NCBI RefSeq assembly: GCF_000003195.3
Contig: NC_012871.2
Span: 45,765,110-45,829,109 of the forward strand
DNA length: 64,000 bases
Source: Sorghum bicolor
Taxonomy: Eukaryota; Streptophyta; Magnoliopsida; Poales; Poaceae
Direction: 5' to 3'
Part shown: piece by piece, positions 1 to 64,000 of the stretch
How positions within the stretch are numbered: the stretch's first letter is position 1
How the letters are laid out: each line of letters begins with the position of its first letter
Translations under genes and position numbers: made by a program
The notes under the pieces: generated by a model
The model's database searches: none
The model's input: only the letters and a program-made list of their open reading frames with translations
Told to the model about the DNA's origin: nothing

Positions 1-561
1 AGTGATGTAAAAGTTTTGGGTTCTGTCCTTTTGGCCTTACATGTGCCTTTAGGATATGAGTACTTGATTTATTTCCTTTCTCTTGAATTTGACAATGCAC
101 ATAAAGAATGATATCACTTTCCGAAAAAACCTCATGTATTTTTTCTGTTCCTCATGATTTCATTTTTTATATGTATAGAACGTAAATTTCAGTGACCCAT
201 CTAATTAATTGATATACGTTTCATCATTTTTTTTCATTTCTCAATCTGGGATATATTATATAAAAGACAGTTTTTTACATCTCAAGTATGGCATATACAT
301 AGCAGAGGGCCAGCTAATGGTGGAGCTAAATAAATGAGGCTTATACCGAACTACCAACTATGTAGTCGGAGATTTAAAACAACCTTTCAAAAATTGGATT
401 AACTTTATGAGTTAGTTCAAAAGCTTTTGTCCTTCTAAAACGTCTCCTTAGCACTCAATAAGTATGCTAAAAATACTTTTAATCTATCTAGCCAACCTTT
501 CAAGGAAACCACAAACTTACCATATGAATTGATGCATCCACTCTTGTTTTTTACTCTTCAG
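1..561 (+). other. Intron sequence of the TGA gene (window edge)
   Basis: AT-rich, non-coding. It ends in a polypyrimidine tract and AG at 560-561, the acceptor of the first visible exon. The upstream exons (N-terminus and most of the bZIP basic region) lie outside the window. I see no other feature in it. Confidence 0.75.
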
Positions 562-3500
562 GCTTATATCCAACAGTTAGAGACAAGTAGGATCAGACTC
601 AGCCAGCTGGAACAACAAGTTCAAGTGGCAAGAGTACAGGTATTAATTCTTCTAACCAAGTATATATCTTGGAGGAGCCACTTATGATTTTTGTTACACA
701 GTAGTACTTATATTGATCATGTACATGGCTAATTAACAAGTGTGACTATTACTATATATGCATATTCAGGGTGTCTTCTTGGGCACTGGTGAGCAGCCAG
801 GTTTTTCTTCTGCCCCTTCACCAGGTAATAATAATGGTACACTCGATTTCATCTCTCCATATAATTAATTCCATAAGTTACTTAATTCTATGTATGTAAT
901 GTAACATGCATATGCACGATGAGCAGCTGCAGTATTTGACGTGGAGTATGGAAGATGGGTTGAAGAGCACAGCAAGCTGATGTTCCAGCTGAGGGCCGCG
1001 CTAAGCGAGCACCTGGCGGACGAGCAGCTGCAGAGCTTCGTGAATGGCGGCATGGCGCAGCACGAGGAGCTGCTGAACCTGAAAGGCGCCATGGCTAGGG
1101 CCGATGTCTTCCACCTCTTGTCTGGGGTGTGGGTATCGCCTGCTGAGCGTTGCTTCCTTTGGTTGGGAGGTTTTCGCCCCTCGGAGGTTATAAAGGTACG
1201 TAGTATACTATTCCTAATTATTTATTTACTATGCATGCATGCATGGTGTATAGAATTTCTAAATCATATATAGTTGAATGATGCACTTGTTATCTAGTTG
1301 GTGCCTGGATCGAAATGAGGATTCCAAGAATAATATATATAGATAATGCATGATTGCGGGTTATTAGTTTGATTGGTTCTCATGTCGGATCCCGTTTATT
1401 TGCATTATAGAGCACATGTACATCATCTTGTACTACGTAGTCATTGTTTTATACTTTTATGGAAGCTTAACCCAGTGCACAACCTCATAGAGTATTGCTG
1501 TTCAGCATTAACTCATTCAATGGACCAACTATGCTAGGGGCTGTTTACCTGATGATTATATTTTGGCTAGCTAGCTTGTGTTAATGTGAGGCCGTTTATT
1601 AGTCCATTTGACCCAAGCTAGCTCCCATTTGCCATAAAGTTTACTCGTCCAAACCAGCTAAACCTATATATTCTATATATATATCGATATCGTCCAGCCT
1701 TCTGGGTTGACCCTTCTATGTTCCATGTATCTACTATACTTGGTCTAGTCAATGATTGATATTTCAAGACGTTCATGTTGTACTAAGTCCTTTTAGGCTT
1801 CAGTATAGCACACTATGCCGCCTTGTACTATTTTTATGCTTGGTGCAGTTATCTGTACCTAACCCAAAGATCTTTGAAAAGGTTGAATAATGCTCCAGAG
1901 GAGCAACTTTTTTTTTTCGACTGTCTTACTTGACCAACGCAACATTTCATGTCCCTTATTGATGGATTATATAACTGATGACAAGGGTCTGAGGAAAAAA
2001 AATACATCTCATAAGATAAGCAGTAGGAGAGGCCCATTGCAAGTACATACCTTGCATGATGGGAATAGTTAAAAGTTGAGGGGCATGCAAGACAAGAGGG
2101 ATTTTGGATTCATGCATTGCTGAGGAATATCGATCAGGGAGTAGGTAACCGGACAGGAACAGGTATGCAAGATGTTATATGCGTGATGGGGACGGTCCTT
2201 TCTTCTGGAAACATGAAGCATATATCCATGCGTGCGGGCTTCGTGTTTTTAATTCTCCGTAGCTTCCCCCTTGCATTTTTTTGTGCATAGATTCCATCTC
2301 TTTGGCCTTCTAGAAGGTAATATATATGGTGTATATATGCCTTATAAACATATTTGCAAAATGGAATTGGAAAATGTATTGCCCCAGAAAATACAAACTG
2401 TAAAATATAACGGACCTGTGACTTTAATATATACAACCAGGCATTTGTTCCATTTATTTCTCTTATGATGAAAATATCTAACTTTTAGTTTCAAAAAAAA
2501 TCTAACTTTTCAAAAAGTCAATACAGAGTTGTTTCGTGCCCTAGAAAACAGAATTACTTAATAAAACACACATCCAAAAAAGTGCTTATATATAATATCA
2601 TGTCTGTAGGAAAGATTATCAGCTCTAAACATATGTCTTCTCTTGTGGACTTTTATGCATATTTACATTTTCAGCTTACTACCGAGCACACACTTCAGAT
2701 AGACCTTACATTTTCACACTATTCTTTGCACTACTTATATGTCTGACTCATATGATAGATGGACCATTTATGAACATACTATATATATGGAAGAATATGT
2801 AGCTAATATATACACATTATTGTTCAAAACAATATTGCATGCTCACTTTTATATATACATGTTCCTTATATGATGCTCATCATTCGAGCAAAAATTCAGC
2901 AACCAAAATAATCTCTAAGAAATATAGAAGATGCAGGAAATAAAGTTCAGTATATAATTTAATTAGCCTTTGAAGGGTTTTTTTTACATGTGTAAGAGAT
3001 AGGCTGCTTTCTTCTAGCTCGTGATGACATATAGAGAAGCAATTACTTAATTACACACATGGATATACAAGTGCTCTCTTAATGTCGGACTGCTATATTT
3101 AGAATAAAATAAATCATTGTCTCATATTTTAAAAAATAACTTTAACTTATTTACTGTATTAATTCATGTATTTATGTATGTATAATAGGTGATGCTAAAG
3201 CATGTGGAGCCACTGTCAGAGGGCCAGATCCTTGGCATCTACCAACTCCAGCAGTTAGTGCAGGAGAGGGAGGAGGCTCTGAACCACAGCATGGAAGCCA
3301 CCCAGCAGAACATCTCGGACATCGTCGCTGCTCCTGATGTCGCCCCCGCCACCTTCATGGGCCACATGTCCCTCGCCATGAACAAGGTCGCCGCTATGGA
3401 GAGCTTCGTCATGCAGGTACTAATTTACTCTACGTACTTTAGCTTGTAGCCGGAGAAAATTATATTAATTATTAGAAGATAAATCCACTGCATGCAACAT

Positions 3501-4648
3501 ATATGATTAATATAAGTTCCACAAAAAGCTAAGGTAGGTATTAAAGGGATATATCCCGCATGTAAAAAAAAAACTGCATGACATTGCCAGCATCGTCATC
3601 CCAGGGTCATCACCTCATCATCACCATGGTTGTTGAGCGAGAACACGCCATGTCCAGAAAAAGTCTGAACAGTATCTATATATATCTACTATATATATAC
3701 CTAAACGCAGACTACTTAAAAGGAAGAATCCCTTGCACACACAAACTAGCACACTGCAGATGGATCAAGAGAGATCTACATACGTACAGTACATTCAGAA
3801 ATATTAAGGCAATAACACCTTAGCATGTATATACCAAGATGATCGACAAGATGTAGAAGTTGGGATATCAAGATCATGATAATTGTGCAGAGAAAAAGGG
3901 CCGCAGTTGATAGTAACCAAGCTTGCATTGAGTGGTCTACACGCAATCTAGCTATTTGTGCCCCACACGGCGCCGTCAGATTAAATAGCTAGGTTTGCAA
4001 CTAATACATTATAACAATATAATATATATGGAACACTAATCTAATTATAATAACTAAGTTGGGTAGTGCGTGACCCATTTCATTTTCTTTTCGGTATTTG
4101 GTAAAACATAATTGGTTGTTGGCCTGACGATTAATTTACCTGCTTCAACAATATAATAATACACTGTGGCTACCTAAGCTACTAACTCCAGCTGACCACA
4201 GCACCACACATATGGACTGACGACGCAAATAGAAAAGCATCAGGCTACATATATATATGAGCCTGTACTATATGAAATGAAAGAGAGGATTATCAAATAC
4301 TGCCTTTTTAGATATGTAATTTTTATTACACATTTAATAAACATACATTATGTCTAGATACATAAGAAAAGCGCTATATATTCAAAAAAGCTAGAACAAC
4401 TTACAATTTGTAACGGATGAAGTATTAATTAATCCTTGTCTACTTCTGATCTCTCCATATGTACGTACTGCTGTGTGCAGGCAGATGGGCTAAGACAGCA
4501 GACCCTCCACAAGCTCCACCACATCCTGACCACCAGACAGGCTGCTCGTTGTCTGCTTGCCATCGCCGACTACTTCCACCGCCTCCGCGCGCTCAGCACG
4601 CTCTGGGTTGCAAGGCCCAGGCAGGACGACGGCCCGGGGCTGCAGTAG
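562..4648 (+). CDS. TGA-class bZIP transcription factor with DOG1 domain, 3' part (five exons)
   Basis: Nuclear DNA-binding regulator of the TGA (as-1 binding) bZIP family. Visible exons are 562-639, 770-824, 927-1195, 3189-3416 and 4481-4648, stop TAG. All introns are GT-AG and the phases join without a break. The first exon holds the end of the leucine zipper (AYIQQLETSRIRLSQLEQQV). The next exons form the DOG1 domain: YGRWVEEH and LSEHLADEQL, then the WVSPAERCFLWLGGFRPSE block that is diagnostic of the family, then EPLSEGQILGIYQLQQ. The last exon has ILTTRQAARCLL and RLRALSTLW, the usual C-terminus. DOG1 domains of this class mediate dimer and partner contacts (NPR1-type or ROXY glutaredoxin partners in known members). 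The M-x-AMNK and RPRQ features look closest to the TGA9/TGA10 branch, but I cannot settle the clade. The 2-kb third intron shows no gene. Intact as far as seen; it is the only convincing host gene here. Confidence 0.95.
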
Positions 4649-4677
4649 TAGATGTATGATGAAAGCTCAGCTCACAC

Positions 4678-4683
4678 AATAAA
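4678..4683 (+). promoter_or_regulatory. Candidate poly(A) signal of the TGA gene
   Basis: AATAAA lies 30 bases after the stop codon. It is close to the stop, and other AT-rich near-upstream elements follow, so the real cleavage site may be further down. Confidence 0.5.
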
Positions 4684-5439
4684 ATGACGAAGAAGAAGTA
4701 CAATAATACATGCTTGTGCAAGTTTGATTGTTCCTCTTCTTCTTGCATGCATGCAGGCTAGATTGTTGTGTCCCAGGAAGAAAGCAATGCATGCAAGATC
4801 GAATTAACTAGCTGATCTAATTTATTGGGAAGCAGTGTAAGGTCGCTTAATTAGTTTGATCTCTGCTGGTGATGCACACTGAAGAAAGGGTTATTGTTCT
4901 TCAGATGTGTGACGACTTGCAACTTTTTTTAAGGTGTACATACAGTGTTAGGGGGCAGAGATCGAAGATATTTAGGAACTAAGAATAGTGGAGACCTGCT
5001 TGTTGGGCTTCCCTTTTGTTCCTAACTTATGCTTATGCACCAACTGAACATCATGCATTTTGGGTAGCTCTCCTCTGAATGAATTAGCCGGTAACAGGTT
5101 TACACTATTTCATGATATAAGTTGCTTCAATAGCCTTCTGAATGACAATACGTTTTTCAACAAAATAGATTTTCTGGTGCCTCTCTACTATTTTTGAAGG
5201 AAAACAAAGTTAGGTGGGTATACCTAATCCGTTCAATTTGGAAAAAAAGTTCAGTATACCTCAATTTCTGAATGGCAACATGTTTTCTCAACAAATAAAT
5301 AGACTAATTTTGGGTTCCTAGCTGATCTTTCCCTGTATACTATTTGTACCTATGTTCCAGATGGGCATGGCTGATCGAATAGCCATTTTGATCGACTTTC
5401 AACTTGTCGGATACCATAACCTAGGGTATCCAAAGCAAA
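4684..5439. other. 3' flank of the TGA gene, no gene seen
   Basis: AT-rich sequence with GCATGC-type repeats near 4745-4760. I see no ORF, transposon terminus or RNA gene. The composition changes to GC-rich, retroelement-like sequence near 5450. Confidence 0.5.
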
Positions 5440-5675
5440 GAGCTAAGAACCCCACTGACTCTCCTTATCAAGAGGCTTGACTGACCGAACAGTCGCTCCT
5501 CGTCTCGCCCGAGACCGAATAGCAAGACCTCAGGGAGGCTGAGACCAAGCCGCTACCTCCGTCTCGCTTGAGACCTCACCTTAAGGTCTTGAGCAAGGCC
5601 GAGCAACCTCCGCCTCTGTCGAGGCCCGACGATGAAGCCTCGAACAAGGCCGAGTAAACTCTGCCTCACCCGACT
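5440..5675. repeat. GC-rich degenerate repeat, retroelement debris
   Basis: Repeated variants of GAGGCCGAG / GAGCAAGGCCGAG and GTCTCGC-CGAGACC occur at short spacing. This style is common in grass LTR and internal non-coding regions. It adjoins the end of the broken PMD gene. The family is not recognised. Confidence 0.4.
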
Positions 5676-6209
5676 CTAGGGCTCAAGCGTCTTTTTCTCA
5701 TTGGTGCACTTGAGACCTCCTATGACATCATCCTCCCCAGAACTGCAGTATGGCAGGATAGGACACGAGTCAAATCCCCAAGCCCATGCCCACACTACAC
5801 CAGTGTAGGGCATGATGAGCACAATGTTATCCACTCCTATCGCTGTGCTACCTGCTTCCATCACTCTGCGTACGAGGTTTGAAAAAATCGGCCAACTTGG
5901 TTTTCATTGCAGCCAGTGCCAGGGAGAACTATGGCAGTTTCCCCATAGTTGAGGGGTGAGCGAGTTGACGATTCATCGTCAGCTAGTTCATAATCTTCGG
6001 CAATATCTCTGGGGAATTGCTGTGCAAAGAAATCGAACCGAAGACATTTGTGCATGTGAACATTAAGCCACATGTTGATGAACCACTAGGGGCCCCCTAG
6101 GTTGCCGATGGGTTCGCCTAACAGGAGCTTCTCAGTCACTTGGTGGAGGAGGTGATAGGCAGAACCCCAGCAGGTATCGCCCAAGAGAAAATCGGCCACC
6201 ATCGGCTAG

Positions 6210-8163
6210 TGAAAGGTCCTAATATGGCTAGAGGGGGGGTGAATAGCCTATTTAAAAAATCTACAAACTCACTAGAGCAAGAGGTTAGTAAATAACAAAG
6301 CGAACCTTTTTGCTCTTAGCTCTAATGGGGTGTTTGCAAGCCACCTATCCAACAATTCTAGTTGATATAATCACTAGGCACACAAGAGCTATGTCACTAC
6401 TTACACTAGAAAGCTACCTAAAGTTTCTATACAAGTAAGTAAGCTACTCTAGTTTGCGGGAATGTAAAAGAGATGGTTTGAACTTTATACCGCCACGAAG
6501 AGGGGATGAACCAATCAATAATATGAAGTCCAATCACCGGGAGAAATCCAATGAACAATCACAATGGAGACACACAATTTTCTCCCAAGGTTCACGTGCT
6601 TGCCGACACGCTACGTCCCCGTTGTGTCGACCAACACTTGGTGGTTCGATAGCTAAGAGGTGTAGCATGAACCTCGTCCTCACTAGGACACCACAAGAAC
6701 CTACCCACAAGTGAGGTAACTCAATGACACGAGCAATACACTAGAGTTACCTTTCGGCTCTCCGCCGGGGAAGGTACAAGACCCCTCACAATCACCGGGA
6801 GATGGCCACGAACAATCACCAACTCGTGCCAATCCTCCTCCGCTGCTCCAAGCCGTCTAGGTGGCGGCAACCACCAAGAGTAACAAGAAAACCGCAGCTA
6901 GAACGATCCCCAAGTGCCACTAGATGCAATCACTCAAGCAAATGCACTTGGAATCACTCCCAATCTCACAAAGATGTATAATCTATGAAGGAGATGAGTG
7001 GGAGGTGTATGCTTAGGCTCACAAGGATGTCAAGTATGTTAGAATGCCAAGAGAGTAAGCCCCAAGCTGGCCAAACACGTATTTATAGCCCCTCAAACAA
7101 ATAGAGCAGTTGGCTCTTTCACTGGGCAAAACTCGGGGTCACCGGACGCTCTTAAAGGGGCACCGGACGCTCAACACCTGCGTCCGGTGCTCCAACGTCA
7201 GCCACGTGTCAGAGTCTAACGGTAACCTGCAGAGCACTGGTCGCTGAGCAAGTTGGCACCGGACGTGTTCGGTGCACACCGGACTCATGCGCAGAGAGTT
7301 CCGCAAACCTGCGAGTCACCGGACGCTAAGCACCGGTAGCGTCCGGTGCTCACCGGACCTATGCGTAGAGAGGGTCACAAAAAGCCCGCACACCGGACGC
7401 TCCCTGAGCGTCCGGTGCTTCCAGTCAAACACTCCGACCGAAGTCAGAGAGCACCGGACTCATGAACAGGAGCTCCCCAGCGTCCGGTGTTCACCGTCCG
7501 GTGCTTAACCCTAGCACCACAGCACACCGGACGCTCAGCCTCAGCGTCTGGTGCCTCAAAGGGCAGCGTCCGATGAGTGTTTCTCAGCGAGGAACACTCC
7601 CGCGACTTGTCCAAATTTCCCACCGGCGCAATAGAAAATATGCACTTCATTTTCTCGAAAAGCGCCGAATCCTGCCTCGCAAGCTCGGCGGGAGGGAGAG
7701 AGGAACCCATCCTCTCTCTACCCTTCAAACTCCACCTCCTTCTCAAAGTGTGCCAACACCACAACGTGTGTACCAACAAGTGTGCATGTGTGTTAGCATT
7801 TTCATAAACAATTTCTTTGAAGGAGTAAAGTTAGCTCACTAGGTTCTAAATGCATGCACATGAACAATGACACCTAGTGGCACTTGATAACCGCTTAGCC
7901 AAAGAATTCCCCTCTTTATAGTTCGGCTATCTATCCTACATGTGATCACACCCTCTATGGTGTCTTGATCACCAAAACCAAAACCCTAAGCAATACCTTT
8001 GCCTTGATCTCCATAGGGTTTTGTTTTTCTCTTTCTTCTTTTCCAAGTTGAGCACTTGATCATCTTGTGGTCATCACCATCATCACCATGATCATCACTT
8101 GCTCCATCACTTGGCATGTACCAACCTCGTTAAGTCTACACACACTTAGTATAGAGGGCTTTC
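6210..8163 (-). mobile_element. Solo LTR, same family as element B
   Basis: It begins TGAAAGGTCC, ends GGGCTTTCA and is flanked by GCTAG at 6205-6209 and 8164-8168. There is no internal region or second LTR, so this is a solo LTR left by LTR-LTR recombination. It aligns along its length with the split LTR of element B (22125-23617 plus 62917-63783). Both have the early GTGAATAG block, the shared stretch around 6600-6740 (compare 22720-22860) and the late GTGTTAGCATTTTC block. Orientation follows B, where a polypurine tract abuts the right end on the minus strand. A Ty1/copia (SIRE-like) identity is plausible but not shown. Confidence 0.85.
7130..7600. repeat. CACCGGACGC / GCGTCCGGTG degenerate array forming hairpins
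   Basis: More than ten copies of CACCGGACGC or its exact complement alternate in this part of the solo LTR. Several are paired as perfect inverted repeats: arms 7391-7401 and 7407-7417 (11 bp, 5-nt loop), and 7161-7170 with 7180-7189 (10 bp). A diverged version sits at the same place in element B's LTR (about 23270-23617 and 62945-63050). Confidence 0.85.
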
Positions 8164-9081
8164 AGCTAGCCTTTCTGCTGTCGATAAGTAGACGTAGGTT
8201 GGTCCTACCGATCGGCCATAGAAAATGAACTTATCCAGCCACATGTTCAGGAAAATGGCATGTTCCCTTTGACTGACTGGTCCTATTCGCTGATACTTCT
8301 AAATATATCCTGACCAACCGCCGATGTTACAGGTTTCTACCTTACGTTCAGCTTTACGGTCAAACAGATGGCCATCATCGGCAGATGCAATATCTAGGCC
8401 AGTGAGCATGAGCACATCGGCAAGAGTGTGGGAAGTAGGACCGTGACCGAAAAGGAAAGCATTGAGAGTATCTGACCAGAAGTATGATGCAGCTATCAAT
8501 AGTGACTCATTTCTATCGATATCGGCAATGGATAGCCTAATGCACTGATCTAATTTGCGTTCAGCCTAGTGCACTTCATTCGTGTTGCTAACTCTCAAGA
8601 ACCAGTCCTTCCATCCCTTGGTAGAACTTGGCCAAGATCAGAAGGTATCTTTCCACAGATCCAATGAAAAAATTTCGGCCCTAAAAGGTATTCTATTGGT
8701 TTCCACGTTGATCAAATCAGTGGGATCTGGATCACCCAATGGACCGAGGCATTGGAGATGGGGTTGTTCGGTGGGGATGACAATTTTTTCACTCAAATCC
8801 TAAAAGTTTGAAGATTGGAAGAACAGAGAAAAAGAAAGAATGAAAATGCTGAGTAAATGGATTTGCAAAAAGTAAAAGGTATGGCGAAGATGGGAATAGA
8901 TTAACCTCAGGGACGATAAAGTTAACGGTCATTTCTTCCCGGAGAAGGAGATCGGAGACTTGAGGAACCGTTGGGGAGGATTTTTGGTGGAGTTCTTGGG
9001 CTCTTCAACAATGCCGCCGCCAGAGAGATGGGTTTGAGGATGCAGGATGACAAGGTGGAGAAAGAGTGCCGAGGGAGGAAT

Positions 9082-9089
9082 TATTTATA
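9082..9089 (-). promoter_or_regulatory. TATA-like box upstream of the PMD gene
   Basis: The minus strand reads CTATAAATAATTCC, followed by a C/T-rich leader and an ATG near 8935 that leads into the PMD gene region. This suggests the antisense gene had its own promoter inside the element. Confidence 0.5.
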
Positions 9090-9474
9090 GGATAAAGTGA
9101 GCAGGGGCATTTCTGGCTTATCTCTTTGTCGTATCCGTGAAACTCGAGGGTGTTTAGGTGGATATGGTAACTGTTCGCACGGTAGTCAAGGGATTGTGCA
9201 GGTGATTTGAAAGCAAGCGGTCATGATTTTGGAAGATATTTTACTGTGCAGGATCTCCTGGTCGGCTCATCGGCAGTCCACTCTAACGGAAAAGTTGCCG
9301 ATGAATGGGTGTTTAGGAGATTTGGTTCGAGAAATTGAGGAATTCGAGGTGCATGCTAGAGATCTGGGCTAAGGTTGTTTGGATTTGGCAATTAATTGCT
9401 GTCAGAGGGAAATCACTGCAGAAAAGGCGTCATTATTAGGAGAGAATTTCGGAGCATTAATGATTTTATACTCT

Positions 9475-9490
9475 AAAATTGGGGGGCATG
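9475..9490 (+). other. Polypurine tract of element H
   Basis: AAAATTGGGGGGCATG lies directly before the LTR start TGTTGACACTG. It primes plus-strand DNA synthesis in LTR elements and shows that element H runs on the + strand, with its 3' LTR to the right. Confidence 0.75.
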
Positions 9491-10164
9491 TGTTGACACT
9501 GTTTCTTGGACACGTATCTGGGAGTTAATGAAACGAAGATCAGCAGGCGGAAAAATGATGACTGGTTAACAGAGGAGTTACCGATGGATTATGATGTCGG
9601 TGACAAAACAGCAGAATGTGACTAAGTCCAAGAATGATGATTGATCTGTGCCGATGGCCGATATTGATGGTTGTTGATGCTGATGGAGGGTGATTTGCCG
9701 ATGGTAGCAGATGAGGGCGTAGGACTTGCCGAGGAAAAGATGACAGTGCACCGACCGCCTAGGATGGATAAATTAATGTTTTCCATAGTTATTAGAGTTT
9801 GTTTTGTAGAATCCTAGTCATGTCTGATTGTAACTCTTTTAGATATGGTATAAATGTAGACCCAGTAGCAATGTAAGGAATATACACAATCAATCAAGTA
9901 CAAGTTTTTACATCTATTCCAACATCTACTTTTCGACGACTTCATCAATTTATATATTTTCTTTTTATCTACGAGTTCTTAGGAATTCATCGAGTCAAAC
10001 TCGGTGAGTTCTCAAGTTCTGCATGAATACCTCTTGGCCGTGGCATCCGGGCGCATCGCTGTTGTCGGGACCAAAGTATTCGAGTTATCACCTTTGTCGG
10101 TTGTAAGGTCAAATCGGCTGGCACGCCTTAACGTTGAATCGGGTATTAGCCCTTTGTGTTTGCA
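9491..10164 (+). repeat. 3' LTR of Tat-like element H
   Basis: It starts TGTTGACACT after the polypurine tract. It contains TATAAAT at 9849-9855 and a U5-like end with the CTCTTGGCCGTGGCATCC block, closing near TTTGCA at 10164. To its right the sequence becomes an unrelated, interrupted ORF, which marks the boundary. I could not find the 5' LTR in the window, so the TSD could not be tested. Confidence 0.7.
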
Positions 10165-11050
10165 GATCCACTTTTGTATGAACAGTGATCTCTACATCAC
10201 CATCACATGTAAAATTTTTAGACCAATATTCTTCCATGGACCTAGTAGTGTACACTCTAATCCTATTGACCGCAGCATAAAGCAATTGCATTTCCTCTTT
10301 TCTAATAGGCCTAATATCAACTCTAGAATAAAAAGTGAGGCCTAAAAATCAGTGTGAAAACCGCAAGGTCGGATTGTGATTGTTGCTAGTCCTAGGCATT
10401 TGATGGGTTCTATTATCTGCTATTTCTTTCCAAAAGATTTTCTTATCATAGACTTCACATGCTTTATCTATATTTAATTCACAGCTTCTATCAATTCCTA
10501 GGAACACGCTAAATTGCTTCCATGTATAAGAAAATTCCTCATTAAACATTCTAAACTTGCAGTGACTAGCAGATAATTCGAGCGTTCATAGGAATTCAAT
10601 TGTGAGTTCTTTCCACCCATCCTCATTTACCTGCCATGCATTTTCCTACCCCAATGCATGCAAAATAAATTGAAAGTCAGTGATTATACCTGTGCTGTTG
10701 ACAAGGTTGGGGTCGATGCATGTGGAGGAAGTTGTGGTCGGAGATCATGCAGAATACTTCCCACTCTCAGCGGTTTTGCCAGACAATTTGGTTGATGTCG
10801 GTGAGCACCCTCACCGTGGGTGGTTGAGTACCCATGATGGATGTTGATTGGCTAGAGTGATCAATGGACATTGATCCTCTACCACATGAGGAGCTTCCCG
10901 AAGGGCTAGTACGCCTGGGATGCTCTCCATGGCTGCTGGAATCACTCCCAGACCCAAAGTGAATATGTTGGTTCGGCCAGCTGCTACTACTTCCATCCTT
11001 GTTCTTCTTGAAAACTTTCTTCCGCATTGTTCCTGCACGCGAACACAACT
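10165..11050 (-). pseudogene. ATHILA ORF1-like retroelement protein, broken
   Basis: The minus strand shows a Ser-rich N-terminal part (10767-11025), then a stop-interrupted stretch, then the conserved block IADNRTHQMPRTSN-NHNPTLRF and AVNRIRVYTTRSMEEYWSKNF. This matches the ORF1-type proteins found in grass Athila-like elements (PF03078-like, recalled from family knowledge). Stops and a frameshift break it, and the LTR of element H cuts off its C-terminus at about 10164. Function in the element is unknown. Confidence 0.6.
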
Positions 11051-11129
11051 AAACAAGAGAGGTGATGAGTTAGGAAAAATAGACACACCCAAAGGGGGTG
11101 TTAATCCCAAATTTTAGCAAATCGGGAAA

Positions 11130-12490
11130 CTGCCAGTGGACCTGCTTTGTAGAAGAAGGGATGGCTAGGTGAGTGGATCGACTAAACTAGAGGCGCAATG
11201 AAATTAGTTGATCATAAGAGTGTCGGAACAAGGCAGGATAAATGAGACATGTCGGGTTCGATTAGGAAAAGGAAAGTTAGAGTCCAGGTTACCTTTTATG
11301 GGAAAAGTCGTATTAGGACATGAGACTAGGATTCCGGACTATAAATATTAGGGACCCGATCCTTGTAAAAATATACACAATCATAAAACAAACCTTTTTG
11401 GCTCCGGCCACCAACTTTAGGAGTAGGAGTAGAAGTAGATCTCGACGAGATCTTCAACAAATCAAGCTGCATCGGTTGATTTTGACCTTCAGTTTGCTTA
11501 TAAGTATTGTCATGGTTCATGTTTAGTTTGTCATGGCTGCATCATTCGAACTCATGTCAAGCTTGATTATGAACTAGTTATCGACTTGAGTTGTGTTTGT
11601 AAGGCTGCATTGTTTCAATCTCTTATGAATCTTGGTTCAAGTTAGTTATTGGCTCTATTAGATTGGCAGTTTAATAGATTCATTAAGTTATCAATATTGT
11701 TGAAAGTTTAATGTTTTACTTATTATAACAATGTTCTGCCCAATCAAGATTCGACGATTTGGCTCGAACTTCAAATCTAAACACTTATTATAGATCTCGA
11801 GCAAATGACAATTATTAAGCAAAAATAAGATAGCTAACTTGTTGATATCGATTGGTACATGTTGTGCGTTTGGGATATTTATGTTTCTTATGATTAATTT
11901 GGTAACAATAATTGAATCTAACTATAACGAAGTAAATATATCATGTTTGTGCTTCATAGACCCTGTATCGACTAAATAGTGGATGTAGTTAAGCTTAAAC
12001 GAATAGCTTGCGTGCATGAACCCACTTGTGCATTGAATGAACTAGTAATCCGTGTTGGATTTATTGAAGCCCGCAGGCCTTTAGAACAGGTGAATATAGA
12101 TTCAACACAATTATGAAAGTAATTTATTAGAACTGTAGGCCTTTAGACCAGTCTTAATAATGTTATTGTTTGTTTAATGGATGACAGGATAATGTAGATA
12201 AGCTATCTCTTATTCATATGTATCGTATCGGCTAAATAGCCGATCTGATCATCTTTACTCATAAGATGGGAGCAGCTCTTGGATCAAGCTGAAGGCAGGG
12301 TTTCACTTCCTTAGGGATAGCGGCCGGTCGGACTCTACTTAGGAGGAGAGCTTGTTGAGGTCATATGCTGGAGGTTTACTACATGAGTTAAAGAGATGGG
12401 CAACAGGAAGACGGTCACTGGCTACTATAATGCGATTTCCTACTTGTGAACAGACCAACTTGGAATTGTTGAATGCAAACCAAGACCCAT
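11130..12490 (+). repeat. LTR-like remnant, unclassified
   Basis: Non-coding, with a TATAAATA box at 11340-11347 and a short AC-rich leader after it. Repeated phrases follow, such as the 'ATCGGCTAAATAGCCGAT' palindrome near 12225 and 'GGCCTTTAGA(C/A)CAG' twice. It looks like the R-U5 part of an LTR, but no partner copy or termini are present here. Confidence 0.4.
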
Positions 12491-13457
12491 TAGTAGTGTC
12501 ACTACTATTGACCTTGATAGTTCCTTGATCTTTTTAGATATTAATTCGCAAGCGCACGAGTATTATCGTTTGTAGCATTTCACCTGATGAGTATTCGGGT
12601 ATCGTTATTTGTATTTTTCCAAAGGAAGGCATTTGATTAAGATTCTGATATGATCATAAACAGTGGTACTATGCAAATTAACCGGCTGTTCATACAGGGG
12701 TAAGGATTGATAGTAGAGATAGTGGACACACAAATGAGCTCATCTCAAATGATAAATAAAAGAGAAACTAATAAAATAAGATTTCTAAACGAGCACACAT
12801 TAATCAAGTATAGTCATGTTCCGGTTAGTTAATATTCATACAATTCACATAATTAGGATTAGTGCTAAGTGTGATATGGATCAGGAGAACATGTTTTTCT
12901 GGTCTGCCAGCAACCGTCATGCCAATTTAGACTCCTACATCCCAAACGAATAGGGGGGAATGCCAATGACGGATAGGGTTGTCACCACCTGTCGCCATCC
13001 ATCTCACTGAAGCAAGGGCCATGCAGACACGTGCCTCTCCATACCCAGGCACCTCGCCTACGTATGCAGAGTCTACCCAACTCACCCCGGGACTCCGACC
13101 CTACATATCAACAAGTTATGAATTGGGCACACCTTCCAATGCGATGAACCACCACATCCAAGATCCAACCTAACCCTAGCTTTAAATAAGTGAAATGTAT
13201 TTATTAGGCACAATGTTAATGATGACACTCTATTGACACATAGACTATACTCTAGTTCATATATCAATAGCATAATATCACAACTATAGTCTAGTTCATA
13301 ATCACGACTATAATTAAATAATGAGAGAATGAACTTGGAAGAACTCATGATTCTATTCATACCCGAAGTGGCCTTCTTCCAAGGAGTCAAGCTCTCTAAG
13401 GTAGCTTTGCGTTGCTCTTCTACTAACAAGAAAATAAAAGAACTACAACTAGAGAGA
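12491..13457 (-). repeat. 3' LTR of Athila-like element A (left copy)
   Basis: From TAGTAGTGTCACTA to about 13371 it aligns with 21270-22124 at high identity, including the ATTAAT-CGCAAGCGCACG and ACTCATGATTCT blocks. The right copy is cut at 22124 by element B, so the last 86 bases here have no partner in the window. The right boundary at 13457 is where LTR fragment G starts. Confidence 0.75.
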
Positions 13458-15998
13458 TGTAACACCCAAAAATTTTATTTATTTAAAATAGATGAAATGA
13501 ATTTAAATGAATTTATTTTGTGAGCATTTTCAATATAGGAAAATAAATAAATTTAGAGAAATTAAAATTAAATATAAGTCAGGTTAATATTTTGTTGCAT
13601 ACATGCTGGTGCATTTCTTTTATGTGATGAGTGGTTTTGAAGAAAGGAATTTGAATTCAAAAATTCATTTGGAAAAGAGTTTGAAAAATTTGTTGGAAAA
13701 TAAAAAGGAAAAACTTTTCTCTCTCCCCCTTTCCCCCTTTTCGGCCATTTTGGCCCAAAACCCCGCGGCCCAGCCGGCTCCCCCTCTCTCTAGCGGCTGA
13801 CGGGTGGGGCCCACCCGTCAGGTTCATCCCTGCCCCAACCGTCGCTCCCGAATTCCTCTCTCTCAGAGCAACCGCCGAAGCCCCCCCCCGCGTCCACGTT
13901 CTCCTCCCCTCGCGTCTCGGCTATGTAGTGGAGAGCGCCCGCGCCCGAAGCCGCTTCCCCCCCTCTCATTTTCTCCTCCTCGCTCTCTCATCTCGCGAGA
14001 GTTCTGAGAAGTCGCAGAAGAACCGCCGCCGCGACCGCCGCGTGAAGCCGCCGTCCCGAGTCGTTTTCGCTACGATTTGGCGCCGTGGTGAGCTTCATCT
14101 CCCTTCCCACTCCCTCCCCGTCCTGTTGCCGAGCGAATCGTGGCCCAGAGTCCCAATTCCGCGAGCTCCGACGGGACGTTCATGGCGCCGCCGTGAACCT
14201 TCTCGGAAACCGCCTCCTCGACCGCGTTTATGGGGTGGATTGGACTCGCATTGCTCTCCTCTTTCTCCCAGTGCGTTCGGAATCGAAAACCGTGCACCGT
14301 AGGTCCTTATTCTCTTGCTCCGACGAGCTTCCTTGAGGCTGGCCATGGTGGCCACCGTGTTCCGGAGCTGCCCTGTTCGCCGTCCCCTTCCTCTCTCTCT
14401 CTTTTTTTTATATATTTTTCTTTTAATCCAGCGTGTTCATCTGTGATCCAACGGCCTACAATGCCCCGTACCCCTTCGAGGGCATTTTTGTTAAAGAGTC
14501 CCCCAGGAATCCCATTTTTGCGCGCGCAGTCCTCGGCCAGAGGAATTTTCAGGATTTAATTCATTTATTTAAATTCGTTTAGACTCTGCTTTATTTACAG
14601 AATTGCCACCGCAATATTTTAGCTATAAAATCATCGTTTGAACTCCGAATCGATTCGTTCAAGTTGCGTTAGTTTCGTAATTTCGTAAGCTTCGCGTTGG
14701 TATCACTGTTGTTTAGGTTTACCACTGTTAGATTTCCTAGTTAATTACAAGTCCATAGATTGCTGTTGAAATCCCGTTAAAAGCGTAACTTTCGCGTCGT
14801 ATGTCCGTTTTTCGTGAATTTCGCGTTGACGTGATCGTAGCAGCATGTAGATGATTTTGGAAAACTTTTATTTAATTTATTTGCTGCTGGTGTATTGTTC
14901 TAACTTTAGGAATTGTTCTCATGCATGTTTGTCTTGGTATGCGTGATGATTGTGATGTATTGATCGAGCCCAAACGGTGAGGAGTATTTCGGGAGACCGG
15001 AGCTCTTTGGGGACCAGCAGGACCAGCAGGACCAGCAAGACCAGCAGGAGTACGTGAACCAAGGCAAGTATAGCATGGGCCTACCTTGTTGTCCTACTTA
15101 TTTTTAAGCATTTCACCCTGCATGTGTATAATATTGTAAACTATAAGGACATCCTAGTTGTTGATGACAATTACCTTGTTCCCGAGGGTTTTTATTGCAT
15201 ATGGGTAGAAGTGCTAGTGCTCTAACTCCAATTATATATGATCTGGAATCAGTGATGGAACCATGGTTAATTGATTAAACATGATTATGATAAATGGAAC
15301 CTAGGGCTATGGTACAAATGATCGTTGGTCATGTTGTCCTAGACCCTCCGTAAGGACTTATCTATCGGCAAAAGCTGGGACTTACAGTGCAACCGGGAGA
15401 GTCACATGGCTCTGACTTTACCTCAGTAATAGGACCTTTTCTAACTCGTTAGAGGTTACCCGAAAGGGCGCAAGAGGGGCTTGCCACTTTGGGTGTAGGG
15501 CTGCCCCTGTTTCTATGAGTATAGCCGCGATGGAAATGTGCCATAGAAAAGGGGGGTTTTCTACATCCGCCTGCTGAGGAAACCTCGCGGCCCTAAGTGG
15601 TTAGAATAGGCCTACGAAAGGCTTCATAGTGTACCCTGCCCGCTCACCTTGGTAGTGTTTGGGGGTCGACGGATCCCGGGCATATGGGCAACACGACTCA
15701 CGGTGAAAGTGCACAACCTCTGTAGAGTGTAAAACTGTTATAACAGCCGTGCTCACGGCCACGAGCGGCCCGGAAAACTCACAGAATAACTGGTTACTGA
15801 TGGCTTTATGGTACATGATGATGTATAATTATGCTTTAATGTGACTTAATGACTTACTATGGTTCTAATAACTGATCATATGGGATACTTGGGAGCTTAA
15901 GCATAAACTATAATAATTAATGATAAAACACTGACCCACTAAAAGTTGATGCAGTAAACTGAGTCTAGCCTGTTTGAGCCTCATAAATCCTCATGCTA
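13458..15998 (+). repeat. LTR fragment G (TGTAACACCC type, chromovirus-like)
   Basis: It starts TGTAACACCC, the same start as the chromovirus D LTR read on its own strand. The layout is also similar: an AT-rich lead, a GC-rich block at 13730-14560 with CT-rich leader sequence, then long non-coding sequence. A 9-bp minisatellite (ACCAGCAGG and variants, about four units) sits at 15015-15050. I could not find the TTACA end, so it is truncated or interrupted near 16 kb. The small ORFs in the GC-rich block are shadows. Confidence 0.55.
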
Positions 15999-18820
15999 CA
16001 TGAATTTGGTGTATAATCATTCCATAAAAAAAATCAAATAACTTTAACAAAGCAGTACTCCACATTGTTCATAAATGCAAATACCTCTCACAGTTTATAA
16101 GTAACTACGTAAGAGATGCATGAATTTGTGAACAATACAACCCCACTTTATTAAAATGGTTTGAAAATTTTATGGCCAGCTTATACACATATAGTCTGTC
16201 CACATACCATTTTTTAGGATTTTTGGGCCACATTACGATATTATTACTTTTTCTGCTGGAGACACCAAAATAAAAGTTTGAGTACTCTGTGATGAAACAC
16301 TTAAAAAGTTCAAGAAAATCATACCCGAAACTGGTTAGGTAATCTAGTTATTTTTTTAATATTATGTTAGGACGCACAGAGATCATATAGACCACAACTA
16401 GTATAATTTATATTTTAGATTTAAATGTATTTTACTATAAAAAGAAAAGGAAAAAGAAAAAAATTACGCATGTTGGGCCTGATAATGATGCTCGCTTTCA
16501 GCCCAATCCAAGTTTATCTCATGCCTGGCCATCCGATCAATACACGGACGGTTGATATTCAGTTGGCTTATTATAAAACCAACGCAAACCCTAAGCTCCC
16601 GTTCACCCCGATGCCTTCTCTGCAGCAGCCACCGTTGTCCACCCCACACCATCTCAGTTGCCTCTCTATGCACAACAGTCGTCGCCCTTGCCATTGGAGG
16701 ATTGGGGTGCCTCCTCATTCCTCGGATGCGCTACCAGTGGCCTCCATGAGCTGCTACCTAAGGGGGCCATCGCCGCGGCCGGGGGAGTGGCTGCCGCTGC
16801 CGCCGCTGGTATGGGAGGGGCCACTGCCGCCTGAGCCCTCACACGAGGGCGAACCGTATTGCCGCAAGGAGTAGAGACGTTCGCTCTGGGTCAGTACTCG
16901 TCCTTATCTTTCCTCTTGTCTTGCATCCTCTTTGGCTTCACTCACCACGCTGATGCTCACCATCGTGCTCACCTCAACCAGCACGGATCACCTTGGGGCG
17001 GGAGACTGATGTGGCTAGCCGGATCTAGTCCATCCATGGCAAGATCTAGAGTAGCCCCGACTAGCGGCACAAGCATGGGCATGGTAGCTATGCGCACATC
17101 ACGACTGGTGGACGCATGGGGTTTGGTGTCTGCGGCCACACCGTGCGATGGCTGGTGAGTGATTTTCTATTTGATTTTTTCATTCGGCCTAGCTGCCTAC
17201 GAAGTGTTCGATGGATTGTTTGACTAGTTCTCTGCACAATCGCTTACTCCAGCCTCTAGGCCATTGGTTGCATTGGATCCGACCTTTATCCAGTCATAGG
17301 GAAGTAGAGACGGGAGATACTAGTTGCATGGTTGAGTGATAAAGGAAAATCCCTCTCTGATTGAGCTTGTCCTTTTTTTTGGGGGGGGGTTGACAAAATT
17401 GTAGATCTATTTCAACTTTGAATGAAAACTGTTAGGTTTAGCAGCATCACATGACCAAACTGACAGCCTTTGTTCTTACCTGCAGGATTTTTCGAGCTAG
17501 ATGGAGAAGGCAAAATGTGTGTTTGAGAAGCTCAAAGGTATAGTTTTCTATCTTTGGCTGTGTTGGCAAGGCCGTGCACTACTGTGCCATATGTCCTGTT
17601 CGTAGGAAGCACCAACTGTAAGTTCTGCATGGCCATTGTTTGCGATATCACTTGCTTCGAATGAACGTCTAATTTGTTTTGGCCAGAACAAAATCAATCG
17701 ATAATGATTGGTTCCTTTTTATTCTTATATTGCTTTTGGTTCATTCCAAAATTTTAATGAAAGCACTATATTCCTAGAACAATATGCCTATTATTTTGCC
17801 TGTATAAAATTAAAATAAGGTAAACTGCTCAATTAGCTTTCGTTATCAGCTTTTCTTTTCTACTGCCTGATACATATGTTTGATTCTGTAATACACACCA
17901 TAAAGGTTACCTACATGTGAGCTGCTACTCTACAAGTAGTATAACACATTTGGTTGTCAGTGGTTAGTATTTGTTCACTTGTGCAATTAGAATATCAGAT
18001 CGGCTTTATGTGAGTGCTGTTCTACAAGTAGTCTAACTTTTTATTTTAATTTCAGGAAAATCCAAGTAACTTGATTATGCCGTCTACATGTGCTGGTTGA
18101 AGAGACAGAACAATCCTGCTAGTGTTTTATAGGAATAGTTGTTAATAAAATATCACAATGTATTTGGTATTATTGAAATTTTTGTTGTTATTGAAATACG
18201 ATGGCATATGCTAATTATGTATTTGACTATTCATCTGGACTTGTGTACTGGTTATGGTATTACAATGCATATGTTGCTGGATAATATATGTTGTAATAAA
18301 TTTATTAATAATTGAATTTACGTTGTATGTGCTGTAATAATCAGTTAAAAATAAATTAAAAAATGGGCGAAAACTAGAAAGTAAATATGCTAAAAATAAA
18401 ATATAAATGGGTTGGGCTCAAAATAGATTAAAAATGGGCTGAAAGCAGGCTAAAATGGCCCATCTTTAATGTTGGCCTATTACTAAATGGGATGGGATGG
18501 TGATGTCATCACTCATGTCATCATCTACGTAAGCAATTACGTAAGAATCCATAATGATGTGGCAATTAATCTGTGACGGTTATTTTTTGTCACAGAAAGT
18601 GGGCTCGGGCTGGGCTAACTAGGCCTCGGGCTCTATTGTGACGGTTTAAAACCGTCACCAATTAAGTTGATTTGTGATGGTTTTCGGTAAACCGTCACGG
18701 GGATCAATCCATGACGCTCAATGACGATCTTTGAAACCATCACAGATATTGTATAGTGACGGTTTTTTGATAATCCATGACGGAAATTTTTCGTCATGGA
18801 TTAACAGAATTCTTGTAGTG
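15999..18820. mobile_element. CACTA-type transposon, right end, with gene-like cargo
   Basis: The right terminus is ATTCTTGTAGTG, the inverted CACTACAAGAAT terminus of CACTA (CMC/EnSpm) transposons. The last 280 bases carry alternating TGACGGTTT / AAACCGTCA motifs, the subterminal repeats expected of this class. Inside, 16560-18150 looks like a captured or decayed gene: an AAACCCTAA-type box near 16582, a GC-rich first-exon-like stretch, a possible GT donor near 17155, a short ATGGAGAAGG stretch at about 17499 and an AATAAAAT near 18145. No protein family is recognisable. The left CACTA terminus was not found, so the left boundary is arbitrary. Confidence 0.5.
18560..18820. repeat. CACTA subterminal TGACGGTT / AACCGTCA repeats
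   Basis: At least six direct and inverted copies of the motif occur, for example GTGACGGTTTAAAACCGTCAC, a near-perfect palindrome near 18640-18660. Such motifs bind the transposase in known CACTA elements. Confidence 0.7.
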
Positions 18821-18830
18821 CTTCTTCTTC

Positions 18831-21017
18831 ATCTCTAGTGGGGCGAATGCGACTTCGACCTTTCTGTTCATCTTTGGTGTAGCTTCAAATTTTCTTGGAA
18901 CTTTTTCCTATCATGATGCCTTCTTTATCCTTGTATTTTCAACCTCTTTAGGAGTTCCCTTACCCTTTTTCTCTGAATTTTTCTTGTTGGTCTTCACAAG
19001 TTGGGGCTAGATGTACACCTCTTTGTAGTCCTTGGGGATTAGGATCGTACTTAATGTGGATCATTGAACATTGCTCTTTTCTGGGTTTAAACGAGAATTT
19101 TTCTTCTTTTCCATCGATGTTGAAGCTAATTTCTCCTGATTTAACATCGATCTATGTTTTTGCAGTACTTAAAAAGGGTTGCCTGAGGATGAGGGTTGAC
19201 TCTTTTGTGACATCCATATCTATTACCACAAAGTCTACCGGCACATAACAATCCCGAATCTTGATAGGTATGTCTTCTGGAATCCTGGCTAGATATCGTA
19301 GTGATGAATTGGCTAGTTGAAGCATCATTGTTGTGGGTGCTAATGGCTTATGGGTTAATCTGTCATAGATGGATTTCGGCATGACACTCACACTAGCTCC
19401 CAGATCGCACAAGGCTTGGTCAAAGTATTGGGTTTCGATGGAGTAGGAGATTGTAGGGCATCCAGGGTCCTTCTTTTTCTCAAGGTAGTCAAGTATAGCT
19501 ACGCTACACTCTTCTGTCAGTTTTACGACTGCCATGGATGGTAGTGGCCTTTTGTTGTTGATAATGTCCTTGATGTACTTTGCATATGAGGGTACATGTA
19601 AGACATCCATAAGAGGGACACTCACATGTATCTTCTCGATCATTTCCACGAACCATGTAATCTACTCATCCCCAGCTTGTTTGTGTGTTCTCGTGGGAAA
19701 TGGTAGATAACTTGTGTATACATAGTCCTGTGGAGCCGTCTCTTTTTCCTCTACCTCATCTTCATGTGCTTTTGATGGTTCTGCTTCTTTTCACCCTTTT
19801 TCTTTTCCTGCACCTTGGTTAGGATATGATGGCTCACGAGTGGTCTTACCCCCCCTCATGGTCACTGAGTTCACGTTTTTGCAAGATTTTTCTGGTTGAG
19901 TAGGAATTTTACCATTATTATTAATGGGGACTGTAGGAGCGATTTGAGCCAATTGCTTTTCAAGTATCTTATTAAAATTTAATTGGTCGTTTACAAAGGA
20001 AGTCAAGTTTTCTAGTTTAAAATTTATGCTACATCTTCTTAGGTTTCAGGGCAGTTGTTTCTCGAGTGGCCAACGTTTCCACAGACCTCACACGTCATGC
20101 CTGAGTCTATGGCGCTGATGGTGCTTGTCATGGCTTCCTTCTCTTGGGCATGATCATCCAACCTTTTCATCAACAGGTCTATTTTTGTGGCCAGCATATC
20201 TGTTTCTTTAACGGTATACATCCCTTTTTGTGTTTTCCTTTCCTCCCCAGCTCTGGTCCATCACCATCTTAGTCATCAATGCAGTGGCTTTGTTGATGGT
20301 GAGGGAGAGGAAGGCTCCTCTAGCAGCAGCGTCAATGTGCCCCCTACACATCTAGGTTAGCCCATCATAGAAATACTGGAGCACTAACCAATCATCGATG
20401 CCATGGTGTGGGCATGCTTGGATGTAGTCTTGTAGTCTTTCCTATGCTTCTAGAATTGACTCGGTGGTGTTCTGCTAGAAGTTGGAAATTCTTCCCCTCA
20501 GGGCATTGGATTTGCTCATGGGGAAGAACTTGGCGAGGAACGTTGCGGAACATTTGGCCCATGTGTTGACAGCTTCCTTTTCCTTGTAGAACCATTGTTT
20601 CACTTTTCCCGCAAGGGAAAAGGGAAACAGACGGAGCTTTATGCTTGCAGGTGCGACGTCTTTGATGACTATGGCGTAGCAGAGCTCGAGGAAGTGTTGG
20701 AGATGTGCGTTTGCGTCCTCGCTTGGCAAACCATGGAATTGGTTTGCCTACACCATCATGATGAGGCCAGTGCGGAGCTCAAAGTTTCCATTCCCAGTGT
20801 CAAGAACAGGCCTAGTGGGCACGTTGGCAACATTGGGAATAGAGTATTCACGGATAATCTTGGCCATAGTGGTAGTAGCGGATGGTGCAGGGTGGACGAG
20901 GTCATCTGTCAGTGGAGGAGATGTGGTACAGGAGGAAGTGGTTCGTGTACGACTCCTCCTCAGGATTGCCACTAGGTTGTCGACAAAGTTCTCTAGCAGA
21001 TCAGACCTAGTCATACA
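18831..21017 (-). pseudogene. Athila-like gag-protease of element A, degenerate
   Basis: Read on the minus strand, gag starts near 21014 (LLENFVDNLVAILRR). It continues through DANAHLQHFLELC, FPFSLAGKVKQWFY and FLAKFFPMSKSNALRGRI, the usual gag core of Athila-like elements. An intact zinc knuckle (CEVCGNVGHSRNNC, CX2CX4HX4C) lies near 20070. The retropepsin follows at 19649-19152 with catalytic ALCDLGASVSVMP and the flap-side FVVIDM and ILRQPFLST (normally ILGRPFL). At least six stops and frameshifts break it. No reverse transcriptase or integrase follows; the CACTA end at 18820 cuts in directly downstream. Confidence 0.85.
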
Positions 21018-21136
21018 CTATCCCTGTTTTCACCCACAACAGGAGAAAACAAGCAAAGTTAGCCTGCATAAACAATGACTACCTTGCATGCATACTATTA
21101 TGAACATATCATTATGAATCTTAATCATTTATGCCT

Positions 21137-21154
21137 TCCCTGGCAACGGCACCA
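21137..21154 (-). other. Primer binding site of element A (tRNA-Asp type)
   Basis: The minus strand reads TGGTGCCGTTGCCAGGGA, close to TGGCGCCGTTGCCGGGGA, which pairs with the 3' end of tRNA-Asp and is the usual Athila-lineage primer site. Two mismatches fit an old copy. Confidence 0.7.
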
Positions 21155-22124
21155 TAAATGCTTATTGGCATTTCTTAATGTAGTTACTAGGAGTAGGCAG
21201 AGAGCCTATCCCTAGCCACTACGCCCGAAATATTGAGTGTCGATTTTACTTAGAGACATCACTAAAGTATAGTAGTGTCACTAGTATTGACCTTGACAGT
21301 TCCTTGATCTTTTTTAGATATTAATCTGCAAGCGCACGGTCGTTTGTAGCATTTCACCCAGTGAGTATTCGGGTATTGTTATTTGTACTTTCCCAAAGGA
21401 AGGCATTTAATTAAGATTCTGATGTGATCATGAATAGTAGTACTATGCAAAGTAACCAGCTGTTCATACAGGGGTAAGGATTGATAGTAGAGATAGTGGA
21501 CACACAAATGAGCTCATCTCAAATGATAAATAAAAGAGAAACTAATAAAATAAGTTTTCTCGACGAGCAGACATTAATCAAGTATAGTCATGTTACGGTT
21601 AGTTAATATTCATACAATTCACAAAATTAGGATTAGTGCTAAGTGTGATATGGATTAGGAGAACATGTTGTACTAGTCTGCCAGCAACCGTCATGCCAAT
21701 TTAGACTCCTACATCCCAAACGAACAGGGGGAATGCCAAAGACGGACAGGGTTGTCACCACCTGCCGCCATCCACATCACTGAAGCAAGGGCCATGCAGA
21801 CTCTTGCGTCTCCATACCCAGGCTCCTCGCCTACGTATGTAGAGTCTACCCAACTCACCCCGGGACTCCGACCCTACGGACCGACAAGTTATGGGCACAC
21901 CTTGCGGTGCCTTGAACCACCACATCCAACCTAACTCTAGCTTTAATTAAGTGAAATGTCTTTATTAGGCACAATGTTAATGATGACACTCTATTGACAC
22001 ATAGACTATACTCTAGTTCAAATATCAATAGCATAACATCACAACTATACTCTAGTTCATAATCATGACTATAATTAAATAATGAGAGAATGAACTTGGA
22101 AGATCTCATGATTCTGTTCATACC
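21155..22124 (-). repeat. 5' LTR of element A (right copy, cut by B)
   Basis: Homology to the left copy starts at 21270. The 115 bases between it and the primer site have no match in the left copy, so one LTR has been trimmed. The copy stops at 22124, where element B begins with TGAAGGGTCG. The missing end should resume beyond the window. Confidence 0.7.
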
Positions 22125-23617
22125 TGAAGGGTCGAGATGGCGGACTAGAGGGGGGTGAATAGTCCTTTCTAAAACTTAAAGCGTCGGCTAACCGAAATAA
22201 GTGCATAATTAAAACTATCGTTCTAGCCAAGACTACACCCCTCTATCTAAGTTCTCTAGCACCTTGTAAAAGATCCTAAACAAGCAAACAAGGTGCTGCC
22301 TTAGCAAGAGCTCACCTAACCAATTCTAGATGCAAGGTCATACAAACCTATGTCACTAGTACTTTGCAAACCGGGGAGCTCCTACGCAACTAGTAAGCAA
22401 AAAGCACAAAGCTCCTAAGCTCACTAGCAATGCTCAATAACAAGGCAACCAATGACAAATTAGAAAGCGCAAAATACTTAGCTACACAAACTAAGCAATG
22501 TGACTAACAAGGTTGCACAAACCAAATTAGTCACGCATGGGGAACTACTTCTAGCTACACAAGCAAGAAGGTAACTAGCAAGCTACACAAGCTAACTAAT
22601 TACAAGACCAACTACACAAGCACAAACAAGAGAATGTAAAAACAAGCTTGTGTTAGGGACATGCAAACCAACGGGAAGAACAAAGTTGACATGATGATTT
22701 TCTCTCGAGGTTCACTTGGTTGCCACCAAGTTACGTCCCCGTTGTGTCGACGAACACTTGGTGGTTCGGCGGCTAAGAGGTGTTACACGAACCTCGTCCC
22801 CACTAGGACACCACAAGAACCTACCCACAAGTGAGGTAGCTCAATGACACGCATGATCCAATAGAGTTGCTCTTCACGATCCCCGCGCGGTGAGCACCTT
22901 ACCCCTCACAATCTCTTCTCCGGAGCACCGCATAATCTCCTTACGTGCTTCGATGGAGTCACAAGCCACCAAGCCATCTAGGAGGTGGCAACCTCCAAGA
23001 GTAACAAGCACCACCGGCTTGCAACACGAACACCTAGTGCCACTCGATGCAATTTCTCAATGCAACGCACTAGAATCACTCACTCGATATTGATTCGCAC
23101 TCTTGCAAGCACAAGTGAGTTAGAGGCTTAACTAGCACTCCCCAAGGATAGAAACTAAGTCCCAAGGGTGCTCTGCACCAGCCAAGGCCAGCCACCACTT
23201 CTATTTATAGCCCCAAGGGCTAAACTAGCCGTTACCCTTCACTGAGCAAAAGTCGACCACACCAGACTCGTCCTAGTTCACACCGGACGCGTCCGATATG
23301 AACCTGGACAGCGTTCGGTGCTCTCGACCAATTGAAAACTAGCCGTTGCCGCCAATTGTTACACGGCACCAGACGCTCCCTTTGGTCACACCAGACAGTC
23401 TCGGGTGGGACCGGATGAAAACTCAGAGAGCATCGCAAACTGAGCCAACACCGGATGCCACACTGGACGCACACACCGGATATGTCCGGTGTCACACCGG
23501 ACGCGTCGGGTATGCATCGGACCTAAACTCAGAGAGCTCTGCAAGAAGAGCTTGCACCAGATGCTAACTCAGACGCGTCCAGTGTCACATCGGACGCGTC
23601 TGATGTGCACCGGACGC
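22125..23617 (-). repeat. LTR of element B, first half (interrupted by C)
   Basis: It starts TGAAGGGTCGAG inside A's LTR and follows the solo LTR at 6210 block by block. It stops at 23617 in a CCGGACGC array and resumes at 62917 after 39.3 kb of nested elements. The GACGC at 23613-23617 is repeated at 62917-62921. Confidence 0.85.
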
Positions 23618-25260
23618 TGTTGGGTATTCTTAACATCATTACCAAAAGTAGACTTAGTTTTCTAATTCTAGTAACGGTGCCAAAAATGCCAAACCTATCC
23701 CTCATAGCACTTAAGCCAAGTTGTCATCCCCAGCATGACATGAGAGACGCGGTATTGAAATAGGCAATTGCTCTTCTAAATAAATAATGAATGGGATCTG
23801 CAAGCGCACAGATTAATACCGATGTAGCATTTTAACCGGGAAGTATTCTAGGTATCGTTATTTATATTTTTACCACTGGGAAGGGATTAGCAACCATCAA
23901 TATTGATTACAGAATAGAAAATGAGATTGAGTATCTATCATTGCATGTATAATTGAGAACATGTATCTAACTCTTTCATACAGGGATAAGTGTCACATAA
24001 AGGATATATGAAGTAATGAATAGTGACAAAGATAATTAACCTAATCAGCATAACTTAGCCACATAATAAATATGATAAGCACCTCAATTAGATATTCTAG
24101 TAAGTCATTAGCATGGAACTAGAACGAGCTACAAGAATATTTCCTAAGTTATTCTCAGCTATACAGTCTAGCATTATCATAGTTAGTGCAATTATACTTA
24201 GCAATCATTGTGAGACAAGATTACGCCCATGCATAGTGATATTATCAAGGTAAATGAGAAACATAGCAATCACTCCCCTGTAATAATGTTGCTCTGCCAG
24301 CCCAATACATGAGAGGGGGACTATATAAGAATCAATGAAGCTGTCACTATCACGAACTACCCCACGATCTGGCATATTGGGTACAATCACAGATAAATAC
24401 GGTATAAGCACCACGCCTACACAGTATCTATCATTTACCCATGGATCCAATGGATAAACGCTATACGATCCTAAACATGTATATAGATCCAATCTAACTA
24501 AGCCAAGTATATAACTATGATAAACTAAGAACAATATAATCTTGAATATAAGCAAGTAGAGCAAAGTCATAAGCAATATATTGAAGTAGAACAAAGTCAT
24601 ATTCATAATATTGAAGAACAAAGATGATTAGAGAACAATTAGAAGAACAATTAGAGAATTACCAAGAATCCTCTTGATAGATCCGGAAACCAATCAAAGA
24701 TTGACTCCTTCTAGTTCTAATCCTATGTAGCTATGCTAATCTAGATATCTATTTGATGTGGTGGCTCTAATCTTGATCAGAGGCTTCTTCTCCCTTGAGG
24801 AATAATGAATTAGGGTTGAGAGGCTCTCTCCTCCAGGGGCCAGGGGGTCTGGTTTTATAGTCCCTTCAAGTGAATATGGGCCGTTGGATCAAACCGACAT
24901 TGATTGAACGATTATCCTTGATCCTTTAGGTCGGTGGAGATTGATCCCGAAAGAGAGTCCTGTTTGGACTCCAACAGGGGGCGGGCGCCCAGTGCCTGGC
25001 CCCGTTCGGCCTCCGCTTCCTTCCCGTGGCTTCTGGAGTCTTCTAGATGTAAGATAATTGCGCGGCATGTTGATATCTCGATGTAATCCCGACGTGTGGG
25101 CCTTTCTTCCTTATTTCCTGATAACCCCCTGCAGAAATAGACAAACACCAAAACTCGTGGAATTCTGTTAGATAAATCCCTAAGTCTAGATGTTTATTTC
25201 ATTTGGATCCTTTTCTTTGTTTATTTGTTAATTAAATTTGATACCTAAGGACCGTCAACA
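23618..25260 (-). repeat. 3' LTR of element C
   Basis: It aligns with 61322-62916 from 23687 onward. The first 69 bases (23618-23686) are absent from the other LTR and include CGGTGCCA, a copy of part of the primer-site sequence. A TATAAAA box lies at 24853-24859 on the minus strand. The 138-codon hydrophobic ORF present in both LTRs (24205-24621) has no recognisable family and is not called as a gene. Confidence 0.9.
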
Positions 25261-25275
25261 AACTCCCCCAAGCTT
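25261..25275 (-). other. Polypurine tract of element C
   Basis: The minus strand reads AAGCTTGGGGGAGTT directly before the LTR start TGTTGACGG. The identical tract precedes the 3' LTR of F at 42788. Confidence 0.85.
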
Positions 25276-26120
25276 ACCTCTTGCTCGTCCCTGAGCAAGG
25301 ATAGATTAGAAGTTGCTGCAATACTTTTAAAAATTGACGGTACACATGCTTTTAAATAAAATCTCATCTCTGAGCTAGAGTAAACTGTCAAGACTTAAAA
25401 CTTATTCATTTTACCTTTCACCATGGGACTTGTAACTGTCACTTCTGTCCTGAGTAGTTAAAAGATAGAACAGTCTAGTCAAGTGCCATGTCTCTTATTC
25501 TTGATCAGCTATAGCTCTGGAGGCTTTGCAGATTTTCAAATAAAACTCAGAGTTTCCTTGTATGACTCTCTCAGATCTCTCTTTTGTGGTATTTCTAGAT
25601 CCTTACCAAGGCAGTGATGGTATATGCCTTCTCTCAAAGTATGTAGTATTTGTGGTATAAGGCATAGTGACATTGCCTTCTCTCTCACCTTACTTTAATA
25701 AGGCTTTTGATATCTGGAGCTCATAGGTGGGAGATAAAGTATACATACTTACAAGACATTTATTGCATAGTCAAACCATGGATCCAAAGAAACAAATCAA
25801 TAAGTCAAATCAAGATGTGCATGTGTGGCAAATGAATGGTGTATGGTGATGATGGTGATAACAATGGTGAAAGCCTAATTCTACTTTTGCTCTTTGAGGG
25901 GATACATACCTTCCTTGCTTTTTGAAATTTTATGAGGAGAATGAGATGCTCTTCTTTTTTCTTTTTCTTTCCTCTCAGGTGGGTATCTTGTACCCCTAAT
26001 TCTACTGTCGGACACTTGTCCATTTTTACCTCTCGTCTCACTCTTTTTCTTTCTTCCGAGGTTCCAGGCACTTGCCCCTTTTTATTTCCTCGTATTTTCT
26101 CTTTTTTTTAGAGCACTCAT
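25276..26120 (-). other. 3' non-coding region of C, distal part
   Basis: It matches 41920-42787 of element F in reverse complement. It carries no ORF that is conserved as protein between the two copies. The last five bases (CTCAT) are the target duplication of D. Confidence 0.8.
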
Positions 26121-29100
26121 TGTAACAGAACCGACCAAATTATAAGAGATTAAGCCTAATAGTGACCATTTGCATAGTCAAACCGTCGAGCTTATGCCCA
26201 TATAATCCCGGTAGTCCGTGAAATCTCGAAGGATTTCAAACCACATATCGTACATACATCCAAGATCGTAATAAGTTTAGCGGTCGCCATCCACAAATAC
26301 ATCCAGATTACAACATTCATAAAATACATCGGTGTTCTTAAAGTTATTACAAACCAAGTTCTCAGGTAGCGGAAGCTTCATAGTTCGAAAATACAACACA
26401 CACACTTAGTCTGATACAGTGCCATAATTCGGTCATTCCCACAAAAGCAAAAGAGAAGACGGAGTGACCATCGCCCTTGGTCTAGTCATCACCCATGGCT
26501 GGGTACAGACAGAGGATGCAATAACCATAGTACATTTGACCATTTGCAAAACAACATGGGAGTAGAACCCTGAGTACGAGAATGTACTCAGCTAGACTTA
26601 CCCGTCATAAATTAAAATAAAGACTCTTCAAGGATCATGAAGGCTATATAGTGGGGTAGCTGACAACCTTTTTGCATAACTGCAAGATCCTATTAACATG
26701 CCCTACACAAAATCTTTATTCTTTTAATTTGCTCAAGTTGACAGTATCATTACCTATTATCTAGGTTTGCACCTGCACTATTACAAGCAAGTATAGTGAT
26801 ATGATGGTACCTCATCATAGCATTCATAAAACCCTTTATCATTATAACCCAAGTGTTCCATAGTCCTTACTACGAGGACAAGGCTCGTGTCAAGTGCTCA
26901 CTATCCAGGAGCGATGGCGATTCGAATCGATTTCTAACCAGCTGGCGAGGTATTCCCCACACAAACCACACTCACTGATCAAGTGAGCTACAGATCACCG
27001 TATTACACTATCCAGGACCAATTCGCGGTTTCGGCAGGCACCGCCAGTACCCGATGACCGTTCCGGCGACCGAGGTATCCAAGGTATACCAAGGTTGCGC
27101 GCCGCGCCCTCTTCGTTCTCCTCAACCATCACCAATACAGCGCATGGCGGCTCGATTCCCGGCCCGGATAGTGTTCAGGCTTCGCGGTCGGAACGACTTA
27201 TCCTTCCAGCTAAGTGTGGGGCATGCGTTCAACATGACAAGAGGGCCGTCAACGATCGGTCCTTAATCGACACAGGCAGGGGCACTATAGTCAACCCACC
27301 ATAAGACCCTGCCCGGTCTTCAATTTCATTTCACACTTGGTTATTCTTTTCCCAAAGCAATCACTGCTTAATCAAGCAGGTATCCACCTATATCTCGCAG
27401 GTGACAGGAAATCACCCGACTTCTACTGGACTAAGCAAGCTAAGCATAGACTCCGTACCTATCTACATAGGACAAGGTAGATAAATGAGGGGTGATATCA
27501 AGGAGTACCAATGCATCAACGGTATCAACCAACTCCTATCACCTAAATGCAATATAATAGAACAAGCATAATATATCATGTAAGTTAGCGAGAATAGGGA
27601 GACTTAGAATGCTCCGGGGCTTGCCTTTCTCAAACGTGCTGGGCCGGTGATCCGGACACTCCTGTAGCTCTTCTCCGGGTTCCGGTGCTTCCGGAGGTTC
27701 CTGCTCCTGAATCTCCTCTGACTCCTCGGGTCCCACCTCGTTCTCTTGTGAGCCTGTATGATGCATGTGTGCTCATGAGTGGAGTGCGGGATGCCGGGGG
27801 TACAATGCTCATGCGATAGAATACCAGATGACTATGACATGATGTAGGGAGGATTTATGTGAGCATTTACAAGGTAGTCAACATCATCCAAGAATCATGC
27901 AATTGAATTAAACACATATTGCATTCTCTTCTATAAATTGCCTTCAAGTGTAACCAGCAACTCACATGATGCTTCAAAGATACAGCAAACCCCTTTTTAT
28001 TCTATTTAACCCATAAATAACAATTCATAATTTCTTTATTCATTTTTAGACCCCTCAAAATTTGCATGCAGATCTGTTCATCAATAAATTCCACAAAAAT
28101 TACAGGAGACTACCAGTCAAGCATAAAGTCTACTATAAATTTTTCATAATTTTTGGATACTTATTTTGAGCTACAAAAATCACAAGATTAATTAACAAGG
28201 GCAATTACAATTACTCTACTATGGTATAAGTGTCAAACAACAGATTTCATATTTTTATAATTTGCCTAATATCATAGGAAACACCCACAAAAATTTCTAG
28301 ATTAATTGCATGATCGAAATAATTATTAAAAATCATAAACCACTGCCATGCAAGCATTTAAATCACTATAAATTCATTTATATACCAAATAATGTGTAGC
28401 AATATTTTCCCAGTGATTTAACACACATGCAGAGCCAACAAAACAAGTTTCACATTTTTCTGAGCCATACTTTAATTACTATGCATTTCCCAAGTTTAGC
28501 AAAAGCATGGATTAAATATATTCTTACAGAAAAAGTGTTCAAACATGACATGCAATTACATCAAACTGTAGATCTGAAAATAGAGAGCACACCAAACTTT
28601 ATTTCATCAGATTTGGAGCTGTAGAACTCAAGATATGGATTTTACAAGTTTTAAATCGATTTCTAGAAAATATTTTCTGAAAATGAAATCGAAATCGGGA
28701 TCAAAAACGCTAAAGACACCCAGATCTACACCCAACGGGGTCCCCCTGCGACTGACAGTGGGCCTCAGACCCCACTGGTCAGCGAGACCGAGAGGGAGGG
28801 CACCTCCGACGAGCAGATCTCGCCGGCGGTGAGGTTCCCGGCCACGGGGTGAGCACCATCGTGCTCCCCGCAGCGAGGCGCACCCAGCGGTACCCTCGGA
28901 TTGGCCGGAGGATGGCCGGAGCACCTCCGACGAGCATGCATGGCGGCACGGCGGCGCTGCTCGCCGTGGCCAGGCTGCTCCGGTGCGGTAGAACATGCGC
29001 AAGGGCTCCTCCGAGCTTCCCCGTCGAACTACGGATATAACGTGCCAAAAAGCAAGCAAAACGAGGCGAAAACGAGCGAGTTTCGACGCGGCGGAGCTCT

Positions 29101-30045
29101 CCGGCGAGGTCGGAGCAACTCCGACGAGCGATACATGGCGTTCGGCGGGCTCTCACCTCCGTAGAGCGTTCACAGGAGGTTACCGCGACGACGGCGAGTG
29201 CGCTGGTGGTTTTGGCGTCGAGGTTGGGGCATTGGCGTGGCCGGCGGTGAGCAGCGGAGCTGCTCCGGTGATGGCGCTGCGGCGGAGCTCCTACGGCTGC
29301 GGTTGCGCTCGCGAGCGGAGGGAGGAGGGAGAGAGGCGCGGGTGACTGAGCGAATGGAGCGGCCTGGGAGCTCGGGCCGGCGTCCCGACCAGGTGAAGCC
29401 GGTCGGCCGCGGTGCGCCCATCGCCGGCGTACGGCCGCCACGTGGCCGTCGCTGGCTGGGACGAGGCGGGCGTCCGCGCGCGGGAGAGAGGGGGGGAGGC
29501 AGGCCGGGCTGCTGTCTGGGCCGAAAGGGAGGCGGGGTTGGCCCAGCAGCACCTGCCCCCTTTTCCATCTTTTTTTAAATTTCTTTTCTCAAATCCTTTT
29601 CTAAATTCATTTGGACCATTTTAAAATCATTTCTACCTTTTTCCCCCAACAACAAAGTTGTTCCAAAACAAAAACCCTACAACTTGGTTTTAATAAGCAA
29701 GACCAAATTCCCAATAGAATTTGAATTATAGATTAAAACTAGTTCTAGGTTTTCAAATAAATTTATTTTGGGGATTTTTGTATAAATTCCATTTCTCAAA
29801 TTCTATTGCTCCAAAAATTGCACAAAAATATTCTGAAACCTTCTTACACATAAATCAACCTATCTTGAATATTCCACAATTTTAGAAGCATGCATCATAT
29901 TTTTAACATATTTAAAGCACATGGAATAAAACACATAAAATCACATTTTGGGATGAAATGACATGCTCATGATGCTATGCTTGATGAGAATGCTTATGAA
30001 TGTTTTGATAAGGCTAAGTGCATGCTTAACACCTAGGGTGTTATA
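26121..30045 (-). repeat. 3' LTR of element D
   Basis: The long LTR has a GC-rich block at 28720-29570 and AT-rich flanks. Its terminal dinucleotide on the minus strand is mutated (TATAACACCC instead of TGTAACACCC at 30045). It has about 56 bases (near 28331-28386) that the 5' LTR lacks. The many small ORFs in the GC-rich block are shadows present in both copies. Confidence 0.92.
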
Positions 30046-33000
30046 GCCCTTCCCCCCTTAGGGAAATCTCGTCCCGAGATTTGGGTTACTAACCATTTCT
30101 TATGAAATTTTGGATAAATTGTTTTTAGATAATCCTCAGTTTCCCAGGTGGCATCCCGATTGTCATGATGACTCCACACCACCTTGTATGTTTTGATAAT
30201 TCTGTTTCGAGTTACTCGTTCCTTGGTATCCACGATCCCCACTGGATGCTCTTTATACTCCAAGTCTGCTTTTATTTTGATCCCTCTAGGTTCAATCCTT
30301 TGCTCAGGCACTTTCAAACATTTTCGTAGTTGCGACACATGGAAGACCGGAAAGATCGAACTCAACTCTTCAGGCAACTGAATCTTGTAGGCCACTTGGC
30401 CTTTCCTCTCTAGCACTTGATACGGTCCCACATATCTGGGCGCAAGCTTGCTTCGAACTCGGAAACGTTGAACTTTCTTCATTGGCGTAACCTTGAGGTA
30501 CACATAGTCACCTACATTGAATTCAAGTGGCCTTCTTCTCTTATCAGCGTAACTCTTTTGTCATGATTGTGCCGCTTGCATATGCTGCTGTATGATTTGT
30601 ACCTTTTTTTCTGCTTCGTTCACAAAGTCGATACCATAGTATCTTCTTTCACCAGGTTCAACCCAGTTTAACGGAGTTCTACATCTTCGACCATACAAGG
30701 CTTCGAACGGAGCCATCTTGATACTCTCTTGATAACTATTATTGTATGAGAATTCAGCCAGAGGCAACCATGATTCCCATGATCCCTTGGACGATAGCAC
30801 ACAGGCCCTCAACATATCTTCTAACACTTGATTTAGCCTCTCAGTTTGACCTGAGGTCTGGGGATGATACGCGGTGCTTCTTATTAGACTGGTCCCCAAA
30901 CTCTGATGCATTCGCTCCCAAAAGTGAGTGATGAACTGTGGTCCTCTATCCGATATGATGGTTTTGGGAATGCCATGTAACTTCACGATCTCTGCGATAT
31001 AAATATCAGCATACTCAGGAGGTCGGTAACGAGTCTTCACAGGAACGAAATGGGCCGATTTGGTCAATCGATCTATGATTACCCAAATCGAGTCATTCCC
31101 CTTCCTTGTCGTTGGTAAACCTGTGATAAAGTCCATACTGACCTCTTCCCATTTCCACTCTGGAACTGATAACGGTTGCAACAGACCTGCAGGTTTCATA
31201 TGTATAGCCTTGACTCTGCAACACGTGTCACAACGGGCCACATATGCGGCTATTTCTTTCTTCATCTTGGTCCACCAAAAGTGGGGTCTCAGGTCTTGAT
31301 ACATTTTACTACTGCCAGGATGAATAGAAATCTTAGAGAGATGGGCTTCATCCATGATACGATTCTTCAATTCACGATCTTTCGGGACTACTAACCGATG
31401 TTGAAACCACAGTACCCCTTTCTCATCAACTCGAAATTGAGTTTTTGGGTCATCCTTGATCTTCTCTTTGATGTGGAAAATACCCTTGTCTGTTTTCTGA
31501 CCTTCAATGACTTGACTCTCGAGTGAACAACTGAGTTGTATGTGACATAAGACTTTAGGATGCATGAGGTTGAACCCATCTTCAAACAACGGTTGAACCA
31601 CTTGATAATGCGGTTTACGACTCAAAGCGTCTGCTACTACATTAGCTTTGCCTGGATGATAGTGAACTTCCAGATCATAGTCCTTGATTAACTCTAACCA
31701 CCGTCGTTGCCTCATATTCAGCTCAGACTGAGTGAAGATGTACTTCAAGCTCTTATGATCGGTATAGATATGACACTTATTTCCAGCAAATAGTGTCTCT
31801 AAATCTTCAAAGCGTGCACTACTGCTGCTAACTCGAGGTCGTGAGTTGGGTAGTTAACTTCGTGCTTTCTCAACTGTCGTGAAGCATAAGCTATCACTCT
31901 GCCATCTTGCATCAACACACACCCCAAGCCACTTTTTGACGCGTCGCAAAACACATCGAAAGGCTTCTCAATATTGGGTTGCGCCAGAACAGGAGCGGTG
32001 GTCAGTAACTTTCGCAAGGTGTGGAAGGCTAGCTCACACCCCTCTGTCCAGATGAAGTTATGATCTTTTTGTAGCAAACTAGTCATCGGCTTAGCAATCT
32101 TGGAGAAGTCGGGTATGAAACGACGGTAATACTCGGCCAGACCAAGAAAACTTCTAACTTCCGAGACAGAAGTTGGTGCCTTCCAGTCCATGACTTCCTG
32201 CACTTTTGACGGATCCACAGCAATCCCTTCTTCAGACAGAATGTGCCCTAGGAAAGGAACTTTCTTCAACCAGAACTCACACTTGCTGAACTTGGCATAT
32301 AATTGATGCTCTCGTAATCGTGTTAGCACGATTCTCAGATGCTCGGCGTGATCTTGCTCATTTTCTGAATAAACCAGAATATCATCGATAAACACTACCA
32401 CAAACTTATCTAATTCTGGCATAAAGACCGAATTCATTAGATACAAAAAGTATGCAGGAGCATTCGTCAACCCAAAGGACATGACAAGATACTCATACAA
32501 CCCATATCTGGTGGAAAAAGCAGTCTTCGGGATATCTTGCGGACGAATCTTGATTTGGTGATACCCAGACCTCAAATCTATCTTGGAAAACACTTTTGCC
32601 TTGGACAACTGATCAAACAAGATATCAATCCTCGGCAAAGGATACTTATTTTTGATTGTCACTGCATTGAGCGGACGATAGTCCACGCACATGCGCAATG
32701 ACTGATCCTTCTTTTTCACAAACAACGCTAGACAACCCCATTCTGATGAACTTGGCCGGATAAACCCTTTATCCAGTAACTCCTTTAGTTGATTCTTCAA
32801 CTCAGCGAGTTCGTTTGGTGGCATCCGGTACGGCCTTCTAGATATTGGTGTTGTACCTGGTATCAACTCGATTGCAAACTCTACCTCCCTGTCTGGGGGA
32901 AGTCCTGGTAATTCCTCAGGAAAAACATCAGGGAACTCACAGACTACTGGGATCTGTGGCAATGGAACCACGTGCGTAGCACAAGAGATGCTAGCAAAGT

Positions 33001-34531
33001 CAAGACGACGGGGCAGAGGTACTTGAAAAGAGCTACTGCCCTGTGGTTCTCTGAGAGATAACATCCTCTACCCAGTATCTATGATGGCATCCCATTCTCT
33101 CATCCAGTTCATGCCCATGATAACATCCAAAACTAACCCAGGCATGACCACTAGATTCACTCGAAATACTCGGCCACTTACATCCAGGGTTGCCCCTCGA
33201 ACCACTCTATTGGTCAACACATCTGCCCCTACTGAGCTGATGTGGTAGCCATAACCCAGATCTGTAACTGTTTGATTATGCTTTTGTGCAAATGCTTGGC
33301 TCATGAATGAATGCGATGATCCAGAATCAAACAAAACAACTGCAAGATGTTGGTTGACAGGAAACATACCAGCTGTTACCGGTTCTCCTTCCAGAATTTC
33401 CTCGATCGAGGTATGATGCACACGAACTGGGTAAGTTGGTTGTTGCCTCTTGGGGTAGGGACATTCCTTAGCAAAGTGCCCCATCTTGTGGCAGTTGTAG
33501 CATAGACCCTTGGTCGTATTGTTGGCGGCAGGTGCTGCAGCTTGAATCACCTTTGGCTTGGCAGGAGCTATCGCCACCTTGTACGGCTTCTGCTGCGTTG
33601 GATGCCCGGTGTTCCTCCTCTGCGGTGGTGTGAACCTAGCACCTGGGGCAGGAGGACGATACTGCTGTCGCCCTGCCACTGGTGCCCTGGACTGGGACGA
33701 CCCGGCTTCAAAAGCCCTCTTACGAGACTTGGATGCACTATAGTTGTTGTTATTGTTTTCCTGGGTTAGACAGTCACTGATGTAAGCATTGAAGGTAGCC
33801 CGGGTTCCTGTACCCATGGTTTTCAGCATCTTTGGGTTCAAGCCTCTCTAGAAACTAGCAATCTTTTTGGCCTCCGTGTTTACAAACTCGGGGGCATAGC
33901 GAGCGAGATTGTTGAAAGCGTGCAGATACTCCTTCACAGATTTCGTCCCCTGGGACAGCCTCATGAACTCCCCAACCTTCATTTCCACCACACCCGGAGG
34001 AATATAATTTCCCCGAAACATGGTGGTGAAGCGGTTCCAGGTGATTGGGGTCCCCTCTGGGTAGGTAGTACGGTGATGGGACCACCAAATTCCAGCGGGT
34101 CCTTGCAACTGGTGTGCCGCATACTCAGCCTTGAGTTCTTCTGTCATCCGAAGAAGACGGAAGTTCTGCTCCATAGTGTTGATCCACTCATCGGCTTCAA
34201 GCGGTTCCAAAGCCTCCTTGAAGACTGGTGGCTTGGTATCCATGAAGTCCTTGAAAGAGCTATACTGATTGACTTCACGGCCGCCCTGGTTATCCCCACG
34301 ACAAGTGTTGTCAGCTATGTTTCGCAGAGCTTCTTCCATGTTGCGCTGCATCTGTTCCATGTTGCGTTGGCTCCCCAGAAACTGCGCAAAAAACACGTCC
34401 GTAGTGTACGGAGGAGGTGGTGGTGGCGGTGATAGTGCTTTGTCCTCATTCCGTTGAGCCCCACCTCCGGACGTACCCGCTCCAAGACCCGGGTTGCCGT
34501 TACCCCCGCCACGTGTTTGCACCATCTGCAT
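30033..34531 (-). pseudogene. Chromovirus gag-pol polyprotein with chromodomain, four stops and one frameshift
   Basis: The start ATG (34531-34529) lies within the target duplication of element E. Gag carries GVVEMKVGEFMRLSQG and an intact zinc knuckle (CYNCHKMGHFAKEC, near 33490). Then come the protease (VLFDSGSSHSFM), reverse transcriptase ([23 protein letters not shown]), RNase H ([16 protein letters not shown]), integrase with HHCC finger (ending CDTCCRVK), catalytic D (MDFITGLP), D (ISDRGPQF) and E (GQTERLNQ), and a C-terminal chromodomain (near 30250-30090, VVWSHH and ATWETEDYL). In-frame stops lie at 33848, 33068, 31799 and 30561. A one-base loss near 31785 shifts the frame between reverse transcriptase and the rest of RNase H. 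The chromodomain keeps the Trp of the methyl-lysine cage but not the two Tyr of HP1, as in other plant group II chromodomains. Confidence 0.95.
30046..30060 (-). other. Polypurine tract of element D
   Basis: The minus strand reads TAAGGGGGGAAGGGC directly before the LTR. The pol reading frame runs through it (coding Lys-Gly-Gly-Arg) and ends 13 bases inside the LTR at 30033. Confidence 0.85.
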
Positions 34532-34533
34532 AC

Positions 34534-34990
34534 TGTTGACGAAAGCTAGTCGGCAGTCCACCTTGGGGTATACCCTCGGTAGTAGTTTATCGGTAGACGG
34601 TGCACGAACTATGAACTCGATGGTGACGCAAGACACAGACAAGCTTTTTATCCAGGTTCGGCCGCCGAGTTGGCGTAATACCTACGTCCTGCGTCTGATT
34701 GTATTGGATTGTGTTGAGAGCATCTATCCTAGGGGGGTCCCTTGCCCCTCCTTATATAGTCTGGAGGGCAGGGTTACATATCCGGAAACTAATCCTAGTC
34801 GGTTACAATTGCCATAGATAGTTCGATATCAATTCCTATTCTAACCGACCAGAATCCTGCTTGATCTCCACGTCTTGTTTCCTTGCGCAAAACTCCAAGC
34901 TATCGGATCAAGCCTCGAGCTCGTCTCGTAATGGGCCAAGCCTCCTGGCCCAAGTCTAGCCGTAAGGGTATAGGGGTTTATACCCCCACA
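34534..34990 (-). repeat. 3' LTR of element E
   Basis: Starts TGTGGGGGTATAAACCCC on the minus strand and ends CAACA at 34534. A TATATAA box lies at 34752-34758 (minus). Same length as the 5' LTR, three substitutions apart. Confidence 0.95.
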
Positions 34991-35004
34991 GCTAGTCCCC
35001 GAGC
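34991..35004 (-). other. Polypurine tract of element E
   Basis: The minus strand reads GCTCGGGGACTAGC directly before the LTR. The same GGGGACT core recurs at least eight more times in the adjacent 3' region. Confidence 0.75.
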
Positions 35005-35290
35005 ACCATGTATTGTGATGTAACACGCCGTCTTGAGCTTCTTCGATCAGTGAGGCTTGACGCCTTCAGTAAACAGAAAAGTCGCCCAAACAGTTGCAAC
35101 GGTACTTTGACCAACTCGAAAGACAGTTGATCAACATTGACATCGAAGAAGCAGGTTGTTCGAAGAATGCATGGTGCTCTAAATTAAAAAAGATTTCTTT
35201 CCTGGTGAAGTGTGCCCACTTTACTTTTCTGAAAAGTATAGTCTTTCAAAAAAGCAAGCATATTCACCGCAAGGTGAAGTGTGCCCACTT
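35005..35290 (-). other. 3' non-coding region of E
   Basis: AT-rich, without a gene. The phrase AAGGTGAAGTGTGCCCACTT occurs at about 35203 and 35271 in near-identical form, a 68-base direct repeat spacing close to that of the array that follows. Confidence 0.6.
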
Positions 35291-35840
35291 AGTCCCTGAG
35301 CCTGGTAGTAGGTGACATAGGCACGTGGTGCCAGGGTCAAAAGAAAAATCCTCAAAGAAATTCTGAAACTGAGATGCATCGCCAGATGCATCGTACCGAT
35401 GTAGTCCCCGAGCTTGCTGGAAGGCGAAGTATGAGCCTTGTAGCAAGGTCTAAAAAATTGAATTTACCATTTTGTCTGCAATTGAATAGACTAATCAACC
35501 AGTCCCCGGGTGTACAATAGTATGACGACCAGGACCCAAGCACCAAGTGCGCTCCTTAGAATTCTGCGTTGCTATTCTAGACGACCAGTCCCCGAGCATC
35601 GAGCGCTCAGTGGTCGGTACGATATTTTGAAGTTCCAAGCTGATAGGCTAGGCGACCAGTCCCCGAGCATCAAGTGCTCGGTGGTCGGTACAGTCTTTGA
35701 AGTTCCGAGTCGATAGGCTAGGCGACCAGTCCCCGAGCATCAAGTGCTCGGTGGTCGGTACAGTCTTTGAAGTTCCGAGTCGATATACGAGGCGACCAGT
35801 CCCCGAGCATTAAGTGCTTGGTGGTCGGTGCAGTCCCCGG
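35291..35840 (-). repeat. Tandem array of about 70-bp units, each with a polypurine-like motif
   Basis: Near-identical units start at 35583 (71 bp), 35654 (70 bp), 35724 (70 bp) and 35794 (partial, cut by F). Each opens GACCAGTCCCCGAGCAT and contains GTGGTCGGT. More diverged relatives of the motif lie at 35291, 35403 and 35501. On the sense strand of E each reads ATGCTCGGGGACTGG, close to the true polypurine tract. Tandem repeats in the 3' region are a known trait of Tat elements. Confidence 0.9.
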
Positions 35841-37073
35841 TGTTGACGGTCCTTAAGTATCAAATTTAATTATCAAATAAACAAAGAAAAGGATCCAAAT
35901 GAAATCAACATCTAGACTTAGGGTTTTATCTGACAGAATTCCACGAGTTTTGGTGTTTGTCTATTTCTGCCGGGGGTTATCAGGAAATAAGGAAGAAAGG
36001 CCCACATGTCGGGATTACATAGAGATATCAACCCACCGCGTAATTTTCTACCATCTAGAAGACTCCAGAAGCCACGAGACCGAAGCGGAGGCGAAACGGG
36101 GCCAGGCCCAGGGCGCCCGCCCTAAGGACCTGGGCGCCCGCCCACCTGTCGGGTCCAAACAGGACTCTCTTCGCACACGACGTTCCACCAACCTATTGGA
36201 TCCAGAATAACATAGTACCACCTCGCCTATCGACCCAAAAACGCATAGAAGGGGAGGACTATATAAGCAGACCCCCTCTGGCCCTGGAGAAGACAAGAAG
36301 TTATCATAGAGATTGAGGGGTGCCCTCGAAGGAAAACCTCTTCTCTAAATAATATTTCTTTTTAGGCTTAGCAACCAATGTAAAGTAGAAATAGATCTTC
36401 TAGTTTCTACTAGATTGAGAGAGATAGAGTGGAGGTGTGGATCGGAGGAAGGCCGGCCTGTCGGTGTCTACTCCGAGTTGTACCTACGGGATCAAGTCTC
36501 CTAACCCGAGGCTTGCTTCTAAGATTCTTCAGTAATTCGACTTCTAATACTAGTAAGTTCTTGTTTTATTGTTCTTTGGTTTATGAGTTTACTTTAATCC
36601 TCTTCCTGTTGAGTATTAGAGTAATCACTTGTTAGCGTAAACCTGGTGTTTAGGCTAGGGTACTCATAGATGTCCCCTGACTAGCTGGACCGTGGTAGTA
36701 GCGAGGAACGTGACATTTCCGAGTTACCTTTGTAGATCACATCTCGTTAGCAGGATGGGTAGGGTTATAGGTGCGGGTCGAACATCCTTTGTGTTGTCTA
36801 GATTCCGTGAGCCTCCCCAATAGAACAGTAGATCATCCTTACCAAGGTTAGAACGAGACTACGGTTGCAGTCTTCTCTATACATCACTCACATCGAGAGA
36901 CATTCTTTGTAGCCTAAAGGGGTAGTAGCAATAGATTTGGTTAGTCAGATGCACCCTTTCTCCCAGTGGTAAAAATATAAATACGATAACTCTGGATAAC
37001 CTCCCGGGTGAAATGCTCACCGATATCCGTGCGCTTGCGGATCATTTTCTAATTGCGTTACCAAATATCAACA
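35841..37073 (+). repeat. 5' LTR of element F
   Basis: 1233 bp, with TATATAA at 36260-36266. Its first 350 bases match the C-family LTR; the rest diverges in sequence but ends in the same GCGCTTGCGGATC block near the U5 end. Confidence 0.95.
36260..36266 (+). promoter_or_regulatory. TATA box of the F 5' LTR
   Basis: ACTATATAAGCAG sits about 420 bases into the LTR, a normal place for the U3/R promoter. The copy in the 3' LTR is at 43222-43228. Confidence 0.7.
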
Positions 37074-37081
37074 AGCATTTC

Positions 37082-37099
37082 TAGCGCCGTTGCCGGGGA
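37082..37099 (+). other. Primer binding site of element F (tRNA-Asp type)
   Basis: TAGCGCCGTTGCCGGGGA differs at one base from the tRNA-Asp complement. It lies eight bases after the LTR end. Confidence 0.85.
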
Positions 37100-37123
37100 G
37101 AAAGACGGTTTGCTGAGATAACT

Positions 37124-38119
37124 TTGAATCTTGCTATTATCTTGTATTATACTTTTATACTTTTATTCTTTTATCTTTTTATTTTTATCTTTATCGATAA
37201 CTCAAATTCCATACCTATTATTAAATTCTTTGCACCTTCGGAGACCAGCCATAGACCATGGGAGTCAACACGTTCTGCCCCTAATTTTGATCTGTGTCCG
37301 GAGTTGATTGCAATAGGTCAAAACCAACCCTTTTCTATAGCTGAGGTCCTATCTTTTAATCAAGAAGATAATGCACTTTTAGCTACACCTAGGGAATCTG
37401 TTAATCTTTTTATAAATTCTGGTTTAGACCTAGCCCTGCAAGACCATGTTTTTCCTAGATATTTTCACATTGGTCTTAATCATATAACCTTTGGTAGAGT
37501 CATTCTTTCTTTATCTATTAGTAAAGGAAGGTATGTCTTCATTTGTGGACATCCTTCTTGTACTAGCCTTCAAAGAATAATCTTAGAGATAGAGAAGGAA
37601 TCATCTCCCAGACGAGGAAAGGAAGTTTCAATAGCCGATTTCGAAACATTTCAGTCCCATGATTCAGCTATCCAACCCATCCTTGAGCTTAATAAATTCT
37701 ACTATGCTCTTTCTCTTGAACCTCCTGATAATCCTATGAATCTATCTAGACATCCCATGCATAAGAAGGAGGATCGAGAAGAGCAACATCAATGGCTAGA
37801 GGGCATTAAAAATCCATGTGCTATCACCATTGAATGGATAGATAAAACAAACTTGAGAGACAATCCTAGAGGAATTTTAAGCATTCATGAAGAATCATCC
37901 TTGGAGTTTGAGAATGAGAGAAACAACAATGAGCATAGAAGTTATTTCATAAATACCTCACCAAGTCCATGCTCATATGCAACATCTCCCCAATCAATTA
38001 GTCTCTCCAACATTACCACATTTGAGATCTCCAACCCCCTCTTCTTTTCTATTTATAAAAACTTTAAAAGGGCAGTTGTCGATGCATATGTCTATAATAA
38101 ATATTGCAGATCTCGTTGA
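37124..38119 (+). CDS. 331-codon open frame of unknown function in element F
   Basis: A long uninterrupted frame starts just after the primer site. I do not recognise the protein. It has no ATG near its start: the frame is open from the primer site and the first in-frame ATG is about 205 codons in (PMNLSRHPMHKK). The first 24 residues are strongly hydrophobic (TFILLFFYLFIFIFI), but this stretch is also what the T-rich leader common after the primer site in such elements would encode, so it may not be translated. The middle (RSAPNFDLCPELIAIGQNQP, HVFPRYFHIGLNHITFGRVI) looks like ordinary folded protein. Element C has no equivalent; its gag starts at this place instead. Translation would need splicing from a leader or a non-AUG start. 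A real retroelement ORF or a gene fragment are both possible. Confidence 0.5.
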   Translation: MNLAIILYYTFILLFFYLFIFIFIDNSNSIPIIKFFAPSETSHRPWESTRSAPNFDLCPELIAIGQNQPFSIAEVLSFNQEDNALLATPRESVNLFINSGLDLALQDHVFPRYFHIGLNHITFGRVILSLSISKGRYVFICGHPSCTSLQRIILEIEKESSPRRGKEVSIADFETFQSHDSAIQPILELNKFYYALSLEPPDNPMNLSRHPMHKKEDREEQHQWLEGIKNPCAITIEWIDKTNLRDNPRGILSIHEESSLEFENERNNNEHRSYFINTSPSPCSYATSPQSISLSNITTFEISNPLFFSIYKNFKRAVVDAYVYNKYCRSR

Positions 38120-39400
38120 GTTAATTGATGGTTCCCCAAGGACAAGCTTAGTGTCCTAAAACAAGCACTTCTAATTATTTGCAACATTGCCTTGTGTATT
38201 GAGCATATAAAGATAATTGTAGAAATATTCCTTCGGGTATTCTTGCCACTAACCTTTCTAGGATTGGAGTAAGAAGATCGGATGAATGACAAGCGCAAGG
38301 TATGCCCAACCAATCATCATGCAACATTAAATTAAATTCATTCAATCTTGAATTTTGCAAAATTCAAGCTTGGGGGAGTACTTTACATAAAACATCCTTT
38401 GCCATGTTGCTATGTTGGTTGTCCTTACCTTTGAGACATGCTCAATTTGTTAAATACTAATCACACTACTTCATCTCCACTTGAGTAGATCTCTATAAAA
38501 GCCATCATGCTACCTTTGTTTATCCTAGTAAGTGTTAGTTTGGAAGTACTGGTCACACTTCCAATGGCATTTAAATTAAGCGTGGTGCTTAGGTTAAATA
38601 GCCTTCCTTAATCTGATTAGACATGGAGTCTAGTTTGGTTACTGAACTAAAAACTGCTTGAGTAGATATTGGTATATTTTGTTGGACTAACCCCTGTAGG
38701 AAAACTTTCAATATCAACCTGGGAAGTCCTGAGATGCAAACTCATTAGAGATGAAGAAAGTGACACATGAAGTTTAACAATTTGCACAAGAAAGACGTAG
38801 CTCATAAGAGATGATTCATGGAGGGTGCCACAAACACGATGCACAACCGCTAAGAAAGGAAAGCTTCCACAAGGTGATACTGTACCATCACTCTTCAAGT
38901 AAGGTAACATCTTAAGGTACTTGACTAACACTTTTATAAGCTCCTCCTTGGTTCTGGCATTCACATAAATAAAGAGACAAACATGTATGATTTATAACTC
39001 CAAATTAACCAACTCAATTAATTCAACATGTTTAGTCCTTTAATCTTTGTTCTTAGTACTACCTTCGTGACCCCACACTCCTAATCATATAAGCTAAAGT
39101 ATTGCACATCCAATCTTTGGAAGATATAAACAAAACATAAATATAGATAGATTATCTTTCCATTAGGTTGAGCCATCTGATCTGACAAATGCTACACTCA
39201 TGATCCATCAACTTTGTCTTGCTCACTATGCTTAAGGTTAGAGAGGAACAAATACACTTTTGGTTCTGTTGGTGTTTTCCACCAACAGGGCCCATGCACT
39301 TGATCTCTACCTTGTCTCTATGAGCAGGAACACTTCGAGCATAATAGGAAGGAGTTTTACAACTCCTAGATTCCACCAAGTGAAGAACTAGGATCTACGA
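38120..39400 (+). other. Non-coding stretch of F with an internal polypurine-like motif
   Basis: No gene seen. At 38366-38380 AAGCTTGGGGGAGTA repeats the element's own polypurine tract. Downstream, 39000-39400 leads into the gag remnant. Confidence 0.6.
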
Positions 39401-40062
39401 GCACAAACACACTGGAGATACTAGACGCTCAGGCAATCACTGCCCTAAGATGCTTGAGGACGTGAACTACATCAACAACAATAACAACTATTACTACAAC
39501 TGTCCTCAACAACATCAAGGTTGGAATCAACAGAGGCCTAATTACTCAGAGAGGTGATCTAGGACGTCCCGTCATCCCGATCTCCATCGGCATGGTGGAC
39601 TTCCCAGAAGCACTCTGCGACTTTGGCTCCAGCGTCAACATTATGCCCAGGGTTGCAGATCGGACACTCAGTTTCCCAAAGGAAATATTGAAGAACCTCT
39701 GCGTCTGAGTTGATACCTTATACGCTCTAGCAAACTTCGTGGTGATAGAGACTGGTACTGAGGAGAGGGTACCCATCATCTTAGGGAGGCCATTCCTAAA
39801 CACCAGAGCTGTCATCTACGCTAATGCTGCCAAGATCAGTTTCTACATCAAGGGAGAGAAGGAGACTTTCCTTCAGGAACAAGACTACACAAATTTCAGA
39901 GCAATCCCGACATGAACCGAGGAAGAGGACCAACAGGAGGAACAGGAATAAGCAAATGTGGACCGAGTCAGCTAAGATGGTCACTGCAGTTCAAGGAGGT
40001 CAAGATCGTCGACTCAAGTCACCTTTCTTGATCAAGAAGGACGACCCTGGTGTTCCAAGAAT
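39401..40062 (+). pseudogene. gag 3' end and first retropepsin-like domain (PR1) of F
   Basis: It begins with a zinc-knuckle remnant (GRSGNHCP-like) and an Asn/Tyr-rich segment (NNNNYYYNCPQQHQGWNQ), then GRPVIPISIGMVDFPEALCDFGSSVNIMP. The catalytic triad is D-F-G rather than D-T/S-G; D-L-G or D-F-G variants are usual in Athila-like gag-proximal proteases. About 60 bases after the catalytic loop are missing compared with element C, and stops follow. VPIILGRPFLNT closes the domain, near 39775. Confidence 0.75.
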
Positions 40063-40620
40063 CGAATGCACAAACAATGGATACTCTTTTTAGAAGACAC
40101 TCTACGACACCGGATCTGACGACAACATAATGGCCGCAGTCACTTATCAGCTCCTGCATGGAACCATGCCCCTACAACCAAGATACATTCAGCTTCAAAT
40201 AATTTTCAGGTCATTGACATAGGAGAAGACGAGTATGATCCATCCACCATCCTTGGAAGACCGTTCCTAAACACTATCAAAGCCATTATCTATATTGGAA
40301 CCGGAGAAGTCCACATGCACTTCCCCTCTAAGAAGGTACGCCACTACTTTAATGATTCTAACTACATAGTTGAAGATTCTAAGCAGGTCAGGACAAGAAG
40401 AAGACAACGCAATCGCAACCAGAGGAGGCAAATCATCAAGGACGGGCGGGTAGACTACGAAGGAGAAGTGATAAGGACTGAAGACATACAACTTGAACAG
40501 AACTGTCCTGAGGAGACCGTAGCACCGAGTCAGGTGTGGAAAGAGAAGATAGTTATACACGAAGAGGAGGCACCGCCGGAACCACCGACTACGCCACCTA
40601 GCGAATCCCAGGACGACTGA
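40063..40620 (+). pseudogene. Second retropepsin-like domain (PR2) of F
   Basis: A stop after GYSF (40093) is followed by KTLYDTGSDDNIMAAVTYQLL with catalytic D-T-G. About 85 bases of the mid-domain are missing relative to C (after YIQLQ), then STILGRPFLNTIKAIIYIG and a basic, then acidic, C-terminal tail ending SESQDD at 40617. The tail is open for about 100 codons. It is clearly a paralogue of PR1 in tandem, not a repeat of the same sequence. Confidence 0.75.
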
Positions 40621-42787
40621 AAACACAAGGAGTCCCATTCGGAGGACTTAAAAACACCGAACGCCTTGCCAAGAGGTAAACTTGGTAGTTATCCTTTTCC
40701 TTTCAATTATTCAATTATAGTTTGCTTAGTTAATCAGGATTCATGCTATCTTGAAAAGAAAATAAAAATGCTAAAAAAATAGTAAGCCCCATGTGAGTAT
40801 GCTCATGGCATAAAACCCATAAGTACATTCACTGTGGTGGCATAAAAATAAAATAAATATTTTTCTGCTTTATAAAAACAAAAATATAAAAACAGGGATT
40901 AATATTTATTAAGGAGTCTCAACATGATAAAGGCTAGATATTTATGCTAACACTTAATCAGTTCCACAAGCTTTGTTGTCTATTTGAGCTCCACAGAATT
41001 TAAGAATCAAGAAGACTAGCAGACGGAGGACATTCTAATCGCTGTCAAAATACTGCTGACTTTCAAACACACCTCTGCCACCTGCTAGCTATATCAAGAG
41101 AAATTACGTCAAAATTCAGCTTGGGGGAGAGCACCCCCATTTATCTCGATAAGTATTTCTATCTATCCTTATACTTATACTATATTAGAATATAAATACA
41201 CATAACTATGAAAAACCAAATAAAGATTTTATGCTTATATATATTTTGCTTAGTATGTTTAATAAATAAATAAAGTGGCTATGCTAATCTGTATCTCATA
41301 AAACTTAAGCATGGATATGATGAATAGTTGCTCTGCCTAATTTGAAAATTTGAAGTTCTCTCTCAAGTTTAGATATAACTGTTATAATTTAAGGCTTGCT
41401 CTAGACCTAAACTTGTGGGATGAAAACTTGATCTGAAGTCTAAGTTGTTAACGGATACGATATGGGAAGGTTGAGCTGCTGTTTATCTATTCCTAGAGAT
41501 GCTAGAATTCTGGAGAATTTTATCTTTGAAAATCTTTAAAATGTTGCATGATGAGTTCCTGTATGATGAGAGTTTAAATTCCTACCACAGCCATATATAC
41601 ATGCTTGCTAGACCTTGAGCCACACATTTACTTTTTACTGCTTATGAGCATTGAGTGTGGTCAAGCTGTGTAGACCCTTAGGAGCTTGTCATGTGGTTAA
41701 AATCAAGATTCACTTGCACGTTCACTCATACATGCTACTTCTACTCTGGAAGTACCATCCACATATATCCACTCATTTCCATCTCCACATTCACCCGAAA
41801 TTATTCTACTCCTAATCCGGGAGAGAATAGCCAAAAACATTTTCCAATCCCTGTTATTCCCTGTGAAATAAATGCTCCAGTTATTTTGGTTACTACCACT
41901 TGCTACATTATTTCAGGAGATGAGTGCTCTAAAAAAAAGAGAGAAGAAGAGAAAGAAAAAAAAATATATATACGAGGAAATAAAAAGGGGCAAGTGCCCA
42001 GAACCTCAAAGAAAAGAAAAAGTGAGACGAGAGGTAAAAATGGACAAGTGTCCGACAATAGAATTAGGGGTGCAAGATACCCACCTGAGAGAAAAAAAAG
42101 AAGAGAGCATCTCATTCTCCTCATAAAGTTTCAAAAGCAAGGAAGGTATGTATCCCCTCAAAGAGCAAAAGTAGAATTAGACTTTCACCATTGTTATCTC
42201 CATCATCACCATACACCATTCACTCGCCACACATGCACATCTTGATTTGACTTATTGACTTGTTTCTCTGGATCCATGGTTTGACTATGCAATAAATGTC
42301 TTGTAAGTATGTATTAGCTGTCTCCCACCTATGAGCTCCAGATATCAGAACCTTATTAGAGTAGGGTGAGAGACAAGGCAACATCACTATGCCTCATACC
42401 AAAAATACCACATACTGTGAGAGAAGACATACATTACTGCCTTGGTAAGGATCCAGAAATACCACAAAAGAGAGATTTGAGAGAATCATACAAGGAATCT
42501 CTGAGTTTTATTTGAAAATCTGCAAAAACCCCAGAGCTATAGCTGATCAAGAATGAGAGACATGGCACCTGACTAGACTGTTCTATCTTTTAACCACTCA
42601 AGACAGAAGTGACGGTTACAAGTCCCATGGTGAAGGTAAAGTAAGTAAGTTTTAAGTCTTGACAGTTTAGTGTAACCCAGAGATGAGATCTTATTTAAAA
42701 GCATGTGTACCGTCAAATTTTTAAAGATATTGCAACTACTTATGATCCATAGCTGAGTCTATCCTTGCTCAGGGACGAGCAAGAGGT
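40621..42787 (+). other. 3' non-coding region of F
   Basis: It matches C's 3' region (58540-57283 and 26115-25276, minus). A second polypurine-like motif (CAGCTTGGGGGAGA) lies at 41117-41130. The bases around 41915-41935 are the unfilled equivalent of D's insertion site in C. No protein-coding gene is supported. Confidence 0.8.
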
Positions 42788-42802
42788 AAGCTTGGGGGAG
42801 TT
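42788..42802 (+). other. Polypurine tract of element F
   Basis: AAGCTTGGGGGAGTT directly precedes the 3' LTR start TGTTGACGG, identical to the tract of C. Confidence 0.9.
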
Positions 42803-44035
42803 TGTTGACGGTCCTTAAGTATCAAATTTAATTATCAAATAAACAAAGAAAAGGATCCAAATGAAATCAACATCTCGACTTAGGGTTTTATCTGACAGAA
42901 TTCCACGAGTTTTGGTGTTTGTTTATTTCTGCAGGGGGTTATCAGGAAATAAGGAAGAAAGGCCCACATGTCGGGATTACATAGAGATATCAACCCACCG
43001 CGCAATTTTCTACCATCTAGAAGACTCCAGAAGCCACGAGACCGAAGCGGAGGCGAAACGGGGCCAGGCCCAGCGCGCCCGCCCTAAGGACCTGGGCGCC
43101 CGCCCACCTGTCGGGTCCAAACAGGACTCTCTTCGCACACGACGTTTCACCAACCTATTGGATCCAGAATAACATAGTACCACCTCGCCTATCGACCCAA
43201 AAACGCATAGAAGGGGAGGACTATATAAGCAGACCCCCTCTGGCCCTGGAGAAGACAAGAAGTTATCATAGAGATTGAGGGGTGCCCTCGAAGGAAAACC
43301 TCTTCTCTAAATAATATTTCTTTTTAGGCTTAGCAACCAATGTAAAGTAGAAATAGATCTTCTAGTTTCTACTAGATTGAGAGAGATAGAGTGGAGGTGT
43401 GGATCGGAGGAAGGCCGGCCTGTCGGTGTCTACTCCGAGTTGTACCTACGGGATCAAGTCTCCTAACCCGAGGCTTGCTTCTAAGATTCTTCAGTAATTC
43501 GACTTCTAATACTAGTAAGTTCTTGTTTTATTGTTCTTTGGTTTATGAGTTTACTTTAATCCTCTTCCGGTTGAGTATTAGAGTAATCACTTGTTAGCGT
43601 AAACGTGGTGTTTAGGCTAGGGTACTCATAGATATCCCCTGACTAGCTGGACCGTGGTAGTAGCGAGGAACGTGACATTTCCGAGTTACCTTTGTAGATC
43701 ACATCTCGTTAGCAGGACGGGTAGGGTTATAGGTGCGGGTCGAACATCCTTTGTGTTGTCTAGATTCCGTGAGCCTCCCCAATAGAACAGTAGATCATCC
43801 TTACCAAGGTTAGAACGAGACTACGGTTGCAGTCTTCTCTATACATCACTCACATCGAGAGACATTCTTTGTAGCCTAAAGGGGTAGTAGCAATAGATTT
43901 GGTTAGTCAGATGCACCCTTTCTCCCAGTGGTAAAAATATAAATACGATAACTCTGGATAACCTCCCGGGTGAAATGCTCACCGATATCCATGCGCTTGC
44001 GGATCATTTTCTAATTGCGTTACCAAATATCAACA
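42803..44035 (+). repeat. 3' LTR of element F
   Basis: 1233 bp, the same length as the 5' LTR, ending TATCAACA, followed by CCCGG. Confidence 0.95.
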
Positions 44036-44280
44036 CCCGGATTGTTGACTCCCTACCAGTTTTGTCTGCTTGTTTTGAAGATTTTTCCACACAAAGAGTT
44101 GACGTGACGAGACCTTCTGACGGGATGTCAGATGGATGCATGAAAAGTTGCGCCTGGCAACTGTACAGCCGCCCTTTGCGCGGTTTGAGAAAAGGAAACC
44201 ATCAATTTGTACGAAAACTCCGCCGCATTAATTGTCGATAATTATTGAAAACCGAAACGTCGCGTCTGCCGTATGGCCCG

Positions 44281-44308
44281 CCCACTTCCCAAGAATGCGG
44301 GAAGTGGG
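44281..44308 (+). promoter_or_regulatory. Perfect 10-bp inverted repeat upstream of the antisense gene's TATA box
   Basis: CCCACTTCCC (44281-44290) and GGGAAGTGGG (44299-44308) are separated by eight bases, ending 17 bases before the TATA box. The symmetry suggests a protein binding site or hairpin. Function is unknown. Confidence 0.6.
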
Positions 44309-44325
44309 AGGGGTGAAGTTGCGGG

Positions 44326-44333
44326 TTATAAGA
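44326..44333 (+). promoter_or_regulatory. TATA box of the antisense gene in E
   Basis: GGGTTATAAGAGC, about 115 bases before the ATG, with a C/T-rich leader in between. This is a normal plant core-promoter layout and shows the gene does not rely on the LTR, which points the other way. Confidence 0.65.
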
Positions 44334-44444
44334 GCTCGACGGTTCCGCCTGTACTGCTTACCCTACCATTGCCTTCAAACCTTCGACTCTTGCCTCCTTC
44401 AATCACCTGCATCTTCCTAACTCAAATCCACTTCCACAACTCCA

Positions 44445-47400
44445 ATGGCGAAGAGCGACTCCAAGAAAAGGGCCGAGCTGATGGCCAAGGAGTGGAAGAA
44501 GTCCCGCAGCACCGCCAAGTCTCTCGGTGACCTCGTCGATATGGGGCTTCTGCACAGCCCGGAGCTCGGCGGCTGGAGAGCGCCGGAAGGAGAGAGCTTC
44601 CCCGACCCCCGTGCCGGTGAGATCGTGGTGTTCGAAGACTTCGTTAAGAGGGGTTTTGGGGTTCCTGTTCATCCCTTTCTTCAGGGTCTTCTTCTTTATT
44701 ATGAGATCGGGATTTGCAATCTGCACCCGAACTCAATCCTTCTTATTTCTACTTTTATCCATTTGTGCGAAGCCTATGTTGGCATAGAGCCGCACTTCGA
44801 CCTTTTCCGCTATCTTTTTTGTTTAAGAAAGAAGAGAGCAGTTGGAGGCTCCAAGGTTGCAGGTGGAGTATACCTCAACCTTCGCGACGGAATGAAAACC
44901 GCTACCTGCACTGTCCATGGAACACTTCCCTGACTGAATGGTACAGGAAGTGGTTCTACATCAGGGAGGAACCGGGCAGCTCCACGTTCTGCGACGTGGG
45001 ATACATCCCTGAGAAGAGGGTGAGCTGGACCGACCGCCCAGAGTTCGACGGTCAAGTGGCGGACCTCATGAAGCTGATCGACTGGTCGCGCCTGGAGGGG
45101 CTTGGCGTGGTCGGCAACTTCATTTGTCGTCGGGTGATGCCCTGTCAGAAGAGGGTGCACTCGGCGTACGAGTATGCCGGAAGCGTGGACCCGACCAGGA
45201 TGCGACCTGAAATCTAGGAGAAGGCGGAGGTACAGCAGCTGCTAAACGAACTGTTCAACTTCGTGGACGGAGGCTTCATCCATGGCAGTGATCGGGTGCA
45301 AGCCTTCAAGTTGGGGCGACCAAAGCCTAAGGTATGTTATTGATTACTTCGCTTTAGCATCTGTATATTGTTTGCAGCTAACTTATCTTTGTTACTTTTG
45401 CAGATCGGAGATGTCGACCGGTGCACAGTGTACGTATCGCTAGCACCAGGAATGGAGAATCCTGCGGGAGAAGATCCGCCGGAAGAAGACGCTGCTCGGT
45501 GTACTCGCTACACCAGCAGTGAGGAGGACCAGGCCCGCCCCATCCCGACCACCGAGGATAGAGTGGCGGGGAAAAGGCCAATGGCCGTGGATCCGTCACC
45601 GGCACCGACACTGCCGGCAGAGAGCAGCCGAGCGCCAAAGCGCCGTCGGTTTGTTCGGATCGACGACGACGAGGAGGAGGAGGAGGCCGTACCGTCGTTG
45701 GTCCGGAGGCCTCATAGCCGTCCGGACAGCGTGCCGGCCACTGCTGATCGGGTGGCCAGCGACCCTCCTGCGCCTCGCGTGGAGGAGTTAGGGGCACAGG
45801 TGCCAATCGGCCGGGCAAGAAGGAGGTTCACCGCGGCCCACCGTCGATCGGACCTGTAAATGTTCGACTTACGTATTTTGGCCATTTTTTTTAGCTGTTG
45901 TTGAAAATATCGCTCTTGTTATGTAGCGCGGCGTCGGACGTCAACCCTGACCAGGCCGCAGAACAGGGGACGGCCGCTCCTGTTGCCGCTGCTGAAGACG
46001 CCGCACCGCAGGTCACAGGGCATCCTGCAGCCGCGGCGGGCACCGAGGACCAATCTGCCCCGACGAGTGCCGCGCCGAGCACTCAGCCGAGGGGTGAGGA
46101 GGCAACAGGGACCCCTCCCCTGAGTACTATTGCAGAGGAGGGGAGCAGAGTCCCGACTCCTCCAGCCGAAGAAGGGAGGGTGCCGACACCGCCCCGAGCA
46201 GGGGCTTCTTCGCCCGTGGGCTCCCCTGGCCCAGACCAGGGACCAGTGATGCCCTCGACCGCAGCCGGAGGCAGTGCGGTGAACGAGGAGCCCCGGGAGG
46301 CCTCCGATGACGACGTGGAGGAGATCCAGGGTCGTCCTCGTGATGGTCGCCAGCACGTCTATGTGTGGCGCCAACGCGGGGACCACTTTATTGGACACGA
46401 GGAGCTCGCGGAGACGGAGGAGGCCGCGAGGGTGGAGCGCGCGGCTAAGCGCCTCGTGGACGAGGTTAAGGTAGGTGGTCCTCTATGTTGCTTGGATAAC
46501 TTTGTGCAGTGTTCCCGTATTCGACATGTGTTCTTTTCGCAGGGTGCAATGCGAACGGTGAAGTACCGAAAACAGTGCTTTGACCAGATCGAAGGAATTG
46601 TGGCCGAGAATAAGGCCTTGTCCGCGGAGGTAGACCGGCTGCGGTCGGAGGTTGGGGAGAAGGTGGCCGAGATGAATGCCCAGGAGGAGCATCATCTCGA
46701 GCTTACCCGTCGCTTGGCCGACCAGTACCGGCAGCGAGAAGGTTAGTCACGCGCTCCGAGCAGCTTTGTGTAGCTGTGTAGTTTGCTTTACTGACCGGGT
46801 TATGATTCACGTAGACTTGGAGGAGGAGGTGGTGTGCCTCCGACAGGAGAAGGAGCAGCTCAGCCAAGAGCTTGCCGGTGCGCTGGAGTCCAGGCGCCGA
46901 GCGGGGGAGGAGTTGGGTCGGAAGGACCGGGAGTTATCTGGTAATACGTGCCACCTCGTTATCTACCGCTTGTCGCCGTTTTGTTTTTTGATATGTCGAG
47001 AATAACGTCCTGCTTGATTTGCAGTGCTCAAGGTGAACGCCAAGAAGCACCTGGATGAGCTGATCAAGGACCGGGACTCCTGGAAGGTCAATTGTTGTAA
47101 GATCTGGAAAGGAGTATCCCCGGTCCTGGATCTGATCAGTCCCGAGCTGCCGGAGAGCCAGCCCCGCGCGCCGAGGTTTACTCCGGTGGAGAAGGCGCAA
47201 CGGGCGTGGCACTGGCTTCAGCAATTTGTGAAGGACACCGGGGAGTTTGCTGGCGCGCATGTCCTTAGCATGGTGCACGCCCACTACCCCCTGGTCGACT
47301 TGACCAGGCTGGAGAAGGGGTACCCCAAGGAGGTCGGCCCGCAGGAGGCGGACGAGCTTCGGGGGGTCTGCTGGACTTGTCGTCGACGGTGATCGGCGAC

Positions 47401-47589
47401 ATCAATCTATGCGGAACGGCCACTCCCCCCGACGAGCCAGGTTCAAACAGGTCGGCCAGGGAGCTGTCAGGCGCGTCTATTGCGGGAGATGGGCGGTCGA
47501 CGCCTGCGGTCTCGACCAGCCAGGCGCCGGTGGCCCCGACCCCTTCGTCCGGGCAGCAGGGCCAGGCGGGTGATCAGCCCGAGCAGTAG
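44445..47589 (+). CDS. Antisense spliced gene of the Tat-like element (Transposase_28-like, coiled coil)
   Basis: Proposed exons are 44445-45331, 45404-45855, 45927-46470, 46543-46741, 46815-46940 and 47025-47589. All introns are GT-AG, 71 to 84 bases long, and all phases join. Exon 1 has the N-terminal Lys-rich start (MAKSDSKKRAELMAKEWKKS), then FEDFVKRGFGVPVHPFLQGLL, EIGICNLHPNSILLIS and KWFYIREEPGSSTF. This is the order seen in 'putative gypsy type transposon' proteins (PF04195, Transposase_28). Exons 2-3 are acidic and Pro/Ala-rich with a nuclear-signal-like APKRRRFVRI. Exons 4-5 are coiled coil (IVAENKALSAEVDRLRSEV). Exon 6 is helical and ends Ser/Pro/Gln-rich. Breaks: a frameshift near 44897, a TAG after MRPEI at 45217 and a frameshift in a G6 run at 47361-47366. 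It is opposite to gag-protease and meets it tail to tail. Biochemical role is unknown. Confidence 0.75.
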
Positions 47590-47669
47590 GCCAATAGGGT
47601 AGTCTGTAGGAAATAGACTAGCGTCTGCCCGTTAGGGTATTTATTGTAAACTTTGTATGTAAAGTTTGT

Positions 47670-47675
47670 AATAAA
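47670..47675 (+). promoter_or_regulatory. Poly(A) signal of the antisense gene
   Basis: AATAAA lies 81 bases after the proposed stop, preceded by TTGTATGTAAAG-like near-upstream sequence. It ends before the convergent gag-protease frame at 47864. Confidence 0.65.
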
Positions 47676-47863
47676 GTTTGCTTTTGTCATGACTGTTATT
47701 TTGAGCGCTGTACAATTATCTGAGTGACGTGCCACTGTATTTGACTTTGTAGTCGCTAAGAGCTTCCGGTGCAGAAGGCTTTCCGAGTTCTGCGTGTAAC
47801 AAAGTATGGGCAAAAAATAGAAACCTTTATTATTGACAGCTATAAGATATTTACAAGCGAAAG

Positions 47864-50754
47864 TTAGTAGAACTTATGGATAAAATCGTCGCAGTAGTGT
47901 GGGACTGCCATGAACTTTGTCAGCGATGGTCGGCCTAGTATAGCGTGGTAGGTCCCGTCGATGTCCGCGACCACAAAGTTGATGAACTCTGTCCGAAAGT
48001 GGTCGGGTGTGCCGAATTGGACAGGCAATGTTATCTGTCCGAGGGGCACTGAACTCTGACCTGGCAAAACCCCCCAGAATTGAGCATCGTAGGGTTTTAG
48101 TTGTGCAGGAGATATTTTGAGGGCGGGCAGACTGTTGCGGAAGAGGATGTCGATGGAGCTTCCCCCGTCCACGAGCACGCGCTCGAATCTGATGCTGTTG
48201 ATGCAAGGGTCCAGGATCAGAGGGAAACGACCTGGCTCTGGGATAGCGGCCCACTGATCTTTCCTGCTGAATGAGATCTCCCTGTGCGACCACGGGGGAA
48301 ATTTTGGGTCTGCGATCAACCCGTCCGTGCTGTCTATGTTGAGGCAGGCTCTCTTTAATAGCTTTCTCTCTCGCTTAGATTCAATGGAGACCTTTCCCCC
48401 GAAGATGGAGTGGACCACGTCAGTGGGGCTGACGTATTGGTGTCGGGGGTCCCTATCTTGGTCCTCGTCCTCGTCTTCGTGGTCGTGCCCGTCTCGCTTG
48501 CCATTTTTCTTGGTGGCGTCATCTTGGGCGGCCCGCCGTGTGTAGATGCTTTTGAGGACGCGACACTCCTCCATGGTATGATTAGACTTTGGATGTAGTT
48601 GGCACGGTCCCTTCAACGTTTTGTTGTAGTCTTCTTGGTAGTCCCACCGCCCGTTGGGACGCTTGACCGTATTCACTTCATGGTCGTAGTCGCGGGGGGC
48701 GCTTTCCTCTGAAATTGTCACGATTGTCGCGGCGCCGATCCCAACCTTCTCTGTGATCGCGGTTCTCGGGGCGGCGGTGGTTCCTGTTGTCGTAGCGACC
48801 GTGACCGTCATCTCGCCGGGGAAGCTGGTCGGGACCTCTCGCATCGTCTCGGATTAGTTTCTCTGCGTCGTCGGCATCGGCGTAATTTTTAGCCGTGGCG
48901 AGGAGCTCCGCCACCGTTGTTGGCCGTTTGCGCAATAGCTTGTTCCTCAGCGCTTCATGGAAACGCAGGCCCTTGATGAAGGCAGAGATGGCCTCGTCGT
49001 GAGAAATCTTCGGGATCTTAAGGCGCATATCCGAGAATCGTCGAATGTAATCGCGTAGAGGTTCATTCTTCCTGTCCCTTATCCTTTCGAGGTCATACTT
49101 GTTTCCAGGCTGCTCGCATGTGGCGATGAAGTTGTCGATGAAAGCCTGGCATAGCTCTTCCCAAGAGTCGAAGGAGTCCTCGGGCAAGCCAAGGAGCCAC
49201 AGATGACCAGCCTGGTCGAGGACTACAGGGAAGCAGTTGGCCATGACGTGCTCATCTCCCACTGCTGATCGGACGACAATTTCATAGAGAGTGATCCAGT
49301 TCTCTGGATTTTCCTTGCCGTCGTATTTTTTAAGTTTTTCGAGCTTAAAATTGCGGGGCCACATGACTGGCGGAGGTGTGAGGAGAACTGTCTTAGGCAC
49401 GGGGGGCCGTGCGTTGCATCGTACTCGATACGGCGCAGGTTTTCGTGGACTGCTCTCTCTGTGGCGCGCCTGTTGATGCGATCCCGGGCATCTTTGGGAG
49501 GGATGTTGTATCGGAGATCCCTGTGCTGATTTACTTTTTGACTGCGCCTGCGGTTCTGCTCGCGGTGACCGTCAGTATCCCGACCACCATCGTTACGCCG
49601 TGAATCTTTTCGATGGTTGTCGGCAGAGCGGCTGTGGTGACGCCTGCTGGGAGGCGGTGAGGTCCGGCTACGATTAGTCTGGTCGGAGGTGGCTTCCGTA
49701 TAAGAGACGTCCTGGACTCTCTTGAGCAGAGTGGCTGTCTGTCCCATTGCGGCAATCAGGTGCGCTCGGACGCTGGTTCGGACTCCCTGGCACTCAGGGG
49801 TATCAGGGAGCCGATCTAGATTAGCCATGGCGACAGCCACGTTGGCGCTTGGTGTTTTGTAGACTGGCTGGTCCCCGACCATGTCAAAAGCGTCGCTGAG
49901 GTTATGCGGTGGAATTTGTCGTTGCTCATCTGCGCGTCGTCGGGCGCGATCGGCGTTGCGCTGCTCGCGGAGCTGCCTCTGCTCGTCCGTTTCTCCATCA
50001 ACGACCGGCTCATCGGTGCTGACGTTGAAAACAATGTCCCCTCGCCGGGGGGGGGGAATACCGGGAAACGAGGGAAACCCGGAGGGTGTGAAGGCAAATC
50101 CACGTCGTAGTCCTCATCTTTGGAGTTTATAACTTCGGTGGGGACGGAGCCGGTGCTCGAGTTAGTGCTAGAAGCCTGGCCGTCCCGTAGCTCTCGGATC
50201 GTCACCATGTGGACGTAGTGGCGAGCAGGTCGATCGTTCCTTTTCGGCGGCCAATCCGCCTTGCTGAAAACGGATTGGATGTGCCGTGAGTAGAGAGAGG
50301 CCGGGTTGTTCAGGCCACAAGGATAATCTTCCTCCTTGAGCTTGACGGACCGTCCTGAGGGAGTTGAGGTTATCGTCAGAGACGTTCCCAGCCGTTCGTG
50401 TGTAACGACACGAGTTGGCCGGCGAGATTTGAAAAAATCCGTTGGAGCGGCTTGATCAGGCTGGCGCAGGATTCCATCTACTAGTTGGGAGGCTTCAAGT
50501 AGCTTGGAATCAGCGTGATCAAGCGCTTGGAGAAGGTCCGAGCAGTCGATCTTCTTTCCCTTGTAGAGCGGGAACGGTGGTCGGACGCTCGGTGCCGCCA
50601 CCCGAGTGGTCGGAGACGATGTGATCTCAGATTGGATCTGAGTTTCTTTCGAAACCGTGGTAGTGAGGCCACCGCTGCACGTCATCCACGTGATCTGGCC
50701 GACGGTGAACGTGAGGCCTTCGGGCACAGTTGCGGAAGCTGGGATTGTGACCAT
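47864..50754 (-). pseudogene. gag and protease-like domain of element E, three frameshifts
   Basis: The start ATG at 50754 follows the primer site by about 30 bases (MVTIPASATVPEG). The N-terminal part runs to a G10 run (50047-50056). It continues in another frame with MVGDQPVYKTPS and an Arg-rich segment to a G6 run (49401-49406). The gag core follows (FKLEKLKKYDGKENPENWIT, FIATCEQPGNKYDLERIRD, LRDYIRRFSDMR) to a G6 run (48694-48699). The last part has a degenerate knuckle (CQLHPKSNHTMEEC) and a retropepsin-like domain (RVLVDGGSSIDILF, ILGRPSLTKF) ending at 47864. Reverse transcriptase and integrase are absent. D-G-G in place of D-S/T-G is usual for this lineage. Confidence 0.85.
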
Positions 50755-50782
50755 CTTGTTCGCCGGAGAAGTTGCACGCACA

Positions 50783-50801
50783 CCCCCTACCTGGCGCGCC
50801 A
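50783..50801 (-). other. Primer binding site of element E (tRNA-Arg type)
   Basis: The minus strand reads TGGCGCGCCAGGTAGGGGG, one base from the LTR end. This primer site is characteristic of grass Tat-lineage elements. Confidence 0.85.
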
Positions 50802-50802
50802 C

Positions 50803-51259
50803 TGTCGACGAAAGCTAGTCGGCAGTCCACCTTGGGGTATACCCTCGGTAGTAGTTTATCGGTAGACGGTGCGCGAACTATGAACTCGATGGTGACGCAA
50901 GACACAGACAAGCTTTTTATCCAGGTTCGGCCGCCGAGTTGGCGTAATACCTACGTCCTGCGTCTGATTGTATTGGATTGTGTTGAGAGCATCTATCCTA
51001 GGGGGGTCCCTTGCCCCTCCTTATATAGTCTGGAGGGCAGGGTTACAGATCCGGAAACTAATCCTAGTCGGTTACAATTGCCATAGATAGTTCGATATCA
51101 ATTCCTATTCTAACCGACCAGAATCCTGCTTGATCTCCACGTCTTGTTTCCTTGCGCAAAACTCCAAGCTATCGGATCAAGCCTCGAGCTCGTCTCGTAA
51201 TGGGCCAAGCCTCCTGGCCCAAGTCTAGCCGTAAGGGTATAGGGGTTTATACCCCCACA
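50803..51259 (-). repeat. 5' LTR of element E
   Basis: 457 bp; TATATAA at 51021-51027 (minus). Followed on the right by CATAC, the second copy of the target duplication. Confidence 0.95.
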
Positions 51260-51264
51260 CATAC

Positions 51265-51575
51265 GTCAATGATAAGCAATTGTTAGGAGTTGTCATCAAC
51301 GGTAGACATGTGTAGAATTATGCCACACTGAATTTACTGAGGGAATAAATTCGCACAATAAATAGAGGCACAACAATTCATCATCTACGCACAACATCGC
51401 TAACAATTTACTCAACATTCAAGCAACAAAGTTTGCATACATCCAAACTCGCCAGCATACATACACTGGACTTTCAACATCATCTGATAAAGTTTTACAT
51501 AGCCCAGATCCAACAGTACAAGACATGCCATGCAACAACAACAAAAGAAGAAGGACTAGCTCTATGCTCTAGCAT
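51265..51575 (-). other. Spacer between the H3-tail ORF and gag of D
   Basis: About 310 bases, with stops in all frames on the minus strand. Apart from the insertion of E, it would join the H3-like ORF to the gag ATG. No gene is supported. Confidence 0.7.
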
Positions 51576-52619
51576 CTACTCGCTATGGTCACTGTCCATG
51601 TCGGAGCCCTCCTCGTCCTCATCTCCACTAGCAGCTGCTCCCATCTTGGGATCCTCATCCATCTCGTCCTCAGAGTCTAGCTCAGCTGCTCCAGGCAGGT
51701 GGTGAGGGTGGAGCTGGTTATGCAGCTGGTGGATCTCCTCATGCAAGTTCTCATTGTACTCCTCAGCATTAGCTAGCTGCTGCTCAAGCTCTAGCTGTCG
51801 AGCCCTCAAAGTGTCCTCCTCATGCCAGGCTTCATTCCTCTGACCAAGCACATGGACTAGCATGCGCTCGCAGTTCCTATGAGCAGTAGTCACCCTGTCT
51901 CTCTGCTCTCGCACTGCAAGCAGGTCCTGGCTCAGCTCACTGTTCTTCTGGACTGCCTGGTCCCTCTCTTGTGTCACGCAGGCCAACTCTGACTGCAGCC
52001 TCTCAACCTCCGTGTCGAACTCACGCTGCAACTGGCGCTTCTCATCCTGGACTGTGAGAAGAGATCCGGACAAGCGACCCAAACAACGCTCCAGGCCTCC
52101 ATAGGTCTTCATCAAGGCGTACATAGCACTCATAGCTGCGCTGTCACTGTGCTGGTCCTCATCCGCACTCCTCTCTAGAGCGTTCACCTCGGACTGATCC
52201 CACACCGAAGTGTAGGGGTCACCCCGGGGAAACACCCCAGCGAAGGCGTGGGCCAACTCCTGTGGAAACCTCGCCATGAGGACTCTCAGTACTGCGAAAG
52301 CTGCCCTGCTGGCACCGTGGAAAGGCGTGGTACCTCGGGACTCGTACACCCAGCCGCCCCAAGCAGGGTCACCTCCACTGGTAGGGACAACTGCCTCGAT
52401 CCCCACCAGTGTCTCGTCACCAAGAGGCTCCTTATCCCAATAGTAGCGAGGCTCCCTTCCTTCAGGATACCCCATCGAACTGAGCACCCTCCAAAGCAAA
52501 GTGGGCATCCCAAACTCCTCCAGGAACTTGCTCTTATGTCGTGAGCTCCTAGCTGCCAACGGATGGCGAGGGGCCCGCCCACCAGTGGACTTGCGAGCGG
52601 TGAGCCTAGTGCGTGCCAT
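51576..52619 (-). CDS. Extra 5' ORF of chromovirus D with a histone H3-tail-like N-terminus
   Basis: An intact 347-codon frame with ATG at 52619. Directly after Met the protein reads ARTRLTARKSTGGRAPRHPL, colinear with the histone H3 tail. Aligned to H3, residues 1-3, 6-13, 15-17, 20-21 and 26 agree. K9 and S10 (ARKS) are kept, while K4, K14, K18, K23 and K27 are replaced (R, R, H, R, H). No histone fold follows. The body has FLEEFGMPTLLWRVLSSMGY and WDKEPLGDETLVGIEAVVP, a long coiled coil at about residues 185-300, and a Glu/Asp/Ser-rich acidic tail from about 310. It lies between the 5' LTR and gag, on the element's sense strand. It has no stop or frameshift although gag-pol has five breaks. 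Expression and localisation are unknown; chromatin mimicry is my inference. H3-like extra ORFs in grass chromoviruses have, as I recall, been reported. Confidence 0.85.
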   Translation of the reverse strand: MARTRLTARKSTGGRAPRHPLAARSSRHKSKFLEEFGMPTLLWRVLSSMGYPEGREPRYYWDKEPLGDETLVGIEAVVPTSGGDPAWGGWVYESRGTTPFHGASRAAFAVLRVLMARFPQELAHAFAGVFPRGDPYTSVWDQSEVNALERSADEDQHSDSAAMSAMYALMKTYGGLERCLGRLSGSLLTVQDEKRQLQREFDTEVERLQSELACVTQERDQAVQKNSELSQDLLAVREQRDRVTTAHRNCERMLVHVLGQRNEAWHEEDTLRARQLELEQQLANAEEYNENLHEEIHQLHNQLHPHHLPGAAELDSEDEMDEDPKMGAAASGDEDEEGSDMDSDHSE

Positions 52620-53387
52620 CTGCTGCAAATGGAATACCTTGGTTAAGATCGAGGATTACCTTTAATTATTTTATTTAGAATTGGGACAGATTAAATTAAG
52701 GGGGAAAGTAAGCAATGATATGAAATGATCATGATGCAAAGGTTAACACTAAGCGGTATATGCGGTGGCACACAGCGTTCTCTCATAACGTAACTAGCGT
52801 TCTAAGCGAGAACGTGGTTAGTGTACCTGCAGAAAACTCATTTCAGCCCACCCACAGTATGATTATGCAGGACATGAATTTAAAGCTATACACCCCACAT
52901 ACACAGACACCCGTCCATGCATATGACGTGTTGCTACCCACATCATCGCCCTAATGACGGTATCGCCACTCAGGACGGAATTCCCAACATGCGGTACTGT
53001 TCCCAAACACACCAAAACATGTGTGCATGACACAGCACCTAACAACACTCCCCTAGACCGGCAGTATATCCGGTCATGCTCTCACAGCTCCCACTTACCG
53101 TGGCGTAGAGGAAAAATTGATCCATACATTACCATTCAAATGAATGGTACTCATACTATTGCACGCCGTATGAGCGACGAAATAGAAATATGATGCATTA
53201 ACCCCCAAGTCAGTACTTAACTAGCCACCTTAGAGTCCTTAACTGGGCATAAAGGATATGACCATGGCACACTAGATAGTTTTCCAAAACTTAGTTTAAC
53301 ACCTTGATCATTATTAATTAATAAAATCTTGTATTAAACCAGTTTAGATTTTGTTTAGAACGTACTTATGAACAGTAACTCGCTAAA
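52620..53387 (-). other. 5' leader of element D
   Basis: Non-coding on the minus strand between the primer site and the H3-like ORF. Just before the ORF a GGTAATCC donor-like site (about 52660) and a CCATTTGCAG acceptor-like site (about 52624) could define a short intron, which I cannot confirm. Confidence 0.5.
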
Positions 53388-53403
53388 TCTTGCTCCGATA
53401 CCA
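53388..53403 (-). other. Primer binding site of element D (tRNA-Met type)
   Basis: The minus strand reads TGGTATCGGAGCAAGA, the initiator tRNA-Met complement with one change, two bases from the LTR end. Confidence 0.85.
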
Positions 53404-53405
53404 GC

Positions 53406-56400
53406 TGTAATAGAACCGACCAAATTATAAGAGATTAAGCCTAATAGTGACCATTTGCATAGTCAAACCATCGAGCTTAAGCCCATATAATCCCGGTAGT
53501 CCGTGAAATCTCAAAGGATTTCAAACCACATATCGTACATACAGCCAAGATCGTAATAAGTTTAGCGGTCGCCATCCACAAATACATCCCGATTACAACA
53601 TTCATAAAATACATCGGAGTTCTTAAAGTTATTACAAACCAAGTTCTCAGGTAGCGGAAGCTTCATAGTTCAAAAATACAACACACACACTTAGTCTGAT
53701 ACAGTTCCATAATTCGGTCATTCCCACAAAAGCAAAAGAGAAGACGGAGTGACCATCGCCCTTGGTCTAGTCATCACCCATGGCTGGGTACAGACAGAGG
53801 ATGCAATAACCATAGTACATTTGACCATCTGCAAAACAACATGGGAGTAGAACCCTGAGTACGAGAATGTACTCAGCTAGACTTACCCGTCATAAATTAA
53901 AATAAAGACTCTTCAAGGATCATGAAGGCTATATAGTGGGGTAGCTGACAACCTTTTTGCATAACTGCAAGATCCTATTAACATGCCCTACACAAAATCT
54001 TTATTCTTTTAATTTGCTCAAGTTGACAGTATCATTACCTATTATCTAGGTTTGCACCTGCACTATTACAAGCAAGTATAGTGATATGATGGTACCTCAT
54101 CATAGCATTCATAAAACCCTTTATCATTATAACCCAAGTGTTCAATAGTCCTTACTACGAGGACAGGGCTCGTGTCAAGTGCTCACTATCCAGGAGTGAT
54201 GGCGATTCGAATCGATTTCTAACCAGCTGGCGAGGTATTCCCTACACAAACCACACTCACTGATCAAGTGAGCTACAGATCACCGTATTACACTATCCAG
54301 GACCAATTCGCGGGTTCGGCAGGCACCGCCAGTACCCGAGGACCGTTCCCGCGACCGAGGTATCCAAGGTATACCAAGTTTGCGCGCCGCGCCCTCGTCG
54401 TTCTCCTCAACCATCACCAATACAGCGCATGGCGGCTCGATTCCCGGCCCGGATAGTGTTCAGGCTTCGCGGTCGGAACGACTTATCCTTCCAGCTAAGT
54501 GTGGGGCATGCGTTCAACATGACAAGAGGGCCGTCAATGATCGATCCTTAATCGACACAGGCAGGGGCACTATAGTCAACCCACCATAAGACCCTACCCG
54601 GTCTTCAATTCCATTTCACATTTGGTTATTCTTTTCCCAAAGCAATCACTGCTTAATCAAGCAGGTATCCACCTATATCTCGCAGGTGACAGCAAATCAC
54701 CCGACTTCTACCGGACTAAGCAAGCTAAGCATAGACTCCGTACCTATCTACATAGGACAAGGTAGATAAATGAGGGGTGATATCAAGGAGTACCAATGCA
54801 TCAACGGTATCAACCAACTCCTATCACCTAAATGCAATATAATAGAACAAGCATAATATATCATGTAAGTTAGCGAGAATAGGGAGACTTAGAATGCTCC
54901 GGGGCTTGCCTTTCTCAAACGTGCTGGGCCGGTGATCCGGACACTCCTGTAGCTCTTCTCCGGGTTCCGGTGCTTCCGGAGGTTCCTGCTCCTGAATCTC
55001 CTCTGGCTCCTCGAGTCCCACCTCGTTCTCTTGTGAGCCTGTATGATGCATGTGTGCTCATGAGTGGAGTGCGGGATGCCCGGGGTACATTGCTCATGCG
55101 ATAGAATACCATATGACTATGACATGATGTAGGGAGGATTTATGTGAGCATTTAAAAGGTAGTCTACATCATCCAAGAATCATGCAATTGAATTAAACAC
55201 ATATTGCATTCTCTTCTATAAATTGCCTTCAAGTGTAACCAACAACTCACATGATGCTTCAAAGATACACCAAACCCCTTTTTATTCTATTTAACCCATA
55301 AATAACAATTCATAATTTCTTTATTCATTTTTAGACCCCTCAAAATTTGCATGCAGTTCTATTCATCAATAAATTCCACAAAAATTACAGGAGACTACCA
55401 GTGAAGCATAAAGTCTACTACAAATTTTTCATAATTTTTGGATACTTATTTTGAGCTACAAAATCACAAGATTAATTAACAAGGGCAATTACAATTACTC
55501 TACTGTGGTATAAGTGTCAAACAATAGATTTCATATTTTTATAATTTGCCTAATATCATAGGAAACACCCACAAAAATTTCCAGATTAATTGCATGATCC
55601 AAATAATTATTAAAAATAATGTGTAGCAATATTTTCCCAGTGATTTAACACACATGCAGAGCCAACAAAACAAGTTTCACATTTTTCTGAGCCATACTTT
55701 AATTACTATGCATTTCTCAAGTTTAGCAAAAGCATGGATTAAATATATTCTTATAGAAAAAGTGTTCAAACATGACATGCAATTACATCAAACTGTAGAT
55801 CTGAAAATAAAGAGCACACCAAACTTTATTTCATCAGATTTGGAGCTGTAGAACTCAAGATTTGGATTTTACAAGTTTTAAATCGATTTCTGGAAAACAT
55901 TTTCTGAAAATCAAATCGAAATCGGGATCAAAAACGCTAAAGACACCCAGATCTACACCCAACGGGGTCCCCCTACGACTGACAGTGGGCCTCAGACCCC
56001 ACTGGTCAGCGAGACCGAGAGGGAGGGCACCTCCGACGAGCAGATCTCGCCGGCGGTGAGGTTCCCGGCCACGGGGTGAGCACCATCGTGCTCCCCGCAG
56101 CGAGGCGCACCCAGCGGTACCCTCGGATTGGCCGGAGGATGGCCGGAGCACCTCCGACGAGCATGCATGGCGGCACGGCGGCGCTGCTCGCCGTGGCCAG
56201 GCTGCTCTGGTGCGGTAGAACATGCGCAAGGGCTCCTCCGAGCTTCCCCGTCGAACTACGGATCTAACGCGCCAAAAAGCAAGCGAAACGAGGTGAAAAC
56301 GAGCGAGGTTCGACGCGGCGGAGCTCTCCGGCGAGGTCGGAGCAACTCCGACGAGCGATTCACGGCGTTCGGCGGGCTCTCACCTCGGTAGAGCGTTCGC

Positions 56401-57277
56401 AGGAGCTTACCGCGACGACGGTGAGTGCGCTGGTGGTTTTGGCGTCGTGGTTGGGGCACTGGCGTGGCCGGCGGTGAGCAGCGGAGCTGCTCCGGCAATG
56501 GCGCTACGGCGGAGCTCCTACGACTGCGGTTGCGCTCGCGAGCGGAGGGAGGAGGGAGAGAGGCGCGGGCGACAGAGCGAATGGAGCGGCCTGGGAGCTC
56601 GGGCCGGCGTCCCGACCAGGTGAAGTCGGTCGGCCGCGGCGCGCCCATCGCCGGCGTACGGCCGCCACGTGGCCGTCGCTGGCTGGGACGAGGCGGGCGT
56701 CCGCGCACGGGAGAGAGGGGGAGGGGGAGGCAGGCCGGGCCGCTGTCTGGGCCGAAAGGGAGGCGGGGTTGGCCCAGCAGCGCCTGCCCCCTTTTCCATT
56801 TTTTTTTTGAATTTCTTTTCTCACATCCTTTTCTAAATTCATTTGGACCATTTTAAAGTCATTTCCACCTTTTTCCCCCAACAACAAAGTTGTTCCAAAA
56901 CAAAAACCCTACAACTTTGTTTTAATAAGCAAGACCAAATTCCAAATAGAATTTGAATTACAGATTAAAACTAGTTCTAGGTTTTCAAATAAATTCATTT
57001 TGGGGATTTTTGTATAAATTCCATTTCTCAAATTCTATTGCTCCAAAAATTACACAAAAATATTCTTAAACCTTCTTACACATAAATCAACCTATCTTGA
57101 ATATTCCACAATTTTAGAAGCAAGCATCATATTTTTAACATATTTAAAGCACATGGTATAAAACACATAAAATCACATTTTGGGATGAAATGACATGCTC
57201 ATGATGCTATGCTTGATGAGAATGCTTATGAATGTTTTGATAAGGCTAAGTGCATGCTTAACACCTTGGGTGTTACA
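53406..57277 (-). repeat. 5' LTR of element D
   Basis: 3872 bp, starting TGTAACACCC at 57277. It is shorter than the 3' LTR mainly through one internal deletion near 55617. Confidence 0.93.
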
Positions 57278-57282
57278 CTCAT

Positions 57283-58540
57283 CTCTTGAGATAATATAGC
57301 AAGTGGTAGTAACAAGATAACTTAAGCATTTATTTCACAGGGGAGAAATAGAAATATTTTTAGCTATTCTCTCCCGGATTAGGAGTAGAATATTTTTGAG
57401 TGATTCTGGAGATGGATGGATATATGTGGATGGTACTTCCGGAGTAGAAGTAGCATATGTGAGTGAACGTGCAAGTGAATCTTGATTTAACCACATGACA
57501 AACTCCTAGGGGTCTACACAGCTTGACCACACTCAATGCTCATAAGCAATAAAAAGTAAATATGTGGCTCAAAGTCTAGCAAGCATGTATATAGGGCTGT
57601 GGTAGCAATTTAAACTCTCATCATACAGGAACTCATCATGTGTTATTTTAAAGATTTTAAAAGATAAAATTCTCCAGAATTCTAGCATCTCTAGAAACAG
57701 ATAAACAACAGCTCAACCTTCCCATATCATATCCGTTAACAGCTTAGACTTCAGATCAAGTTTTCATCCCACAAGTTTCGGTTTAGAGCAAGCTTTAAAT
57801 TATAACAGTTATATCTAAACTAGTGAGAGAACTTCAAATTTGCAAATTAGGCAGAGCAACTATTCATCATATCCATGCTAGAGTTTTATTTATTAGAATC
57901 CAGTTTAGCATAGCCACTTTATTTATTTATTAAACACACTAAGCAAAAGATATATATATATAAGCATAAAATCTTTATTTGGTTTTTCATAGTTATGTAT
58001 ATTTATATTAATATAGTATAAGTATAAAAATAGATAGAAATACTTATCGAGATAAATGGGGGTGCTCTCCCCCAAGCTGAATTTTGACGTAATTTCTCTT
58101 GATGTAGATAGCAGGTGGCAGAGGTGTATTTGAAAGTCAGCAGCATTCTGACAGCGATTAGAATGTCCTCCGTCTGCTAGTCTTCTTGATTCTTAAATTC
58201 TGTCGAGCTCAAATAGACAACAAAGCTTGTGAAACTGATTAAGTGTTAGCATAAACATCTAGCCTTTATCATGTTGAAACTCCTCAATAAATGTTACTCC
58301 CTATTTTTATATTTTCATTTTATAAAGCAGAAAAGAAATATTTATTTTATTTTTATGCCACCACAGTGAATGTACTTACGGGTTTCATGCCACTCGTATA
58401 CTCACATGGGGCTTACTGTTTTAACATTTTTATTTTTTTTAGGATAGTATAGACATAAATAAATAAGTAAACTACCAAGTTTACCTCTTGGCAAGGCGTC
58501 CGGTGTTTTTAAGTCCTCCGAACGGGACTCTCCATTTTCT
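57283..58540 (-). other. 3' non-coding region of C, proximal part
   Basis: Reverse-complement match to 40700-41919 of F, including the internal polypurine-like motif (plus-strand CTCCCCCAAGCTG at 58067-58079). No gene is supported. Confidence 0.8.
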
Positions 58541-59179
58541 TCAATTGTCCTAGGATTCGTTGGGTGGCGGAGTCGGTACTTCCGGCGGTGCCTCCTCTTC
58601 GTGTATGGTTATCTTCTCTCTCCACACCTGACTTGGTGCTTCGGTCTCCTTAGGATAGTTCTATTTAAACTGTATGTCTTTTGACCTTACAACTTCTCCT
58701 TCATAGTCTGCCCATCCGTCCTTGATGATTTGCCTCCTCTAGTTGCGGTTGCGTCGCTTTCTGACCTGTTTAGATTCTTCAACGATATAGTTAGGGTCAG
58801 TAAAATAGCGGCGTACCTTCTCTGAGGGGAAGTGCATATGGACTTCTCTAGTTCCAATGTAGATGATTGCTTTAACGGTGCTGAGGAACGGTCTTCCAAG
58901 GATGATGGGTGGATCGTACTCGTCTTCTCCCATGTCAATAACCTGAAAGTCTGTGTAGACAAAATGATCGTCTATTTTGACTGGGACATCAGTTACTATT
59001 CCTTTAACTTCTCGAAACGTCTGATCTGCCATCTGGAGCTGAATGTATGTTGGTTTTAGGGGCATGGTTCTGAACAAGAGCCGATAGGTGACTGCGGCCA
59101 TTATGTTGACGCCCGATCCGGTGTCGCAAAATGTCTTGTAGAAGTTGTATCCATTTATGGAGCAATAGATGCTTGGCAT
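58541..59179 (-). pseudogene. Second retropepsin-like domain (PR2) of C
   Basis: It has FCDTGSGVNIMAAVTYRLL (catalytic D-T-G), then VPVKIDDHFVYTDFQVIDMG and PPIILGRPFLSTVKAIIYIG: a complete retropepsin-like domain of about 125 residues, better preserved than in F. A stop at 58739 follows the basic RKRRNRN. The acidic tail seen in F continues out of frame to about 58541. Confidence 0.8.
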
Positions 59180-59213
59180 TCCTAGGTCATCCTTCTTGGT
59201 CAGACACGGTGAC

Positions 59214-59605
59214 TTAAGTTGATGACCTTGACCTCCATGAACTGCAGTTGACCATCTTAGCTGACTCGGTCCCCACTTGCTTGTTCATGTTCCTCCTGTT
59301 GGTCCTCTTCCTTGATTCACGTCTGGATTGATCTGGAATTTGTGTAGTCTTGTTCTTGAAGGAAAACGTCTCCTTCCTCCCTTTGATGTAGAAACTGATC
59401 TTGGCAGCACTAGCGTAGATGACAGCTCCTGCGGTGTTTAAGAATAGCCTCCCTAAGATGATGGGTGCTCTCTCATCATTACCGGTCTCTATCACCACGA
59501 AGTCTGCCAGGGCATATAAGGTAACAACTCGAACACAGAGGTTCTTCAATATTCCCTTTGGAAAAGTTAACGCCTGATCTGCAAACTGCAAACACATGGT
59601 TGTCT
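59214..59605 (-). pseudogene. First retropepsin-like domain (PR1) of C, catalytic loop deleted
   Basis: The frame after the break reads MCLQFADQALTFPKGILKNL, LADFVVIETGNDERAPIILGRLFLNT and a basic tail. Compared with F, 28 bases that encode the catalytic D-F-G are gone near 59670. This also shifts the frame, so gag now runs into an early stop at 59606. PR1 is therefore inactive in this copy. Confidence 0.8.
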
Positions 59606-61165
59606 CTAATAAAGGATATGTAAAGAATTTTTCATAGAGTACCCTGGGTATAATGTTGACACTAGAGCCACCATGCCGATGGAGATCGGGATGACGGGGC
59701 GTCCTGGATCACCTCTCTTAACCGGCAGAAGGTCAGTAGTAACTTCAGTGACGGGGTTACTCCAATTATTACTTGCATCAAACATGTCTACAAGATTTGC
59801 AGATTCTAATCCTTCTGGTTGTGATGGTATACCGGGGTTAGTAGTAGGAACAGCAGCAGCTATTTGATTTAGCTGAGATTCAAACATTTTATTAAAGCTA
59901 ATTTGATTCTTGATGGCAGTAGAGAAATTATCCATCCTATTATTTATATTTTCTAGCATTTTATCATTAGATGCCAATTTCTTAGATAGGTTATCCATTA
60001 GCTTTCCTTGATTAGACACTAACTCTCTCAGAGGTGGAAAATTATTATTATTGTTGTAAGAATTGTTACCTTGATAATTACCTGAGTAGTTTGGCCTCTG
60101 TTGATTCCAACCTTGATTTTGTTGAGGACGGTTGTAGTAGTTGTTGTTGTTATTGTTGATGTAGTTCACATCCTTAAGCATCTCAGGGCAGTGATTGCCT
60201 GAGTGTCCAGTATCTCCACACTCCTCCCAAGTCATGTGAGAATCGTAGATGTGCATAACTTCTTTCTTGTCTCCAGCTCTATCGTCGAGCTTCTTCATGA
60301 GCAGGTCTAGCTTTGCAGACAGCATGTCTACCTCCTTGATCTGATGCATACCTCCACCTTTCTTACGTGTCTGGGTCCTCTCTTCATTCCAGCCTTGGTT
60401 GGACGCCATCTTCTCCACAAGAGCTGTGGCTTGTGGTATGGTGAGTGATAGGAATGCTCCTCCAGCTGCAGCATCCATGGTCTCTCGGGCACTGTTGCCG
60501 AGCCCATGATAAAATGTCTGCACCAGTAGCCAACTCTCCATTCCATGATGGGGACATTCTAGGATGTAGTCTTGGAAACGCTCCCATGCTTCTGGAACAG
60601 ATTCATCATGTTGTTGCTGAAAACATGTAATCTTCCCACGGAGAGCATTTGTCTTGCCCATGGGAAAGAACTTAGCCAGAAAGTTTGTTGAGCAGAGTGC
60701 CCACGTAGTATTCTTCTCCTTTGTGGCGTAGAAACACTGCTTCGCTCTTCCTAATAGTGAGAATGGGAAGAGGCGAAGTAGTATAGCATCTCTGGGGACT
60801 CCTGATATGGTGAATGTGCTGCAAATCTCCAGAAAGTGTTGGAGATGAGCACTGGCATCTTTGTGTGCCTTCCCACAGAACTGGTTGGATTGCACCATGT
60901 TGATAAGTCCAGGCTTGAGCTCAAAGTTGCCATCGATCTCTGCAGCAGGTCCAGTGCGGATGTTGTCCGTAGTGGGAGCTGAGAACACGGGGATCGATTT
61001 GTTCGCCATGGCTTCGAACTCTGAAGACAAGTTCCGGTGATCTTCTTGATTGGATGAAGCTTCTTGCTGAAGTGTTGATGATCTCCTCTTGAGCTTGGCT
61101 CTTGTTTTTCTGAATAACGCTTCGGGATTGTCAACAAAATTTCCTGGAAGATGTCTTCTATTCAT
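59606..61165 (-). CDS. gag of element C (Athila-like), open, fused out of frame to PR1
   Basis: The capsid-like protein starts at ATG 61165 (MNRRHLPGNFVDNPEALF). It has the Athila gag core: DASAHLQHFLEICSTF, LLRLFPFSLLGRAKQCFY, NFLAKFFPMGKTNALRG, DYILECPHHGMESWLL. The zinc knuckle is damaged: W-E-E-C-G-D-T-G-H-S-G-N-H-C lacks its first Cys, while the A copy is intact. An Asn-rich linker and a coiled coil (LDNL-type, LREL to NQIAAAVP) precede the PR1 start. The frame is open for about 520 codons. Packaging its own RNA would be the expected role; it lacks pol in cis. Confidence 0.85.
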   Translation of the reverse strand: MNRRHLPGNFVDNPEALFRKTRAKLKRRSSTLQQEASSNQEDHRNLSSEFEAMANKSIPVFSAPTTDNIRTGPAAEIDGNFELKPGLINMVQSNQFCGKAHKDASAHLQHFLEICSTFTISGVPRDAILLRLFPFSLLGRAKQCFYATKEKNTTWALCSTNFLAKFFPMGKTNALRGKITCFQQQHDESVPEAWERFQDYILECPHHGMESWLLVQTFYHGLGNSARETMDAAAGGAFLSLTIPQATALVEKMASNQGWNEERTQTRKKGGGMHQIKEVDMLSAKLDLLMKKLDDRAGDKKEVMHIYDSHMTWEECGDTGHSGNHCPEMLKDVNYINNNNNNYYNRPQQNQGWNQQRPNYSGNYQGNNSYNNNNNFPPLRELVSNQGKLMDNLSKKLASNDKMLENINNRMDNFSTAIKNQISFNKMFESQLNQIAAAVPTTNPGIPSQPEGLESANLVDMFDASNNWSNPVTEVTTDLLPVKRGDPGRPVIPISIGMVALVSTLYPGYSMKNSLHILY

Positions 61166-61299
61166 ACATTCCCCTGCACAAGATAAAAATAGAAAAATAT
61201 CGGGGTAAAACTGTATGAGAGAATAGATAAGTTCAATCATATTAGTGATGCGAATGATAACTCAAAAATCTATATCCATTCCTGATTAGTAATCAACCT

Positions 61300-61317
61300 T
61301 CCCCGGCAACGGTGCCA
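61300..61317 (-). other. Primer binding site of element C (tRNA-Asp type)
   Basis: The minus strand reads TGGCACCGTTGCCGGGGA, one mismatch to the tRNA-Asp complement, four bases from the LTR homology boundary. Confidence 0.85.
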
Positions 61318-61321
61318 AAAA

Positions 61322-62916
61322 TGCCAAACCTATCCCTCATACCACTTAAGCCAAGTTGTCATCCCCAGCATGACATGAGAGACGCGGTATTGAAATATGC
61401 AATTGCTCTTCTAAATAAATAATGAATGGGATCTGCAAGCGCACAGATTAATACCGATGTAGCATTTTAACTGGGAAGTATTCCAGGTATCGTTATTTAT
61501 ATTTTTACCACTGGGAAGGGATTAACAACCATCAATATTGATTACAGAATAGAATATAAGATTGAGTATCTGTCATTGCATGTATAATTGAGAACATTTA
61601 TCTAACTCTTTCATACAGGGATAAGTGTCACATAAAGGATATATGAAGTAATGAATAGTGACAAAGATAATTAACCTGATCAGCATAACTTAGCCACATA
61701 ATAAATATGATAAGCACCTCAATTAGATATTCTAGTAAGTCATTAGCATGGAACTAGAACGAACTACAAGAATATTTCCTAAGTTATTCTCAACTATACA
61801 GTCTAGCATTATCATAGTTAGTGCAATTATACTTAGCAATCATTGTGAGACAAGATTACGCCCATGCATTGTGATATTATCAAGGTAAATGAGAAACATA
61901 ACAATCACTCCCCTGTAATAATGTTGCTCTGCCAGCCCAATACACGAGAGGGGGACTATATAAGAATCAATGAAGCTATCACTATCACGAACTACCCCAC
62001 AATCTGGCATATTGGGTACAATCGCAGATAAATACGGTATAAGCACCACACCTACACAATATCTATCATTTACCCATGGATCCAATGGATAAACGCTATA
62101 CGATCCTAAACATGTATATAGATCCAATCTAACTAAGCCAAGTATATAACTATGATAAACTAAGAACAATATAATCTTGAATATAAGCAAGTAGAGCAAA
62201 GTCATAAGCAATATATTGAAGTAGAACAAAGTCATATTCATAATATTGAAGAACAAAGATGATTAGAGAACAATTAGAAGAACAATTAGAGAATTACCAA
62301 GAATCCTCTTGACAGATCCGGAAACCAATCGAAGATTGACTCCTTCTAGTTCTAATCCTATGTAGCTATGTTAATCTAGATATCTAATTGATGTGGTGGC
62401 TCTAATCTTGATCAGAGGCTTCTTCTCCCTTGAGGAATAATGAATTAGGGTTGAGAGGCTCTCTCCTCCAGGGCCCAGGTGGTCTGGTTTTATAGTCCCT
62501 TCAAGTGAATATGGGCCGTTGGATCAAACCGACATTGATTGAACGGTTATCCTTGATCCTTTAGGTCAGTGGAGATTGATCCCAAAAGAGAGTCCTGTTT
62601 GGACTCCAACAGGGGGCGGGTGCCCAAGGCAACTGGGCGGGCGCCCAGTGCCTGGCCCCGTTCGGCCTCCGCTTCCTTCCCGTGGCTTCTGGAGTCTTCT
62701 AGATGTAAGATAATTGCGCGGCACGTTGATATCTCTATGTAATCCCGACGTGTGGGCCTTTCTTCCTTATTTCCTGATAACCCCCTGCAGAAATAGACAA
62801 ACACCAAAACTTGTGGAATTCTGTCAGATAAATCCCTAAGTCTAGATGTTTATTTCATTTGGATCCTTTTCTTTGTTTATTTGTTAATTAATTTTGATAC
62901 TTAAGGACCGTCAACA
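61322..62916 (-). repeat. 5' LTR of element C
   Basis: It matches 23687-25260. It contains a second GGCGGGCGCCC-type copy near 62616-62646 that the 3' LTR lacks (about 23 bases). TATAAAA at 62488-62494 (minus). Confidence 0.9.
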
Positions 62917-63783
62917 GACGCAAAGTCAGAGAGCTCTTCGGGACAGCGTTCTCACCAGACGAAACACACCGGACTCAAGGTGGTTACTGTTCCTGAGTCC
63001 GGTGCCTCACCTCGGATACGTCTGACCTCATACCGGACGTGTCCGTCCTGTATGCGCTGCACAAAACGATCTTCAACTTCTTCCGTTGCTTCATGTGCCA
63101 ACACCAAAGTGTCACAACACTTGTGCAAGTGTGTTAGCATTTTCAAAAATATTTTTCCAAGGGAGTTAGCCTCTCATACTTCCCACGCCACTCGATCCTA
63201 ACACATATGCAAAGTTAGATCGCTCAAGTAGCACTAGATGACCAATATGCAAACAAGTTTGCCCCTATTAATAGTACGGCCATCTATCCTAAATCCGGTC
63301 ATCATCTTCTCTACACACCTATGACCGGTGAAATGGAAAAGCCCTAGGTTATACCTTTGCCTTGTGCTTTCCATTCCAACTCCTCCAATGTTGATGCAAC
63401 ACATGCATCAACCAATCACCAAATGATATGATCCACTTCATATCATCACGTGACCGTATTGGTTCATCGATCTTGACCTCACTTGCTCTTCACCGTTGCC
63501 TCAGTCCATCGGCACCAAGTTTTGCTCAAGCTTCACTGTCACACGCACTCCCTCGCTTCAAAGCCTCCGACTTGCCCTTCACTCTTGCAACTGGTCCATC
63601 GAGCCAAACTTCATCTTGATCTTCTCCACCTTGGTCACATGACTCCATGTCATGTCTCATGTGCAATGAGCTCCTCCATCATCACATCATCACCTATGGA
63701 CTAATCTCCTATGTATCTCATATAAACACTATTAGTCCACCAAAGTTGTCACTCAATTACCAAAACCAAACAAGGACCTTTCA
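62917..63783 (-). repeat. LTR of element B, second half
   Basis: Continues from 23617 after the GACGC duplication and follows the solo LTR (for example GTGTTAGCATTTTC at 63131 against 7791). It ends GGACCTTTCA at 63783. Confidence 0.85.
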
Positions 63784-64000
63784 ATCTCCCCCTTTTTGGT
63801 AATTGATGACAACTCTACAAAGATATGGAACTTAAGCTTTTTCAAGCTAGCACTTCACACAAGTGTAATTTGCTAACTTGATTTGTATTTTATGCTACTT
63901 ATCCAACATTTAAGCTCTATGTCAAGATTTGGATAAGCACCACAAAACCCTACTAAGTGCTAAGGTGTATAGAATAAACCTTTGTAGCTCGATACCAAAT
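63784..64000 (-). mobile_element. Element B internal region, 3' end with polypurine tract
   Basis: On the minus strand ACCAAAAAGGGGGAGAT directly precedes the LTR, a typical polypurine tract. This sets B on the minus strand with its 3' LTR at the left. The rest continues past the window and shows no ORF. Confidence 0.65.

Follow-up and report, generated by a model that had tools for sequence, protein, structure and literature searches.

The 5′ extra gene of a Tekay-type chromovirus in sorghum encodes a protein with a histone H3-like N-terminal tail and a predicted dsRBD-like domain

Introduction

The window analysed here, a stretch of 64 000 nucleotides from the Sorghum bicolor genome, includes an open frame whose product begins like histone H3, raising the question of why a retrotransposon should carry such a protein and what the protein may do for the element. 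Extra ORFs are common in plant LTR retrotransposons and mostly have no assigned function. Part of those found in the 5′ position in chromoviruses of the Poaceae are reportedly similar to part of histone H3 (Steinbauerova et al. 2011, Genetica 139:1543), a similarity that is said to have been read there as capture of cellular gene sequence and that is already in print.

The ORF0 of Retrosat2 and its homologues, including Sorsat2 of sorghum, were suggested to encode metabolic enzymes, and the word histone is absent from the available part of that source (PMC3485330). For the 5′ ORF proteins of maize Tekay and sorghum Sb7, the available sections of PMC11728184 describe a structure like that of a DRBM, so that the dsRBD similarity of the sorghum protein is also in print; these sections predict nuclear localisation for the ORF proteins and mention viral suppressors, and the paper nowhere uses the word histone. 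Histones are not mentioned in PMC7264820.

Results

The extra gene and its host element

The open frame of 347 residues was found on the minus strand (52619–51576), where its translation opens with MARTRLTARKSTGGRAPRH. The preliminary description had its coordinates right, but the first frame of the plus strand contains 7 stops over the same interval. The first ATG of the minus-strand frame is the Met directly before ARTRLTARKSTGG, the N-terminus of the protein reads MARTRLTARKSTGGRAPRHPLAARSSRHKSK, and upstream of this Met the frame remains open for only 12 further codons.

The frame belongs to a Tekay-like chromovirus, in which it follows the 5′ LTR and precedes gag (Table 1). Pfam analysis, piece by piece, confirmed the order gag-PR-RT-RH-INT between two LTRs whose alignment falls into two blocks, with 96.9% and 98.0% identity, and a target site duplication (TSD), ATGAG, was found just outside them (57278–57282 and 26116–26120). 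The primer binding site is Met-tRNA-like. With its long LTRs, 5′ ORF and putative type II chromodomain, the element has the architecture of the Tekay clade, and we take the frame to be ORF0, the extra gene that Tekay-type chromoviruses of grasses carry on the 5′ side. The same position between 5′ LTR and gag is occupied by the extra ORF in the Tekay/Del elements Retrosat2, RIRE3, RIRE8, FRetro3, ZMsat2, Sorsat2 and Sb7, and LTRs of about 3 kb or more are described for Retrosat2, RIRE3 and RIRE8 in the available parts of PMC11728184 and PMC3485330. For the Sb7 protein, the available part of PMC11728184 further describes a structural resemblance to a protein with a DRBM, together with a long helix at the C-terminal end, and similar features are predicted for ORF0 here. 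From these descriptions, as distinct from sequences, Sb7 or Sorsat2 is probably the family present in the window.

In another copy of the family (L053), the gag frame opens ~0.3 kb after ORF0. The two are ~17 kb apart in the window because a later Ty3-type element, with LTRs that are 99.3% identical over a 459-bp match, sits at the start of gag. An intact ORF0 beside a gag-pol region with five breaks had been claimed; ORF0 is indeed open and gag-pol broken, but the latter lies in five separate open pieces, located between 34681 and 30036, and hence has at least four breaks, plus the nested insertion.

Table 1. Features of the ORF0 element and of its nested insertion in the window
Feature	Coordinates	Strand	Basis or remark
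5′ LTR (TGTAACACCC...TTACA)	53406..57277	-	self-BLAST and end inspection
Primer binding site TGGTATCGGAGC	53392..53403	-	sequence
786-nt leader, 21 upstream ATGs	52620..53405	-	alignment of 50 leaders
ORF0 (5′ extra ORF), 347 aa + stop	51576..52619	-	open frame; genome copies; purifying selection
Met + H3-like tail, H3 positions 1–28	52533..52619	-	phmmer against PDB; H3 E 3e-5
Predicted dsRBD-like alpha-beta-beta-beta-alpha domain, about residues 37–118	52266..52511	-	AlphaFold2 model
Predicted long helix / coiled coil, residues 161–303	51711..52139	-	pLDDT 90–97 in most blocks; related sequence in short sister form
Acidic C-terminal tail, residues 304–347	51579..51710	-	sequence
Nested later Ty3-type insertion, LTRs ~457 bp (34534–34990, 50803–51259), TSD CATAC	34534..51259	-	separates ORF0 from gag
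Broken gag-pol in five open pieces (gag, protease, RT, RNase H, integrase)	30036..34531	-	open frames; Pfam on separate pieces
Integrase C-terminal chromodomain	30096..30248	-	weak Pfam match; alignment with solved chromodomains
3′ LTR	26121..30045	-	self-BLAST and end inspection

The H3-like N-terminal tail

When the first 61 residues of ORF0 were searched against the PDB using phmmer, 129 sequences were found at E≤0.01, with a best E of 3e-5. The 60 of these that were listed are all histone H3 peptides, H3 proteins or variants, Cse4, or H3/CENP-A chimaeras, and their alignments begin at residue 1 or 2 of ORF0 and reach at most residue 32. Judged from these alignments, the match is not a chance one, and the proposal that the N-terminus is colinear with H3 was borne out, with a register that runs over H3 positions 1–28. 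Over positions 1–21, 16 of 21 residues are identical to H3.

As had been noted, K9 is kept in the window copy and the other lysines are replaced (K4 by R, K14 by R, K18 by H, K23 by R and K27 by H). However, lysines stand at H3 positions 28 and 30 (RHKSK), directly after the H3-like stretch, which limits the phrase "only K9" to positions 1–27. Both were found in 20 of 20 genomic copies and are absent from a long-form relative (P0012). K28 could be an equivalent of K27 moved by one residue. Residues 1–26 have a pLDDT below 50 in the AlphaFold2 model, and the tail is probably disordered.

Relatives and the lysine at position 9

A protein search with ORF0 identified 42 relatives, and one with a short relative as the query identified 239, of which 120 were listed, whereas residues 1–60 alone retrieved three fragments and nothing more. 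The relatives come from the sources ena, jgi and lgn, probably representing plant DNA in environmental assemblies, with one from Miscanthus in NCBI/UniRef; no relative was found in the viral contigs and genome contigs searched. Two forms were recognised. P0012, with the tail ARRRLTAHKSTGGRVPRHQLA, represents the long form and is 51% identical overall to ORF0. The short form (P0027–P0040, P0042 and others) is about 194 aa when complete, carries a tail that typically reads ARTKRTARKSAGGRAPRHRLA together with the coil, and is without the middle domain. Nine long relatives start at an internal Met (MPTLLW), and their records do not include the tail.

The N-terminus is present in 40 of the 148 collected proteins, including that of the window, and a pattern that leaves position 9 free retrieved 36 N-termini, every one of them among the 40. 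The H3 register from residue 1 is identical in all 40. Position 9 is K in 39 and N in one, which supports retention of K9 across families, and the H3-like segment with a modifiable lysine that characterises a histone mimic is therefore present in these proteins. At position 4, 37 sequences have K and three have R; R occupies position 14 in all 40, H occupies position 18 in 38, and K was found at positions 23 and 27 in none; A1, T6, A7, S10, G13 and L20 are nearly constant (37–40 of 40). In the short form K4 and K9 are each kept in 37 of 38 sequences, and as K4 is kept as often, K9 is not singled out there. Retention of K9 only, as a rule for the family, is thus ruled out by the short sister form. 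The K14R and K18H replacements and the loss of K23 and K27 are common to the families, suggesting that there may have been one ancestral change instead of repeated selective loss.

Ten pairs of proteins were compared. In the seven that join different families, positions 1–21 of the tail are identical at 13–17 of 21 and the remainder of the protein at 34–61%, the tail being the more conserved in all seven, once barely (62% vs 61%). In the three pairs within the short form, the tail is identical at 13–15 of 21 vs 79–85% for the rest, with the changes largely at Arg codons, as would fit decay of methylated C.

The body of the protein

The AlphaFold2 model of ORF0 shows a dsRBD-like domain, then a long coiled coil and then the acidic end, and the model of a homologue with 39% identity agrees. 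The body had been described as a coiled coil plus an acidic tail with no histone fold; both parts of that description are right, but it is incomplete, omitting the domain predicted at residues 37–118. Among the Pfam matches to E 10 there was none to a histone, and the models give a dsRBD-like domain and a long helix in place of a histone fold. For the whole protein, Pfam returned sub-threshold coiled-coil matches alone, which were taken as noise.

The alpha-beta-beta-beta-alpha fold of a dsRBD is present in both models, and dsRBD entries make up most of the 50 VIA rows listed for each, with best Foldseek E values of only 0.065 and 0.0075. In the listed rows, the identity of the ORF0 domain to the partner-binding domains DRB7.2, DCL4 dsRBD2, TRBP dsRBD3 and Staufen dsRBD5 is 10–18%, and at the sequence level no match was obtained, as Pfam dsrm was not detected at E≤10 in three domain sequences. 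The motifs GPxH and KKxAK are the usual RNA contacts of a dsRBD. Neither was seen on inspection of the alignment of ORF0 homologues, in which there is no GPxH between strands 1 and 2 and helix 2 opens mostly with T-P-x-E/H-G-A. The modelled domain, without these motifs, looks more like the partner-binding kind.

Genomic copies and selection

Copies were sought in the genome of 709 Mb in 846 contigs, and 117 places, including that of the window, were scored. No internal stop was present in 102 of the 117, a proportion that overstates intactness because the scored places are the best-scoring part of 3282 candidates. A second ORF0 family was not found in this genome using P0012 as the query, which identified 123 places with 51–53% identity, the best-ranked belonging to the family in the window.

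Selection was assessed in 30 copies that had been picked on residues 1–61 only and were counted on residues 62–347, with the window copy added; nine of the 30 have one stop each. Changes common to several sequences include 75 synonymous vs 20 nonsynonymous, and those private to one sequence 69.5 synonymous vs 96.5 nonsynonymous. Purifying selection on the source elements, followed by unconstrained decay of the inserted copies, would produce such a pattern, and on these counts the ORF is selected within the sorghum copies. The pN/pS ratio is 0.12 among the 30 copies; for the window copy, a member of a more distant subfamily, it is 0.13 (pS 0.22, pN 0.028). For the tail, pN/pS is 0.18 in 20 copies, a biased sample comprising the best 20 by protein score. 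In the best 20 by that score, the K9 codon varies between AAG and AAA only, and 13 copies have His at position 18 where the other 7 have Arg.

The leader and the start codon

Fifty leaders, those of the window and L002–L050, were aligned, leaving out L001 (the window's own place) and L051–L054. Of the 21 leader ATGs, 18 are kept in at least 36 of the 50, a number that would be unusual upstream of a translated first ORF unless the leader is spliced or shunted, and the ORF0 Met is accordingly referred to as a putative start. Among the aligned leaders, 48 of 50 retain a candidate splice donor (GTAAGT, leader position 307) and 49 of 50 a candidate acceptor, GCAG, whose end lies 3 nt ahead of the ORF0 ATG. 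As the leader is conserved overall (identical-hexamer count, mean 33.6 and median 42 of 50), these splice-like signals are suggestive only; an intron between them would place the ORF0 ATG near the start of an exon. The upstream continuation of the frame in many short-form proteins, NFLLQ-M, would also suit a pyrimidine-rich acceptor, as read back from the protein alone.

The integrase chromodomain

The Chromo match at the end of the integrase is weak and below the cut-off (E 9.4e-4; 19.5 bits vs a cut-off of 25.1), and the same region aligns with a solved chromodomain-like chain, 2m2l (E 6.5e-4), and with Clr4 (0.016). At the aligned positions that we take to form the aromatic cage, the residues are D, W and H, and the solved chromodomains have aromatic residues where D and H stand. 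The putative domain thus corresponds to a type II chromodomain without a full cage, with two of three aromatics missing and W kept, and is for this reason not a promising reader of the ORF0 tail. An incomplete H3K9me cage is described for seed-plant and Tekay chromodomains in the available parts of PMC6317226 and PMC3350952, the latter of which also describes loss of the chromo-box motif except V43 and W45 in Tekay.

Discussion

The sequence and the models suggest that ORF0 may help the element deal with host silencing. The reading we favour, with a probability of roughly one in three, is that the tail is a mimic of the H3 tail acting in the H3K9 pathway. After removal of Met, an oligomer formed through the coiled coil would display several H3-like tails. 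As positions 14 and 23 are Arg and position 18 is His or Arg, no lysine is left at these positions for acetylation or methylation; K9 (plus K4 in the sister form) would stay modifiable, and in the nucleus the tail would resemble a deacetylated, heterochromatin-type H3 tail. It could then bind, or be methylated by, the H3K9 pathway (SUVH/KYP writers and CMT3-type readers) and titrate or bridge it. The dsRBD-like domain may attach the protein to RNA or to proteins of the DRB or Dicer-like type, and the net effect would be that silencing of the element is blunted or redirected.

The reading placed next, a possible one, is that a single capture from a cellular H3 gene gave rise to the tail, which has been kept only as a basic, flexible segment for nucleic acid binding or nuclear import, with nothing special about K9. 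A basic segment would explain why the residues that took the place of lysine (Arg at 14, mostly Arg at 23, His or Arg at 18) still have a positive or potentially positive side chain, why the short form retains K4 and K9 to the same degree, and why the low-confidence tail of the model is probably disordered. However, it does not account for uncharged residues (A1, T6, A7, S10, G13 and L20) that are as constant as the charged ones, or for a register from residue 1 that is the same in every one of the 40 N-termini.

The favoured H3-tail mimic could be extended to a two-pronged anti-silencing protein, in which an oligomeric display of tails that are non-acetylatable at 14/18/23, and in whose first 27 residues K9 is the principal site left for modification, soaks up or captures the loop of H3K9 methylation while a partner-type dsRBD docks on the DRB/Dicer-like machinery, so that both arms of silencing are touched. 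This fuller scheme is doubtful. It is unlikely that the tail instead serves as a heterochromatin tether, recruiting readers of the H3 tail or H3K9me and so bringing the integration complex to heterochromatin in place of the cage-less chromodomain. The absence of two cage aromatics from that domain agrees with this (PMC6317226 and PMC3350952, available parts), as does the suggestion, in the accessible sections of PMC11728184, that extra-ORF proteins may shape the insertion preference of Tekay, but there is no sign of the ORF0 product entering particles. Suppression of RNA silencing through dsRNA binding, as by some plant viral suppressors, with the H3-like tail incidental, appears quite unlikely: the modelled fold and the link to silencing raised in PMC11728184 (available part) point that way, but Pfam dsrm was not matched by the three domain sequences, the GPxH and KKxAK contacts were not seen in the alignment, and the short form, without the domain, still keeps tail and coil. 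The pairing raised in the preliminary description, in which the element's own chromodomain binds methylated K9 of the ORF0 tail, both being coded by one element, is very improbable given that D stands at the first and H at the third cage position and that Tekay chromodomains have lost the chromo-box but for V43 and W45, and was dropped, the available parts of PMC6317226 and PMC3350952 being in agreement.

Influenza NS1 is a viral histone mimic with a short H3-like motif. Like the ORF0 tail, the motifs of NS1 and of SARS-CoV-2 ORF8 include a modifiable lysine; the ORF0 segment differs in being at the very N-terminus, in following the H3 register over ~28 residues and in belonging to a retrotransposon. 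The anti-silencing protein of Vandal-family transposons is named VANC. Histone mimicry by ORF8 is disputed, according to the available part of PMC10833455. The Vandal proteins set a precedent, as transposon products that act against silencing by the host (PMC11728184, available part), although Vandal is a DNA transposon and the ORF0 element a retrotransposon, and the two are likened by description. Among the matches listed for literature on histone mimics with retrotransposons or viruses and related terms, none described a histone-tail mimic in a retrotransposon in the text available. As far as seen, the combination of an H3-register tail and a dsRBD-like domain on one selected protein, with positions 14, 18 and 23 no longer lysine, is new, and a sister form with tail and coil and without the dsRBD-like domain also appears to be new. 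ORF0 offers a testable handle at each end, an H3-register N-terminus and a predicted fold common to silencing proteins, on a selected frame in a high-copy element. Should the tail prove to be methylated or bound, this would be a case of histone-tail mimicry by a retrotransposon.

Other observations

One copy, L052 (C20:430000–433200), matches the family at the end of the 5′ LTR and in ORF0, whereas ~0.9 kb of its leader does not match that of the window. The switch comes ~11 nt before the ORF0 ATG, and the copy has either a swapped leader or a place in another subfamily. At C7:41976777, a 1345-aa frame was rejected, as it reads through an assembly gap (N). In P0043, a Miscanthus floridulus protein from public databases, the end of an integrase is fused with the coil and acidic tail of ORF0, perhaps because the gene model was drawn across pieces of an element.

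The gag match of the nested Ty3-type element lies at 49571–48681 on the minus strand. Also inside the nested insertion is a plus-strand element at 35841–44035, with direct repeats (35841–37073 and 42803–44035) that are 99.1% identical and probably LTRs. Between the nested elements, at 44445–47392, the plus strand holds several open frames, among them ones of 162, 282, 109 and 122 aa. An older minus-strand element was apparently split by the element carrying ORF0, its parts being located at 23673–26109 and 57276–62916, the latter with a gag-like frame at 61240–59606.
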